DNA from: Natronospiraceae bacterium
GTDB taxonomy: Bacteria > Pseudomonadota > Gammaproteobacteria > Natronospirales > Natronospiraceae
Reading direction: 5' to 3'
Length of the DNA stretch: 56,692 bases
Assembly: GCA_007133205.1 (NCBI GenBank)
Contig: SLND01000018.1
Span: forward strand, 1 to 56,692
In this document: piece after piece, positions 1 to 56,692 of the stretch
How the letters are laid out: every line of letters begins with the position of its first letter
How positions within the stretch are numbered: position 1 is the first letter of the stretch
Program-made: the position numbers and the translations under genes
The notes under the pieces: generated by a model
What the model saw: the letters and a program-made list of their open reading frames with translations, nothing else
Databases searched by the model: none
What the model was told of the DNA's origin: nothing

Positions 1-1
1 C

Positions 2-1198
2 AGCGAGGGCGTGGGCGCGCGGATGGATTTCGACACCGAAATCATGGTGCGCCTGTACTGGCGTGGCGTGCCCGTGCGCTTTCTGCCCACCCGGGTACGC
101 TACGATACCGGCGCCGCGTCACGTTTTCGGCCCGTGCGCGACAATCTCAGGATCAGCTGGATGCATACCCGCCTGGTCTTCGGCATGCTGCGGCGTCTGC
201 CGCGACTGCTGGGCCGACGGATTGCCCGTCTCCGTCACTGGTCACGGATTGGCGAGCGGGGTACGGTGCTCGGACTGCGACTGACCGTGTTGAGCTATCG
301 CCTGCTGGGGCGCGCCGGCATGTCGGCGCTGATGTGGCCGGTCAGTCTTTACTACCTGCTGTTTCATCCCACCGCACGCAGCGCCTCGATGAATTACTTC
401 GCAAGGCTCAAGCGCCAGGTGCCGGACGCCCCGAAGCCGGGATGGCTGACCAGCCAGCGGCATTTCCGTCAGTTTGCCCGCTCCCATGTCGATCGTGTCG
501 CTGCCTGGTCCGGCAGGACCCGCAGTCTCCAGGTGGAATTCGACAACCGGGCAACCGTGGAAGCGATGCTGGCAAGACCGGGTGGCTGTCTCCTCCTGGG
601 GGCCCACGTCGGTAACCTCGAGGCCGCCCGGGCCCTGGTGCAGCAGTATCCCGACGTGCGGATCAATGCCCTGGTTCATACTGCCAATGCACGCAAGTAC
701 AACCGGATCATGCGTGAGCTCAACCCTCAGTTCGAGGATCGCCTGATCGTGGTCGAGTCCCTGGGCGCGGATACGGCGGCCCTGCTGCAGTCGCGGATGG
801 AGGCGGGCGAGCACGTGGTCATCGTGGGCGATCGCACGCCGGCGGTAGCCGACAGTCCGCGGACCACGGCGCCGTTCCTGGGTGAACCCGCCCCTTTTCC
901 CGTCGGGCCCTATGTTCTGGCACACGCGCTTGCCTGTCCGGTCTACCTGCTGTTCTGCATGGAACGTGCGCCGGGGCGATATCGCCTCTATCTTGAATCC
1001 TTTGCCGAATCCCTGAGACTGCCCAGGCGGGATCGCGAGACGGCGATCCGGCATCATGCCGGTCGCTATGCCCGGCGACTGGAAGAAATGGTTCGGGAAT
1101 ATCCTTATCAATGGTACAACTTCTATGACTTCTGGAAACATGATGACTTGCGCCGGGAGCGCCGCCGGGCGACCCGTGATCAGGAGATTGTCGAATGA
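2..1198 (+). CDS. C-terminal part of a GT2 glycosyltransferase fused to a lysophospholipid/lauroyl-type acyltransferase (ApeJ-like); 5' truncated by window edge
   Basis: Frame open to the window start; GT2-like N-terminal segment (MDFDTEIMVRLYWRGVPVRFLPTRVRY), then acyltransferase-like LLLGAHVGNLEAAR and ...WYNFYDFW; followed by APE genes. Confidence 0.75.
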   Translation, partial: SEGVGARMDFDTEIMVRLYWRGVPVRFLPTRVRYDTGAASRFRPVRDNLRISWMHTRLVFGMLRRLPRLLGRRIARLRHWSRIGERGTVLGLRLTVLSYRLLGRAGMSALMWPVSLYYLLFHPTARSASMNYFARLKRQVPDAPKPGWLTSQRHFRQFARSHVDRVAAWSGRTRSLQVEFDNRATVEAMLARPGGCLLLGAHVGNLEAARALVQQYPDVRINALVHTANARKYNRIMRELNPQFEDRLIVVESLGADTAALLQSRMEAGEHVVIVGDRTPAVADSPRTTAPFLGEPAPFPVGPYVLAHALACPVYLLFCMERAPGRYRLYLESFAESLRLPRRDRETAIRHHAGRYARRLEEMVREYPYQWYNFYDFWKHDDLRRERRRATRDQEIVE

Positions 1199-2757
1199 GT
1201 CAGCGACGTGACGTGATCGAATCCAGCGTCCCGGATCACGCCGAGGTGGTCATTGGCGAGCACCCCGTCTCGGCGGCCGAGGTGGATGCCATTGCTTCAC
1301 GTCGGCGCACGGTGGCATTGAGCAACGCACCTGAGTTCCGTGCCCGGATCGACCAGGGCGCCCGCCAGGTCCAGGCCCTGGTGGATCGAGGTGCCGAGGT
1401 CTACGGGATATCCACCGGCTTCGGCGACTCCTGCGCGGTTGCAGTGCCCGAGGATCAGATCGAGGACCTGCCGCTCAACCTGACCCGTTATCACGGCTGC
1501 GGCATGGGCGAGCACCTGTCCGACGAGGCAGTGCGCGCCACCCTGGTGGCACGGGCCACCTCCCTGGCCCAGGGTTTTTCCGGGGTCCGCCCCGAGCTGA
1601 TCGAATTGATCGTCCGTTTGCTGCGCGAGGATGTCCTGCCCCGGATGCCGGCGGAGGGTTCGGTCGGCGCGAGCGGGGATCTCACTCCCTTGTCCTATCT
1701 CGCCGCGGTCATGGTGGGGGAACGCGAGGTACGTCACTGTGGCCGGGAGCGCGCGGCGGCGGAAGTCCTCGCCGAGCTGGGGATCGAGCCACTGCAGTTG
1801 CGGCCCAAGGAAGGCCTGGCCCTGATGAACGGCACCGCGGTGATGACCGGCATTGCCTGCATTACCTCGGCCAGGGCACGCCAGCTGGTCGCACTCGCCA
1901 ATCGAATCACGGCCATGGCGACCCTGGCCATGGCCGGCAATGCCGATCATTTTCATCCCGCCCTGTTCCGGATGAAACCCCATGCCGGCCAGACCCGCTC
2001 GGCCCAGGCCATTCGCGAGGCCCTGCCCGACCGCAGTGAAATCCCGGGCATGCGACTCCAGGACCGCTATTCCCTGCGCTGCGCCCCGCATGTGATCGGA
2101 GTACTGGACGATACCCTGGACTGGACCGAAACCTGGCTGGAGACCGAACTCAACAGTGCCAATGACAACCCGCTGATCGACCCCGAGACGGGTGAGGTCT
2201 ATCACGGTGGGCACTTCTATGGCGGGCACGTGGGGCAGGCCATGGATTCGCTCAAGACCGCACTGGCCAGCGTTGCCGATCTGCTTGATCGACAGATGGC
2301 CCAGTTGGTGGATCCCCGTTTTTCCAATGGCCTGCCGGCCAACCTGGCCTGCGAGAACCAGGCCGCGCGGGCAAGCAATCACGGCCTCAAGGCATTGCAG
2401 ATCTCCGTCTCCGCCTGGACCGCGGAGGCGCTTCGTCTGACCATGCCGGCCACTTCCTTCTCCCGTTCCACCGAATGCCACAATCAGGACAAGGTGAGCA
2501 TGGGCACCATTGCCGCCCGGGATGCCCTGCGGGTGCTTGAACTGAGTGAGCAGGTGGTAACCGCGCTGCTGGTTTCGGTAAACCAGGCACTCGAGATCCG
2601 CAGGCAGCGGGGTGAGCTGCGGAGCCTGCCGGAGCCCGTTTCAGACACCTTCGCGCATACCGCCCGGCACTGCCCCTTCATCACCAGTGATCGCGCGCTC
2701 GAGTCTGAACTTCGCAACCTGCTCGCGCAGCTTCGTGAACGTGCCATTCCCTGCTGA
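1195..2757 (+). CDS. Aromatic amino acid ammonia-lyase (HAL/TAL/PAL family)
   Basis: MIO motif GASGDLTPLSYLAAV, LALMNGTAVMTG, NSANDNPLID; ATGA overlap with upstream gene. Confidence 0.93.
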   Translation: MSQRRDVIESSVPDHAEVVIGEHPVSAAEVDAIASRRRTVALSNAPEFRARIDQGARQVQALVDRGAEVYGISTGFGDSCAVAVPEDQIEDLPLNLTRYHGCGMGEHLSDEAVRATLVARATSLAQGFSGVRPELIELIVRLLREDVLPRMPAEGSVGASGDLTPLSYLAAVMVGEREVRHCGRERAAAEVLAELGIEPLQLRPKEGLALMNGTAVMTGIACITSARARQLVALANRITAMATLAMAGNADHFHPALFRMKPHAGQTRSAQAIREALPDRSEIPGMRLQDRYSLRCAPHVIGVLDDTLDWTETWLETELNSANDNPLIDPETGEVYHGGHFYGGHVGQAMDSLKTALASVADLLDRQMAQLVDPRFSNGLPANLACENQAARASNHGLKALQISVSAWTAEALRLTMPATSFSRSTECHNQDKVSMGTIAARDALRVLELSEQVVTALLVSVNQALEIRRQRGELRSLPEPVSDTFAHTARHCPFITSDRALESELRNLLAQLRERAIPC

Positions 2758-2766
2758 GGACCCTGA

Positions 2767-3216
2767 ATGAAAGCCGACATCCGCGCCGAAATCACGCTCG
2801 AAGTGCCCTTCCAGGACATCGATGCGATGGGGGTTGCCTGGCATGGCAATTATTTCCGCTATTTCGAGGAGGCCCGGGCCCGTCTCCTGCGTCGCATTGA
2901 TTATGATTATCCGCAGATGCGTGATTCGGGTTACATGTGGCCGATTGTCGATACCCGGGTGAAGTACGTGCGTCCGCTGACCTATGCCCAGACCGTGCGG
3001 GTGATCGCGGGGATCACGGAGTGGGAAAACCGCCTGCGTATCGACTACGAGATTCGTGATGGGGAGAGCGGAGATCGCCTGTGCCGGGCCCACACCATCC
3101 AGTGCGCGGTGCGTGCGGCGGATCATGAGCTGCAGCTGGTCTGCCCGCCTGAATTGACCGACCGCATCGAAGCCTGTCTCGCCGGGGAGAAATCGCAGGG
3201 GGAATCGCCGTCATGA
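2767..3216 (+). CDS. Acyl-CoA/ACP thioesterase, 4HBT hotdog family (ApeK-like)
   Basis: FQDIDAMGVAWHGNYFRYFEEARARLLRR hotdog thioesterase motif. Confidence 0.85.
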   Translation: MKADIRAEITLEVPFQDIDAMGVAWHGNYFRYFEEARARLLRRIDYDYPQMRDSGYMWPIVDTRVKYVRPLTYAQTVRVIAGITEWENRLRIDYEIRDGESGDRLCRAHTIQCAVRAADHELQLVCPPELTDRIEACLAGEKSQGESPS

Positions 3217-3806
3217 TTCGTGGTTTCTGTCTCGCACTCGCCTTTCTGTGCTGGGCCGCGCTGGCCCAGGCCGGCGAGGCGGTGGTTTTCGAGGCCGAAT
3301 TCGAGCAGACGCGGACTACCCCCGGGCTGGAACGCCCCTTCGAGAGCAGCGGTACGGTGCGCTGGACCGACGAGGAATACCTGGAATGGCAGACGAAAGA
3401 GCCCTTCGAATACCGCTATGTCCTGACCCGCGAATCCATGCTCGAGGAACTGCCCGATGGGGAGCGGCGGGAAATCCGGGCCGAGGATGCGCCCTGGGTC
3501 CTGTCCCTCAATGAGCTCTTGATGGCGGTCGTCAGTGGCGACAAGGAACGCATGGCAAGGCGGTTCGATATCGAGCAACTGGGCGCCGATGAGACGGATG
3601 CCGAACTCGAGCTTCTGCGTCTCACGCCCCGTGATACCGCCCTGGGCGAGCAGATCGAAGTGATCGAGGTCCGGCGGGCGGATCTGGTGCCGCGCCGCAT
3701 CGATCTTCACGAAACCGATGGTGGCCACACCCATATTCGCCTCCGGCCCGTGACTGGTGCCGATGCCCTCAAGGCCCCGGAAGAGGACGCGGAAGGCGAC
3801 TCATGA
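3213..3806 (+). CDS. LolA-like outer-membrane lipoprotein carrier protein (ApeL-like)
   Basis: Signal peptide MIRGFCLALAFLCWAALAQAGEA; LolA-like pattern (EFEQTRTTPGLERPFESSGTVRW); position before MMPL exporter. Confidence 0.72.
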   Translation: MIRGFCLALAFLCWAALAQAGEAVVFEAEFEQTRTTPGLERPFESSGTVRWTDEEYLEWQTKEPFEYRYVLTRESMLEELPDGERREIRAEDAPWVLSLNELLMAVVSGDKERMARRFDIEQLGADETDAELELLRLTPRDTALGEQIEVIEVRRADLVPRRIDLHETDGGHTHIRLRPVTGADALKAPEEDAEGDS

Positions 3807-6094
3807 TCCGCACTCTGGCCTGGATTGCCCTGCTCGCCGTTCTGGTGGCGCTGGCACTTGCCCGGACGGGCGAGGAAGGCCCCCTGGACACGGATGTGAC
3901 CCATCTCCTGCCCGAGGAGCACCAGGACCCGCTCGTGGCCGAGGCCATGAGCCGCAATCGCCTCGGAGTGAGCGACGAACTGCTGGTGCTGGTACGCGGT
4001 CCCGACCCCGCTGCTCGCGAGGCCGCCGAGGCGGTGGCCGGGATACTGCAATCCGAGGGCGGCGTGCGAACGCCGGTCCGGGAGGATACGGAACAGCTTG
4101 CTGAGCTCCTCGAGGATTACCGCTTTGGCCTGCTCGCCGATGATCGGCGTGAAGCCATGCGACTGGCGCCGTCGGCAAGCTATCTGGATGCGGTGCGTGC
4201 CCGCCTGGCCCGACCGGCACCCGGGATTGGCCTGTCCATTGATCGTGATCCCGCCGGTCTGTTTGCCGACTACCTCACGACCCTGCCGGCGCCCTATCCG
4301 GGATTCCGCGAAAGCGGGGATCTCTGGCAGCGGGAAGCGCAAGGGGAAACCCTCTGGCTGTTTCCCGGGCAGCTCGAGGGCAATGCCTTTGCCGAGGCGA
4401 CCCAGATCCGGGTTACCGAAGCCCTGGAGCGTGCCCGAGAAGTGGCGGCCGAGCGTTGTCCGGACTGCCTGGTACAGGCGACCGGCCCGGTGCGTTTTGC
4501 CTCGGAACAGCGCGATCGTGCCCGGCTCGAGGTCCTGATTCTGTCCAGCCTGTCCCTGACGGGTATCCTCGCCCTGATCCTGTTCGCCTTCCGCAGTCCA
4601 CGTCCATTGGCAATGGGGGTGCTCGCCCTTGGCTCCGGCGTCACGCTCGCGGTCGCCTTCTCCTTGCTGGTATTCGGGCGGCTGAATGTCATCACCCTGG
4701 TGGCCGGTACGACACTGCTCGGTATCAGCATCGACTATGTCTTCAAGTACCTTGTTCATCGCAGTGAAAGCGATGACGGCCATCGGGTCGTGCGGGGTCT
4801 CCTGCGCCCCCTGTCACTGGGCGTGGCCAGCAGTCTTCTCGCACTCGGCGTGCTCATGGCCAGTCCCTTCCCGGCCCTGCGGGAACTGGCGGTGTATGCC
4901 GCTGCCGGCCTGGCCGGGGCCTGGCTGACGGTCGTGCTGTTGTTTCCGAGCCTGGATCGCCACCGGCCCGCCCGCCTGGGAGAGGGAATCCAGAAGCTGC
5001 TGGGTGAAATACCTCCGGTGACCGGCGGTCCGCGGCGCCTGATTCCGGTCATCCCGCTGCTCTGCATTCCGATCGGGGTTCTCGCCTTTGTCCAGCTCCC
5101 GGGCACGGACGATGTCCGCAGTTTCCAGTCTCCGGTGGAGGCCCTGTTGAGCGAGGACGAGGCAGTGCGCAGCGCCACTGGAATGGCATTTCCCGAAGGT
5201 TTCTTCCTGGTCCGGGCAGATGATGCAGACGAAGTGCTCGAACGCGAGGCGGCCTTGATCGACGTCCTCGATCAGCAAAGCGGCCATCGGCGCAGTGTCG
5301 GAACGACCCGCCTGATTCCCCCTGTCAGTCAGCAGCGTGAAGCTCACCAGCTTGTCGGTGAGGCGCTGCACGACCCGGACTTGATCGATGCGCTGAAAGC
5401 ACTCGGGCTGGGGGCCGAAAGCCAGCAACGCCTGCGCGAGGACTGGGCCGCGGGCCAGGATCTCACGCTTCGCCCCGAGGTCCTGGCCGATACCGCGCTC
5501 GCGGATTTTCTCAATGCGGTATGGCTCACTGTCGATGGTCGCCCGGCAAGTCTGGTCGTGCCCCGAGGCCCGGTGCCCGAGACCCTGGTTTCCGATGCGG
5601 GTGAAGGGGTGAGCTTCATCCGGCCAGTGGAGGCCATGAACCAGACGCTCTCCGAGCAACGGGCCCATGCCTCGACCTGGATTCTGCTCGCCGCGGCTCT
5701 CGGCATCCCCGCCCTGTTCATGCTGATGCTTGGTCCACGCCGCGGGATGAAGGCGGCACTCGCTCCACTGAGTGCCCTGTCCCTGACTCTGATCTTTCTC
5801 TGGGTCAGTGGAATCGGTATCAACACCTTCGTGCTCATGGGCCTGGTGCTGGGCCTGGGTATTGGCGCTGATTATGCTGCCTTCCTTGCTTCCGAGCGGG
5901 GAACCGCCCGCGCCGGCATCACCGGCATTGGCCTGGCGGGCCTGACCACCCTGCTGGCCTTCGGCCTGCTGGGTCTGAGCCGTATTCCTGCCTTGCAGGA
6001 ATTCGGTCTCACTGCTGCCGTGGGGATCGTGACCGCCTGGCTGTGCGCCTTTATCATCGCGCGTCCGCCACCGGGACAGGAGATGCGGGCATGA
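3803..6094 (+). CDS. MMPL/RND-family exporter (ApeM-like)
   Basis: 763 aa with two blocks of TM helices; GISIDYVFKYLVHR and GLGIGADYAAFLASER. Confidence 0.88.
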   Translation: MIRTLAWIALLAVLVALALARTGEEGPLDTDVTHLLPEEHQDPLVAEAMSRNRLGVSDELLVLVRGPDPAAREAAEAVAGILQSEGGVRTPVREDTEQLAELLEDYRFGLLADDRREAMRLAPSASYLDAVRARLARPAPGIGLSIDRDPAGLFADYLTTLPAPYPGFRESGDLWQREAQGETLWLFPGQLEGNAFAEATQIRVTEALERAREVAAERCPDCLVQATGPVRFASEQRDRARLEVLILSSLSLTGILALILFAFRSPRPLAMGVLALGSGVTLAVAFSLLVFGRLNVITLVAGTTLLGISIDYVFKYLVHRSESDDGHRVVRGLLRPLSLGVASSLLALGVLMASPFPALRELAVYAAAGLAGAWLTVVLLFPSLDRHRPARLGEGIQKLLGEIPPVTGGPRRLIPVIPLLCIPIGVLAFVQLPGTDDVRSFQSPVEALLSEDEAVRSATGMAFPEGFFLVRADDADEVLEREAALIDVLDQQSGHRRSVGTTRLIPPVSQQREAHQLVGEALHDPDLIDALKALGLGAESQQRLREDWAAGQDLTLRPEVLADTALADFLNAVWLTVDGRPASLVVPRGPVPETLVSDAGEGVSFIRPVEAMNQTLSEQRAHASTWILLAAALGIPALFMLMLGPRRGMKAALAPLSALSLTLIFLWVSGIGINTFVLMGLVLGLGIGADYAAFLASERGTARAGITGIGLAGLTTLLAFGLLGLSRIPALQEFGLTAAVGIVTAWLCAFIIARPPPGQEMRA

Positions 6095-6678
6095 AGGCAG
6101 GATGGGTGTCATTGTTCGCACTGCTGGCGTTTCTCACGGCCTGCGCCGCTCCGGTTTCCCTCCCGGACGGAGAGTATTGCGAGCACCTGCATCCGCGCCT
6201 CGGATTCTGTCTGCTTGCGCCGGAGGAAATGGGTGTGATGGAAGAACGCCTGGATCGGGTCACGGTGGAAACGCCGGAGGAAACCCAGTCCTTCGTTGGC
6301 CAGCTGGCGGTGTCGGAGGGAGTCATGCAGATGGCTGCCCAGTCCCTTTCGGGAGTCGGCCTGTTTCGTGTCCGTTGGGACGGAGAGGAAATTGATGCCG
6401 ACACCGCGGTACCGATTGCGCAGCTCGAAGCGACTCATCTGGTCGCGCTCCTGCAAGTGGGGTTTGCGCCGAGCGATAAACTGAATGCCGCATTGCTCGG
6501 TGGCCGGGTGAGTGAGCGGGACGACGGCGAAGGCCGGGAAAGGGAGCTGGTGCTTGATGACGGGCGCAGTTTCCTGCGCGTTCGCCACGAAGGTTCGCCG
6601 GGGCCCGGCACTGCGGTCGAGATCACTGCCGGTCTTGATGAGCAAAGAACACGAATCCGGCTGGAACCGCTGGAGTGA
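6091..6678 (+). CDS. Lipoprotein, DUF3261-like (ApeN-like)
   Basis: Lipobox-like LAFLTACAAP; overlaps MMPL gene by 4 bp; position matches APE operons. Confidence 0.6.
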   Translation: MKAGWVSLFALLAFLTACAAPVSLPDGEYCEHLHPRLGFCLLAPEEMGVMEERLDRVTVETPEETQSFVGQLAVSEGVMQMAAQSLSGVGLFRVRWDGEEIDADTAVPIAQLEATHLVALLQVGFAPSDKLNAALLGGRVSERDDGEGRERELVLDDGRSFLRVRHEGSPGPGTAVEITAGLDEQRTRIRLEPLE

Positions 6679-6713
6679 TGGATAATCGGCATAAAGGCCG
6701 CAGGAGCGAGTAA

Positions 6714-7895
6714 TTGAGCATTTTTCTCAATCAACTGGGCATTGTTAACGGGCTTGGCCGCGGTTGTGGCGCCGTCTGTGATGCCATGCTGGCCGGGGAT
6801 CGTCGTGGCCTGAGCGAACGGATGACGCTCGTGCGCGGCGCTGAAGTGCCCGTCGGCGCGGTCACGGGAGATTTGCCCGCCATCGATGCCCGCCACCGGG
6901 ATCGCGACAGCCGCAACAACCGACTCCTGCTGGCCGCCCTGGAGGAGATTCGTGAAGCGGTGGAAACAGTGATCGCGCGCCATGGTTCCGAGCGGGTCGC
7001 GGTGGTGCTGGGCTCAAGCACCTCGGGGATCCTCGAGGGAGAAGCGGCCGTGGCCGCCCATTACCGCGAAGGACGAATTCCGCAGGACTTCCACTACCTT
7101 CAGCAGGAAGTGGGCAGCCCGTCCGAGTTTCTGGCCCGCGAACTGCAATTGACCGGTCCCTCCCTGACGCTCTCCACGGCCTGCACTTCGAGTGCCAAGG
7201 CCATGATCAGCGCGGCGCGCCTGATCCAGGCCGGGTTGTGTGACGCCGCCCTGGCGGGTGGGGTCGATTCCCTGTGCCGGCTCACGATCAACGGCTTCGA
7301 TGCCCTGGAAAGCATGTCCGAGGGCTATTGCAATCCCTTCAGCCGCAACCGCGACGGGATCAATATCGGCGAGGGCGCGACGCTCTTTCTGATGAGCCGG
7401 GACGAGGGACCGCTGCGGCTGGCGGGCTGGGGGGAGAGCTCGGATGCCCATCACATCTCCGCCCCCGACCCGGAGGGGGTGGGCGCGGAAGCCGCGATGC
7501 GTGCGGCCCTCCGCCGCGCAGGCATGGGGCCGGAAGCGGTCTCCTACCTTAATGCCCACGGGACCGGTACCATGAAGAACGATCTCATGGAGAGCCACGC
7601 CGTGACCCGGGTGTTCGGCAAGGACCTGCCGGTGGGTTCGAGCAAGGGCATGATCGGACATACCCTGGGTGCGGCCGGTGCCACCGAGGCTGCCCTGTGC
7701 TGGCTGTCCCTGCATACCGACTTCGGTGCGGGACGGCTGCCGCCGCACGTCTGGGATGAAGTGCCGGACACGGAGCTGGCCCCGCTTCGTCTGGTGGGGC
7801 CCGCGGAACGGCTTGGACCGGAGCGGTCCCCGGTCGCGGTCAGCAATGGCTTTGCCTTCGGAGGGAGCAACGCCGTGCTGGTGATCGCAGCCTGA
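6714..7895 (+). CDS. Beta-ketoacyl-ACP synthase (ApeO-like KS), TTG start
   Basis: TLSTACTSSAKAM active-site Cys; LNAHGTGT; GHTLGAAGATE. Confidence 0.92.
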   Translation: MSIFLNQLGIVNGLGRGCGAVCDAMLAGDRRGLSERMTLVRGAEVPVGAVTGDLPAIDARHRDRDSRNNRLLLAALEEIREAVETVIARHGSERVAVVLGSSTSGILEGEAAVAAHYREGRIPQDFHYLQQEVGSPSEFLARELQLTGPSLTLSTACTSSAKAMISAARLIQAGLCDAALAGGVDSLCRLTINGFDALESMSEGYCNPFSRNRDGINIGEGATLFLMSRDEGPLRLAGWGESSDAHHISAPDPEGVGAEAAMRAALRRAGMGPEAVSYLNAHGTGTMKNDLMESHAVTRVFGKDLPVGSSKGMIGHTLGAAGATEAALCWLSLHTDFGAGRLPPHVWDEVPDTELAPLRLVGPAERLGPERSPVAVSNGFAFGGSNAVLVIAA

Positions 7896-7898
7896 AGA

Positions 7899-8390
7899 GT
7901 GACAATGAAGGGGAACAAGCACTTGAACCTGGAAGATCTGGTACCCCATCGCGGTGACATGCTGCTGCTGGACGAGATCGTCTCAATGAGCGACAGCGGT
8001 GCGCATGCCAGAGCCCATATGCACTCGAATCATCCTTTCCGGGTCGAGGGCAGGGGAGTGCCCGCCTGGGTTGGCATGGAACTGATGGCCCAGACCATTG
8101 CCGCCTTTTCAGGTCGCCATGCCCGGCAGGCCGGTGAACCGGTGCGGCTGGGATATCTGCTCGGTGCCCGTGCCTATGATTGCGAGCGGGACAGTTTCCC
8201 CGAGGGGGCGGTCCTGGATATTCATGTACGCGAAGACCTGCGCCAGGACAATGGCTTCGGTGCTTTCAGCGGCACGGTGGAACTCGACGGGGAAATACTT
8301 GCCAGCGGGCGACTGAATGTATTCCAGAGCGAAGATGTTGCCCCGGGCTTTGCCAGCGAATCCTCTGATAATCATAAGGATGGAGCATGA
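7899..8390 (+). CDS. Hotdog-fold 3-hydroxyacyl-ACP dehydratase (ApeP-like)
   Basis: LVPHRGDMLLLDEIV, PAWVGMELMAQTIAAFSG; between KS and KR genes. Confidence 0.87.
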   Translation: MTMKGNKHLNLEDLVPHRGDMLLLDEIVSMSDSGAHARAHMHSNHPFRVEGRGVPAWVGMELMAQTIAAFSGRHARQAGEPVRLGYLLGARAYDCERDSFPEGAVLDIHVREDLRQDNGFGAFSGTVELDGEILASGRLNVFQSEDVAPGFASESSDNHKDGA

Positions 8391-9124
8391 CGGAGAGGGA
8401 TCACAGGCGGGTACTGGTGACTGGTGCCAGCCGTGGCATCGGGCATGCGATTGCCGCGCGTCTGGCGGAAAACGGCTTTCATGTGGTGCTGCATTACCGC
8501 TCCGGACGCGAGGCGGCCGAGAAATTGGCCGGGCAGTTGCAGGAGGCTGGACACAGTTGCGAAACCATCGGGTTCGATATTGCCGATCGCGATGCCGTCC
8601 GTGAAACCCTGGAGACCATGGTGGACGAGTCCGGTCCCTTTTATGGTGTGGTCTGCAATGCGGGGGTCACGGCCGACAATGCCTTTCCTGCCATGACCGG
8701 CGAGGAATGGGATCGGGTCGTCCACACCAATCTGGACGGTTTCTACAACGTGGTGCACCCGCTGGTCATGCCCATGGTGCGTGCGCGCAAGGGCGGGCGC
8801 ATTGTTGCCCTGTCTTCCGTGTCGGGGCTGATGGGCAATCGCGGTCAGGCAAATTACGCGGCCTCCAAGGCGGGTATTATCGCGGCCAGCCAGAGCCTGG
8901 CGCTGGAACTGGCCAGGCGGCGGATCACGGTGAACTGTGTGGCGCCGGGTCTGATCGAGACGGACATGATTGCCGATGCCCCGGTGGAAGAGGCACTGAA
9001 GCTGATTCCGGCCGGACGCCTGGGCAAACCCGAAGAGGTGGCCGCCGTGGTGGCCTTTCTGATGTCGGACGAGGCGGCCTATGTGACCCGCCAGGTTTTC
9101 GCGGTCAATGGAGGAATGTGCTGA
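8387..9124 (+). CDS. 3-ketoacyl-ACP reductase, FabG/SDR family (ApeQ-like)
   Basis: TGASRGIGHAIA, YAASKAGIIAASQSLALELARRRITVNCVAPGLIETDM. Confidence 0.93.
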   Translation: MTERDHRRVLVTGASRGIGHAIAARLAENGFHVVLHYRSGREAAEKLAGQLQEAGHSCETIGFDIADRDAVRETLETMVDESGPFYGVVCNAGVTADNAFPAMTGEEWDRVVHTNLDGFYNVVHPLVMPMVRARKGGRIVALSSVSGLMGNRGQANYAASKAGIIAASQSLALELARRRITVNCVAPGLIETDMIADAPVEEALKLIPAGRLGKPEEVAAVVAFLMSDEAAYVTRQVFAVNGGMC

Positions 9125-10353
9125 TGCACCGCGTAGTAGTGACAGGTGTGGGTGGCCTGACGGCTCTGGGACATGACTGGCCCAGCATCCGCTCCGAATT
9201 GAAGGCGGGCCGGACCGGCATCCGATACATGCCCGAATGGGAAGAATTCAAGGATCTCAATACCAAGCTGGCCGGTCCGGTAAAGGCGTTTGATCGGCCG
9301 TCCGGCTATGGCCGCAAGCAGACCCGCAGCATGGGTCCGGTGGCGCTGATGGCGACCATTGCCGCGGACAAGGCCTTGCAGGATGCCGGCCTGCGTGAGG
9401 ATCCGATCCTGACCAGTGGCCGGGCGGGCGTGGCTTCCGGTTCCTCGTCGGGCAGTATCGGGGCGACCGAGGCCTTTGCGCGCTATCTGCAGACCGGCAA
9501 GATTTCCGGTGTCACCTCCAACAGCTACGTCCAGATGATGGGGCATACCGCGCCGGTCAACATCGCCCTGTTCTTCCGCATGACGGGACGCATCATCCCC
9601 ACCAGTTCCGCATGTACTTCCGGCAGTCACGGGGTCGGCTACGCCATGGAGGCCATTCGTCATGGCAAGCAGGACATGATGATTGGCGGTGGTGCCGAGG
9701 AATTGAGCAGTGCCGATGCCGCGGTTTTCGACACTCTGTTCGCTACCAGCACACGCAATGATGCACCGGAGACCACCCCGGCACCCTATGACCGGGACCG
9801 GGATGGCCTCGTGGTGGGCGAGGGTGCGGTCAATCTTGTTCTCGAGTCCCTGGAACATGCGCAGGCGCGGGGGGCGAATATCCTTGCGGAAGTGGTGGGT
9901 TATGGCACCAATTCCGATGGCACGCATATTACCCAGCCCAATGCCGAGACCATGGCGGTGGCCATGCGCCTGGCACTCGAGGATGCCGATCTGCATCCGG
10001 ACCGGGTTGGTTATGTGAGTGGACATGGGACAGCCACGGATCGAGGTGATATCGCCGAAACCGAGGCCACCCGTGAGATCTTCGGGCGGGCGGTGCCGAT
10101 CAGCTCCATGAAGAGCTATTTCGGTCACACCCTGGGCGCCTGTGGATCACTGGAAGCCTGGCTGGCGATCGAGATGATGCGTGAAGGCTGGTTTGCCCCG
10201 ACGGTCAACCTCCACAACGTGGACGAACGCTGTGCCGATCTTGATTACATCACGGGTGATGGCCGCGAGATCGATACCGAATATGTGATGAGCAACAATT
10301 TTGCGTTTGGCGGGATCAATACTTCCCTGATTTTCCGCCGCTGGGACGGCTGA
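9124..10353 (+). CDS. Beta-ketoacyl-ACP synthase II family (ApeR-like KS)
   Basis: VVVTGVGGLTALG, PTSSACTSGSHGVGYA, VSGHGTATDRGD, FGHTLGACGSLEAW. Confidence 0.92.
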   Translation: MHRVVVTGVGGLTALGHDWPSIRSELKAGRTGIRYMPEWEEFKDLNTKLAGPVKAFDRPSGYGRKQTRSMGPVALMATIAADKALQDAGLREDPILTSGRAGVASGSSSGSIGATEAFARYLQTGKISGVTSNSYVQMMGHTAPVNIALFFRMTGRIIPTSSACTSGSHGVGYAMEAIRHGKQDMMIGGGAEELSSADAAVFDTLFATSTRNDAPETTPAPYDRDRDGLVVGEGAVNLVLESLEHAQARGANILAEVVGYGTNSDGTHITQPNAETMAVAMRLALEDADLHPDRVGYVSGHGTATDRGDIAETEATREIFGRAVPISSMKSYFGHTLGACGSLEAWLAIEMMREGWFAPTVNLHNVDERCADLDYITGDGREIDTEYVMSNNFAFGGINTSLIFRRWDG

Positions 10354-10399
10354 TTCACCAGCGGTGTGACCAGGGCAACGGAAACATTGATGACAGTCC

Positions 10400-11344
10400 A
10401 TGGACAAGCGCAAGCGCATACTTCTCGTTCATTATTCCCAGACTGGGCAATTGAGTCGGATTGCCCGAACGCTGGCCGCTCCCCTGGAGGAAGATACTGA
10501 CCTGGAGCTGGTGGAGCTCGAACTTGAGCCCGAGCGAGCCTTTCCCTTTCCCTGGGGCGTCTTCCAGTTCATGGATGCGTTCCCGGAATGCGTCTGGCGG
10601 GATCCGCCGCCCCTGCGAGAAGCCCGTATCGAGGCACTCTCTCAAGAGCCCTTTGACCTGGTGATCCTCTGTTACCAGGTATGGTTCCTGTCTCCTTCGC
10701 TGCCGGTCACCGCCTTTGTCCAGTCATCGGCGGGAAGGCGCCTGCTTGCCGATACCCCGGTGGTTACCGTGATCGGATGCCGCAACATGTGGACCCAGGC
10801 GCATGCGGCCATGGAGGAAATGCTGGCGGAGGCGGGTGCGCGTCTGACAGACAACGTGGTCCTGACCGATCCGGGTGGCTTCGAAACCTTCTACACCACG
10901 CCCCGCTGGTTGTTGACCGGACGCCAGGGACGCGCCGGCATCCCCGAGTCCGAGATCCAGGGGAGCGTGCGCTTCGGCCATGCCCTGCGCGCAGCCCTGA
11001 AGGCGGACCGGGAACGCCAGGGTGGTCCCTTGCTGGCCGGCCTGGGGGCGGTTCGGGTCGATCCCGCCCTGGCACTCAGCGAAGGCATCGGAATCCGGAG
11101 CTTTCGCCTCTGGGGTCGCCTCATTCGTCTTGCCGGACCCATGGGCAGCCGGCGACGCCGGCCGCTGCTTGCCCTCTACATGGTCTTCCTGGTGGTGATG
11201 ATCCTGACCATCGTGCCGGTGGTGGCGATTCTGAAACGTCTCGCGCGTCCCCTGTTGAAGCCGCGGCTGAACAGATTACGGGCCCGTTTCGAGGCTCCTT
11301 CGGGTTCCGGTCAGGAACGTCTGGCGGAGTATGGCCATGACTAG
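10400..11344 (+). CDS. darA: Dialkylresorcinol condensing enzyme (DarA-like)
   Basis: N-terminal flavodoxin-like ILLVHYSQTGQLSRIARTL as in DarA-family proteins; immediately precedes DarB-like KAS III. Confidence 0.78.
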   Translation: MDKRKRILLVHYSQTGQLSRIARTLAAPLEEDTDLELVELELEPERAFPFPWGVFQFMDAFPECVWRDPPPLREARIEALSQEPFDLVILCYQVWFLSPSLPVTAFVQSSAGRRLLADTPVVTVIGCRNMWTQAHAAMEEMLAEAGARLTDNVVLTDPGGFETFYTTPRWLLTGRQGRAGIPESEIQGSVRFGHALRAALKADRERQGGPLLAGLGAVRVDPALALSEGIGIRSFRLWGRLIRLAGPMGSRRRRPLLALYMVFLVVMILTIVPVVAILKRLARPLLKPRLNRLRARFEAPSGSGQERLAEYGHD

Positions 11345-12488
11345 GGCGGTATACATCAACGGGGTCGCCGCCTTCCTGCCCGGGGATCCGGTTCCGAACG
11401 AGGAAATGGAAGAGCGACTGGGCCGGATCAATGGGCAGGCGTCGCGTGCCCGTGGGGTAGTGCTGCGCAGCAACGGCATTCGTTATCGTCACTACGTGAT
11501 CGATCCTGAAACCGGTCGGCCGCGCTGGAACAATGCACAGCTCACGGCCGAGGCCGTGCGTGGCCTGTATGCGCGTCCAGAGGCCATGAGTTCGATCGAG
11601 ACCCTGGCCTGCGGGACGTCCATTGCCGACCAGTTGATGCCCAGCCACGCGGTCATGGTGCAGGGGGAGCTGGGTATTCCTCCCTGTGACGTCGTCGGTA
11701 CGTCCGGTGTCTGCGCGGCCAGCATGGGGGCCCTGCGTTATGCCTGGTTGTCAGTGCTGGCCGGGGGCAGCGATCACGCGGTCGCCACCGGTTCCGAGGT
11801 GGCCTCCACCATGATGCAGGCGCGAATGTTTCAGGCCGAATCCGAGGAACGTATCGAGGCCCTGGAACAAAACCCCGAGATTGCCTTCGATCGTGAATTC
11901 CTGCGCTGGATGCTGTCCGATGGTGCCGGTGCCGTCCGTCTGGGATCCACGCCGGATCCGGATGGTTTTGGTCTGCGCGTGGACTGGCTGGAAATTCTGT
12001 CCTACGCGGGGGAAATGCCGCCGTGCATGTATGCCGGAGCGGAAAAGACCGAGGACGGGCGCCTGTTGGGATGGCGCGAAATCGATGATCTCGGAGAACT
12101 GGTTGCCAGTGGCGTACTCACGGTCAAGCAGGATGTGCGGCTTCTCAATGAAGCGGTAGTGCGCGTGACCGTGGAACAGGCGATGGAGGAACTGCAACGC
12201 CGCCACACCATCTCTGCGGACGACGTGGACTGGTTCCTGCCTCATATTTCTTCCGAGTACTTTCGCGAACGCCTTGCCAAGGGTCTGGAAAATGCCGGCT
12301 TGCCCATTCCCGCCGAGCGCTGGTTCACCAACCTCAGCGAGCGTGGCAATACCGGTTCCGCCTCCCTGTTCATCATGCTTGACGATCTGGTGAAAAGCGG
12401 ACGTCTGAAATCCGGCGAGCGCATTCTGTGCTTTGTGCCCGAAAGCGGACGCTTTACCTCTGCCTGGCTGCAGCTGACGGTCGCCTGA
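11331..12488 (+). CDS. darB: Beta-ketoacyl-ACP synthase III family (DarB-like)
   Basis: KAS III features: DVVGTSGVCAASMGALRYA active-site region, FLPHISSEYFRERLAK, NLSERGNTGSASLFIML; pairs with DarA-like gene. Confidence 0.85.
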   Translation: MAMTRAVYINGVAAFLPGDPVPNEEMEERLGRINGQASRARGVVLRSNGIRYRHYVIDPETGRPRWNNAQLTAEAVRGLYARPEAMSSIETLACGTSIADQLMPSHAVMVQGELGIPPCDVVGTSGVCAASMGALRYAWLSVLAGGSDHAVATGSEVASTMMQARMFQAESEERIEALEQNPEIAFDREFLRWMLSDGAGAVRLGSTPDPDGFGLRVDWLEILSYAGEMPPCMYAGAEKTEDGRLLGWREIDDLGELVASGVLTVKQDVRLLNEAVVRVTVEQAMEELQRRHTISADDVDWFLPHISSEYFRERLAKGLENAGLPIPAERWFTNLSERGNTGSASLFIMLDDLVKSGRLKSGERILCFVPESGRFTSAWLQLTVA

Positions 12489-12889
12489 TGAAGAAATCCG
12501 AAGTACCCCAGGAAGAAAATCGAACCTATGGCGGTCTGCGCAAGGCGGTCTATGCGCGTGATGAATCCGGCCGGCACAGCGTGGTTCCCAGCAGTGGCTG
12601 GCGGGCCGAGGAGGCGGCCACCGAGATGGCTGTCGCGCTGTTCCGGGAGGCGGCCGAGTCGGCCCGGCAGGCCTGCCGCGAGGGCCGGGCATCGCCAATG
12701 ATGGTGCACATGTACGCCCGGCGTATGGATCCACCGACCCTGGCCCAGGCGACCGGCCTGGCCACCTGGCGGGTTCGGCGTCATCTGCGTCCGGGACCCT
12801 TCAGGCGCCTGCCCCGGCGACTGCGCAAGCGCTATGCCGATGCCCTGGGCCTGAGTCAGGAACAACTGGACAGGCTGCCTGATGACTGA
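12488..12889 (+). CDS. Small conserved-type protein of the DAR locus, C-terminal HTH-like segment
   Basis: 133-aa ORF coupled to both neighbours; C-term TLAQATGLATWRVRRHLRPGPFRRLPRRLRKRYADALGLSQEQLDRL resembles a Cro/C1-like HTH. Confidence 0.7.
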   Translation: MKKSEVPQEENRTYGGLRKAVYARDESGRHSVVPSSGWRAEEAATEMAVALFREAAESARQACREGRASPMMVHMYARRMDPPTLAQATGLATWRVRRHLRPGPFRRLPRRLRKRYADALGLSQEQLDRLPDD

Positions 12890-13898
12890 AGCCACGCCCT
12901 CATGCAGTCAGTTTCAGCACCACCATGCGGCGCACTGTGAAAGTGGCGTGGCCTCCGCCCTGCTGACCAACGCCGGCATGCCTATCAGTGAAGCCATGGC
13001 CTTCGGCCTGTCCTCGGCGCTGACCTTTGCCCATCTGCCCTATCCCAGGGTCAATGGATTTCCGCTGACTTCCTATCGTCTCCCGCCGGGCATGGTGATC
13101 GGGCGCCTGTGTCGCCGTCTCGGCGTGCGCATGCGCCGGGAACGTTTCCGCAATGCCGATGCCGGCATGCGGGCCCTGGACGAATATCTCGATGCAGGGC
13201 GCCCCGTGGGACTTCAGACCTCGGTCTACTGGCTGCCCTATTTTCCCCCGGACATGCGTTTTCATTTCAACGCCCACAACCTTGTGGTGTTCGGCCGCGA
13301 GGGGGATGACTATCTGATCAGTGATCCGGTATTCGAGGAGGTCCAGCACTGTCCAGCCGCGGACCTGCGCCGGGCCCGCTCGGTCAAGGGGCTGTTCGCG
13401 CCGCGCAACCTCATCTATTACCCCCGAACCATCCGCAAGGATCCGGATTGGACTCGCATGATCCGCGCGAGTCTGCGTGCGAGTTGCAACATGATGCTGC
13501 GTACCCCGGTGCCGCTGATCGGCGTGCGGGGCATTCACCGCCTGGCGCGCAAATTGCGAAAGCTGCCCGGACGTCAGGACCCGCGCTGGGCAAGAATGTA
13601 CGTCGCCCAGATCATCCGCATGCAGGAAGAGATAGGCACCGGCGGCGGTGGCTTCCGCTTCATGTATGCCGCCTTTCTCGAAGAAGCCGCCGAACGCCTC
13701 GGGGGGCACGAAGCTCTGCTCGAGGCGGCGGACAGCATCACCCGGGCGGGCGACGGCTGGCGCGATTTCGCTGCCGCCGGCGCATTGCTGGTCCAGGACA
13801 GGTCGGGCGTGGACTACCCGGACCTGGCGGACCGCCTGGAACACTGCGCCGAACTGGAGAGCGAGGCCTTCACCCTGCTTGATCGCAGTTTCCGCTAG
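12882..13898 (+). CDS. BtrH N-terminal domain-like protein (putative Cys-dependent acyltransferase)
   Basis: HHAAHCESGVASALL, FHFNAHNLVVFGREGDDYLISDPVF: Cys-His-Asp arrangement typical of BtrH_N/papain-like folds. Confidence 0.75.
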   Translation: MTEATPSCSQFQHHHAAHCESGVASALLTNAGMPISEAMAFGLSSALTFAHLPYPRVNGFPLTSYRLPPGMVIGRLCRRLGVRMRRERFRNADAGMRALDEYLDAGRPVGLQTSVYWLPYFPPDMRFHFNAHNLVVFGREGDDYLISDPVFEEVQHCPAADLRRARSVKGLFAPRNLIYYPRTIRKDPDWTRMIRASLRASCNMMLRTPVPLIGVRGIHRLARKLRKLPGRQDPRWARMYVAQIIRMQEEIGTGGGGFRFMYAAFLEEAAERLGGHEALLEAADSITRAGDGWRDFAAAGALLVQDRSGVDYPDLADRLEHCAELESEAFTLLDRSFR

Positions 13899-14015
13899 GG
13901 CGTCTCTGATCCATCCTGTCGGCAGCAAAGGCCGGAACGCCCCCTGTCACCGGTAACTACCGGTCCAGACTCGAACGCAAGCACAAGTACGCAATGGAAT
14001 CCATGGAATAGCCCA

Positions 14016-14897
14016 TCAAGCACGGACAACTTCCAGCACCGCATACTGTGCCTGCTCACCAGATCCGTATTCGGCCTCGACATGCAGCCAGCGATCACCC
14101 GGCGCGGCCAGTTCCAGAAACCGATCCAGTCCGGCACCGACATTGGTGTCGTAATACCCGGCCTGTTCCAGGTAATCCAGTTGCTGCCCCGGCAGATCAT
14201 TATCCCCGTCGGCCTCCTGCGCGAGATTCCAGCCGGTTGAACTGTGACTCACCGATTTCCCGTGTTCCGCGAGCAGGCGTTCAAGTGCCGCCCGGTCCTT
14301 GAGGAATACCGGCGGATGAATCTCGGCAAGGGCATGGGCGGGTTCGCGCGACAGCAAGAACCAGTGACTGCCTTCACCCACCGCTGTCTCGACTGCCAGG
14401 CCCAGTCGCTCCCGGTGCCAGGCCAGTGGCATGGCGCATTCATCCACTGCCCCGAGCAGGACCATTTCACACTGACTCGCGGCCAGGTCCAGCATGGCCA
14501 ATTGCAGGCTCATCTCGAATGACCAGCGGCGCCGCGAAATCATGAGATTGACATGATCCAGACCCAGGGACTGCGCCAGGGTAAAGCCGGCGGCATTGCT
14601 CGAGACATTGATGAACTCGAAGGGCATGGGAGTGATCCCGTCGCGGTGACTCCGCCGCACCATTTCCGCGGAGCTGGCGGCATCGCCCTGACCGGTGGCG
14701 AGATAGATGCCCGTACTGGAGGGAAGGTCCCGGTCCTGGACGCAGCGGTGGCCGCCAAGCAGGGCCAGGTCGATGAAGCGGTTGGTCCGCCGTATGTGGT
14801 GCCCGGTCTGTTCGCGCAAGGCGGCCTTGAGATCGGCCGGTGCCTCCGTGACCCGGGTGCCGTAGCTGCCGCTCGCATGCACATACACCGGTCTCAT
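14016..14897 (-). CDS. Truncated beta-ketoacyl synthase-like protein without active-site Cys (CLF-like)
   Basis: ORF restarted at MRPVYVHASGSYG; KS-like N-terminal half; Cys-containing motif replaced by FINVSSNAAGFTLAQSLG; 4-bp overlap with upstream KS. Confidence 0.7.
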   Translation of the reverse strand: MRPVYVHASGSYGTRVTEAPADLKAALREQTGHHIRRTNRFIDLALLGGHRCVQDRDLPSSTGIYLATGQGDAASSAEMVRRSHRDGITPMPFEFINVSSNAAGFTLAQSLGLDHVNLMISRRRWSFEMSLQLAMLDLAASQCEMVLLGAVDECAMPLAWHRERLGLAVETAVGEGSHWFLLSREPAHALAEIHPPVFLKDRAALERLLAEHGKSVSHSSTGWNLAQEADGDNDLPGQQLDYLEQAGYYDTNVGAGLDRFLELAAPGDRWLHVEAEYGSGEQAQYAVLEVVRA

Positions 14898-16117
14898 CGG
14901 ACTCCCTCCCGGGACACGAGCAGGGTGGTATTGCTGCCACCAAAGCCAAAGAAGTTGAGCATGATGGCACCGCCGGGATCGGCCAGGTCCCGGTCCAGGG
15001 GTGCAATGCCGATATCTTCGTCGAGCTTGCGAAAGCCTGAAGTGGCGGGAATCCATCCCCGTCTCAGGGATTCAAAGAACAGGATGGTCTCGATGGGCCC
15101 GCAGGCCCCGAGTGTATGACCCACCGCGGATTTCAGGGTCGTGAACGGCGGCAGGCCGGCCCCGAATACCTCCCTGAGGGCGCGGCCCTCCACCAGGTCA
15201 TTGGCCGGAGTGCTGGTGCCATGGACCTTGATCGCGCCAATGTCACCGGGGGCGAGACCGGCATTGGCCAGTGCCTCGCACATGACCGCGCGAATCCCCG
15301 GCTGACTGGAGGTGGTCACCGAGCTGCTGTCACCGCGGGTGCTGCCGCCGAGCAGCCGCATGCCCTCATACCCCGGTGCCGGGTCCAGCTCGTCGGCGCG
15401 CCCCAGCAGCATGGCACCGGTCCCTTCACCCAGGACCACGCCGTCGCGGTCCCGGTCGAAGGGGCGCATGGTGGTGGGGCTGATCAGCATCAGGGAGGAA
15501 AAACCTTCCAGCGACAGCAGATTGCCGAATTCGATGCCGACTACCAGCGCACGGCGGATTACCCCGGCCTGGATCAGGCGGGTAGCGTAGAGCATGGCAT
15601 TGGCGCTCGAGGCGCAGGCGGTGTTGAAGGTCCAGTGCAGGCCGTCGAGCCGGAATCGGTTCGCAATCCGGCTGGCCAGTGTGCCGTAGCCGAGCTGACT
15701 CAACAGGACACCGGCATGGCGGCTATCGTATCGGGGCGGCGCGTCAAGTCGTCCGGCGGCAAGATCGGCACGGTAGGCCGCTTCCGTGACCCCGATATCC
15801 TTGGAGGTGGAGCCGACCAGGATGGCCGTATCCGACAGGTCGATACCCTGGTCGCGCAGCGGGGCAATGGCCTGAGCCACCGCGTTGTCGATCATCCGGT
15901 TGAGCCGCTCGCTTTCGGACTCACCGTCCGCCTGTCCCGGGCAGTGTTGCCGCCAGGCCATGAGGGGGCATTGGTGCTCTCCGTCCGTGCCCATTGGCAC
16001 CTGGACCGGATCGACCCCGTCTGCCAGCTGGTCCACCGCGTCGGCGGGCGTATCCCCGAGCGCGCAACTGAGCCCGGTCCCCGCGATCATCACCGCATGC
16101 TGACCATGCGCGTTCAT
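14894..16117 (-). CDS. Beta-ketoacyl-ACP synthase II family
   Basis: HWTFNTACASSANAMLYATRL, VHGTSTPANDLVE, VGHTLGACGPIETILF. Confidence 0.92.
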   Translation of the reverse strand: MNAHGQHAVMIAGTGLSCALGDTPADAVDQLADGVDPVQVPMGTDGEHQCPLMAWRQHCPGQADGESESERLNRMIDNAVAQAIAPLRDQGIDLSDTAILVGSTSKDIGVTEAAYRADLAAGRLDAPPRYDSRHAGVLLSQLGYGTLASRIANRFRLDGLHWTFNTACASSANAMLYATRLIQAGVIRRALVVGIEFGNLLSLEGFSSLMLISPTTMRPFDRDRDGVVLGEGTGAMLLGRADELDPAPGYEGMRLLGGSTRGDSSSVTTSSQPGIRAVMCEALANAGLAPGDIGAIKVHGTSTPANDLVEGRALREVFGAGLPPFTTLKSAVGHTLGACGPIETILFFESLRRGWIPATSGFRKLDEDIGIAPLDRDLADPGGAIMLNFFGFGGSNTTLLVSREGVR

Positions 16118-16404
16118 GTGCGCCCGGCAATATAGTGGGCCAGGGTGCGGACATTGGTCATCAGGCGGCGGACTTCCTTGGGGTCGCTCAGCCGAATTCC
16201 GTAGCGGCGCTGGATTTCTGCAGAGATCTGCAGGCCGTCGAGAGAATCCAGTTCCAGGCGCGCGGTTTCACCAAACAGGGTTTCTTCGTCGCTGATGCTT
16301 TCCGGCGCGATGTCCTTGTCGCAGACTTCCACGATCATGCCCTTGAGTTCTTCTGTCAGCCTGCTCAGTTCTGCGTCCTGGGAATTGGAATCCGGGCCTT
16401 GCAT
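16114..16404 (-). CDS. Acyl carrier protein
   Basis: 96 aa, phosphopantetheine site RLELDSLDGLQISAEIQRRYG. Confidence 0.9.
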   Translation of the reverse strand: MQGPDSNSQDAELSRLTEELKGMIVEVCDKDIAPESISDEETLFGETARLELDSLDGLQISAEIQRRYGIRLSDPKEVRRLMTNVRTLAHYIAGRT

Positions 16405-16486
16405 TGATTGCTCCAGGGGGATTGCTCCAGGGGTGGGTCCGGGGGCCTGGTGTCGGCAAATCCTTCAGCCCGACCCCGTACACGAT

Positions 16487-17629
16487 TCAGGGTTCCTGTC
16501 TGCGAAATACCATCGCGGCCACGATCAGGCAGATCAAGCCGATTGTGACCAGTGCCAGGGCGTGGCCGGCCACCTCGTTCCAGCTGCCGGTGCCCGTTAT
16601 GGTGGATACCATGCCGTCCAGTGCCCAGTTGAGCGGAGAAAGCCTGCTCAACTCCTGCATGACCGGCGGCATCGCGAACGCGGGCACCATGATACCGCCA
16701 ATCGCTGCCATCAGCAGGGTAACAGCCCCACCGGTGGCGACTGCCTGCAACTGGGTGCGGCAGATCATGGCCACCAGCAGGGCAAAGCCGACCGCTGCGA
16801 CGCTGGTGGCCAGAATCATCACGAGCAGGGCCGACCAGGGCCCCTGGACCGTGAACTGCCCACCCCCGAGGGCCGGCACCAGCCAGATGCCGACGGCGAC
16901 CATGCACGCGGCCTGCGCCAGATTCACCAGCCCGTAGGTGGCGAATCGCGAGGCCATCAGGTCCCACGCGCCGACGCCGGCGGCTCGGAAACGCGCGAGC
17001 ATGCCCCGATCGCGATCACGGATGACCGTGCCGCTCAGTGGGACCACCGCAAAGAACATGCCGAAGATCAGCCAGGCCGGCACGTTCTGTTCCACCGCAC
17101 TGGGCAGGGCCACCTCTCTGCCCTCCGGGTCGGTCGTCACGGTCTGGAGCGGCAATTCCGTCACCCAGTCACCGGCCTCTCCGGGTGGAATCAGGAATTC
17201 CTCGACCACCAGCCGGCCCGCCACCTGCTGTACCCCGATCGTCAGCAGCGCGCGGCTATCGGCGGGAAGGGCGGCATCCACCTCCAGGCGCAGACCGGCC
17301 CGCTCCAGGTCTTCGGCCAGCAACGCATCCTCGAAACCTTCCGTGATCCGCAGGATGGCCTGGGCCTGGGCCTCGGCCTCATCGGCCGTGAGTTCGAGGA
17401 GTTCGAGATCCTCCAGCTCCGCCCGCAGGCGCCCGGAGAGTTCCGTATCGTCCTGGTCATCCAGGTACACACCGATGCCGACGCGCTCATCCAGGGTCGG
17501 CTGCAGGGCCAGGGACATGACAAGCACGAAGGTGACCGGCATCAGGAACAGGACCGCCAGTCCGTGGGCATCCCGCAGGAGCAGGGCCGCCTCGCGCCTT
17601 GCGAGAAGCCACCAGGCCGGGCTGATCAT
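16487..17629 (-). CDS. ABC-2 type transporter permease
   Basis: Start set at MISPAWWLLARREAALLL (ATGA overlap with ATPase gene stop); ABC-2 pattern with ~6 TM, IRDRDRGMLARFRAAGV, GG.MVPAFAMPPVMQ. Confidence 0.9.
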   Translation of the reverse strand: MISPAWWLLARREAALLLRDAHGLAVLFLMPVTFVLVMSLALQPTLDERVGIGVYLDDQDDTELSGRLRAELEDLELLELTADEAEAQAQAILRITEGFEDALLAEDLERAGLRLEVDAALPADSRALLTIGVQQVAGRLVVEEFLIPPGEAGDWVTELPLQTVTTDPEGREVALPSAVEQNVPAWLIFGMFFAVVPLSGTVIRDRDRGMLARFRAAGVGAWDLMASRFATYGLVNLAQAACMVAVGIWLVPALGGGQFTVQGPWSALLVMILATSVAAVGFALLVAMICRTQLQAVATGGAVTLLMAAIGGIMVPAFAMPPVMQELSRLSPLNWALDGMVSTITGTGSWNEVAGHALALVTIGLICLIVAAMVFRRQEP

Positions 17630-18519
17630 TGGCGGACTCCCCGTGCCAGGTGGGCGCGGTAATCCCGTTCGATGTTGCCGCTCCCCCATTGAAACCGGGT
17701 CAGCTCGCCGGCATGGGAAGCCAGTTGCCGCATCAGCTCCGGCAAGGCCTCGACCTCGGGGCGTGCGCTCCAGTGTCCCGGTGCAAGCTGCCGGGCACCA
17801 GGTAGTGGCGAGAAAAGCTCATCAAGCAGTTCGGACAGCCGTCCCTTGCCGGCCACTTCCAGTACCGGGCCTGAATCCACCGTGGCGTCGGACAGCAGGT
17901 GTCCTTCCTCGAGCACGGCAAACCTTTCGCACAGCGCCGACATTTCCGGCAGGTAATGGGAAGTGAACAGGATCGCGTGTCCCGCTGTGGCCAGTTCCCG
18001 GATCCTGGCAAGCATCAGTTCCCGCGAAGCCATGTCGATACCCACGGTGGGCTCGTCAAGAATCAGGAGCGTGGGTTCGCCCAGCAGGCCCAGGGCCAGG
18101 TTGAGCCGTCGCTGCTGGCCACCGCTCAGGCGTCCGGCCCGCTGCCCGGCCAGTCCTTCCAGTCCGGTCTGCTCGAGCGCCCTGGGTACGTCGCGGGAGG
18201 CCTCGCCCCCGCGCAGGCGGGCGAACAGCGCCAGATTCTCGTACACGGTGAAATCCGGTTCGAAGGCCAGTCCCTGGGGGACCATGCCGATATGCCGGCG
18301 CATTTCCGCGGGTGCCCTGCCCAGTACGCGGACTTGTCCGTGGCCGGGTGTGAGCAGGCCACAGGCGATCCGGATCAGGGTGGTCTTGCCGGCACCGTTG
18401 GGGCCGAGCAGCCCCAGGATCACGCCCCGTTCCAGGGACAGGGACACCGAGTCGAGCGCGGGCCTTTCCTGCCCCGGAAAGCGATGGCTGATCTGTGACA
18501 GTTCCAGTGCCGTGTTCAT
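17626..18519 (-). CDS. ABC transporter ATP-binding protein
   Basis: Walker A GPNGAGKTT, signature LSGGQQRRLNLA, Walker B LLILDEPTVGID; start chosen at MNTALELSQISH. Confidence 0.93.
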   Translation of the reverse strand: MNTALELSQISHRFPGQERPALDSVSLSLERGVILGLLGPNGAGKTTLIRIACGLLTPGHGQVRVLGRAPAEMRRHIGMVPQGLAFEPDFTVYENLALFARLRGGEASRDVPRALEQTGLEGLAGQRAGRLSGGQQRRLNLALGLLGEPTLLILDEPTVGIDMASRELMLARIRELATAGHAILFTSHYLPEMSALCERFAVLEEGHLLSDATVDSGPVLEVAGKGRLSELLDELFSPLPGARQLAPGHWSARPEVEALPELMRQLASHAGELTRFQWGSGNIERDYRAHLARGVRQ

Positions 18520-18792
18520 GGCTGTGGCATGCGCCTGCTTGCGGGAAAAGCCTGCCATCCTCTCGTATTCATGCGGAGTCTGCCACCGGAACCCCTGAAA
18601 CAATCACTACGCGTGAGCCGTTGGCGCTGAAAGCGACTGATTCGGCGTTTCATTGCTTGCCCCCGGCGCAGAGGCTACTGTGCTGCGCAACATACCTGAA
18701 TCCGCCGTTCTCAGCACTAACTGCTGACGCAGACGGATTGATGAGAGGTTCCATAACCGCCGGTGTGACTCGACCGATCAGAGGTACCCCAG

Positions 18793-20202
18793 ATGGATCC
18801 CGAAGAATTTCGTGCCAATGGCAAGCAGCTCGTGGACTGGATTGCCGACTATCTTGAGTCGGTCGAAGACTATCCTGTCCAGTCACGGGTCAGGCCCGGA
18901 GATATTCAGGACAGACTGCCGGATCGGCCACCCGAGCATGGCGAGGAATTCCAGGCCATGCTCGCCGATGTGGAAGAGATCATCATGCCCGGCATTACCC
19001 ATTGGCAATCCCCCAATTTCTTCGCCTATTTTCCGGCCAATGCCTCGGGCCCCGGCATTCTCGGTGAAATGCTTTCGGCGGGTCTCGGGGTGCAGGGCAT
19101 GCTCTGGGCCACGAGTCCGGCCTGCACCGAACTCGAAACCCGGGTCCTGGACTGGATGGCCCATGCCCTGGGCCTGCCGGAAGCCTTCCTGAGTCATACC
19201 GAGGGGGGCGGCGTGATCCAGGATACCGCCAGTTCCGCCACTCTGTGCGCCTTGCTGGCCGCACGTGAGCGGATCACGGACGGTGCCGGCAACCGCGATG
19301 GTGTCCCCGATGACCTGGTGGCCTATGCCTCCAGCGAGGCGCACAGCTCCCTCGACAAGGCGGCACGTATTGCCGGGATCGGCGACGCGCGGGTGCGCAA
19401 GATTGCCACGCGCGGGGATGGCGGCATGGATCCGGATGCCCTGGAGCGGGCCCTGATTGCGGACATCGAGGCCGGGCTGCGGCCCTGTTTCCTGATGGCA
19501 ACCCTGGGAACGACCTCCACCATGGCCTTTGATCCTCTCGAACCCCTGGGCCGCCTGGCCAGGAAACATGGCCTGTGGCTGCACGTGGATGCCGCCATGG
19601 CCGGTAATGCCGCGATCTGCCCGGAACATCGCTGGATGCATGAGGGTATGGCGCGGGCGGATTCCTATTGCGTGAATCCGCACAAATGGCTGTTCACCAA
19701 TTTCGATTGTGACTGTTTCTGGGTCCGCAACCGGCATGCCTTGATCCGGGCAATGGCAATCCTCCCGGAATACCTGAAGAATCCTGCCACGGAATCGGGG
19801 CAGGTGATCGACTATCGTGATTGGCAGATTCCCCTGGGACGACGCTTTCGCGCGCTCAAGCTCTGGTTCGTGCTGCGCCATTTCGGGCTTGAAGGCCTGC
19901 GTGAACGACTGCGCGAGCATTGTCGTCTGGCGCGATGGTTTGCCGACCAGGTGGATGCCGATCCCCATCTGGAGCGTGTCGCCCCGGTACATCTGAACCT
20001 GGTCTGTTTCCGCCACCGGGATGGCAATGAGGCGGGTGAAGAGCTGCTTGAAAAGCTGAACGACAGCGGTCGTCTGTATCTGAGCAGCACGCGCCTGAAC
20101 GGGCAATTCGTCCTGCGTATGAGTATCGGCCAGACCGAAACCCGGGAACGTCATGTGAAGGCGGCCTGGGAACGCATCCGGTCGAGCGCGAGCGAATGCT
20201 GA
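18793..20202 (+). CDS. PLP-dependent group II decarboxylase (aromatic-L-amino-acid decarboxylase family)
   Basis: HWQSPNFFAYFPAN, HVDAAMAGNAAICPEHR, SYCVNPHKWLFTNFDCDCFWV (PLP lysine). Confidence 0.93.
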   Translation: MDPEEFRANGKQLVDWIADYLESVEDYPVQSRVRPGDIQDRLPDRPPEHGEEFQAMLADVEEIIMPGITHWQSPNFFAYFPANASGPGILGEMLSAGLGVQGMLWATSPACTELETRVLDWMAHALGLPEAFLSHTEGGGVIQDTASSATLCALLAARERITDGAGNRDGVPDDLVAYASSEAHSSLDKAARIAGIGDARVRKIATRGDGGMDPDALERALIADIEAGLRPCFLMATLGTTSTMAFDPLEPLGRLARKHGLWLHVDAAMAGNAAICPEHRWMHEGMARADSYCVNPHKWLFTNFDCDCFWVRNRHALIRAMAILPEYLKNPATESGQVIDYRDWQIPLGRRFRALKLWFVLRHFGLEGLRERLREHCRLARWFADQVDADPHLERVAPVHLNLVCFRHRDGNEAGEELLEKLNDSGRLYLSSTRLNGQFVLRMSIGQTETRERHVKAAWERIRSSASEC

Positions 20203-20316
20203 GCGTCCTGCCGCTCATCGTTTCCCGGCCAGACTCGCTTGCGGGCGGCTATACTTGGACGAAGCCCCTTGATCAGGCAGCCTTGGGGTCACGAAAGGTG
20301 CCACGGGAGGGCGGAA

Positions 20317-20691
20317 ATGAGCCGGGAAAAGCGCAATTTCGAGCGGGTTTGCGAGGGGTCCGCGGTACGCATCGGCCGGGGCAGTGCCAGACTCACCGGG
20401 CGCCTGCGGGACGTTTCCGTGGATGGAGCCAGTATTTCGACCCGCCTGGCGCGTGGTCTTCGGCCCGATGAAGACATTGAGGTCGCGATTGCCTCGGGCG
20501 TGGGCGCCGGCATCAACGGCCGCCTGCGCGTGACCTGGCAGGGCAGTGATGCCTGCGGGGGGCACTGGGTGGAGCTGGACAGCGAGGACATGGCCCGCCT
20601 GCGCCGCCTGATGGTACGTCAGATGGGTGACGGCGCACGGGTTCGCGAGGAGCTGGACCGCCTGGCCCGGGTGCGTACCCGGGCCAGATAG
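20317..20691 (+). CDS. PilZ-like domain protein
   Basis: RNFERVCEGSAVRIG...GRLRDVSVDGASISTR resembles PilZ RxxxR and D/NxSxxG motifs. Confidence 0.6.
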   Translation: MSREKRNFERVCEGSAVRIGRGSARLTGRLRDVSVDGASISTRLARGLRPDEDIEVAIASGVGAGINGRLRVTWQGSDACGGHWVELDSEDMARLRRLMVRQMGDGARVREELDRLARVRTRAR

Positions 20692-20712
20692 CCCTGTCGA
20701 AGCTGCCTGAAC

Positions 20713-21654
20713 TCAGGGGCCAAGCGCGCCCAGCGCTTCGCTGAAGCCTTCCGGTTTGATCGCCAGGATGTCGGCTTCCACGCTGTCGATGATCGCTTCC
20801 GCCGTGCTGCCCATGAGAATCCGGGTCAGACCCTTTCGCGTGACCGTGCCCATCACCATCAGATCGATGTCCTGCTCACGTGTGAAGTCGACGATCGCAC
20901 GATTGATCGGGCCGTCCACGAAATGCGCCCGTTCGCGGTCCAGGCCCACCTTGTCCGTCAGTTCATGCAGCGCACGCATGTGGTGTTCCTCGATCTTCTT
21001 TCGGACTTCATCGAAATTGAGTGAGGGTCCTTCCAGGGGCGAGCCGGTACCCAGCGGGTGGGTCTGGCAGGCATGAACCGCGTGCCATTCCGCACCGAAG
21101 GTTTCGGCCATGTCCCTGGCGGTGGCCAGTATTTCATGATCCAGGGCGGCCGGCTTCCCGCGCTCATGAAAGGGGTCAACGGCCGCGGCAATCCGTTTCG
21201 GCATCGCCATGCTGTCCGATTTCACCAGCATCAGGGGCACCGGGCAGCGGCGCAGGAGATGCCAGTCCAGCGGCGTGAAGAGTGCCCGCCTCAGTCGTGA
21301 GCCGGCACGTGAATCCTTCACCACGAAGTCGTAACCTTCCTCCCGGATGGCCTCGGTGATCTTCTCGTGCAGGGGGCGACCGAGGATGACCTGGGTCTGT
21401 GCCTTGCCCGATCCGGTCTCGAGTTCGCCGGCGATACCCTCCAGCCATTCGGCCGCCTGCCCGCGGTAGGCGTCGATCGCCTCTTCGGTCAGTGCCTCTC
21501 CCAGCACCCCGGACTGGACAATGGTCTGGCGGTCCTCGAATACGGCCAGGGTCAGGCTTGCGCCAGTCTTGCGCGCCAGCGCGGCGGCGCGACCGGCAGC
21601 ACGGGTCTCGCCCAGTTCCGGATCGAGAATTGCGAGAATCCTGTTAGCTTTCAT
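20713..21654 (-). CDS. Universal stress protein (tandem UspA domains)
   Basis: Two Usp domains; DLMVMGTVTRKGLTRILMGSTAEAIIDSVEADILAIKP. Confidence 0.92.
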   Translation of the reverse strand: MKANRILAILDPELGETRAAGRAAALARKTGASLTLAVFEDRQTIVQSGVLGEALTEEAIDAYRGQAAEWLEGIAGELETGSGKAQTQVILGRPLHEKITEAIREEGYDFVVKDSRAGSRLRRALFTPLDWHLLRRCPVPLMLVKSDSMAMPKRIAAAVDPFHERGKPAALDHEILATARDMAETFGAEWHAVHACQTHPLGTGSPLEGPSLNFDEVRKKIEEHHMRALHELTDKVGLDRERAHFVDGPINRAIVDFTREQDIDLMVMGTVTRKGLTRILMGSTAEAIIDSVEADILAIKPEGFSEALGALGP

Positions 21655-21925
21655 TCGGGTCTCCTTGGGTCCAACTCATCCTGCGTTGCTCTTCTTGCCT
21701 CGGCATCCGGGGAAGGCTGTCACCGGGAACCGTCTTGCAAAGGCCCTGAATTCAATACAGAGGTTCCGATGGTTCCAGGTCAGTCCAGCCTAGCTCCTGA
21801 TGGCATGTCGCCTATTGACCCATGTCAACGGTTGATCGTCAATCTCGACTACGCTCTGGGCCAGACTCAACACTGCTGAGCATGCAAGGCCCTGAACAGC
21901 GTCCACCGCCACATGTCGAAGCGAT

Positions 21926-22462
21926 ATGAACAAGTGCTGTGAAAGTCTGTTGATCCGGGGCCTGATGGTGCTGATTCTGATCCTTGCGCACGGCCATGGG
22001 GCCGAGGCGGAGCCACGTTGGGGCAGTGGTCTCGCGATTGGTGAACTGCGCATGGCCGAGGGCGAAGCCTCGGGCCTCGGCCTGCTCGCCGTGGATGCCT
22101 CGATGCCGCTGCTCCCCCATGTGGATTTCCGTGGGGCACTCTCCAGCGGACTCAACAGCCGGGCGACGGAGCAGGGCATACGGGTGCGGGTTGAACAGGG
22201 TTACGGGGCCACTCTGCTGGGACATGCCCCGCTCCCCCGTGGCCGTGTCTATATCGGCTATGGTCTCACACGCATGGAAGCCAGTGCCTTGTCGGATGGC
22301 GAACGGCGTTATGTTGCACGTCGCGGGGGGTCCATGCTGGCCGGGCTGGAATGGCGACCAAATCGACGCATGATGCTGGTTCTCGAGTATCAGGAGGCCC
22401 TCGACCGGGATGCGCTTGGGCTCCGCTGGCTGATGTTCGGGTTGCGTTATCGCGACATCTGA
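21926..22462 (+). CDS. Small predicted outer-membrane beta-barrel/exported protein
   Basis: Signal-like N-terminus; alternating beta pattern ending ...LMFGLRYRDI. Confidence 0.55.
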   Translation: MNKCCESLLIRGLMVLILILAHGHGAEAEPRWGSGLAIGELRMAEGEASGLGLLAVDASMPLLPHVDFRGALSSGLNSRATEQGIRVRVEQGYGATLLGHAPLPRGRVYIGYGLTRMEASALSDGERRYVARRGGSMLAGLEWRPNRRMMLVLEYQEALDRDALGLRWLMFGLRYRDI

Positions 22463-22685
22463 ACATTCTGGTTCTGTGCCGGATTTGCTTGACCATTGCA
22501 GCCCGGATCCTTTGATTGTGGTATGGAAACCAAGATTTCCGTTGCCCAGGTTCAGGGAGTTGTCTGTCCGTATGCGGGGTACGGGTTCGAAATGGGCCAT
22601 GGATTGGGCTAGGGTAGTACCCACGATGTGTTTCGTCGGTGAATCCCGAAACGCTGAATCGAGAAGCTGTGGAGGAGGAAAAACA

Positions 22686-22934
22686 ATGTTCAAGAAAGTT
22701 GCGGTTTTCATGCTGCTGTTCGGCCTGCCAATGCTGGCCTGGTCCCATACCTGCCCGGCCCTGGTGGACATGATCAATGAATCCCTTGAACAGGTGGAGC
22801 TGGATTCCGATACCCGGGCCGAGGTTGAGCGTCTGCGTGATCGTGGGGAAGCCGCCCACGAGGACGGGGATCACGAAAAGGCGATCGAAAAGCTCGATGA
22901 AGCACTGTCGCTGCTGGAAGGTGACATGTACTGA
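22686..22934 (+). CDS. Small exported protein, 82 aa, with TPR-like C-terminal half
   Basis: Signal peptide MFKKVAVFMLLFGLPMLAWSH; charged helical repeat EVERLRDRGEAAHEDGDHEKAIEKLDEALSLL; RBS ggaggaggaaa. Confidence 0.7.
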   Translation: MFKKVAVFMLLFGLPMLAWSHTCPALVDMINESLEQVELDSDTRAEVERLRDRGEAAHEDGDHEKAIEKLDEALSLLEGDMY

Positions 22935-22946
22935 GCAGGCATGCTG

Positions 22947-22972
22947 CCCGGGGGCATTCCCTTGCCCCCGGG
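22947..22972 (+). terminator. Stem-loop after 82-aa exported protein gene
   Basis: Perfect 10-bp stem CCCGGGGGCA-TTCCCT-TGCCCCCGGG; no strong T-run. Confidence 0.45.
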
Positions 22973-23159
22973 TATTCCCAATCCTCTTGATTCCCCCCTC
23001 TCCCCGGCAGACCCTCATTGCACTCGATTGATCGCGGCAGGCACGCGTCCGGAGTGGTGCCCGTTGCGTCTCGATGCGACAGTCCCTAGTCTTTACAAAG
23101 CCCTGAACAATCCAATAGCGCCCGCAGCCGACGGGAGTTCAACAAGGGAGTTCATAGCC

Positions 23160-23702
23160 ATGAAACTGCTGTCCAAGGCATCCCTCGCAATCCTGACCGC
23201 CGTGACCCTGTCCACCGCCCTGGTGGCAGAAGCACCGGAGCGGGCCAAGGTCCAGTTCCTGGACCATTCCGATAAGACTGTGGGCAAGGCGGACATTCGC
23301 CAGGGCCCGGATGGGGTCGTGATCCGGGTCGAACTGGAGGGACTCGAGCCGGGGTGGAAGGCCATCCACATCCATGCCACCGGTGACTGTCATGACCACG
23401 ATGAGGGATTCCAGGCTTCGGGTGGGCACCTGGACCCGGACGATCGCAAGCATGGCCTGCTGCATCCCGAAGGTCCGGAGCGCGGTGACCTGCCCAACAT
23501 CTGGGTCAACGAGGACGGGGAAGTGCGCGCGGAAATGCACGCCCATGGTGTGAGCATCGGTCAGCATGAGCAACATGCGGCCCTGCTCGATGAGGACGGC
23601 GCCGCGCTGGTGGTTCACGAGGGACCGGATGACCACAAGTCACAGCCCATCGGTGGCGCCGGCAGCCGGGTTGCCTGTGGTGTGGTCGAGGCCGCGGAGT
23701 GA
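23160..23702 (+). CDS. sodC: Cu/Zn superoxide dismutase family protein
   Basis: AIHIHATGDCHDHDEGFQASGGHLDP...GDLPNI...VVHEGPDDHKSQPIGGAGSRVACGVV. Confidence 0.9.
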   Translation: MKLLSKASLAILTAVTLSTALVAEAPERAKVQFLDHSDKTVGKADIRQGPDGVVIRVELEGLEPGWKAIHIHATGDCHDHDEGFQASGGHLDPDDRKHGLLHPEGPERGDLPNIWVNEDGEVRAEMHAHGVSIGQHEQHAALLDEDGAALVVHEGPDDHKSQPIGGAGSRVACGVVEAAE

Positions 23703-23750
23703 CCCCCCTGTGCCGGGAAGCCGATTTCGAACCGCAGCGAGGCTTGTGCC

Positions 23751-24011
23751 ATGAATGATCCGCAGCGTTTCGATCCCTACAAGCTGGCTCGGGCCCGGGC
23801 GGTCGCACGGCGGGATTTTCTGATTCATCTCGCCCTGTTCGTGCCCTCGGCAGTGCTCTTGTTGCTGTTCAATCTGTTTGACCAGACCGAAATCTGGTGG
23901 TCGCTCTATGTTGTGCTTCCCTGGCTGCTGGGTGTGCTCCTGCACGGCCTGTCGCTGACCCGCCCGCTGGCCCGCCTCGCCCGCTTCTTTGATGCCAGTC
24001 GTCTTTCCTGA
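23751..24011 (+). CDS. Small 2TM-domain membrane protein
   Basis: 86 aa, two hydrophobic helices, ARARAVARRDFLIHLALFV. Confidence 0.65.
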   Translation: MNDPQRFDPYKLARARAVARRDFLIHLALFVPSAVLLLLFNLFDQTEIWWSLYVVLPWLLGVLLHGLSLTRPLARLARFFDASRLS

Positions 24012-24038
24012 GCCCCGGGCCGGAGCCCGCCAGGCTCT

Positions 24039-25331
24039 CTAGCCGAAGATCCGCCAGGCAGCCCACAGCAGGGAAAAGCCGAGCAGGAATACGATTCCGG
24101 CCCGGCTCAGCCATATCAGTCCCCGTCCCGGCCGGGCCGCTTCCGGCACGCCGGGCAGCTGGACCGCACGCAGATTGAGCCAGGCCAGTACCGGCGCCGA
24201 AAGGAATGAAAGGGTGGTCGCGAAATCCACCAGCAGGGTGAAGGCGTGGCCGAAGAAATGGATGACCGCCAGCGCACCGGCAGCCACCAGGGCCAGGCAA
24301 CTGAAATACAGGCGGCGAACGGGGCCGGCGCCATCGTTCCATTCCGGCCGAACAAAGCCCAGCAGGCCGCCCAGTACACGGGGATAGGCATCCGTGACCG
24401 CGAGAGTGGTCGAAAACATGACCGTAAAGGCCGCGAACAGGATCACCGGGGCACTCCAGTCTCCCAGGGTGCTGGCATAGAGTCCGGCCAGTTGATCGGA
24501 GAAGGTCACGGCATCTTCGGAGAAGCGCTCCCCGGTCCCGAACATCACCATCGCGCCGAGGATCAGGAAGCAGGCCGCGAGCAGGCTTGCGCCGATGTAG
24601 CCGATGCGGAAGTCGAGCAGGGCGTGGGCCAGGGACGGCCGGTGGCCGGTCTGCCGCCGCCGCTGGAGGCTCCACAATGAGTGCCAGGCGGCCACGTCCA
24701 GGGGTATCGGCATCCAGCCCAGAAGGGCCAGCACGAAGGCGATCCCGGCCCCCGTCCACAGGGTACTCGCCGGGGGACCCAGCTCCACGGTTTCCCAATG
24801 TGCCGGGGTGCCGACGGCAAATGCCACTGCCGTGAGCGTCAGCGCCGTCAGCAGACCCATCACCAGCTTCATCGCCAGGTCCAGACCCCGGAATCGACCC
24901 CAGCCGAGAATGGCCAGACAGACGCCAAGCACCATGGCCGAGAGTGCCGTGTTGCTCCATTCCAGCCCCAGCAGGCGCCCGCCAAGTCCCGCGGTGACTA
25001 CCGTGACGCTGGCCTGGATCGCGAACATCGTGCCCAGCGTGATTACCAGGTAAAGCCCCAGGGCCCAACGGCCCAGGCGGCGATAGCCCGCCAGCAGGCT
25101 TTCTCCGGTCGCTGCGGTGTAGCGTGGACCGAATTCCAGGAATGGATATTTGAGCGCGCAGGCCAGAAGGATGAGCCCCAGCAGGAGAAAGCCGTAGTCG
25201 GCCCCGGCCCGGGTTGACTGGACCAGGTGGGATACCCCCACGGCGGCCCCGGCCATGATCAGGCCCGGCCCCAGGGTCTTGCGTATCGCCTCCCGAGGGG
25301 TGATTGCGGTTGCGCCGGTGCTGCTTGTCAC
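24039..25331 (-). CDS. NRAMP-superfamily-like transporter
   Basis: GPGLIMAGAAVGVSHLVQSTRAGADYG, LLGWMPIPLDVAAWHSLW; ~11 TM. Confidence 0.8.
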   Translation of the reverse strand: MTSSTGATAITPREAIRKTLGPGLIMAGAAVGVSHLVQSTRAGADYGFLLLGLILLACALKYPFLEFGPRYTAATGESLLAGYRRLGRWALGLYLVITLGTMFAIQASVTVVTAGLGGRLLGLEWSNTALSAMVLGVCLAILGWGRFRGLDLAMKLVMGLLTALTLTAVAFAVGTPAHWETVELGPPASTLWTGAGIAFVLALLGWMPIPLDVAAWHSLWSLQRRRQTGHRPSLAHALLDFRIGYIGASLLAACFLILGAMVMFGTGERFSEDAVTFSDQLAGLYASTLGDWSAPVILFAAFTVMFSTTLAVTDAYPRVLGGLLGFVRPEWNDGAGPVRRLYFSCLALVAAGALAVIHFFGHAFTLLVDFATTLSFLSAPVLAWLNLRAVQLPGVPEAARPGRGLIWLSRAGIVFLLGFSLLWAAWRIFG

Positions 25332-25477
25332 GATCGTCCCTTTTTCAGCCTGGCATGCTGCCTGTTATTCACTCGTTGTACCCCGGGTACTTTACTATCC
25401 TTGGGGGAGTGGCCGCATATCCCTGGTCGTAGGGCCTGCGGTACAATCGCAGGGATGCACCAGTACGGGAGAAGGTC

Positions 25478-25954
25478 ATGGCTGAGCGCAAGGCCACATT
25501 CGGAGCGGGCTGTTTCTGGGGCGTCGAGGCACGCTTTCGGGAAGTGCCGGGGGTAATCGATACCCGGGTCGGTTACCTTGGTGGCGATATGGAAAACCCC
25601 AGCTATGAAGATGTCTGCAGCGGCAGGACCGGCCACGCAGAAGTAGTGGAAATCGTCTATGATTCAGACAGGGTCGGATTTGAAGAGCTGCTGGACATAT
25701 TCTGGGACATGCATGACCCGACACAGGAAAATCGCCAGGGCCCCGATGTGGGCACGCAGTATCGATCGGCGATCTTCTGGCACGATGAGGAGCAGAAGCG
25801 AATTGCCGAGGAGTCCAGGGTCCGCCGGGAGGCGTCCGGACAATACAGCAGGCCGATCGTGACCGAAATCACGCCGGCCAGTACCTTTTACGAGGCCGAG
25901 GAATACCATCAGCGCTATCTGGAAAAACGTGGAATGTCCAGTTGCGCCATCTGA
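25478..25954 (+). CDS. msrA: Peptide-methionine (S)-S-oxide reductase MsrA
   Basis: [44 protein letters not shown]. Confidence 0.95.
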
Positions 25955-26023
25955 GAGTGGCCGGGATCGCGTCCCACGGATGCGACCAAGCCCCACGGAT
26001 GCGAGCAAGCAAGGGGAAGGGCG

Positions 26024-26428
26024 ATGACTGAAGCTCATCAAGGACAGACCAGGGCCAGGGATCGGAGGGTCTTCGGCAGGATTGATACAGAACACCCGGT
26101 AAAGGTTCTCGACAGACAGGGTGTTGCTCATCCCGCTCTCGCTCTCGACATTTCCCTCACGGGCCTCCAGCTTCTATGCAGCCATGTCACCACGCGTGCG
26201 CTCCTGCCGCCCGACGCGATGTCCGGCCGACCTCGGGGCGAGAGTCTGCGAGTCCAGATGCAGCTTCCCCTGAAGAACGGTCGTTTCTCCCAGGTGGATG
26301 CCCGCTGCCGGGTCGTGGATGTCCGCAGGCATGATCCGGACCGTTTCCGGATCGGCGTGCGGTATATCTGGTTTGAAAACTACACCTACGACGACCTGGA
26401 GAAGTTCATAGACGACTGGCTGGGCTAA
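26024..26428 (+). CDS. PilZ domain protein
   Basis: ARDRRVFGRIDTEHPVKVLDRQGVAHPALALDISLTGLQLLC. Confidence 0.7.
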   Translation: MTEAHQGQTRARDRRVFGRIDTEHPVKVLDRQGVAHPALALDISLTGLQLLCSHVTTRALLPPDAMSGRPRGESLRVQMQLPLKNGRFSQVDARCRVVDVRRHDPDRFRIGVRYIWFENYTYDDLEKFIDDWLG

Positions 26429-26495
26429 CACGATTTCCGAATTCCACGGATCACTGCTCGCCACGAGTTCGTTGTCGACTACGGACCAACTGTAG

Positions 26496-26516
26496 CCGCC
26501 CACGGGCGGTTTTTTG
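26496..26516 (+). terminator. Rho-independent terminator downstream of PilZ gene
   Basis: CCGCC-CACG-GGCGG stem followed by TTTTTT. Confidence 0.75.
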
Positions 26517-26547
26517 ATTTTCCGTTTCATTTGAATGAGGGGAAGGC

Positions 26548-28605
26548 ATGACTAGATATCTTCTGATGTTGTTGAGTACAGGCCTGGTTCTTGCCGCCTG
26601 TGCCCAGGACGAAGACCGCGAGGCAATACCCGAGGCGGATCCGGAACCTGAACTGGGTGTGAACCTGGACAATCTCGATCGGGACGTGCGACCACAGGAC
26701 GATCTCTTCCGTTTCGTCAATGGTGGTTGGCTGGAGCGGACCGAGATACCGGGAGACCGTTCCCGCTGGGGAGCCTTCGATGAGCTCAACCAGGAAGCAG
26801 AAGAGAACCTCCGCGAGATCGTGGAAGAGGTGTCCGAAAAGGAAGGCGTCGAGGAAGGCTCGCCGGAACAGATGATCCGGGACTTCTACCTGAGTTTCAT
26901 GGACGAGGATACTGTGGAAGAGGCTGGAACGGAGCCGATCGAGGACCTGCTGGCGGAAATCGCCGATATTGACGAACGAGATGCGATCCCCGGGACCCTC
27001 GCCACCCTGCAGAAACGCAACGTGACCGGACCTTTCAGTTTCTTCGTGTCCCAGGATCCGCAGGACAGTGAACGTTATATAAGCATGTTGACGCAGTCCG
27101 GTCTGGGGCTGCCGGATCGGGACTATTATCACGATGACGGCGAGTCTGCCGAGCAGATCCGGAAAGCCTATGAGCAGCATGTCGCCCGCATGCTCGACCT
27201 GATCGATTACGATTCCCCGGAGGAGCATGCCGAACGCATCATGGCATTCGAGACCGAGGTGGCTGACAGCCACTGGACCCGCGCCCGGAACCGGGACCGG
27301 GTGGCCACCTACAATCTCAAGACCCTGGACGAGCTCCGGGAACTGGCGCCCGCCTTTGACTGGGATGCCTATATCGGCGCGACCGGCGCCGAGGACATAG
27401 AGGAGATTGTGGTACGCCAGCCCGACCACATGACCACGGCCGGTGAGATTCTGGAAGACATGGAGCTGGATCTGCTGCGCGCCTACCTGAGCTGGCATGT
27501 GGTACGCAATTATGCCTCCCTGCTTTCCTCGGAATTTGATGAGGCGCATTTCGATTTCTATAGCCGCACCCTGCAGGGCGTTGAAGAGCAACGGCCCCGC
27601 TGGGAGCGTGCCATCAATACCCTGAACACGGTCGTCGGTTTCCAGCTCGGCAAGCTCTACGTCGAGCGTCACTTCGAGGAGGATGCCCGGGAGCAGATGG
27701 CGGAACTGGTTGATAATGTCACCGCCGCCTTCGAAGTGACCTTGCGGGAAAACCCGTGGATGAGTGACGAAACCCGCGAGGAAGCCCTGGAAAAGCTGAG
27801 CTCCTTCAACACCAAGATTGGACATCCGGATGAAGGCGACTGGCGGGACTACGACGGTCTCGATATCGATGCGTCCGAACTGGTGGGCAACTACATGCGG
27901 TCGCGGGCATTCGAGTACGAACGGATGATCGGGCGTCTTGGAGAGGAAGTCGATCGTGGCGAGTGGTTCATGACGCCGCAGACAGTCAATGCCTACTATG
28001 CCCCGAGCATGAACGAGATCGTCTTCCCGGCTGCCATTCTCCAGCCGCCCTTCTTCGACCCGGATGCCGACAAGGCGGTCAATTATGGCGGCATCGGCGC
28101 AGTGATCGGCCACGAAATCAGTCATGGTTTTGATGATCAGGGCCGGCAGATGGATGCGGACGGCAACCTGCGGGACTGGTGGTCCGAAGGTTCGGAAGAA
28201 GAGTTCAGTGACCGTGCCCAGGTGCTGATCGATCAGTTCAGTACCTATGAGCCGCTGGAAGGCATGAATATCGATGGTGAGGTCACCCAGGGGGAAAACA
28301 TTGCCGATCACGGTGGCTTGCGGGTGGCGCACCGTGCCTATCGCAAGGCACTTGACGGTGCGGAAGCCCCGGAAATTGAGGGTTTCACCGGTGACCAGAG
28401 ATTCTTCCTCGGCTGGGGTCAGGTCTGGCGTACCCTGTATCGTGACGAGGCCTTGCAGCAACACCTGCAGACGGCCCCTCACTCCCCGGGTGAGTACCGG
28501 GTCAACGGCACGGTGGTCAACATGCAGTCCTTCTATGACGCTTTCGACGTCAGCGAGGGAGATGATCTCTATCTCCCGGAAGCCGAGCGTGCCGATATCT
28601 GGTAA
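26548..28605 (+). CDS. pepO: M13 family (neprilysin/PepO) zinc metallopeptidase lipoprotein
   Basis: Lipobox LVLAACAQ; GGIGAVIGHEISHGFDDQGRQMDADGNLRDWW; ENIADHGGL. Confidence 0.93.
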   Translation: MTRYLLMLLSTGLVLAACAQDEDREAIPEADPEPELGVNLDNLDRDVRPQDDLFRFVNGGWLERTEIPGDRSRWGAFDELNQEAEENLREIVEEVSEKEGVEEGSPEQMIRDFYLSFMDEDTVEEAGTEPIEDLLAEIADIDERDAIPGTLATLQKRNVTGPFSFFVSQDPQDSERYISMLTQSGLGLPDRDYYHDDGESAEQIRKAYEQHVARMLDLIDYDSPEEHAERIMAFETEVADSHWTRARNRDRVATYNLKTLDELRELAPAFDWDAYIGATGAEDIEEIVVRQPDHMTTAGEILEDMELDLLRAYLSWHVVRNYASLLSSEFDEAHFDFYSRTLQGVEEQRPRWERAINTLNTVVGFQLGKLYVERHFEEDAREQMAELVDNVTAAFEVTLRENPWMSDETREEALEKLSSFNTKIGHPDEGDWRDYDGLDIDASELVGNYMRSRAFEYERMIGRLGEEVDRGEWFMTPQTVNAYYAPSMNEIVFPAAILQPPFFDPDADKAVNYGGIGAVIGHEISHGFDDQGRQMDADGNLRDWWSEGSEEEFSDRAQVLIDQFSTYEPLEGMNIDGEVTQGENIADHGGLRVAHRAYRKALDGAEAPEIEGFTGDQRFFLGWGQVWRTLYRDEALQQHLQTAPHSPGEYRVNGTVVNMQSFYDAFDVSEGDDLYLPEAERADIW

Positions 28606-28632
28606 GCGCTGAGCAGCATTCCTGAACGCGAA

Positions 28633-28659
28633 GGCCGGCCCCCAACGGGGCCGGCCTTT
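28633..28659. terminator. Terminator hairpin between convergent genes
   Basis: Perfect 10-bp stem GGCCGGCCCC-CAAC-GGGGCCGGCC followed by TTT. Confidence 0.75.
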
Positions 28660-28690
28660 CTGATTCAGGGTTCATGCTGCCGATGCCGGC

Positions 28691-29545
28691 CTATTCCATC
28701 GCCGGCGTGTACCGCTCCAGAATCCGTTCCTTGGTCCCGTCCTCCCTCAGCTCCGCCAGTGCCCCGTCGAAACGCTCACGGATATCCGAATCCACGGATT
28801 CGAGGCTGAACATCAGGCTCACCGTGCCCTGTCGTACGGGATCGCCCAGGGCGCTGATTTCCCCTTCGATCCCGAGGCGGCGCTGGATGGAGTTGATCAC
28901 GAAGGGATCGGCGAGAAAACCACCCAGATCGTGGTCGATCAGGCGCATGAGATTGATTTCGGTCAGGCGTGCATTAATGATCAGGTCACGGTACTCCTCC
29001 TTGTTGAGGACTTCCTCGACCTCGTCGCCGTAGACAAAGCCTTCGGTAACCCCGATCCGCCGCTCGGCTCGCAACATATCTTCCAGCGTCCGTCCCTTCA
29101 GGTCGGCCTGTTCCGCCGCGCGAACCCAGAGATTCACGTATTCTTCACGATAGGGTTCACTGAAATGGGCGTATTCCTTGCGCGCTTCGCTGACGGTCGC
29201 CCCCGGGACGATATCCACGTCGCCCTCCCGGACCATGCTCAGCAGACGGGCGAAATTGGCCTGCCTGTATTCAATTTCACAGTCGATCTTTTCGGCGGCG
29301 GCTTCAACCAGTTCGATATCCAGGCCGCTTACCTGTCCCCTCGGATCGAGGTAGTGGTAGGGCTCCCAGGGATCCCATCCCAGGGTCAGCTGGCAGTCGG
29401 GCGTTTCCTCGACCGCCGCGTCTTCCTCTTCCGGAGGCGGCGGGTCCCGGTCGTTGTCATCTTCCGGTGGTTCGCAGGCAAGGAGCATGACCAGGACGAG
29501 CAACCAGCCAAGCCAGAGCAAGGTCTTGTATTGATTCATGATCAC
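28691..29545 (-). CDS. Transporter substrate-binding lipoprotein (SBP_bac_3 family)
   Basis: Lipobox VMLLACEPP; GWDPWEPYHYLDPRGQVSGLDIELVEAAAEKI; GDVDIVPGATVSEARKEYAHFSEPY. Confidence 0.85.
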   Translation of the reverse strand: MIMNQYKTLLWLGWLLVLVMLLACEPPEDDNDRDPPPPEEEDAAVEETPDCQLTLGWDPWEPYHYLDPRGQVSGLDIELVEAAAEKIDCEIEYRQANFARLLSMVREGDVDIVPGATVSEARKEYAHFSEPYREEYVNLWVRAAEQADLKGRTLEDMLRAERRIGVTEGFVYGDEVEEVLNKEEYRDLIINARLTEINLMRLIDHDLGGFLADPFVINSIQRRLGIEGEISALGDPVRQGTVSLMFSLESVDSDIRERFDGALAELREDGTKERILERYTPAME

Positions 29546-29634
29546 CCCCTGCGCGATGCGCTGCGATTTGCTTGTCGGTGCTTACCCCAAGCTTAGTCGC
29601 CGGGCGCCATGGAGCAAGGAATATCGGCGTTCAG

Positions 29635-30753
29635 TCAGCCGATTTCGCCTGCATCGATCACGGCGAAGCTCATCTCCTCGCGGTCGTGATACAGATGTCG
29701 CGCGCGAATCCGCAGGCCGGGGCGCTGTGGGCGGATTCCCGCCTCCAGACGCTCGCTGAGCTCCCGCACACCCTGGTAGCGCCGTTTCATGGGCAACTTC
29801 AGGTTGAACAGCGCATGGCGGGCCCAGCCCCGGCTCAGCCAGTGGATCATGCGATCAGCGACCCGGGCGGGTTTGTCGACGATATCGCAGACCAGCCAGT
29901 CAACAGGCTCCGGGGGCGTCCAGGTGAAGCCGTCGGCACGCACATGGTGCAAGCCTGGGTGATCTGCAATTCCGCCATCCATCGGCCCATGATCCACGGC
30001 GGTGACTTCCAGTCCGCGGTCAATGAGGTGCCGGCTCCAGCCACCGGGTGCCGCGCCCAGATCGACCGCGTGCATCCCCGGTTGAAGCAGCCGTTCTCGT
30101 TCCTCTTCGCTCATCAGGGTCAACACTGCTTCCTCCAGCTTCAGCAGTGATCGGCTGGGAGCGCCGCGGGGCAAGCGCAGGCGGGGGATGCCCATCGGCC
30201 AGACCGGCTCGGCCCGGGGCAGGAACCAGCCGATCGCCACCTGGGAGGAATCCGGGAAGAAAAGGCTCAGGCGCGGGCCCACTGCACCATCCCCGATACG
30301 GTCTTCTGCCTTCAGGGCCCGCTCCAGATGCGGGCGGAAACCCCGCAGGAAGCGCGTCAGCGACTTGCCTTCATTGGTGTCGGGGTGGGCCAGTTCGACC
30401 CCGGCGAAACGCACGCCGGGCGGGAGATGGGCGAGGATCGGTGCCACACGGTCAGCGGCACTCAGTCCCGTCTGCCAGTGGCATTCGTAGTACACGCGGC
30501 GGGCGAACAGCGGTGCCTCACTCACCAGTTCCGACAGCCGGGGGGCGGCCTCGGGCAGGCTCAGTCGCAGACGGACATAGCCGGATCCGGCGGCAGCGAT
30601 CGGATAGACCTCAGCCGGGCCGGACTCAGAAGCGCGCGTGGCCAGCTCCGCTGCAAGATCCTTTTCGAAGCCCGCCCGAGTGAGGCCCAGCAGGCCCGAG
30701 GGTGGCCAGGCGCGCAGCAGCGACTGCTCATCGCACTCTGCTCGCCCGTTCAT
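29635..30753 (-). CDS. rlmM: 23S rRNA (cytidine(2498)-2'-O)-methyltransferase RlmM
   Basis: MHAVDLGAAPGGWSRHLIDRGLEVTAVDHGPM, PVDWLVCDIVDKPARVADRM, LFNLKLPMKRRY. Confidence 0.92.
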   Translation of the reverse strand: MNGRAECDEQSLLRAWPPSGLLGLTRAGFEKDLAAELATRASESGPAEVYPIAAAGSGYVRLRLSLPEAAPRLSELVSEAPLFARRVYYECHWQTGLSAADRVAPILAHLPPGVRFAGVELAHPDTNEGKSLTRFLRGFRPHLERALKAEDRIGDGAVGPRLSLFFPDSSQVAIGWFLPRAEPVWPMGIPRLRLPRGAPSRSLLKLEEAVLTLMSEEERERLLQPGMHAVDLGAAPGGWSRHLIDRGLEVTAVDHGPMDGGIADHPGLHHVRADGFTWTPPEPVDWLVCDIVDKPARVADRMIHWLSRGWARHALFNLKLPMKRRYQGVRELSERLEAGIRPQRPGLRIRARHLYHDREEMSFAVIDAGEIG

Positions 30754-30835
30754 TTCAGTCGGCCTCCCATGAAATCCTGCGCCGCTGGATGCTGGTGCTG
30801 GTTATAATAGTCCCTGTCGTCGAAATGACAGGGGA

Positions 30836-31240
30836 ATGCCGGTGAATCATCGCAAGATAACACTCGTAAGTCTGCTGGTGCTGATTGCAGCGGTGATCGG
30901 CATGGGGTACTGGCTGCTCCCATCCGGATTTGATACCGATCTCGATCGGGTCGGCCAGGGACGACCGGCCGTCGTACTGGTCCATGATCACAACTATGTG
31001 GAAAGTGTTGAATTGATGGAAGCGGTGGATCGCGAACGCGGGGCCTGGGAAGAAGACGTGGATTTTCTGGTCGCCGATGTGCATCGGGAGGAGGGTCGCG
31101 ATTTCACTGATCGTCATGGTGTGAGTGCCGTCACTCTGCTGGCCTTTGATGGCGAAGGTGAGCGGATCGGGATTCACACCGGCCGTGCGGATGTGGGTGC
31201 CGTGCGCAACTGGCTGGATGAGAAGTTTGGTCCTCAATGA
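30836..31240 (+). CDS. Membrane-anchored/exported thioredoxin-like protein
   Basis: N-terminal TM; HGVSAVTLLAFDGEGERIGIHTGRADVGAVRNWLDE C-terminal Trx-like; no CXXC. Confidence 0.5.
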   Translation: MPVNHRKITLVSLLVLIAAVIGMGYWLLPSGFDTDLDRVGQGRPAVVLVHDHNYVESVELMEAVDRERGAWEEDVDFLVADVHREEGRDFTDRHGVSAVTLLAFDGEGERIGIHTGRADVGAVRNWLDEKFGPQ

Positions 31241-31295
31241 CCTCCCGCGCCGGATGCCGGCTCTGACCGAGGCCAGTGCCCCCTTGCTCAGGGCT

Positions 31296-31988
31296 TCACC
31301 AGAAATGACGGGTGAAGAACAGCGACACACTGCGTCCGTCAGCACCGCTGGCATAGCGTGCGCCCAGACCCCCGTCGTCCGGCAATGCCATGCGCAGTTC
31401 CAGGTATTCCCAGCGCCCTGCCCGCCAGTCCAGACTGCGGTCGGTGCGGCCATTGTCCTCCACCCGTTCCTCGCCGTCGTAACGACGCCACTCACTCCCG
31501 GCCGCCAGGGCCACCGCGCCCAGGTCCAGGTCCAGGCCCAGGGTGGCGAGTGACTCGTATTGCGTGATGTTCAGATCGTCGCCCCCCAGGCGCCCGCTCA
31601 GGTTCTGCCAGGTGTAGCGCGCCTTCCAGCGCAGGGCGAGACTGGAATCCCGGGGATGTCGGCCACCACCCCCGATGCCCAGCAACTGGCCACTCAGGCG
31701 CGGGGTGTTGGCCTCATCGGGAGCCCGCCAGCGGGTAGAAAGAAAGCCAAGCCGCAGATCCCCATGGAACCAGGGCCCGACACTCTCCCGGATACTTACC
31801 TCGAAGCCCTGTTGGCTCAGTTCACGGGACTCGCCATCGACCTCCGGGGATAGCTGTTCGGAGCTCAGCCGGGCCTCGTAGTCGAGCAGCTGACCGCGGT
31901 CAATGGCATGTGCCGGCGCCGCGAGGAGACCGGCAAGCAGGGCCCATGCCGCCAGCTGACTTCTTCTTGCCGCCCGGGTATCCCGCAT
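31296..31988 (-). CDS. Predicted outer-membrane beta-barrel protein
   Basis: Start at MRDTRAARRSQLAAWALLAGLLAAPAHA signal peptide; alternating beta strands, C-terminal ...SVSLFFTRHFW. Confidence 0.65.
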   Translation of the reverse strand: MRDTRAARRSQLAAWALLAGLLAAPAHAIDRGQLLDYEARLSSEQLSPEVDGESRELSQQGFEVSIRESVGPWFHGDLRLGFLSTRWRAPDEANTPRLSGQLLGIGGGGRHPRDSSLALRWKARYTWQNLSGRLGGDDLNITQYESLATLGLDLDLGAVALAAGSEWRRYDGEERVEDNGRTDRSLDWRAGRWEYLELRMALPDDGGLGARYASGADGRSVSLFFTRHFW

Positions 31989-32057
31989 AAATGTGACTCG
32001 ACTCTGATCTTCACAGTAATATACCAGTGCGGGCCTGGTGCCATGCTCCCGTAACCT

Positions 32058-34601
32058 TTGGGTTGCGGGCGGGTGGGATTGCAACCAGGCCGCAGGCGGG
32101 AGGGGCAAGTTTTGGCACAAGGCCAGGCCAGACGAGACCGGTTCATCGGTTTTGCCGTGGTCCTCGCGGTGGGTCTGGGGGGGCTCGCGGGACTGTGGCA
32201 GGGCGTGGACGGTTTCACCCAGGATGTCAGCATGCGACTGGCGCCGGAACGCGATGCCGGTGACCAGGTGCTGCTGGTGGATATCGACGAAGCCTCGCTT
32301 GAGCGCTACGGCAGCTGGGAAAGCCTCGCCCCGGCGGTGGTCTCGGCGCTCCAGCTTGTCACCAGCGAGAATGCCCGCGTCAGTGCCGTGGTTCTCCCGC
32401 GTGACTGGGGGCTGGGGGGACCGGCAGCGGATCAGGCCCTGTCGCGCGCCATCGGCGAGGCGGACACGGTCCTTCTGGGGCTGCCGTACCGTTCCTGGCC
32501 GGCAGGCCGTCTGCCATCCGACCTGGGAGAATCGTGGCGCTCCGATTATCTCCAGCAGAGCCTGATCGAAGCAAAGCTTGACGACAGCCTTGGGGCCCGC
32601 ACACAACGTCTGCTCGGGTTCGAGCGTTCGGTGCGTGACGGACGGCTTCTGCCCAGCTTTCCGGGACTGGTGGGCCAGGTGGACAGCGTCGGTTTCGTGC
32701 CACATGAGGCCGGCCGTGCCGAGGTCCGCCATCCGCCGGCCCTCCTGCGCCTGGATGACCATTATCTGCCCTCCCTGTCGCTGCAGCTGGTGACTCACGC
32801 CCTGGGCGGGACAGTGGCCGACATCCGCCCCGGTGAGCGTTCCGATATATCCGTTGGCGGTCAGCGCCGTCAGACCACGCTGGGTTACCGATTCCAGCCC
32901 CATTTTTATTCCGGTGACAGTGGAATTCAGCGGATTTCACTGGTGGATCTGCTGGGTGACCGGGGTAACGGTGAAACGCTCGAAGGGCGTGTTGTCATCC
33001 TGGGCAGCAGTGCCGGGCAGTGGGCTGACAGACTTCCCAGTCCCATCGGCAGCGAAATGAGCCCGGCCGAAGTCACCGCCCACCAGACCGCCGCCATACT
33101 GAATGATCACCTCTATTCGCCGCCGGACTGGATGATGGTGGCGCCCTGGGCGGTGCTGCTGGTGGTAGGGCTGTATCTGGCTTATCTCCTGCCGCGGGTG
33201 GGACTCGGCACCGGTATTGCCGTCACCGTACTCCTCACAATGGTGCTCATTAACGTGCAACTCATACTCGGCATGGCCCAAATGGTGCATCTGCCCCTGG
33301 CGATGCCGGTCATTGCACTGGTATCGGGGCATGTGGCGATCTGGTTGCGCCGTGTGGTATCGGAGCGCCGTGCCAGCTTCCGCGAGCAGCTGTCAGAGGC
33401 CAATCGCTTGCTGGCCGAATCTCTTCAGGCGCAGGGGCGGCTCGACGCAGCCTTTGATCGTTATCGCCAGAGTGAACCCAGCGAGGAACTGTTTGATCGT
33501 CTGTACAACCTGGGTCTTGATTTCGAAAGACGCCGCCAGTTTGCACGGGCCCAGTCGGTACTGCGTTACCTGCAGCAACTGGCCCCCGGATTTGCGGATG
33601 TGGATCAGCGCATCAAGCGGCTCGGGGTACTGGAAAGCAAGATGGCACTGGCCAGCACCAAGGGTGGCGCGCGTCCGCTGATTCTGACCGAGGACGGGAT
33701 GCAGAAGCCCATGCTCGGGCGTTACGAAATCCAGAAGGAAATCGGTCGTGGCGCCATGGGTACGGTTTATCTCGGACGTGATCCACGCATCGGCAGGACC
33801 GTCGCCGTCAAGACCGTGGCCCTGTCCGAGGAGTTCGAGGGTGAGGAACTGGAACGGGTCACCGCGCGCTTCTTTCGCGAAGCCGAGACTGCCGGTCGCC
33901 TCAACCATCCCAGTATCGTGACCATTTACGATGTGGGCGAGGAATCGGATCTTGCCTACATCGCCATGGATTACCTCGACGGCTCCAGCCTACAGCGCTA
34001 TACCCACCGCAAGAAGCTCCTGCCGGTTCCCACCGTTTTTGACATCGTGATCCAGGTCGCCGAGGCCCTGGATTATGCCCACAGTCACAATGTGGTGCAC
34101 CGCGACGTCAAGCCCGGCAACATGATCTATGATCGCCGCACACGCCGCATCAAGGTGACTGATTTTGGCGTTGCCTGCCTGACTGACACCAGCAAGACCA
34201 AGACCGGGACGATCCTGGGTACACCCTCATACATGTCCCCCGAACAGATTCTCGGCAAGCGCGTGGATGGACGTTCCGATCTGTTTTCTCTTGGGGTGAG
34301 TTTCTACCAGCTCCTGCGTGGCGAACTGCCCTTCGAGGGTGAGCCGTTGGCAACCCTGATGTACAAGATCGCCAACGAAGCCCATCCGGATGTGCGTGCC
34401 CTGCGCCTCGATCTTCCGGCCTGCCTGAACCCGATCATGGATCGCTTGCTGTCCAAGGATCCGAAGGAACGCTTCCAGAGCGGCGCGGAACTGGCCGCCG
34501 CCCTGCGCCGCTGTCGCCGCGAAGCGGTGGCCCTCGCCGCCCGTGAAAAGGAAGGTACCGGTCAGTCGCCGCGTTCGGCAGCCTTCAGCCGGACCAGATA
34601 A
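32058..34601 (+). CDS. CHASE2 sensor - serine/threonine protein kinase fusion
   Basis: N-term CHASE2-like (VLLVDIDEASLERYGSW), TM helices, then Hanks kinase GRYEIQKEIGRGAMGTVYLGRD, HRDVKPGNMIYD, DFGVA, GTPSYMSPEQI; true start may be an internal TTG near 32111. Confidence 0.88.
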   Translation: MGCGRVGLQPGRRREGQVLAQGQARRDRFIGFAVVLAVGLGGLAGLWQGVDGFTQDVSMRLAPERDAGDQVLLVDIDEASLERYGSWESLAPAVVSALQLVTSENARVSAVVLPRDWGLGGPAADQALSRAIGEADTVLLGLPYRSWPAGRLPSDLGESWRSDYLQQSLIEAKLDDSLGARTQRLLGFERSVRDGRLLPSFPGLVGQVDSVGFVPHEAGRAEVRHPPALLRLDDHYLPSLSLQLVTHALGGTVADIRPGERSDISVGGQRRQTTLGYRFQPHFYSGDSGIQRISLVDLLGDRGNGETLEGRVVILGSSAGQWADRLPSPIGSEMSPAEVTAHQTAAILNDHLYSPPDWMMVAPWAVLLVVGLYLAYLLPRVGLGTGIAVTVLLTMVLINVQLILGMAQMVHLPLAMPVIALVSGHVAIWLRRVVSERRASFREQLSEANRLLAESLQAQGRLDAAFDRYRQSEPSEELFDRLYNLGLDFERRRQFARAQSVLRYLQQLAPGFADVDQRIKRLGVLESKMALASTKGGARPLILTEDGMQKPMLGRYEIQKEIGRGAMGTVYLGRDPRIGRTVAVKTVALSEEFEGEELERVTARFFREAETAGRLNHPSIVTIYDVGEESDLAYIAMDYLDGSSLQRYTHRKKLLPVPTVFDIVIQVAEALDYAHSHNVVHRDVKPGNMIYDRRTRRIKVTDFGVACLTDTSKTKTGTILGTPSYMSPEQILGKRVDGRSDLFSLGVSFYQLLRGELPFEGEPLATLMYKIANEAHPDVRALRLDLPACLNPIMDRLLSKDPKERFQSGAELAAALRRCRREAVALAAREKEGTGQSPRSAAFSRTR

Positions 34602-35953
34602 TACCGTGCTGCCTGCATGACCTTTGGTGCCAGGATCAGGGTGGCGATCATGGTCGGAATTGCCATCAGGCCGTAACCGGTGGTGATGAGATAGATCACG
34701 GCCTCGACCGTCGCCACCGCGCCGCCAATCACCAGGGCGGTGTAGAAATACTTGTACCAATGCTGATATTCGGCACCGATGAGAAAGCCGAGGCACTTCG
34801 CGCCGTAGTACCAGAAGGTGAACATGGTGCTCATGCTGAACACCACCACCAGCAGCGTGACGATCCACGGGCCGATCGGTCCGAGTGCTTCGGAAAAGGC
34901 GGTGGCGGTGAGTGCTGCCCCCGCCACGCCATCGTCCATGAGCTCCCAGGCACCGGTGGTCAGGATCACCAGCGCGGTGCAGGTGCAGACGATGAGCGTG
35001 TCCACCACGGGTCCGACCATGGCGACCGTGCCCACACGCACCGGCTCGCGGCTCCTGGTGGCGGTCATCGCCAGCACTTCGGTGCCGACCCCGGCCTCGT
35101 TGGAAAATGCCCCCTGACGGATGCCCACGATCATTACCCCGAGCAGGCCACCGATTGCCGCCTGGGTGTAGTCGCCGCGGAAGGCATCGGCAAAGATCAG
35201 GCGCAGGTATTCGGGGATGGCGGCGTAGTTCACCGCAAGGATGACGAAGGCACAGGCCAGATAGAGCACCACCATCGAGGGCACCAGGTAGCCGGCCACG
35301 CGGCCGATGCGCTTGATGCCACCGAAGATCACCAGCGCCACCACCGCGGCCACCCCGATCCCGAACAGGAGATTGAAGGTGCCCGCGGCGTCCTCGCTGA
35401 TCACCTCGCGCGGGATCAGGATGGCATCGCGTACCGCCTCCGTGAGCTGGTTGATCTGGAAGATGGGCAGGGTGCCGATCAGGCCCGCGAGCGCGAAAAA
35501 CACCGCCAGCGGCATCCACTTGCGCCCCAGGCCTTCGCGGATGGTGTACATGGTCCCGCCCTGGAGCTTGCCGTGGCTGTCGTAGCCGCGGTACATGAGC
35601 CCGGCGGTGCAGGTGAAGAATTTGGTCGCCACCCCCACCAGAGCGGTCACCCACATCCAGAACACCGCACCGGGTCCGCCCATGGAAATGGCCACGGCTA
35701 CCCCGGCGATGTTGCCCAGTCCCAGCGTGCCCGACAGGGCGGTGGACAGCGCCTGGAAATAGTTGATGTCGCCCGGCGCATCGTGCTGGTCATAACGTCC
35801 CGTGAGCAGGCGAAACGCGATCGGGAACAGCAGGTAAGGCAGTGCCCGGGAATAGATGACGAAGAACAGGCCGCCCCCCACCAGAAGCAGGATCAGGGGC
35901 GGGCCCCAGAGAAAGTCGGACACGGCACTCAGGGCATTCTCGATCGCTTCCAT
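34562..35953 (-). CDS. Alanine/glycine:cation symporter (AGCS family)
   Basis: TALSGTLGLGNIAGVAVAISMGGPGAVFWMW; GAFSNEAGVGTEVLAMTA; start placed at MEAIENALSAV. Confidence 0.92.
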   Translation of the reverse strand: MEAIENALSAVSDFLWGPPLILLLVGGGLFFVIYSRALPYLLFPIAFRLLTGRYDQHDAPGDINYFQALSTALSGTLGLGNIAGVAVAISMGGPGAVFWMWVTALVGVATKFFTCTAGLMYRGYDSHGKLQGGTMYTIREGLGRKWMPLAVFFALAGLIGTLPIFQINQLTEAVRDAILIPREVISEDAAGTFNLLFGIGVAAVVALVIFGGIKRIGRVAGYLVPSMVVLYLACAFVILAVNYAAIPEYLRLIFADAFRGDYTQAAIGGLLGVMIVGIRQGAFSNEAGVGTEVLAMTATRSREPVRVGTVAMVGPVVDTLIVCTCTALVILTTGAWELMDDGVAGAALTATAFSEALGPIGPWIVTLLVVVFSMSTMFTFWYYGAKCLGFLIGAEYQHWYKYFYTALVIGGAVATVEAVIYLITTGYGLMAIPTMIATLILAPKVMQAARYYLVRLKAAERGD

Positions 35954-36179
35954 TTCGGGCTCCAGGGAATGAATTTGCTGGTCAGGGCCGACCATACGCT
36001 ACCGGCCTGTCCCCGGTTTCCACAAGTTGCCCCTCAACGCCATCCGTGCGCTGCGTTCTGCCAGGGAGGGGACAATGGTCGATCAACAACCAAGAGACAC
36101 GCTTGACCTCAAACGATGCCCGATCAGGACTCTCCGCTTGTACACTGGTCCCCTTGACTGCTTGTTACAGGGGCTGGTG

Positions 36180-37202
36180 ATGACAGCAAGGATTGATCTT
36201 CGCAGCGACACCGTGACCCAACCGACTCAGGCCATGCGTCGTACCATGGCCGATGCCGAGGTGGGTGATGACGTGATGGGCGAGGATCATAGCGTGAATC
36301 GTCTCGAGGCGATCTCTGCCGAACGCTGCGGAATGGAGGGGGCGGTGTTCGTGCCCTCGGGCACGCAGGGCAATCTTGCCGCGATGATGGCCCATTGCGG
36401 GCGTGGCGAGGAAGTAATCCTCGGCCACGATGCCCACACCTATATCAATGAAGGTGGCGGCATCGCCGTCCTCGGTGGGGTCCAGCCACAGGTCCTGGAA
36501 ATGGACGCCCGGGGCCAGATGGATCTGGAGGCGGTGGTCGCTGCAATCAAGCCTGATGATCCGCACCACGCGGTCACCCGCCTGCTGGCCCAGGAAAACA
36601 CCCACCACGGTGCGGTGGTGTCGCGTGAATACCTTGCGGATGCCGCTGCCCTGGCACGTCGGCACGGGCTGGGACATCACCTCGACGGGGCGCGGGTCTT
36701 CAATGCCTCGGTCGCCGAGAACATCGAGGTCGGCGAGATCCTCAGGTACTTCGACAGTGTGAGTTTCTGTCTTTCCAAGGGGCTCGGCGCGCCTGTGGGT
36801 TCGGTGGTCTGCGGGCCGCGAGAGCTGATGAAGCGGGTGCGGCGCTGGCGCAAGGTCCTTGGTGGCGGCATGCGCCAGGCCGGGATTCTGGCTGCCGCCG
36901 GCATCCACGCCCTGGAACATCACGTGGCGCGGCTCGCCGACGACCATGCCCGCGCCCGGGCCATGGCCGAGGCCCTGGAAAACCTCGACGGCCTGTCGGT
37001 GCGTTATACCGGCACCAACATGCTCTTTGTCACCCCGCCGCGCGAGCGTGTCGCGGCCATTGTCGAGGCTCTGGCGGACGAGGGGGTGACGGTCAAGGCG
37101 GCCCCGACCCTGCGTCTGGTGACTCATCTTGATGTGCCGGATGAGGCGGTGGCCGTGGTCAGGCGCGGATTCGAGCGCGGCCTGGCGGCGGGGGCCGCAT
37201 GA
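36180..37202 (+). CDS. ltaE: Low-specificity L-threonine aldolase
   Basis: MTARIDLRSDTVTQPTQAMRRTMADAEVGDDVMGED; HLDGARVFNA; VSFCLSKGLGAPVGSVVCG. Confidence 0.93.
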   Translation: MTARIDLRSDTVTQPTQAMRRTMADAEVGDDVMGEDHSVNRLEAISAERCGMEGAVFVPSGTQGNLAAMMAHCGRGEEVILGHDAHTYINEGGGIAVLGGVQPQVLEMDARGQMDLEAVVAAIKPDDPHHAVTRLLAQENTHHGAVVSREYLADAAALARRHGLGHHLDGARVFNASVAENIEVGEILRYFDSVSFCLSKGLGAPVGSVVCGPRELMKRVRRWRKVLGGGMRQAGILAAAGIHALEHHVARLADDHARARAMAEALENLDGLSVRYTGTNMLFVTPPRERVAAIVEALADEGVTVKAAPTLRLVTHLDVPDEAVAVVRRGFERGLAAGAA

Positions 37203-37810
37203 CGCAGGCCGGTTATCCTTCCCCCGGCGCACGGGTATTCTGTATCGGACGCAATTACGCCGATCACGCCCGCGAGATGCGAGCCGACCTGCCCGAGCGC
37301 CCGGTGATCTTCATGAAGCCGCCTTCGAGCTGCCGGCCACCGGGAGAGGTGGCTTTCCCGTCCGGCCACGGCCGGGTCAACTTCGAGGGTGAGCTGGTGG
37401 CAGTGCTCTCCGGTGATCCCCGGGATCCCGTTGCCGGTGCCGCCCTGGGGGTGGACCTGACCCTGCGCGAGCTGCAGGCCGAGCTCAAGGAAAAGCGTCT
37501 GCCCTGGACGGTGGCCAAGGCCTTCGACGGCAGTGCCCTGCTGGGCCCGGTGACGCCGCTTGATGCGGCCGCCTTCAACGAGCTCGAGTTTCATGTTCGG
37601 GTCAATGGCCGGCCACGGCAGCACGGCCTGGCCGGGAATATGATCTTTTCCTGTGACGAGATCATTGCCGAATTGACGCGTTACTGGAAACCTGAATCCG
37701 GGGATCTCTTGTTCACGGGGACCCCTGAAGGCGTCGGCCCGGTGCATCCCGGGGACCTGATTACCATGGAAAGCCCACAACTGGGAGGTGTCGAATGGCG
37801 TCTCAGCTGA
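37199..37810 (+). CDS. Fumarylacetoacetate hydrolase family protein
   Basis: VFCIGRNYADHAREM, PVIFMKPPSS, FEGELVAVL, LLFTGTPEGVGPV. Confidence 0.92.
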   Translation: MTQAGYPSPGARVFCIGRNYADHAREMRADLPERPVIFMKPPSSCRPPGEVAFPSGHGRVNFEGELVAVLSGDPRDPVAGAALGVDLTLRELQAELKEKRLPWTVAKAFDGSALLGPVTPLDAAAFNELEFHVRVNGRPRQHGLAGNMIFSCDEIIAELTRYWKPESGDLLFTGTPEGVGPVHPGDLITMESPQLGGVEWRLS

Positions 37811-38283
37811 TGCACGAAAGCCGCCGGGTCCAGGCGCTCGGCATGATCGGATGGCTGCTGCTGTGTTTCGCGGTCGCGGCTTTTGGCGGCATGTTTGCGC
37901 CCGGGGAATGGTATGCCGGCCTGGAGCGTCCGGCCTGGACACCGCCCGACTGGCTGTTTGCACCGGTCTGGACCCTGCTCTATGTGATGATGGCGATTGC
38001 CGCCTGGCAGGTCTGGCGCCTGACCGGATTCCGGGAGGGCAAGGCGCCGCTGAGCGCCTTTATCGTGCAATTGCTGATGAATGGCCTGTGGTCGGCCATC
38101 TTCTTCGGTCTCCAGGCTCCGGGACTGGCCCTGATCTGGATTCTGCTGCTGTGGCTGGCCATCGGTGTAACCCTGTTCCTGTTCAGCCGGGTCAGCTGGA
38201 GCGCCTCTGCCCTGCTGTTGCCCTATCTGCTCTGGGTCAGTTTCGCGGCCGTGCTCAATGCGGCTTTCTGGTGGCTGAATTGA
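37795..38283 (+). CDS. TspO/MBR family protein
   Basis: WYAGLERPAWTPPDWLFAPVWTLLYVMMAIAAWQVWR; 5 TM. Confidence 0.93.
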   Translation: MASQLMHESRRVQALGMIGWLLLCFAVAAFGGMFAPGEWYAGLERPAWTPPDWLFAPVWTLLYVMMAIAAWQVWRLTGFREGKAPLSAFIVQLLMNGLWSAIFFGLQAPGLALIWILLLWLAIGVTLFLFSRVSWSASALLLPYLLWVSFAAVLNAAFWWLN

Positions 38284-38292
38284 GATGTCGGC

Positions 38293-41031
38293 ATGAGTGA
38301 ATCAGGATCTTCCGGACCATCGAAGCCGCGCCGCGAGGTTCGCTTCGCGGCAAAGGATGAACCGCTGCGCGAGGACGTCAGCGAACTGGGTGCCATGGTC
38401 GGTGCCATGTTGCGCGAGCAGGGCGGGGTGGATTTCTTCGAGCGGGTGGAAGCGGCGCGCAAGGCCGCGATCCGTCGCCGCGAAGGCCATCGCCATGGCG
38501 CGAAGGAACTGGCGGCGACGGTTCGTGACCTTTCCAGCGAAGAAGCTTCGGAGCTGACCCGAGCCTTTTCCACCTGGTTCCAGATGGTGAACCTGGCGGA
38601 ACGGGTCCACAGGATCCGTCGCCGCCGGGACTACGAACGCGAACAGCTGCCCCAGCCGGAGGGTCTCACCGCGAGTCTTGAAGCCCTGCGCGAAGCGGGT
38701 CTCGATCCCGCGAGCCTGCTGGAGACCCTGGGCCGGGTGCGTTTCGGTCCCACCTTCACCGCCCATCCCACCGAGTCCATGCGGCGTTCCCTGCTCGAAA
38801 AGCAGCAGCGCATCGCCCGACGTCTGGTGGAGAAGGACGACCCCGAGCTGACCCCCCGCGAGCGACAGGCCCTGCTGGCCCGGGTTCGAATGGAGATTAC
38901 CGCCGGCTGGCAGACCGAAGAGCATCCGAGTGAACGGCCCACGGTCGCCGATGAACGCGAACACGTTCTTTTTTACTTCACCGAGGTCCTCTACAGCATT
39001 CTTCCCCCCTTCTACGAGGCACTGGAACAGGGCCTGCGCGAGACCTGGCCGGAGGCCGAGCTGCCCGAACGCTTTCCCGCCCTGGTCCAGTTCGGATCCT
39101 GGGTCGGTGGCGACATGGACGGCAACCCCAATGTGACGGCCGATACCGTGCGCGATTCGCTTCACGAGCACCGCGCAATGATCCTCCACAGCTATCTGGG
39201 CGAGCTCAATTCGCTGTACCGGCGTCTGAGCCAGTCCCGCTCACGGGTGGGGATCGACTCCAGTCTCGAGGATCGCCTCGGGCATTATGCCAATGACTTT
39301 CCCGGCACCCTGCAGGAGATCCCCCCGCGCCATCGCGACATGCCTTACCGGGTGATGAGCCGCATGATTCAGGCGCGCCTGCGAGCCACCCTGCGCGATC
39401 TGACCGGCGCTTATGATTCGGCGGAGGAACTGGTTGCGGATGTCCGGCTCATGCACGACAGCCTGGCAACCCATCAGGGACGTCACGCCGGCCTGTTTTC
39501 GGTTCGCCGCCTGCTGCGACGGGTCGAGACCTTCGGCTTTCATCTCGCCTCGCTGGATATCCGGCAGGATTCCGAAGTCCATCGCTCGGCCGTGGGGCAA
39601 CTGCTTGGCATTGCCGACTGGTCGCAAAGAGAGGCTTCAGAACGGATCGAGCTCATGCGTGCCTGGTTGCTCGAGCCTGCATCTCCACAGACCGACAGCG
39701 AGGAGATGGAAAGCACCCTGGAGGTCTTTCGTGCGATTGCCGAGTGTCGCGAACGTTATGGTGCGGAAGCGATCGGCAGCTACATCATCAGCATGGCGCG
39801 TGGACCCGAGGATCTGATCGCGGTGCTGGTGCTCGCCCGCGCCGCCGGTCTGGCAAATGATCAGGGCCAGGTGCCGCTGGATATCGTGCCTCTGCTGGAG
39901 ACGGTGCCCGATCTGCAGGCCGGCCCGGATATTTTCCAGCGTGCGCTGGCCGATCCCGATTACCGGGCCCACCTGGCGGCGCGCGGGGATCATCAGGAAA
40001 TCATGGTGGGCTATTCCGACAGCAACAAGGAATCGGGCATTGCCGCCTCCCGCTGGGCGGTCTATCGCACCCAGACCGAACTGGTGCGGGCCGCGCAGGA
40101 AGCCGACATCGAACTGTCCTTCTTTCATGGCCGTGGTGGATCCGCCAGTCGCGGTGGCGGCAAGGTCCATTCGGCGATCATGGCGGCGCCGGAGGGAAGT
40201 ATCCAGGGGCGCATGCGGGTCACCGAGCAGGGCGAGGTCATCCATGCCAAGTACGGCCTGCGCTCGATCGGCATGCGCAGCCTCGAGCAGGGGGTGGGTG
40301 CGGTCCTGCGTGCCGCCACATCCGGCCAGCTGGCCCGGCCGCGCCCCGAGTGGCTGGAGGTGATCGAAACCGTCGCCCGGGCCAGTCGCGCGGCCTATCG
40401 CGAGGACATCTACACCAGTCCTGATCTGGAAGCCTTCTTCCACGAGTTCACGCCGATCGATGTCATCCAGCGCATGGCCATGGGCTCGCGCCCGGCAAGC
40501 CGGCGCAAGGGGCAGGGGGTCGGAGACCTGCGCGCCATTCCCTGGGTCTTCGCCTGGACCCAGTGCCGGGTTCTCCTGCCCGGCTGGTACGGGCTGGGTC
40601 AGGGTCTGGCCGCGGCGGTGGAGGCGCATGGCGAGGCGGCGGTGAACGATGCCGCCCGCAACTGGCCCTTCTTCTCCGTCATGCTCTCGGATGTCGAGAT
40701 GGTGCTCAGCAAGGCCGACATGGACATTGCCGACAAATACCTGGATCTTGTCGACCCCTCACGCCGTCCCCTGTTCGCCGGCGTCCGCGCGGCCTATGAT
40801 GACACCGTGGCGCGGTTGCTGGCGGCCAAGGGGCGCGACCAACTGCTCGACGACGACCCTGGCCTGGCCCGCGCCATCCGTTTGCGCAATCCCTACGTGG
40901 ATCCGATGAGCCTGCTTCAGGTGGACCTGCTTCAGCGGTGGCGGGCTGGCGGGCGCGAGGATGAGGGACAGCTCAACGCCCTGATCGCCACCGTCAACGG
41001 GATTGCGCAGGGGCTGCAGAATACCGGCTGA
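38293..41031 (+). CDS. ppc: Phosphoenolpyruvate carboxylase
   Basis: FTAHPTES, GSWVGGDMDGNPNVT, VGYSDSNKESG, FFHGRGGSASRGGG, C-term QNTG. Confidence 0.97.
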   Translation: MSESGSSGPSKPRREVRFAAKDEPLREDVSELGAMVGAMLREQGGVDFFERVEAARKAAIRRREGHRHGAKELAATVRDLSSEEASELTRAFSTWFQMVNLAERVHRIRRRRDYEREQLPQPEGLTASLEALREAGLDPASLLETLGRVRFGPTFTAHPTESMRRSLLEKQQRIARRLVEKDDPELTPRERQALLARVRMEITAGWQTEEHPSERPTVADEREHVLFYFTEVLYSILPPFYEALEQGLRETWPEAELPERFPALVQFGSWVGGDMDGNPNVTADTVRDSLHEHRAMILHSYLGELNSLYRRLSQSRSRVGIDSSLEDRLGHYANDFPGTLQEIPPRHRDMPYRVMSRMIQARLRATLRDLTGAYDSAEELVADVRLMHDSLATHQGRHAGLFSVRRLLRRVETFGFHLASLDIRQDSEVHRSAVGQLLGIADWSQREASERIELMRAWLLEPASPQTDSEEMESTLEVFRAIAECRERYGAEAIGSYIISMARGPEDLIAVLVLARAAGLANDQGQVPLDIVPLLETVPDLQAGPDIFQRALADPDYRAHLAARGDHQEIMVGYSDSNKESGIAASRWAVYRTQTELVRAAQEADIELSFFHGRGGSASRGGGKVHSAIMAAPEGSIQGRMRVTEQGEVIHAKYGLRSIGMRSLEQGVGAVLRAATSGQLARPRPEWLEVIETVARASRAAYREDIYTSPDLEAFFHEFTPIDVIQRMAMGSRPASRRKGQGVGDLRAIPWVFAWTQCRVLLPGWYGLGQGLAAAVEAHGEAAVNDAARNWPFFSVMLSDVEMVLSKADMDIADKYLDLVDPSRRPLFAGVRAAYDDTVARLLAAKGRDQLLDDDPGLARAIRLRNPYVDPMSLLQVDLLQRWRAGGREDEGQLNALIATVNGIAQGLQNTG

Positions 41032-41123
41032 AGCAGAAAACAACCTGGTCGGGAAACCGGAGCCACCCCTGGGCGGTCTCAGGCAGGGGCGGAGCTTATG
41101 ATACAGATGCGGGAGACAAGCTG

Positions 41124-41594
41124 ATGTGGAGCGCAATTCAATGGTTGGCGGGCATGAGTCTGGTATTGATTATGGCCGGCTGTAGCGGTACCCACGCTGC
41201 AGGAGGGGATGGGCCGCTTGATTTCGAGGAACTGGCCCGCGGCAGCTTCAGTGAGGTCAAGGACGAGCAGATGCTCGTGATTCGCGACCGCGATCGGTTT
41301 CGAAGTGTCTGGCGGCAAACGGGACGTTCGGGTGATCCGCCGGAGGTGGATTTCGACAGCGAAATGGTGGTGGCCGCCTTCGTCGGCGAGCGCCGAACCG
41401 GTGGTTACAGTATTCGCCTGCGCGAAGCCGAGGCCCTTGGTGACGAAATCCATCTGAGGCTCCGGATAGAGGAGCCGGGTCGGGGTTGCATGGTGACTCA
41501 GGCCCATACTCAGCCCTGGCAGATCGTAAAATTGCCCAGGGTGGAGGGCTCGGCAAAATTCGATGTGTATCGCGACACGGTCGACTGCGACTGA
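41124..41594 (+). CDS. Lipoprotein with PrcB-like C-terminal domain
   Basis: Lipobox LIMAGCSG; FVGERRTGGYSIRLREAEALGDEIHLRLRIEEPGRGCMVTQAHTQPWQIVKLPR. Confidence 0.6.
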   Translation: MWSAIQWLAGMSLVLIMAGCSGTHAAGGDGPLDFEELARGSFSEVKDEQMLVIRDRDRFRSVWRQTGRSGDPPEVDFDSEMVVAAFVGERRTGGYSIRLREAEALGDEIHLRLRIEEPGRGCMVTQAHTQPWQIVKLPRVEGSAKFDVYRDTVDCD

Positions 41595-41632
41595 AACCTC
41601 AACCGTTGTCCCACAATTGCCGGGAGCGAGCA

Positions 41633-42589
41633 TTGAAAGCGGTATTCCTGGACCTGGATACGGTCAGCCTGGCCGATGAGATTGCATTGGACGCACTCCG
41701 CGAGTGCCTTGATGAGCTTGAAGTGTATCCCCACTCGGCGCCAGCCACGATTCCAGAGCGCGTTGCTGACTGCCAAGTGCTGATCACCAACAAGTGCCGG
41801 ATTACCGCCGAAATCATGGATGCGGCCCCCGGGCTGGAAATGATCTGCCTGGCGGCGACCGGTTTCGATAATGTGGATGTGGACGCGGCACGGCAGCGCA
41901 ATATCGCGGTCTGCAATATCGTCGCCTATGCGACCCCCTCGGTCGTCCAGCATACCTTTGCCCTGATGCTCACACTCAACCAGCGCCTTGATGACTATCG
42001 GGAGCGCCTTCGGCAAGGTGACTGGGAGCGCAACCCGCATTTCACCATGCTCGACTATCCCTTTCATGAACTTTCCTCGCGCCGGCTCGGGATCGTGGGC
42101 TACGGGGAACTGGGGCGGAATGTGGCCCGGGTTGCCGAGGCCTTCGGTATGGAGGTGTTGATCGCGGAGCGGGCGGGTCGCTCACCCCGCCCGGGACGTC
42201 TGCCCCTGGAAGCCGTGCTGGAAAGCGCCGATATCCTCACGCTCCACTGTCCCCTTAATGAGGAAACCCGTCACCTGATCGATGCCGGGGCGCTGGAACG
42301 AATGCCCTCGCACGCTCTGCTGATCAACACCGCCCGGGGTGCGGTCGTGGATGAGGCCGCGCTGGCCGATGCGCTGCGGCAGGGAAAGATTGCCGGGGCA
42401 GGGATCGACGTACTCAGCCAGGAGCCGCCGGTGGATGGCAATCCGCTGCTGGATGAGGGCATTCCCAATCTCGTACTCACCCCGCACATCGCCTGGGCCG
42501 GGGTTGAAGCCCGTCAGCGCGCAATCACCGAAATTGCCGCCAATATCCGCGCCTACCAGGCCGGGGAAAGCCGCAACCGGGTCGATTGA
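41633..42589 (+). CDS. D-2-hydroxyacid dehydrogenase, NAD-binding (TTG start)
   Basis: LGIVGYGELGRNVARVAEAFGMEVLIAER; LINTARGAVVDEAALADALRQGKIAGAGIDVLSQEP; LTPHIAWAG. Confidence 0.93.
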   Translation: MKAVFLDLDTVSLADEIALDALRECLDELEVYPHSAPATIPERVADCQVLITNKCRITAEIMDAAPGLEMICLAATGFDNVDVDAARQRNIAVCNIVAYATPSVVQHTFALMLTLNQRLDDYRERLRQGDWERNPHFTMLDYPFHELSSRRLGIVGYGELGRNVARVAEAFGMEVLIAERAGRSPRPGRLPLEAVLESADILTLHCPLNEETRHLIDAGALERMPSHALLINTARGAVVDEAALADALRQGKIAGAGIDVLSQEPPVDGNPLLDEGIPNLVLTPHIAWAGVEARQRAITEIAANIRAYQAGESRNRVD

Positions 42590-42774
42590 GTGGCCTCGCT
42601 CAAGACCGCCAAGAAATGGATTGGCCGCAGGAGAGACATTCCTGTCTCGACAATCGCGGTGGATTCTGCCGCCACCCTGTCGATCCTGGAAAGGCTCTCC
42701 TACAGCCAGGGTTCAAATGTTTTTCTCTGTGTCTCTGCGCGAGGCAGTGTTCCATCGCAGCGGATGGGCTGCCT

Positions 42775-43968
42775 TCACCCGGTCAGCAGATGCTCGAATA
42801 CGCGCGCGCCACCGAGATAGGTGCCGGCCGCCGAGCCGATACTGACAAAAAGAAAGACCAGGAGAGTGCGCGCGACCCGGTTGTGCCACCAGCCTCGTGC
42901 CTGGGCGACATCGTCACGCAGGCTCTGAAAGTCCGCCACGCGGGGTTGTCGGACCACCAGTTCGATTGCCGCCGCAACAAAGCCTGCCCCGATGGTGGGA
43001 TTGAGTGAAGTCAGCGGAGCGGCCAGCAAGGCCCCGACAATGGTCACCGGATGGGCCAGCGCGAGCGTGGCCCCCAGCGCGGACAGGGTGCCATTGATCA
43101 GAATCCAGTCCCCGACCATGGCCAGACCGAGTTCCGTGCTGCGATAAAAGCCTGCCGCGAAACCGGACAGGATGATGGCCACCACCACCCAGGGCAGCAC
43201 ACTGGGCCAGCGCGCGGGGCGTGGCGTGGCCTCCAGGCTGCGCCGGAGTTCCGGGTCCTCGTCCTGTTCCTTGAGGGCCTCGGCCAGGCCACGCAGGTGG
43301 CCGGCCCCGACCACCACCAGGACTTCCCGGGGGGAATCTTTCGCGGCGGCGGTTTCTTCAAGCAGACGCTGGGCCATGTAGCGGTCGCGTTCCGCCACCA
43401 GCTTTTCATAGAGTCCCGCGGAGCGCTCGGCCAGTTCACTGAAACTGCTTTCCAGAATGTCGCCCTCCTTGAGCTTTTCCACCTCCGCCTCGGAGACCGT
43501 CTCGCGGCTGAACAGCGAGGCGAACAGGCCTGACAGCAGCGGCAGGCGCTGCCACCAGGGCAGGGAGCGATAGACCCTTTTGAGTGTGATGGAGACTTCC
43601 CGGTCCACCAGCCAGACGGGTTTGTTGCGTGCCTCGGCGGCGTCTTCCGCAGCCCGCATTTCAGCCCCGGGCTCGGTGCCGAGCTGTTCGGCCAGGCGGC
43701 GCTGGTAGGCGCCCAGGAAGAGGTTCGCCGCCACCATGCCGGCCTTGCCTTCCCTCAGCACCCGGAACAGATTCATCTCGGCCAGCGCTTCCGGCTCGCG
43801 CATGGCCCGGTGCCGGGTCGGACAGAGTTCGATCGCCACCGCGTCAAAGTGCTCCTCGGCTGCCAATGCGGCCGCCTCTTCGGCACTGGCTCGCGACACG
43901 TGGGCCGTGCCGAGCAGGGTGTAGCGGACGCCGTTACGCGTCACGATTTCACGCGGGCCTTGAGTCAC
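42775..43968 (-). CDS. TraB/PrgY (pheromone-shutdown) family protein
   Basis: GTG start at VTQGPREIVTRNGVRYTLLGTAHVSRASAEE; VVGAGHLRGLAEAL; C-terminal TM helices. Confidence 0.85.
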   Translation of the reverse strand: MTQGPREIVTRNGVRYTLLGTAHVSRASAEEAAALAAEEHFDAVAIELCPTRHRAMREPEALAEMNLFRVLREGKAGMVAANLFLGAYQRRLAEQLGTEPGAEMRAAEDAAEARNKPVWLVDREVSITLKRVYRSLPWWQRLPLLSGLFASLFSRETVSEAEVEKLKEGDILESSFSELAERSAGLYEKLVAERDRYMAQRLLEETAAAKDSPREVLVVVGAGHLRGLAEALKEQDEDPELRRSLEATPRPARWPSVLPWVVVAIILSGFAAGFYRSTELGLAMVGDWILINGTLSALGATLALAHPVTIVGALLAAPLTSLNPTIGAGFVAAAIELVVRQPRVADFQSLRDDVAQARGWWHNRVARTLLVFLFVSIGSAAGTYLGGARVFEHLLTG

Positions 43969-44221
43969 TGCGTGATCTCCATTTCCAGGGAGGCAAGGAA
44001 GGGGCTCCGGGCTCGTCAGGTCCTGCCTTTCGCGATCGGAAGCCTGTTCGTAACAAGGCGCGTAGTGTAGCGAAAGCATCCGGTCGGCACGAACCCGCGC
44101 CAGGACCCCGCCCGATGCCGGATTTCGGAGCCATGTCTCGGCACCGGATTGTTCCGGCCCTGTTGTGCGCTTGAACAGAGCGCGCGATGATGGTGGGCAT
44201 ACGAGTTTTGGAGTGATAACG

Positions 44222-44809
44222 ATGTATCGCAGACAGATGTGTCCCGCTTCGGTGGCAGCCGGCATGGCAGTACTGGTTCTGGTCATGAATCTGACTGCCT
44301 GTGCCGCCGGCACCCATCACGAGGCTTCGGAATCTTCGGCGCAAACCCACGAGGCTGCTGCGCCGGAGTCCATTGATGTGCGGGATCTGCTTTCCGCGCG
44401 CGAATTCAGCGAGGCCGGTCTGGAGGCGCTGGATGATGAGGAACTTGAAGCACTCAACCAGGCTCTCGCGCGGCATCTGAGCGACTCAGCCGGGGACGAG
44501 GCGCATGCCGCCTGGGAAGCCAGCGAAGAGGATCCCCTGGCTACCTTCGGCCTGGAGAATGAGCATCCGCGAGCCGCTGAGATCAGCAGTTTCAGTGCCC
44601 GTATCAAGGGCCGTCTTGACGGTTGGGAGCGCGGTACCCGCCTTGAGCTCGATAACGGCCAGGTCTGGGAAGTGGTGGCGGATCGCTCCACCCGCATTTC
44701 GCCGGCCCTGGACGACGCGGAAGTGACCATCCGGCGTGGTTTCATGGGCGGTTTCCGGCTGCGCGTGGACGCCCACAACCGTAGCACTCAGGTGCGGCGG
44801 GTCGAGTAA
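44222..44809 (+). CDS. Lipoprotein of unknown function
   Basis: Start MYRRQMCPASVAAGMAVLVLVMNLTACAAG; C-term LDNGQVWEVVADRSTRISP. Confidence 0.65.
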   Translation: MYRRQMCPASVAAGMAVLVLVMNLTACAAGTHHEASESSAQTHEAAAPESIDVRDLLSAREFSEAGLEALDDEELEALNQALARHLSDSAGDEAHAAWEASEEDPLATFGLENEHPRAAEISSFSARIKGRLDGWERGTRLELDNGQVWEVVADRSTRISPALDDAEVTIRRGFMGGFRLRVDAHNRSTQVRRVE

Positions 44810-44838
44810 GCCTGGCGTCGCTGAAGAGCGCAAAAGAG

Positions 44839-44960
44839 AAGGGGCACAGACCTGGCGACGGGCAGAGGGGGGAGTCCACGCTTTGCTACCGGAGGGGGGG
44901 TCCGGGCAAAGAGAGGTTTCTGCTTTCGGCAATCCCGCCGTCCTAGGGTCTGTGCCCCTT
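44839..44960. mobile_element. MITE/REP-like non-autonomous palindromic element
   Basis: Perfect 14-bp inverted ends AAGGGGCACAGACC (44839-44852) / GGTCTGTGCCCCTT (44947-44960); internal hairpin CTTTGC-TA-CCGGA-(G)7-TCCGG-GCAAAG (44881-44911). Confidence 0.6.
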
Positions 44961-44979
44961 AGACCGTGGATTTTGTGCC

Positions 44980-44995
44980 CCCGCTTTTCAGCGGG
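44980..44995. other. Short hairpin next to the MITE-like element
   Basis: CCCGC-TTTTCA-GCGGG; followed by TTTACCTTTTC. Confidence 0.4.
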
Positions 44996-45119
44996 TTTAC
45001 CTTTTCGTGCGAAACCGGAATAAACCCTAGTGTAGACCGGCTGGCGTTGTGATACAAGCCTGACCGGGTTCAGTCAGGCTTTGTCTCTGCCCGATGCTGG
45101 CATCATCATCCGACCCGCT

Positions 45120-45749
45120 TCAGCGCGGCATGATCTTGAGTGGCCCCGGCTGGCTGGCATAAAAGGCGGCCAGGTCACGCAGTTCCCGATCATCAAGATT
45201 CTCGACCAGCGGCGCCATGGTCGCCGAATCCCGGCTGCCGTCCTGGTACTGTTTGAGTGACTGGTAGAGATAATCGGCGTACTGCCCGGCAATAATCGGG
45301 CTCGGTGGCTGCATGCCTTCCGGGCTGTTGCCATCAGTTCCATGGCAGGCCTGGCATCCGGCATCTTCGGCAATCTGCCCCCCGCGATCCGGGTTACCGA
45401 TGCTGCGAGCACGGGGATAGGCCCGCTTGTCTTCCCGCCCGACCCCGGCAAGGTAGGCGGAGATATCGCGAATCTGCTCTTCGCTCAGAGCCTGGCTCTG
45501 ACCCACCATGGTCGGATGCTGGCGGTTGGTCTCGCGGTAATTCTGCAGTGAGTCGACCAGATAGGCTTCATGCTGGCCGGCAATGCGGGGCACCTTGTAG
45601 GTGGGGTAGGCGTTGGTATAGCCCTCAACACCGTGACATCCCACGCAAGTCTCGGCCAGGATGCGGCCGCGCTCGGTATCTTCTTCCGCCCAGGCAGTGC
45701 CAATGCCTACCAGACAGCTCAGGGCCAGGGTCATTACTGTGTTGCGCAT
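45120..45749 (-). CDS. Diheme cytochrome c4-like protein
   Basis: Signal peptide; two CXXCH motifs (CVGCHG, CQACHG), YPKVPRIAGQH-like YKVPRIAGQHEAYL. Confidence 0.92.
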   Translation of the reverse strand: MRNTVMTLALSCLVGIGTAWAEEDTERGRILAETCVGCHGVEGYTNAYPTYKVPRIAGQHEAYLVDSLQNYRETNRQHPTMVGQSQALSEEQIRDISAYLAGVGREDKRAYPRARSIGNPDRGGQIAEDAGCQACHGTDGNSPEGMQPPSPIIAGQYADYLYQSLKQYQDGSRDSATMAPLVENLDDRELRDLAAFYASQPGPLKIMPR

Positions 45750-45967
45750 GATTTCAGAATCTCCGGGGTCTGTCCGTGCCGGAGGCGGTGGTCTACCGCC
45801 GGATGTTGTTGCTTGAAATTGCTTGTCAGAAACCGCGAAGGCGCAAATGTATCAGATTCCGTCGCTGATTTCTGCCCGCCATTCCCGGGAGCGGTGCATG
45901 GCCTGGCGGCGGCAGGTACACTGGCCCGAGCCTGAATCCGATCGCTGGAATCGAGCAAGGAGGAAGC

Positions 45968-46480
45968 ATGTTCTTGGTGGAGATGTTGAAGCAGCAATCG
46001 CGTACGCGTCTGGCCGGTTGGCCCCTGGGCTTGCTGAGAATTGCCACGGGAATCATGTTTCTTGCTCCGGGCTGGCGCAAGGTCAGTACCGACTGGTCGG
46101 CCCAGGGTTTCATCGAGGCCAGTGTCGCCGGTTTTCCCGACAGTGATGACCGGGCGGGTGCCTCCGGAATCTACGCCTGGTTTCTGGAAAACATCGTACT
46201 GGCCGCGCCCGCCCTGTTCAGTTTTCTCGTCGCCTGGGGCGAGCTCCTGATCGCACTGGCCCTGATCTTCGGGGTGGCCAGCCGCCTGGCGGCAGCCCTG
46301 GGGGCCTTCATGCTGCTCAACTTTCATTGGGCCAAGGGGATCGATTTCTGGTCCGCGGGCAATTACGACGCCCTGTGGGTCCTCATATTCCTTGTCCTGG
46401 CCTTGACCGCCGCCGGCCGGGTCTTCGGTGTCGACGACTATCTTTATCGGCGCTGGCCGCGAGGTCGCTGGATCTGGTAG
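45968..46480 (+). CDS. DoxX family membrane protein
   Basis: LRIATGIMFLAPGWRKVS; 4 TM; WGELLIALALIFGVASRLAAALGAFMLLNFHWAKG. Confidence 0.8.
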   Translation: MFLVEMLKQQSRTRLAGWPLGLLRIATGIMFLAPGWRKVSTDWSAQGFIEASVAGFPDSDDRAGASGIYAWFLENIVLAAPALFSFLVAWGELLIALALIFGVASRLAAALGAFMLLNFHWAKGIDFWSAGNYDALWVLIFLVLALTAAGRVFGVDDYLYRRWPRGRWIW

Positions 46481-46610
46481 ACGCCTGCTCCGGCCCTGCC
46501 GCGCGGCATTCGAATGGTCCGGTGCCGGGAGACCGGGCCGTCAGGGCTCCCGGAACCCGGCACCGGTTGCCGCGGTCTGAACCTGCATCATCCGAGAAGT
46601 TGATTGATCC

Positions 46611-47063
46611 ATGTTTCTGAGACTGTTTGTAGCCATGCTGTTTGCCACGGTGCTGGTCGTGACCGGCATGTCCCTGGCCGTGAGCTGGTTCTATGATGCG
46701 GAAGACGAGGGTGATTCGACCTACGAGTTCATGAACCGGGTCGGCCTGACCACCCTGGAGGAGTATCCCGAGCTTCAGGAAGAAGCGGAGGAGCCCGAGT
46801 TGCCGGAGTTCGAGCCGACCGAACGCCCCGAGCGCGAGGTTCAGGGCTTCGTGCAGCTGGAATTCACGGTCCTGCCCGACGGCAGTGTGGAAGACGTTGA
46901 AGTGATTGGCGCCCAGCCCTCCGGGGTATACGAGGAGCGGGCACGACAGCAGATTCGTGCGCGCAATTTTGCCCATCAGGCGGATCCGGAAGCCACCGAC
47001 GGCGTAAGGCGCACCGAGATCGTGGATTTCACGGTTCCCGCCAGCGAGCTGCAGGACCGCTGA
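46611..47063 (+). CDS. TonB C-terminal domain protein (energy transducer-like)
   Basis: N-terminal TM; GFVQLEFTVLPDGSVEDVEVIGAQPSGVYEERARQQIRARNF. Confidence 0.8.
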   Translation: MFLRLFVAMLFATVLVVTGMSLAVSWFYDAEDEGDSTYEFMNRVGLTTLEEYPELQEEAEEPELPEFEPTERPEREVQGFVQLEFTVLPDGSVEDVEVIGAQPSGVYEERARQQIRARNFAHQADPEATDGVRRTEIVDFTVPASELQDR

Positions 47064-47064
47064 G

Positions 47065-47085
47065 GGCCGCCCGGCGGGCGGCCTT
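47065..47085. terminator. Stem-loop between convergent TonB-C and PEBP genes
   Basis: GGCCGCCC-GGC-GGGCGGCC followed by TT. Confidence 0.45.
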
Positions 47086-47103
47086 ACACGATCTCACATG
47101 GTC

Positions 47104-47733
47104 TCAGGCCGGCACCTCCGGATTGAGGCTGTAGGTGGCCGTGATACTGGCCTCTCCCAGTACATGCCCCTCGATCGCCTTTTCCACATCCGCGGCCCGG
47201 AAGCCTTCTGCTACCGGCACCGATTCCAGTGAAGTAGCGATCAGTCGGAACCGGTAACGGTGGGGAATCTCGTCGTTCCAGGGCGGGCAGGGACCATCGT
47301 AGCCAAAATACTCACCCCCCATGTCCGGGTCTCCGGCGAGAAAGTCCGTGTAGTCATTCCTGCCCTGGCGGCTTCCCGGCGGACCCTCGGGATTGCGTTT
47401 GCCACCGGCGGTCACGCCGCGCGAGCACTGCCCCTCCGCGATCTCCTCCAGGGCCGGATCGATGTCCACCATGGCCCAGTGGCAGAAATCAACGCGCGCC
47501 AGATCCGCGGAAACGGTCCGCCCCTCCTGGTTCACGTCGTCGGCCTGGCTCGGTGCATCGGGATCGATGCAGAGCAGGACCAGGGAGCGGGTGCCTTCGG
47601 GCAGATTCGCCCAGCGAATCGCCGGGTTGAGATTCTCGCCCAGGCGCATGTGTTCGTCCGCATCCTGGACACCGAACGCGAATTTCTCCGGGATGACGCC
47701 ATTGTCCTCGATACCACCGACATCCAGTTTCAT
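47104..47733 (-). CDS. YbhB/YbcL family (PEBP/Raf kinase inhibitor-like) protein
   Basis: NPAIRWANLPEGTRSLVLLCIDPDAP; FCHWAMVDIDP; GYDGPCPPWNDEIPHRYRFRL. Confidence 0.93.
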   Translation of the reverse strand: MKLDVGGIEDNGVIPEKFAFGVQDADEHMRLGENLNPAIRWANLPEGTRSLVLLCIDPDAPSQADDVNQEGRTVSADLARVDFCHWAMVDIDPALEEIAEGQCSRGVTAGGKRNPEGPPGSRQGRNDYTDFLAGDPDMGGEYFGYDGPCPPWNDEIPHRYRFRLIATSLESVPVAEGFRAADVEKAIEGHVLGEASITATYSLNPEVPA

Positions 47734-47794
47734 GAGTGGACCTCCTGTGTCGGGTTAGAATGACCGCAATGTAACAGATCACCGAGGCAGTCTC

Positions 47795-48451
47795 ATGATG
47801 GTAAAACCTGCGGTTCGGGGCGAGCCCCTGACTGTCCCTGGACCTGTTGGCGCGCTTGAAGCCCTGCTCGAAGGCCCGAAGGATCCGAGCCGGGCGGTGG
47901 CGGTGGTGTGTCACCCCCATCCGCTGCACCAGGGCAGCATGCACAACAAGGTCGTGCACAGTCTGTCCCGCGCCTTTGCCGCTGCGGGAGCGCGGGTCAT
48001 GCGCTTCAACTTTCGTGGCGTGGGCGAGAGCGAAGGAAGGTATGACGAAGCACGCGGGGAGACCGATGATGCCGTTGCCGTCGCCCGCTGGATGCGCGAG
48101 CAGCACCCCGAATGTCCGCTGTGGCTGGGGGGCTTTTCCTTCGGAGCCCAGGTTGCGCTGCAGGCCGCTGGCGAACTGGATCCCGCCCTGCTGGTGACCG
48201 TGGCCCCGCCCGTGCCCCGGTTCATTGAGAACCCGCCGCGCCGGCCGGCTTGTCCGTGGTTGCTGGTGCAGGGGGAGGCCGACGAGGTGGTGGATCCGGA
48301 CACGGTGATTCAGTGGGCCCGGAGCGACAGCCCCCGGCCCGAGCTGGTAACCCTGCCGGACACCAGTCATTTCTTTCATCGCCGCCTCGGCGAATTGCAA
48401 TCGCGGGTGACCGAATTCCTGGAGGCGCATTCCGACAGGGAGGCGATATGA
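47795..48451 (+). CDS. Alpha/beta hydrolase
   Basis: VVCHPHPLHQGSMHNKVVHSLSRAFAAAGARVMRFNFRGVGESEG; GGFSFGAQVAL; DTSHFFHRRLGEL. Confidence 0.92.
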   Translation: MMVKPAVRGEPLTVPGPVGALEALLEGPKDPSRAVAVVCHPHPLHQGSMHNKVVHSLSRAFAAAGARVMRFNFRGVGESEGRYDEARGETDDAVAVARWMREQHPECPLWLGGFSFGAQVALQAAGELDPALLVTVAPPVPRFIENPPRRPACPWLLVQGEADEVVDPDTVIQWARSDSPRPELVTLPDTSHFFHRRLGELQSRVTEFLEAHSDREAI

Positions 48452-49236
48452 CGCCCCTGCCCGGGAAGTTGCGGAAAGGGGCGCCCATTGCCGACCGGAC
48501 CGGCAATGTCCTTGCCTGCCTGCTGAGCACGGTACTGCTGCTGACCTGCGGGGCTGCCACGGCCAATGATCTGCGCCTGTTCGGCGAAATGACCCAGGAA
48601 GAGTTTCGCGAGTTGTCCGAGGACCTCGGTGGCATGACGAGCTACAAGGGCCTGGCCACCGCCGAACCGGGTCCGGGCCTGGGCGGCTTCAAGCTCGGGG
48701 TGGATGCCAGTCAGACCCGGCTGGCCAATCCCGAGGCCTGGGAGCGGGCCACCGGCGAATCTTCCGATGCGATCCTGGGTGCCCGGCTGCGAGGAAGCAT
48801 GGGCCTGCCCCTGGGCTTCGATGTCGCCGGCTTCTATACCAATGTGCCGGACTCGAATGTGAGTGTGTACGGTGCGGAAGTGCGCTACTCACTGGTGGAG
48901 GGCGGTGTGGCCGTGCCGGCGGTTCAGGTGCGCGGAGGATTCAGTGAAATCTCCGGCGTGGGTGATTTCGACTATTCGACCCGACACCTGGATATGGTGT
49001 TCTCCCGTGAATTCGGCATTGCCACGCCCTATCTGGGTGCCGGACGGGTCTGGAGTGACAGCGAGCACCACGGTGAGCATCCGATACTTGACGATGGACT
49101 GGAGCGTGAACGCTTCCACCAGGATCGTTATTTCGGGGGAGCGGTGCTCAGTCTGGCGCTGGTGGATCTGGCCCTGGAGTACGAACGGGTGGGCAGCACC
49201 AATACCCTGAGCACCCGGGTGGGCTTCAGTCTCTGA
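48448..49236 (+). CDS. Predicted outer-membrane beta-barrel/exported protein
   Basis: Signal-like region LLSTVLLLTCGAATAND; alternating strands; C-term STRVGFSL; ATGA overlap with hydrolase. Confidence 0.65.
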   Translation: MTPLPGKLRKGAPIADRTGNVLACLLSTVLLLTCGAATANDLRLFGEMTQEEFRELSEDLGGMTSYKGLATAEPGPGLGGFKLGVDASQTRLANPEAWERATGESSDAILGARLRGSMGLPLGFDVAGFYTNVPDSNVSVYGAEVRYSLVEGGVAVPAVQVRGGFSEISGVGDFDYSTRHLDMVFSREFGIATPYLGAGRVWSDSEHHGEHPILDDGLERERFHQDRYFGGAVLSLALVDLALEYERVGSTNTLSTRVGFSL

Positions 49237-49273
49237 GCCCCCCTGGAGATTCCGTGTCGGGTGGCCGGCTCCT

Positions 49274-49708
49274 TCAGTACTGGCGCCGGAAATGGATCTC
49301 GGCATGCTCGTCCGAGTCGCGCGGTTGCACCCGGATACTGAAATCGAGGGTCTCCCCGGAAGAGATTCGGGTGGTTCCGATATAGTAGATCGCTTCGTCC
49401 TCGCTGATCTTTTCCATCCGGAAGCGCTTCATCTGGGCATTGAGGTTGACTGCTTCGGCCTCAATGTCGGCTTCCACCGGGACCGGGCCGTTGTCTCCGT
49501 TCCTGCGGTGAACCGCGATGTTCAGCAGTACCCGATTGTCGCTGCGGGTGATGTTGTATGCCCGCGCCACCTCTTCCGGCAGCGTGCTGGTCTGGATCGC
49601 GTTGTAGTAGATGACGTGCTTGTCCGTCTCCTTGGCCCGGTCGCCTGCCGATATCCCGGGCGCGACCACGAGAAGGACAATCAGGCAGAGAGCCGTTGGT
49701 ACACGCAT
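49274..49708 (-). CDS. DUF4426-type exported protein
   Basis: Signal peptide; HVIYYNAIQTSTLPEEVARAYNITRSDNRVLLNIAV; next to yggT-proC-yggS. Confidence 0.8.
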   Translation of the reverse strand: MRVPTALCLIVLLVVAPGISAGDRAKETDKHVIYYNAIQTSTLPEEVARAYNITRSDNRVLLNIAVHRRNGDNGPVPVEADIEAEAVNLNAQMKRFRMEKISEDEAIYYIGTTRISSGETLDFSIRVQPRDSDEHAEIHFRRQY

Positions 49709-49749
49709 CGCATCCCCCTGAATTTTCCTGGACCCAGCTTCAGTCTAGC

Positions 49750-50343
49750 CTACATGCGCACCAGAAAGGGCGGGAGCAGGCCCTGGACCAGCAGAAAGAG
49801 AAAAAACAGGCCGATGATCGCCGCCATCGGCGTCAGGTCCAGGCCGCCGGGCCTGGGAACCACCCGCCGGATCGGCTCCAGCAGGGGGCGGTTGAGCTGC
49901 CACAGGACGGTCAGGGCCGGGTTGTGGCCCTGGGGGTTGAGCCAGCTGACCACCACCTGGATCAGGATGGTGAAGATGAACAGGCCGATGAACAGGACCA
50001 CCAGCTTGAGCAGGGCATAGAGGGGGAGTTCCAGGGCGCCGGGATAACCCATTTCCGGGTAGCTGGCGGTGTAGATGGCGGACAGGAGCGTCACATTGAT
50101 CGCCTGGAGGATGAACATCACCAGGACCGCGGCCAGGTCATAGCCCCGCCAGCCGGGAATCAAGCGGTGCAGGGGAGACAACACCGGGTTGGTGACCCGA
50201 ATCACCAGCTGGCTGATGGGGTTGTTGTAGTCGGCGCGGACCTTTTGCAGCAGAAAGCGGAGAATCACGGCCAGCGTATACAGGCCGAACAGGGTATTGA
50301 CCAGAAAGGCCAGGGGTGTGGTGAAGGTTGCGGCGATTGCCAT
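49750..50343 (-). CDS. YggT family integral membrane protein
   Basis: Two repeats: NPISQLVIRVTNPVLSPLHRLIPGWRGYDLAAV, NPALTVLWQLNRPLLEPIRRVVPRPGGLDLTP. Confidence 0.93.
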   Translation of the reverse strand: MAIAATFTTPLAFLVNTLFGLYTLAVILRFLLQKVRADYNNPISQLVIRVTNPVLSPLHRLIPGWRGYDLAAVLVMFILQAINVTLLSAIYTASYPEMGYPGALELPLYALLKLVVLFIGLFIFTILIQVVVSWLNPQGHNPALTVLWQLNRPLLEPIRRVVPRPGGLDLTPMAAIIGLFFLFLLVQGLLPPFLVRM

Positions 50344-50415
50344 GCTCTGACTTCTCCTTGCTGTTGCTGTCCCGTCGGCGGCCTGGTGGCTGCGTCTGTC
50401 CGAATGAAGAGCGCT

Positions 50416-51243
50416 TCAGGCCTGGCCGAATTCCTCGGACAGGCTGCGTGAGCGATCCCGCGCCGCCTTCAGCGCACGCTCGAAGCTCTCACCCAGCCCT
50501 TCCGACTCCAGAACCTCCAGGGCAGCTGCGGTCGTTCCCCCGGGCGAAGTCACCTTGCGCCGCAGACTGGCCGGGTCGTCTTCCCCTTCGACCGCCATGC
50601 GGGCAGCTCCCAGGGCGGTCTGCAGCACCAGTTTTTCCGCGACCTCGGCGGGCAGATCCAGTTTTTTCGCCGCCTCGATCATTGCCTCCATCACCAGGAA
50701 GAAATAGGCGGGGCCGCTACCGGAAGTCGCGGTTACCGCATCCATGTGATTCTCGTCATCCACCCACAGGGCCAGACCCACCGCCTCCATGATGGTCTGG
50801 GCCGTGGCCTTCTCGTCCTGACTCACCTCGGGATTGGCATAGAGTACGGTTGCGCCCGCCTGCAACAGTGATGGTGTGTTGGGCATGGCCCGCACGATCC
50901 GTGGGTCGCCACCCAGCCAGCGCCGCAGGTCCGGTTCCCGGATCCCGGCAGCGATCGACAGCACCAACGGCCCGTTTTCCGCAACCGCTGCCCGGATCTC
51001 CTCCGCTGCTTCGGCAAGAACCTGCGGTTTGGTGGCCAGGACCACCACGTCCGCGTGGGCGGCGGCTTCGGAGTTCTCCTGGGTAACATTGACTCGGTGA
51101 CGGTGGCGGTGACTGTCGATCTGGTCCACGAAGGGATCCGCGACCCAGATTCGTTCCGGCGGGTGCCCCCCGGCGATCAGCCCTCCCACCAGACTGTGGG
51201 CCATGTTGCCGCCGCCGATGAAGGCAATGGTCTGCTTGTCCAT
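50416..51243 (-). CDS. proC: Pyrroline-5-carboxylate reductase
   Basis: TIAFIGGGNMAHSLVGGLI; RAMPNTPSLLQAGATVLYAN; ATSGSGPAYFFLVMEAM; VTSPGGTTAAALEVLE. Confidence 0.96.
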   Translation of the reverse strand: MDKQTIAFIGGGNMAHSLVGGLIAGGHPPERIWVADPFVDQIDSHRHRHRVNVTQENSEAAAHADVVVLATKPQVLAEAAEEIRAAVAENGPLVLSIAAGIREPDLRRWLGGDPRIVRAMPNTPSLLQAGATVLYANPEVSQDEKATAQTIMEAVGLALWVDDENHMDAVTATSGSGPAYFFLVMEAMIEAAKKLDLPAEVAEKLVLQTALGAARMAVEGEDDPASLRRKVTSPGGTTAAALEVLESEGLGESFERALKAARDRSRSLSEEFGQA

Positions 51244-51312
51244 GCGTCCTCCGTAAATGCGAGATGCGCTGTGCCGCCTGCGCGGTGGCGCAATGATAGC
51301 AGCCCTTGCCGG

Positions 51313-52020
51313 TTATCCGGCGGGTCTTGGGCCGAACAGGGCGCTGCCCACCCGGAGCAGGGTGGCGCCTTCCGTCACCGCTGCCTCCAGATCCCCCGAC
51401 ATGCCCATCGACAGTGTGTCGACGGCATGCCCCCGGGCCTGCAGTTCCTCGTAGAGGATTCGCAGGGCCCGGAAGGGCTTGCGCTGGCTCTCGAACTCCT
51501 CGGATGCCCTCGGCATTGCCATCAGGCCGCGCAGTCGCAGGCCTTCCAGACCGGCCACGGTTTCCGCCAGTCCGAATACCTCGTCCGCCTGGCACCCGGC
51601 CTTGCGCGGATCATCGTCGATATTGACCTGCAGGCAGACCGAGAGCGGCGGCAGGTGTTCCGGCCGCTGGCGGTCAAGCCTTCGAGCGATCTTGGCCCGG
51701 TCCACGGTATGTACCCAGTCGAATCGCTCCGCCACCGCCCGGGTCTTGTTGGATTGAAGGGCACCAATGAAGTGCCACTCCAGCCCGGTCCGTCCCTCGA
51801 AACGGTCCATCTTGTCCCGCGCTTCCTGGAGGTAGTTCTCGCCAAAGGCTTTCTGACCGAGATCGGCCAGGGCCTGAATTCGTTCCGCGGAGTGACCCTT
51901 GGAAACGGCCAGCAGTTGAACTTCCCCGGGGTCGCGCCCGCAGGCTTCGCAGGCACGCGTGATGCGTTCCCGGACATTGTGCAGGCGCTCTGGCAGTGAT
52001 TCGTGGTTTGCGGTGTTCAC
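51313..52020 (-). CDS. YggS family PLP homeostasis protein (GTG start)
   Basis: VQLLAVSKGHSAERI; GENYLQEARDKMD; LEWHFIGALQSNKTRAVAERFDWVHTVDR; MGMSGDLEAAVTEGATLLRVGSALFG. Confidence 0.95.
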   Translation of the reverse strand: MNTANHESLPERLHNVRERITRACEACGRDPGEVQLLAVSKGHSAERIQALADLGQKAFGENYLQEARDKMDRFEGRTGLEWHFIGALQSNKTRAVAERFDWVHTVDRAKIARRLDRQRPEHLPPLSVCLQVNIDDDPRKAGCQADEVFGLAETVAGLEGLRLRGLMAMPRASEEFESQRKPFRALRILYEELQARGHAVDTLSMGMSGDLEAAVTEGATLLRVGSALFGPRPAG

Positions 52021-52193
52021 GGATTCGGCGCTATCTTTGACTGCGTGGCAGCTGCGTATCTTCTGGCCGGACCGGGCAAGGCCCGCCCCGCCCACCGGCG
52101 GAAAATATGGCAATATCACAGTAGCTGCGAGGCGGCCCATGATACCGTGCCGTCACTTTCTGGACCATTCGGGAAGCTTGAAGGAGTCATGCG

Positions 52194-53237
52194 ATGGCGG
52201 TGGATATCGCCCAGCTTCTGACCTTTGCGGTCAAGAACGATGCGTCGGACCTGCACCTCTCTGCCGGGGTTCCCCCCATGATTCGGGTTCACGGCGATGT
52301 CCGTCGCGTCAACATGCCGGCGCTGGAGCACAAGGACGTGCACGACATGATCTACGACATAATGAACGACAAGCAGCGCAAGGACTACGAGGAATTCTTT
52401 GAATGTGATTTCTCCTTCGAGATACCGGAGGTCTCGCGCTTTCGAGTCAACGCCTTCAATCAGAATCGTGGTGCCGGTGCGGTCTTCCGTGCCATTCCTT
52501 CCAAGATTCTGACCCTCGAGGATCTCAATGCCCCGTCCATATTCAAGGACGTCTCGGAAAATCCCCGGGGGATCGTGCTGGTGACCGGTCCGACCGGCTC
52601 CGGCAAGTCCACGACCCTGGCGGCAATGATCAACTACGTGAACGAAAACCATCAGGGGCATATCCTCACGGTCGAGGATCCCATCGAGTTTGTTCACCAG
52701 AGCAAGAAATGCCTGGTCAACCAGCGCGAGGTTCATCGCGATACCCTCGGCTTCAATGAGGCCCTTCGTTCCGCGCTGCGTGAGGACCCCGATACGATCC
52801 TGGTCGGTGAGCTGCGTGATCTCGAGACCATCCGGCTTGCCCTCACTGCCGCCGAGACGGGGCACCTGGTATTCGGCACCCTGCATACCAGTTCCGCCGC
52901 CAAGACCATTGATCGCATCATTGATGTCTTTCCGGCGGCGGAAAAGGACATGGTACGTGCCATGCTTTCCGAGTCCCTGCGCGCGGTAATCGCCCAGACG
53001 CTGATGAAGAAGATCGGTGGCGGTCGTGTGGCGGCGCACGAAATCATGATCGGCACCCCGGCGATTCGTAACCTGATCCGTGAAGGCAAGGTAGCGCAGA
53101 TGTATTCGGCCATTCAGACGGGGCAGGGCGAGGGCATGCAGACCCTGGATCAGAACCTGCAGGATCTGGTTCGTCGTGGGGTCGTGGACAAGCCGCAGGC
53201 CCGCTTGAAGGCCGTGAACAAGGATTCCTTTGCCTGA
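52194..53237 (+). CDS. pilT: Type IV pilus retraction ATPase PilT
   Basis: KNDASDLHLSAGVPPMIRVHGD; GPTGSGKSTTLAAMINYVNE; TVEDPIEFVH; TAAETGHLVFGTLHTSSA. Confidence 0.96.
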   Translation: MAVDIAQLLTFAVKNDASDLHLSAGVPPMIRVHGDVRRVNMPALEHKDVHDMIYDIMNDKQRKDYEEFFECDFSFEIPEVSRFRVNAFNQNRGAGAVFRAIPSKILTLEDLNAPSIFKDVSENPRGIVLVTGPTGSGKSTTLAAMINYVNENHQGHILTVEDPIEFVHQSKKCLVNQREVHRDTLGFNEALRSALREDPDTILVGELRDLETIRLALTAAETGHLVFGTLHTSSAAKTIDRIIDVFPAAEKDMVRAMLSESLRAVIAQTLMKKIGGGRVAAHEIMIGTPAIRNLIREGKVAQMYSAIQTGQGEGMQTLDQNLQDLVRRGVVDKPQARLKAVNKDSFA

Positions 53238-53299
53238 GCCGTGACTTCAGGCCCTGTTGCTGAATGGCCGGGAGTGGTATCCCGGGCGGGAGTGGAATA

Positions 53300-54460
53300 A
53301 TGGATCGAGAACAGGCAACCCGGTACATGCAGGATCTGCTCCGCGCGATGACGTCACGCGGTGGTTCCGATCTGTTCATTACTGCCGGCTATCCGCCAGC
53401 GATCAAGGTGGATGGCGAAATGCAGGAACTGACCGACAAGCCCCTTCTGCCCGATCAGAGCGCCCTGCTGGTGCGCGCGATCATGAATGACAAGCAGGCC
53501 AAGGAGTTTGATTCCACCAAGGAATGCAATTTCGCGATCAGCCCTCGGGGTATCGGGCGTTTCCGTGTAAGCGCTTTTGTCCAGCTGGGGCGTACCGGTG
53601 CAGTGCTTCGGACCATCAATACCGAAATCCCCAATCTTGACGACCTGCGGCTGCCCGGCATCCTGCGCGATGTGGCCATGACCAAACGCGGACTGGTGAT
53701 CGTGGTCGGGGCGACCGGTTCCGGGAAATCCACAACCCTTGCCGGCATGATCGGCCATCGCAACAAGAATACCCGCGGACACATCATCACGATCGAGGAT
53801 CCGGTGGAATACGTACATCCCCACAGCGGTTGCGTTGTCACCCAGCGGGAAGTGGGCGTGGACACCGAGGACTGGCATCTGGCTCTGAAGAACACCCTGC
53901 GCCAGGCACCCGATGTGATCCTGATCGGGGAAATCCGTGACCGCGAAACCATGGATTATGCCGTCCAGTTTGCCGAAACCGGGCACCTGTGCCTGTCGAC
54001 CCTGCACGCCAACAACGCCAACCAGGCGCTGGATCGGATCATCAACCTGTTCCCGGAAGAGCGTCGCGAGCAGCTCCTGATGGACCTTTCCCTGAATCTC
54101 AAGGGGATCATTTCCCAGCGCCTGATTCGCAATGAACAGGGCGAAGGCCGTGCGGTGGCGGTGGAGATCATGCTGAATACGCCACTGGTGGCGGACCTGA
54201 TCGAAAAGGGCGATGTTACCGAAATCAAGGAGGTCATGGGGCGCTCGCGGGAGCAGGGCATGCAGACCTTTGATCAATCCCTGTTTGATCTCTACGAAGC
54301 CGGTGAGATCGGCTACGAGGACGCCATCCGCAATGCTGATTCGGCCAACGAATTGCGCCTGAAGGTCAAGCTGGAGAGCGAGCGCAAGCCCAGGGACCTC
54401 GAGTCCGGGACGGAGAATCTGCACATCGTGGAAGACGAGGGCGAGGGGCAGAGACGTTGA
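53300..54460 (+). CDS. pilU: PilT/PilU family ATPase (PilU)
   Basis: RGGSDLFITAGYPPAIKVDGEM; GATGSGKSTTLAGMIGHRNKNTRGHIITIEDPVEYVH; CLSTLHANNANQALDRIINLFP. Confidence 0.93.
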   Translation: MDREQATRYMQDLLRAMTSRGGSDLFITAGYPPAIKVDGEMQELTDKPLLPDQSALLVRAIMNDKQAKEFDSTKECNFAISPRGIGRFRVSAFVQLGRTGAVLRTINTEIPNLDDLRLPGILRDVAMTKRGLVIVVGATGSGKSTTLAGMIGHRNKNTRGHIITIEDPVEYVHPHSGCVVTQREVGVDTEDWHLALKNTLRQAPDVILIGEIRDRETMDYAVQFAETGHLCLSTLHANNANQALDRIINLFPEERREQLLMDLSLNLKGIISQRLIRNEQGEGRAVAVEIMLNTPLVADLIEKGDVTEIKEVMGRSREQGMQTFDQSLFDLYEAGEIGYEDAIRNADSANELRLKVKLESERKPRDLESGTENLHIVEDEGEGQRR

Positions 54461-54519
54461 AGTGCCCGCCGGGCTGAGCTCGGAGCAATGACGAAAAGCC
54501 CGCAACTGGATCAATCCGT

Positions 54520-55575
54520 ATGAACATAACGCCTTACCTGAAACTGATGGCGGACAAGGGGGCTTCGGACCTCTACTTCGCCTCCAATGCCCCCGTGAAG
54601 ATGCGGGTTGAAGGCCGCATGGCGTCGGTGGGCAAGGAAGTGCTCAGTCCGGAAAAGGTCCAGGAAATCGCGCTCGGGCTCATGAGTGACAAGGAACGGC
54701 GGGTGCTGGAAGTGGACAAGGAGGTGGATTTCGCCATTTCCGAGAAGGGAATCGGTCGCTTCCGGGCCAACGCCTTTCACCAGCGCGGTCAGGTCGCGCT
54801 CGTGTTGCGCTATATTCCCTCGCACGTGCCCAGGCTGGAGGATCTGGGGCTGCCGCCGGTACTGGAGGAAATCGCGATGACGCGGCGTGGTCTGGTGCTG
54901 ATGTGTGGTGCCACCGGTTCCGGCAAGTCCACGACCCTCGCGGCCATGATCGACAAGCGCAATCAGCTCGCCGCTGACCACATCCTGACCATCGAGGATC
55001 CGATCGAGTACACCCACAAGCACGGCAAGTCGATCATCAACCAGCGCGAGCTCCATCAGGACACCCTGTCCTATGCCAAGGCCCTGCGCTCGGCACTTCG
55101 GGAGGCTCCGGATGTGATCCAGATCGGGGAGATTCGTGACCGGGAGACCATGGAGGCCGCGATTCAGCTCTCCGGGACGGGGCATCTGGCCATTTCCACC
55201 CTGCACTCGAACAATGCCCACCAGACCCTGGACCGGATCATCAATCTCTTCCCCAAGGAGCTGCATGAGCAGCTTTACATGGACCTGTCCCTGAACCTGC
55301 GGGCAATCATTTCCCAGCGTCTGATCAAGGGCGTGGACGGCAAGCGCGTGGCCGCCTGTGAGATCATGATCAACAATGCCTATATCACCGAGTTGATCAA
55401 CAAGGGCCGGATCGAACAGGTCAAGGAAGCGATGGAGGACAGTGACGAGCCGGGCATGCAGACCTATGACACCGCGCTCTACGATCTCTACCGGCAGGGC
55501 AAGATCTCGATGGAAGAGGCACTTGCCAATGCCGACTCCCGCGCCAACCTGGAAGCCAAGATCAACTTCGGCTGA
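54520..55575 (+). CDS. Third PilT/PilU family ATPase paralogue
   Basis: KGASDLYFASNAPVKMRVEGRM; GATGSGKSTTLAAMIDKRNQ; AISTLHSNNAHQTLDRIINLFPKELHEQLYMDLSLNLRAIISQRL. Confidence 0.93.
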   Translation: MNITPYLKLMADKGASDLYFASNAPVKMRVEGRMASVGKEVLSPEKVQEIALGLMSDKERRVLEVDKEVDFAISEKGIGRFRANAFHQRGQVALVLRYIPSHVPRLEDLGLPPVLEEIAMTRRGLVLMCGATGSGKSTTLAAMIDKRNQLAADHILTIEDPIEYTHKHGKSIINQRELHQDTLSYAKALRSALREAPDVIQIGEIRDRETMEAAIQLSGTGHLAISTLHSNNAHQTLDRIINLFPKELHEQLYMDLSLNLRAIISQRLIKGVDGKRVAACEIMINNAYITELINKGRIEQVKEAMEDSDEPGMQTYDTALYDLYRQGKISMEEALANADSRANLEAKINFG

Positions 55576-55607
55576 GGCTTGGTCCCCCTGTTCCGCCGCC
55601 TGTCATG

Positions 55608-55703
55608 AACACGAAGTTCACGAAGGGAAAACAGAAGATCACGAAGCAATTAATTATTTTCTTCGTGAACTTGCCCTTTAGCTTCGTGGCCTTCGTGTTC
55701 CGG
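55608..55703. repeat. 96-bp palindromic repeat, copy 1 (CTTCGTG/CACGAAG family)
   Basis: AACACGAAGTTCACGAAGGG...CTTCGTGAACTTG...GCTTCGTGGCCTTCGTGTTCCGG. Confidence 0.9.
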
Positions 55704-55746
55704 TGCTGCGCCGGATGGGGCCACGAGCAATTCCCTGCCCAAGAAA

Positions 55747-55785
55747 TCTCCGTGTGCTCCGTGTCTTCTCCGTGATCTCAGTGTC
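55747..55785. repeat. Degenerate CTCCGTG-type repeats between the two 96-bp copies
   Basis: TCTCCGTGTGCTCCGTGTCTTCTCCGTGATCTCAGTGTC. Confidence 0.65.
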
Positions 55786-55857
55786 AAAACACACCCTCGG
55801 ATGGTGCCACTGACCATCCTTGAAGCGGGGTGTTTCCCTGTCCGGCCGGTTCTTTTC

Positions 55858-55953
55858 AACACGAAGTACACGAAGGGGAAACAAAAGATCACGAAGCAAT
55901 AAATTCCTTTCTTCGTGAACTTGTCTTTTTGCTTCGTGACCTTCGTGTTCCGG
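55858..55953. repeat. 96-bp palindromic repeat, copy 2
   Basis: AACACGAAGTACACGAAGGGG...CTTCGTGAACTTG...GCTTCGTGACCTTCGTGTTCCGG; same length as copy 1, 250 bp away. Confidence 0.9.
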
Positions 55954-55982
55954 GGCGGCCCCGGACCGGGGCCCTCACCTGA

Positions 55983-56692
55983 TCAATGAAACAGGCCGGA
56001 CTTGCTTTTCTCTCCGCCCGGAGGGAATACCTGGTGGGCGTCGAACACGGGCCCGTCCACGCAGACCCGCCGCATGGCCGGACCGCCTTCTTCCTCGACC
56101 CGCACCACACAGCCCGCGCAACCGCCTACCGCACAGGCCATGTACTCTTCCAGCGCCACCTGACAGGGCAACTCATGTGCCTGGGCGAGTCGGGCGACGG
56201 CTGCCAGCATGGGCGTCGGACCGCAGGCATGGATCTCCACCTCACTACGCGCCTCGGGCGACAGGGCGCGCAGCCAGTGGTCGGCGAGCTCGGTCACCAG
56301 CCCATCGAAGCACCCGGAGAAACCCTGTCCACTGGCCAGGCGGGTGGGGATACCCCAGTCCTCCAGCAGGGGCATGGTGGCGATCACGCCGTCCGGTATG
56401 CCATCGACCAGGATCTGGGAAGGAGTCGGCTTGAAGGGGAAAGGAATCTCGGAACCGAGAATCGCGAAGGGGCTGAATCCGTTGCGTTCCCGGAGTCGGT
56501 CGGCGAGAAATACCATCGGGGGGATGCCGACGCCGCCGCCGATCAGCAGCGGCCGTGGGCGCGAAGCGCGCAGCTCGAAGGGACGGCCAATGGGGCCGAG
56601 GACATCCAGAACATCTCCCTTCCGATGACGGGCGAGCAGGCCGGTGCCCTTGCCCACCACCTTGTACAGGCATTCCACCCACCCGGCGTCGG
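55983..56692 (-). CDS. Dihydroorotate dehydrogenase electron-transfer subunit (PyrK-like), 5' end beyond window
   Basis: LLARHRKGDVLDVLGPIGRPFEL, LLIGGGVGIPPMVFLAD, HACGPTPMLAAV, EEYMACAVGGCAGCVVRV Fe-S Cys cluster. Confidence 0.85.
   Translation of the reverse strand, partial: DAGWVECLYKVVGKGTGLLARHRKGDVLDVLGPIGRPFELRASRPRPLLIGGGVGIPPMVFLADRLRERNGFSPFAILGSEIPFPFKPTPSQILVDGIPDGVIATMPLLEDWGIPTRLASGQGFSGCFDGLVTELADHWLRALSPEARSEVEIHACGPTPMLAAVARLAQAHELPCQVALEEYMACAVGGCAGCVVRVEEEGGPAMRRVCVDGPVFDAHQVFPPGGEKSKSGLFH

Follow-up and report, generated by a model that had tools for sequence, protein, structure and literature searches.

DarH, a BtrH-related protein encoded in a locus of aryl-polyene and dialkylresorcinol genes, as candidate enzyme for flexirubin-type ester formation

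A contiguous aryl-polyene and dialkylresorcinol locus

The window, i.e. the whole analysed stretch of 56,692 nucleotides of a Natronospiraceae contig, starts with aryl-polyene genes on the forward strand. Based on Pfam and NCBIfam matches, the gene order at 11-10353 follows apeJ to apeR of the E. coli cluster (PMC8253772): an ApeJ-like glycosyltransferase/acyltransferase with an LpxL-type acyltransferase part (11-1198; Pfam; 5' end outside the window), an MIO aromatic amino acid ammonia-lyase for the starter unit in FlxA-like position (1195-2757), a 4HBT thioesterase in ApeK position (2767-3216), a LolA-like protein in ApeL position (3213-3806), an ApeM-like RND/MMPL transporter (3803-6094; Pfam and NCBIfam), a lipoprotein, a ketosynthase (6714-7895; NF006618, 486 bits) that corresponds to ApeO by its position and its retained Cys-His-His, an ApeP-like dehydratase (7899-8390; PF22817), a ketoreductase in ApeQ position (8387-9124) and a ketosynthase in ApeR position (9121-10353; NF006587). 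In NCBIfam, the ammonia-lyase scored best against the BagA/FevW tyrosine ammonia-lyases, with 446 bits, which is under the cut-off, versus 397-407 bits for HutH. At the level of sequence scores, this suggests that a proteobacterium uses a flexirubin-like starter derived from tyrosine.

The genes darA-darB-darG-darH follow on the same strand as apeO-P-Q-R with a gap of less than 50 bp. The putative dialkylresorcinol (DAR) aromatase or condensing protein DarA (10400-11344; named after PMC3949708) had no Pfam or NCBIfam match; its assignment is based on synteny and on similarity to the gene that precedes darB in other loci. DarB (11331-12488) is a ketosynthase of the StlD/DarB family for cyclohexanedione/resorcinol ring formation (NF005293, 557 bits, cut-off 450), and the start of darG (12488-12889; 133 amino acids; NF053536 DarG family, 146 bits, cut-off 70) lies within the darB stop codon. 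The start of darH (12882-13898; ATG at 12882, TAG at 13898; 338 amino acids) overlaps the end of darG by 8 bp. Divergently to darH, the reverse strand (14016-18603) encodes a truncated, DarK-like ketosynthase-like protein without active-site Cys (14016-14897), a DarJ-like ketosynthase with Cys-His-His kept (14894-16117; active-site residues of both read by inspection), a DarC-like acyl carrier protein (ACP) as candidate acyl donor (16114-16404; PF00550), and the ABC-2 transporter permease (16487-17689) and ABC transporter ATPase (17626-18603) of the dar module. The Cys-bearing ketosynthase and its truncated, Cys-less partner at 14016-16117 resemble a ketosynthase/chain-length-factor pair with its own ACP. 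At this locus, the genes of the polyene pathway thus directly adjoin those of the resorcinol pathway and, with ape-type genes and darAB in one cluster, the locus has the gene content of a flexirubin/arcuflavin-type cluster.

Family, conserved residues and predicted fold of DarH

DarH consists of a BtrH_N domain (PF14399, residues 18-149, 9e-48) and a DUF4872 domain (PF16169, residues 161-333, 3e-52). It matched the NCBIfam equivalog model NF053550, 'BtrH-related acyltransferase DarH', with 451.4 bits (curated cut-off 300 bits) over model positions 1-324 of 325. Since this model already names DarH, the protein kind had been catalogued before. In the 2014 arcuflavin paper, the Azoarcus homologue (darE, azo0290) is called a 'BtrH-like peptidase', with no function given (PMC3949708); in strain BH72, this member of the NF053550 family has the same darA-darB-darG-darH context and adjoins a polyene cluster. 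A search of the open-access journal literature revealed no DarH characterised biochemically or genetically. An earlier note on this DNA had described a BtrH-like protein with a Cys-His-Asp pattern whose gene overlaps the gene after darB, and the family matches, the overlap with darG and the alignment described below agree with it on all three points.

The proposed catalytic residues C19, H132 and D148 lie in the motifs HHAAHCESG (residues 14-22), AHNLVVFG (131-138) and DDYLISDP (142-149). In an alignment of 74 DarH orthologues with 36-58% identity, H132 and D148 were kept in all sequences and C19 in 73, the exception being a contig-edge fragment. The spacing between His and Asp was 16 in 71 of 75 DarH sequences. 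All three residues were also kept in two distant paralogues (genomes G138 and G013; 28-32% identity) encoded outside dar loci, as expected of a catalytic triad. Judged by this conservation, the Cys-His-Asp pattern is not due to chance. The invariant or near-invariant residues of the orthologues included H18, C19, E20, G22, H128, N130, H132, D148 and the block 246-259; the DarH-specific conserved residues other than the triad presumably serve substrate recognition.

The AlphaFold2 model of DarH had a pLDDT of 91.4 and a pTM of 0.90. In this model, C19 opens helix 19-30, H132 opens strand 132-140 and D148 comes after strand 143-147, so that the predicted layout is papain-like. Read from the secondary structure of the model, the triad lies at the helix and strand ends expected of papain topology. 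Sequence searches of solved structures with DarH or a DarH profile returned chance matches to designed helical proteins and a marginal AziU3 and were uninformative, so a fold comparison was needed. Using Foldseek against the PDB, the only significant full-length matches of the model were AziU3, CtaG and CcbD (E 1e-7 to 1e-11, TM 0.62-0.72), followed by a match with E = 0.02. The viral fold library yielded no significant match and the defence library no match. The best match was AziU3 (E 2e-11, TM 0.68), the structure of which was solved as AziU3/U2, known for aziridine ring formation in azinomycin biosynthesis.

CtaG of closthioamide biosynthesis (E 1.6e-8, TM 0.62-0.72) shares with DarH the Cys-His-Asp residues and a proposed aryl-acyl transfer: it has been proposed to move 4-hydroxybenzoyl off a carrier protein (PMC6772006), and its deposited variants C11A, H128A and D144N (PDB titles) correspond to a His-to-Asp spacing of 16, as in DarH. 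However, the two proteins are only 10-11% identical, and CtaG acts on a carrier-bound beta-alanine chain and forms an amide. CcbD (E 1.6e-8, TM about 0.64) and LmbD are lincosamide condensing enzymes with catalytic Cys19 and His131 that perform a carrier-protein-dependent ping-pong acyl transfer; a C19S mutant of CcbD is deposited in the PDB. The carrier-bound acyl group is loaded on the Cys and then passed to the acceptor, and fatty acyl groups are also accepted (PMC12945683). CcbD differs from DarH in sequence (16% identity), in its third residue (Glu instead of Asp) and in making an amide. It also has a carrier-docking Arg cluster in its C-terminal helix, whereas the orthologue alignment revealed no conserved Lys/Arg cluster in DarH residues 310-337, so carrier docking must differ. 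On these sequence grounds, DarH may work like CcbD without being a CcbD. BtrH, the butirosin ACP:aminoglycoside acyltransferase, shares the BtrH_N domain with DarH and is a papain-like Cys enzyme drawing on an ACP (PMC10318531), as is proposed for DarH; it was set beside DarH by domain and acylates an aminoglycoside whereas DarH would esterify a phenol. Among the solved relatives of DarH, which mainly make amides, we found no ester-forming member.

The predicted fold of DarG comprises an N-terminal hairpin, a long helix and an XRE/Cro-like helix-turn-helix (about residues 70-120). Its fold matches (NGO0477, C.AhdI, ClgR and 434 Cro) were weak, the best being XRE-type helix-turn-helix proteins. 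Going by this model, DarG could be a regulator or a helix-turn-helix-fold partner of DarH. A role as AziU2-like subunit of DarH was considered but is not supported, as there was no AziU2 chain among the top 50 fold matches of DarG. NF053536 names the protein only as 'dialkylresorcinol biosynthesis protein'. The darG-darH arrangement recurs on two plasmids, where unrelated BtrH_N genes lie directly behind, and overlap, a TetR regulator gene (Acinetobacter, NZ_CP040051, 4357-5951) or a MerR regulator gene (Streptomyces, NZ_CP106799, 5204-7011).

Distribution of DarH across genomes

The distribution of DarH, DarB and the ApeO-type ketosynthase, each scored above cut-off, was determined in 321 genomes of the same class as the source. 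The ketosynthase model NF006618 was used as polyene marker, since PF22817 missed several polyene-positive genomes. The ApeO-type ketosynthase was present in 72 genomes, including all 18 with DarB, and 15 of these 18 also encoded DarH. DarH was absent from the 54 polyene-only genomes and from the 249 genomes without polyene ketosynthase, and hence no DarH occurred without DarB. Fisher tests, in which the kinship of the genomes is ignored, gave p = 4e-23 for DarH with DarB and 7e-13 within the polyene-positive genomes. In a second sample of 339 genomes, partly the same as the first, DarH and DarB marked the identical 12 genomes.

The three exceptions (G104, loci L097 and L115; G198, L096 and L117; G221, L095 and L116) have their darAB pair standing alone, apart from the polyene cluster that they also carry, and lack darH. 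Around the lone darAB, darG, the ABC genes, the ACP and the ketosynthase pair are absent as well, and no BtrH_N protein was found genome-wide, two of the three assemblies being only 82-85% complete. These genomes may serve as natural negative controls in which DAR and polyene would stay uncoupled.

The order darA-darB-darG-darH was found across Pseudomonadota, Campylobacterota and Bacteroidota. In 35 darH loci that extended 6 kb or more to both sides, darA and darG were near darH in all 35 and darB and the ABC genes in 34 each; 33 of these loci had a ketosynthase and 30 an ACP. Genome G072 has its ABC genes at a distance from darH. Since darG, the ABC pair, the ACP and the ketosynthases are co-inherited with darH, presence and absence point to the module and not to DarH singly. 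Within the dar module, it is the fold and triad of DarH that single it out; its distribution does not.

Proposed ester formation and alternative roles

For decades, flexirubins have served as a chemotaxonomic marker, and few bacterial natural products are as widespread as the aryl polyenes; joined, DAR and polyene make a yellow-orange pigment of the bacterial membrane. A search of the open-access literature revealed no enzyme shown to form the ester that links the two halves. For this step, the genome comparison yields a single-gene prediction: DarH is restricted to genomes encoding both halves of the pigment, which, together with its family, triad and fold, makes ester formation the best explanation of its role. 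We know of no extra covalent step other than esterification that is peculiar to strains in which both pathways occur. Since polyene assembly takes place on an ACP, a carrier-protein-dependent Cys acyltransferase would offer the right chemistry. We thus infer, with a probability of roughly 0.6, that DarH joins the aryl polyene to the dialkylresorcinol as an ester-forming acyltransferase. Fold, triad, family name, gene order and distribution support, though they do not prove, this reading, which the earlier note had put forward from the locus itself.

Azoarcus BH72 provides chemical context. There, the DAR-polyene ester was seen by mass spectrometry and a BtrH-like gene lies beside darAB; the Azoarcus DAR proteins yield free DAR in E. 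coli, and Azoarcus itself shows no free DAR (PMC3949708). Other genes of the dar cluster should therefore act after DAR formation.

By analogy to CcbD, DarH would proceed through an acyl-enzyme. C19, activated by H132 and D148, would accept the completed aryl-polyene chain, carried until then by the phosphopantetheine arm of an ACP, and bind it as a Cys thioester. In a papain-like ping-pong sequence, the dialkylresorcinol made by DarB/DarA would enter after acyl loading, and its phenolic hydroxyl group, deprotonated by H132, would attack this thioester, and a phenolic ester of the flexirubin/arcuflavin type would result. Polyene-ACP as donor, DAR as acceptor and an ester as product are the probable reaction partners, and both the DarC-like ACP and a polyene ACP are candidates for the donor carrier. 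We consider it somewhat better than an even bet that DarH is the missing flexirubin-type coupling enzyme in this full sense, transferring the ACP-borne polyene via its Cys to the DAR phenol and representing an ester-forming branch of a papain-like family in which the characterised members make amides.

Two other assignments are unlikely, to nearly the same degree. According to the slightly better one, DarH acts in acyl supply as a carrier-protein transacylase or editing thioesterase, moving or removing acyl groups between ACPs or handing them to DarB, for the DAR chains or the polyene, while a different enzyme makes the ester. The dedicated ACP and ketosynthase pair that accompany DarH in most loci would suit such a role, as would the handling of carrier-bound thioesters by its relatives (PMC12945683). 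However, this role fits poorly with the sufficiency of the DAR proteins for DAR formation in E. coli (PMC3949708), with the three genomes that retain darAB without darH, and with the absence of DarH from all 54 polyene-only genomes of the sample.

According to the other assignment, the ester is made by FlxW or by LpxL/PlsC-type acyltransferases (ApeJ/ApeD), DarH being an accessory, e.g. for a second acylation or for export maturation. A 'ligase-like' FlxW has indeed been proposed for coupling in Chitinophaga pinensis (PMC3992019), and an ApeJ-like acyltransferase is encoded at the start of our locus. On the other hand, ApeD and ApeJ belong to the E. coli APE cluster, where their proposed role is to fix the polyene on a lipid anchor (PMC8253772). 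As that cluster has no DAR genes, these enzymes are not DAR-specific, whereas DarH is specific to DarB-positive genomes.

A C39-like processing peptidase serving the neighbouring ABC transporter, an idea that draws on the closeness of BtrH_N to C39 among papain-like families (PMC10318531) and on the linkage of ABC-2 transporter genes to darH, is highly improbable, given the acyltransferase-type fold matches with E of 1e-8 to 1e-11 compared to only 0.02 for the C39-bearing PCAT1 transporter, the nature of DarH as a separate protein with DUF4872, the lack of any visible precursor peptide and the remote ABC genes of G072.

With regard to the proposed coupling enzyme, the source copy of DarH deviates from its orthologues at two positions: it has Ser167 (codon 13380-13382) and Asn176 (codon 13407-13409) where 73 of 74 orthologues have Phe and Gly. 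Because these residues are unusual, this copy may, as far as its sequence indicates, be impaired or specialised. Two DarH copies were found on a Bacteroidales contig (L061), one at 534-1520 on the forward strand and one at about 6604 on the reverse strand, the second being more divergent, with 37% identity to the source DarH.
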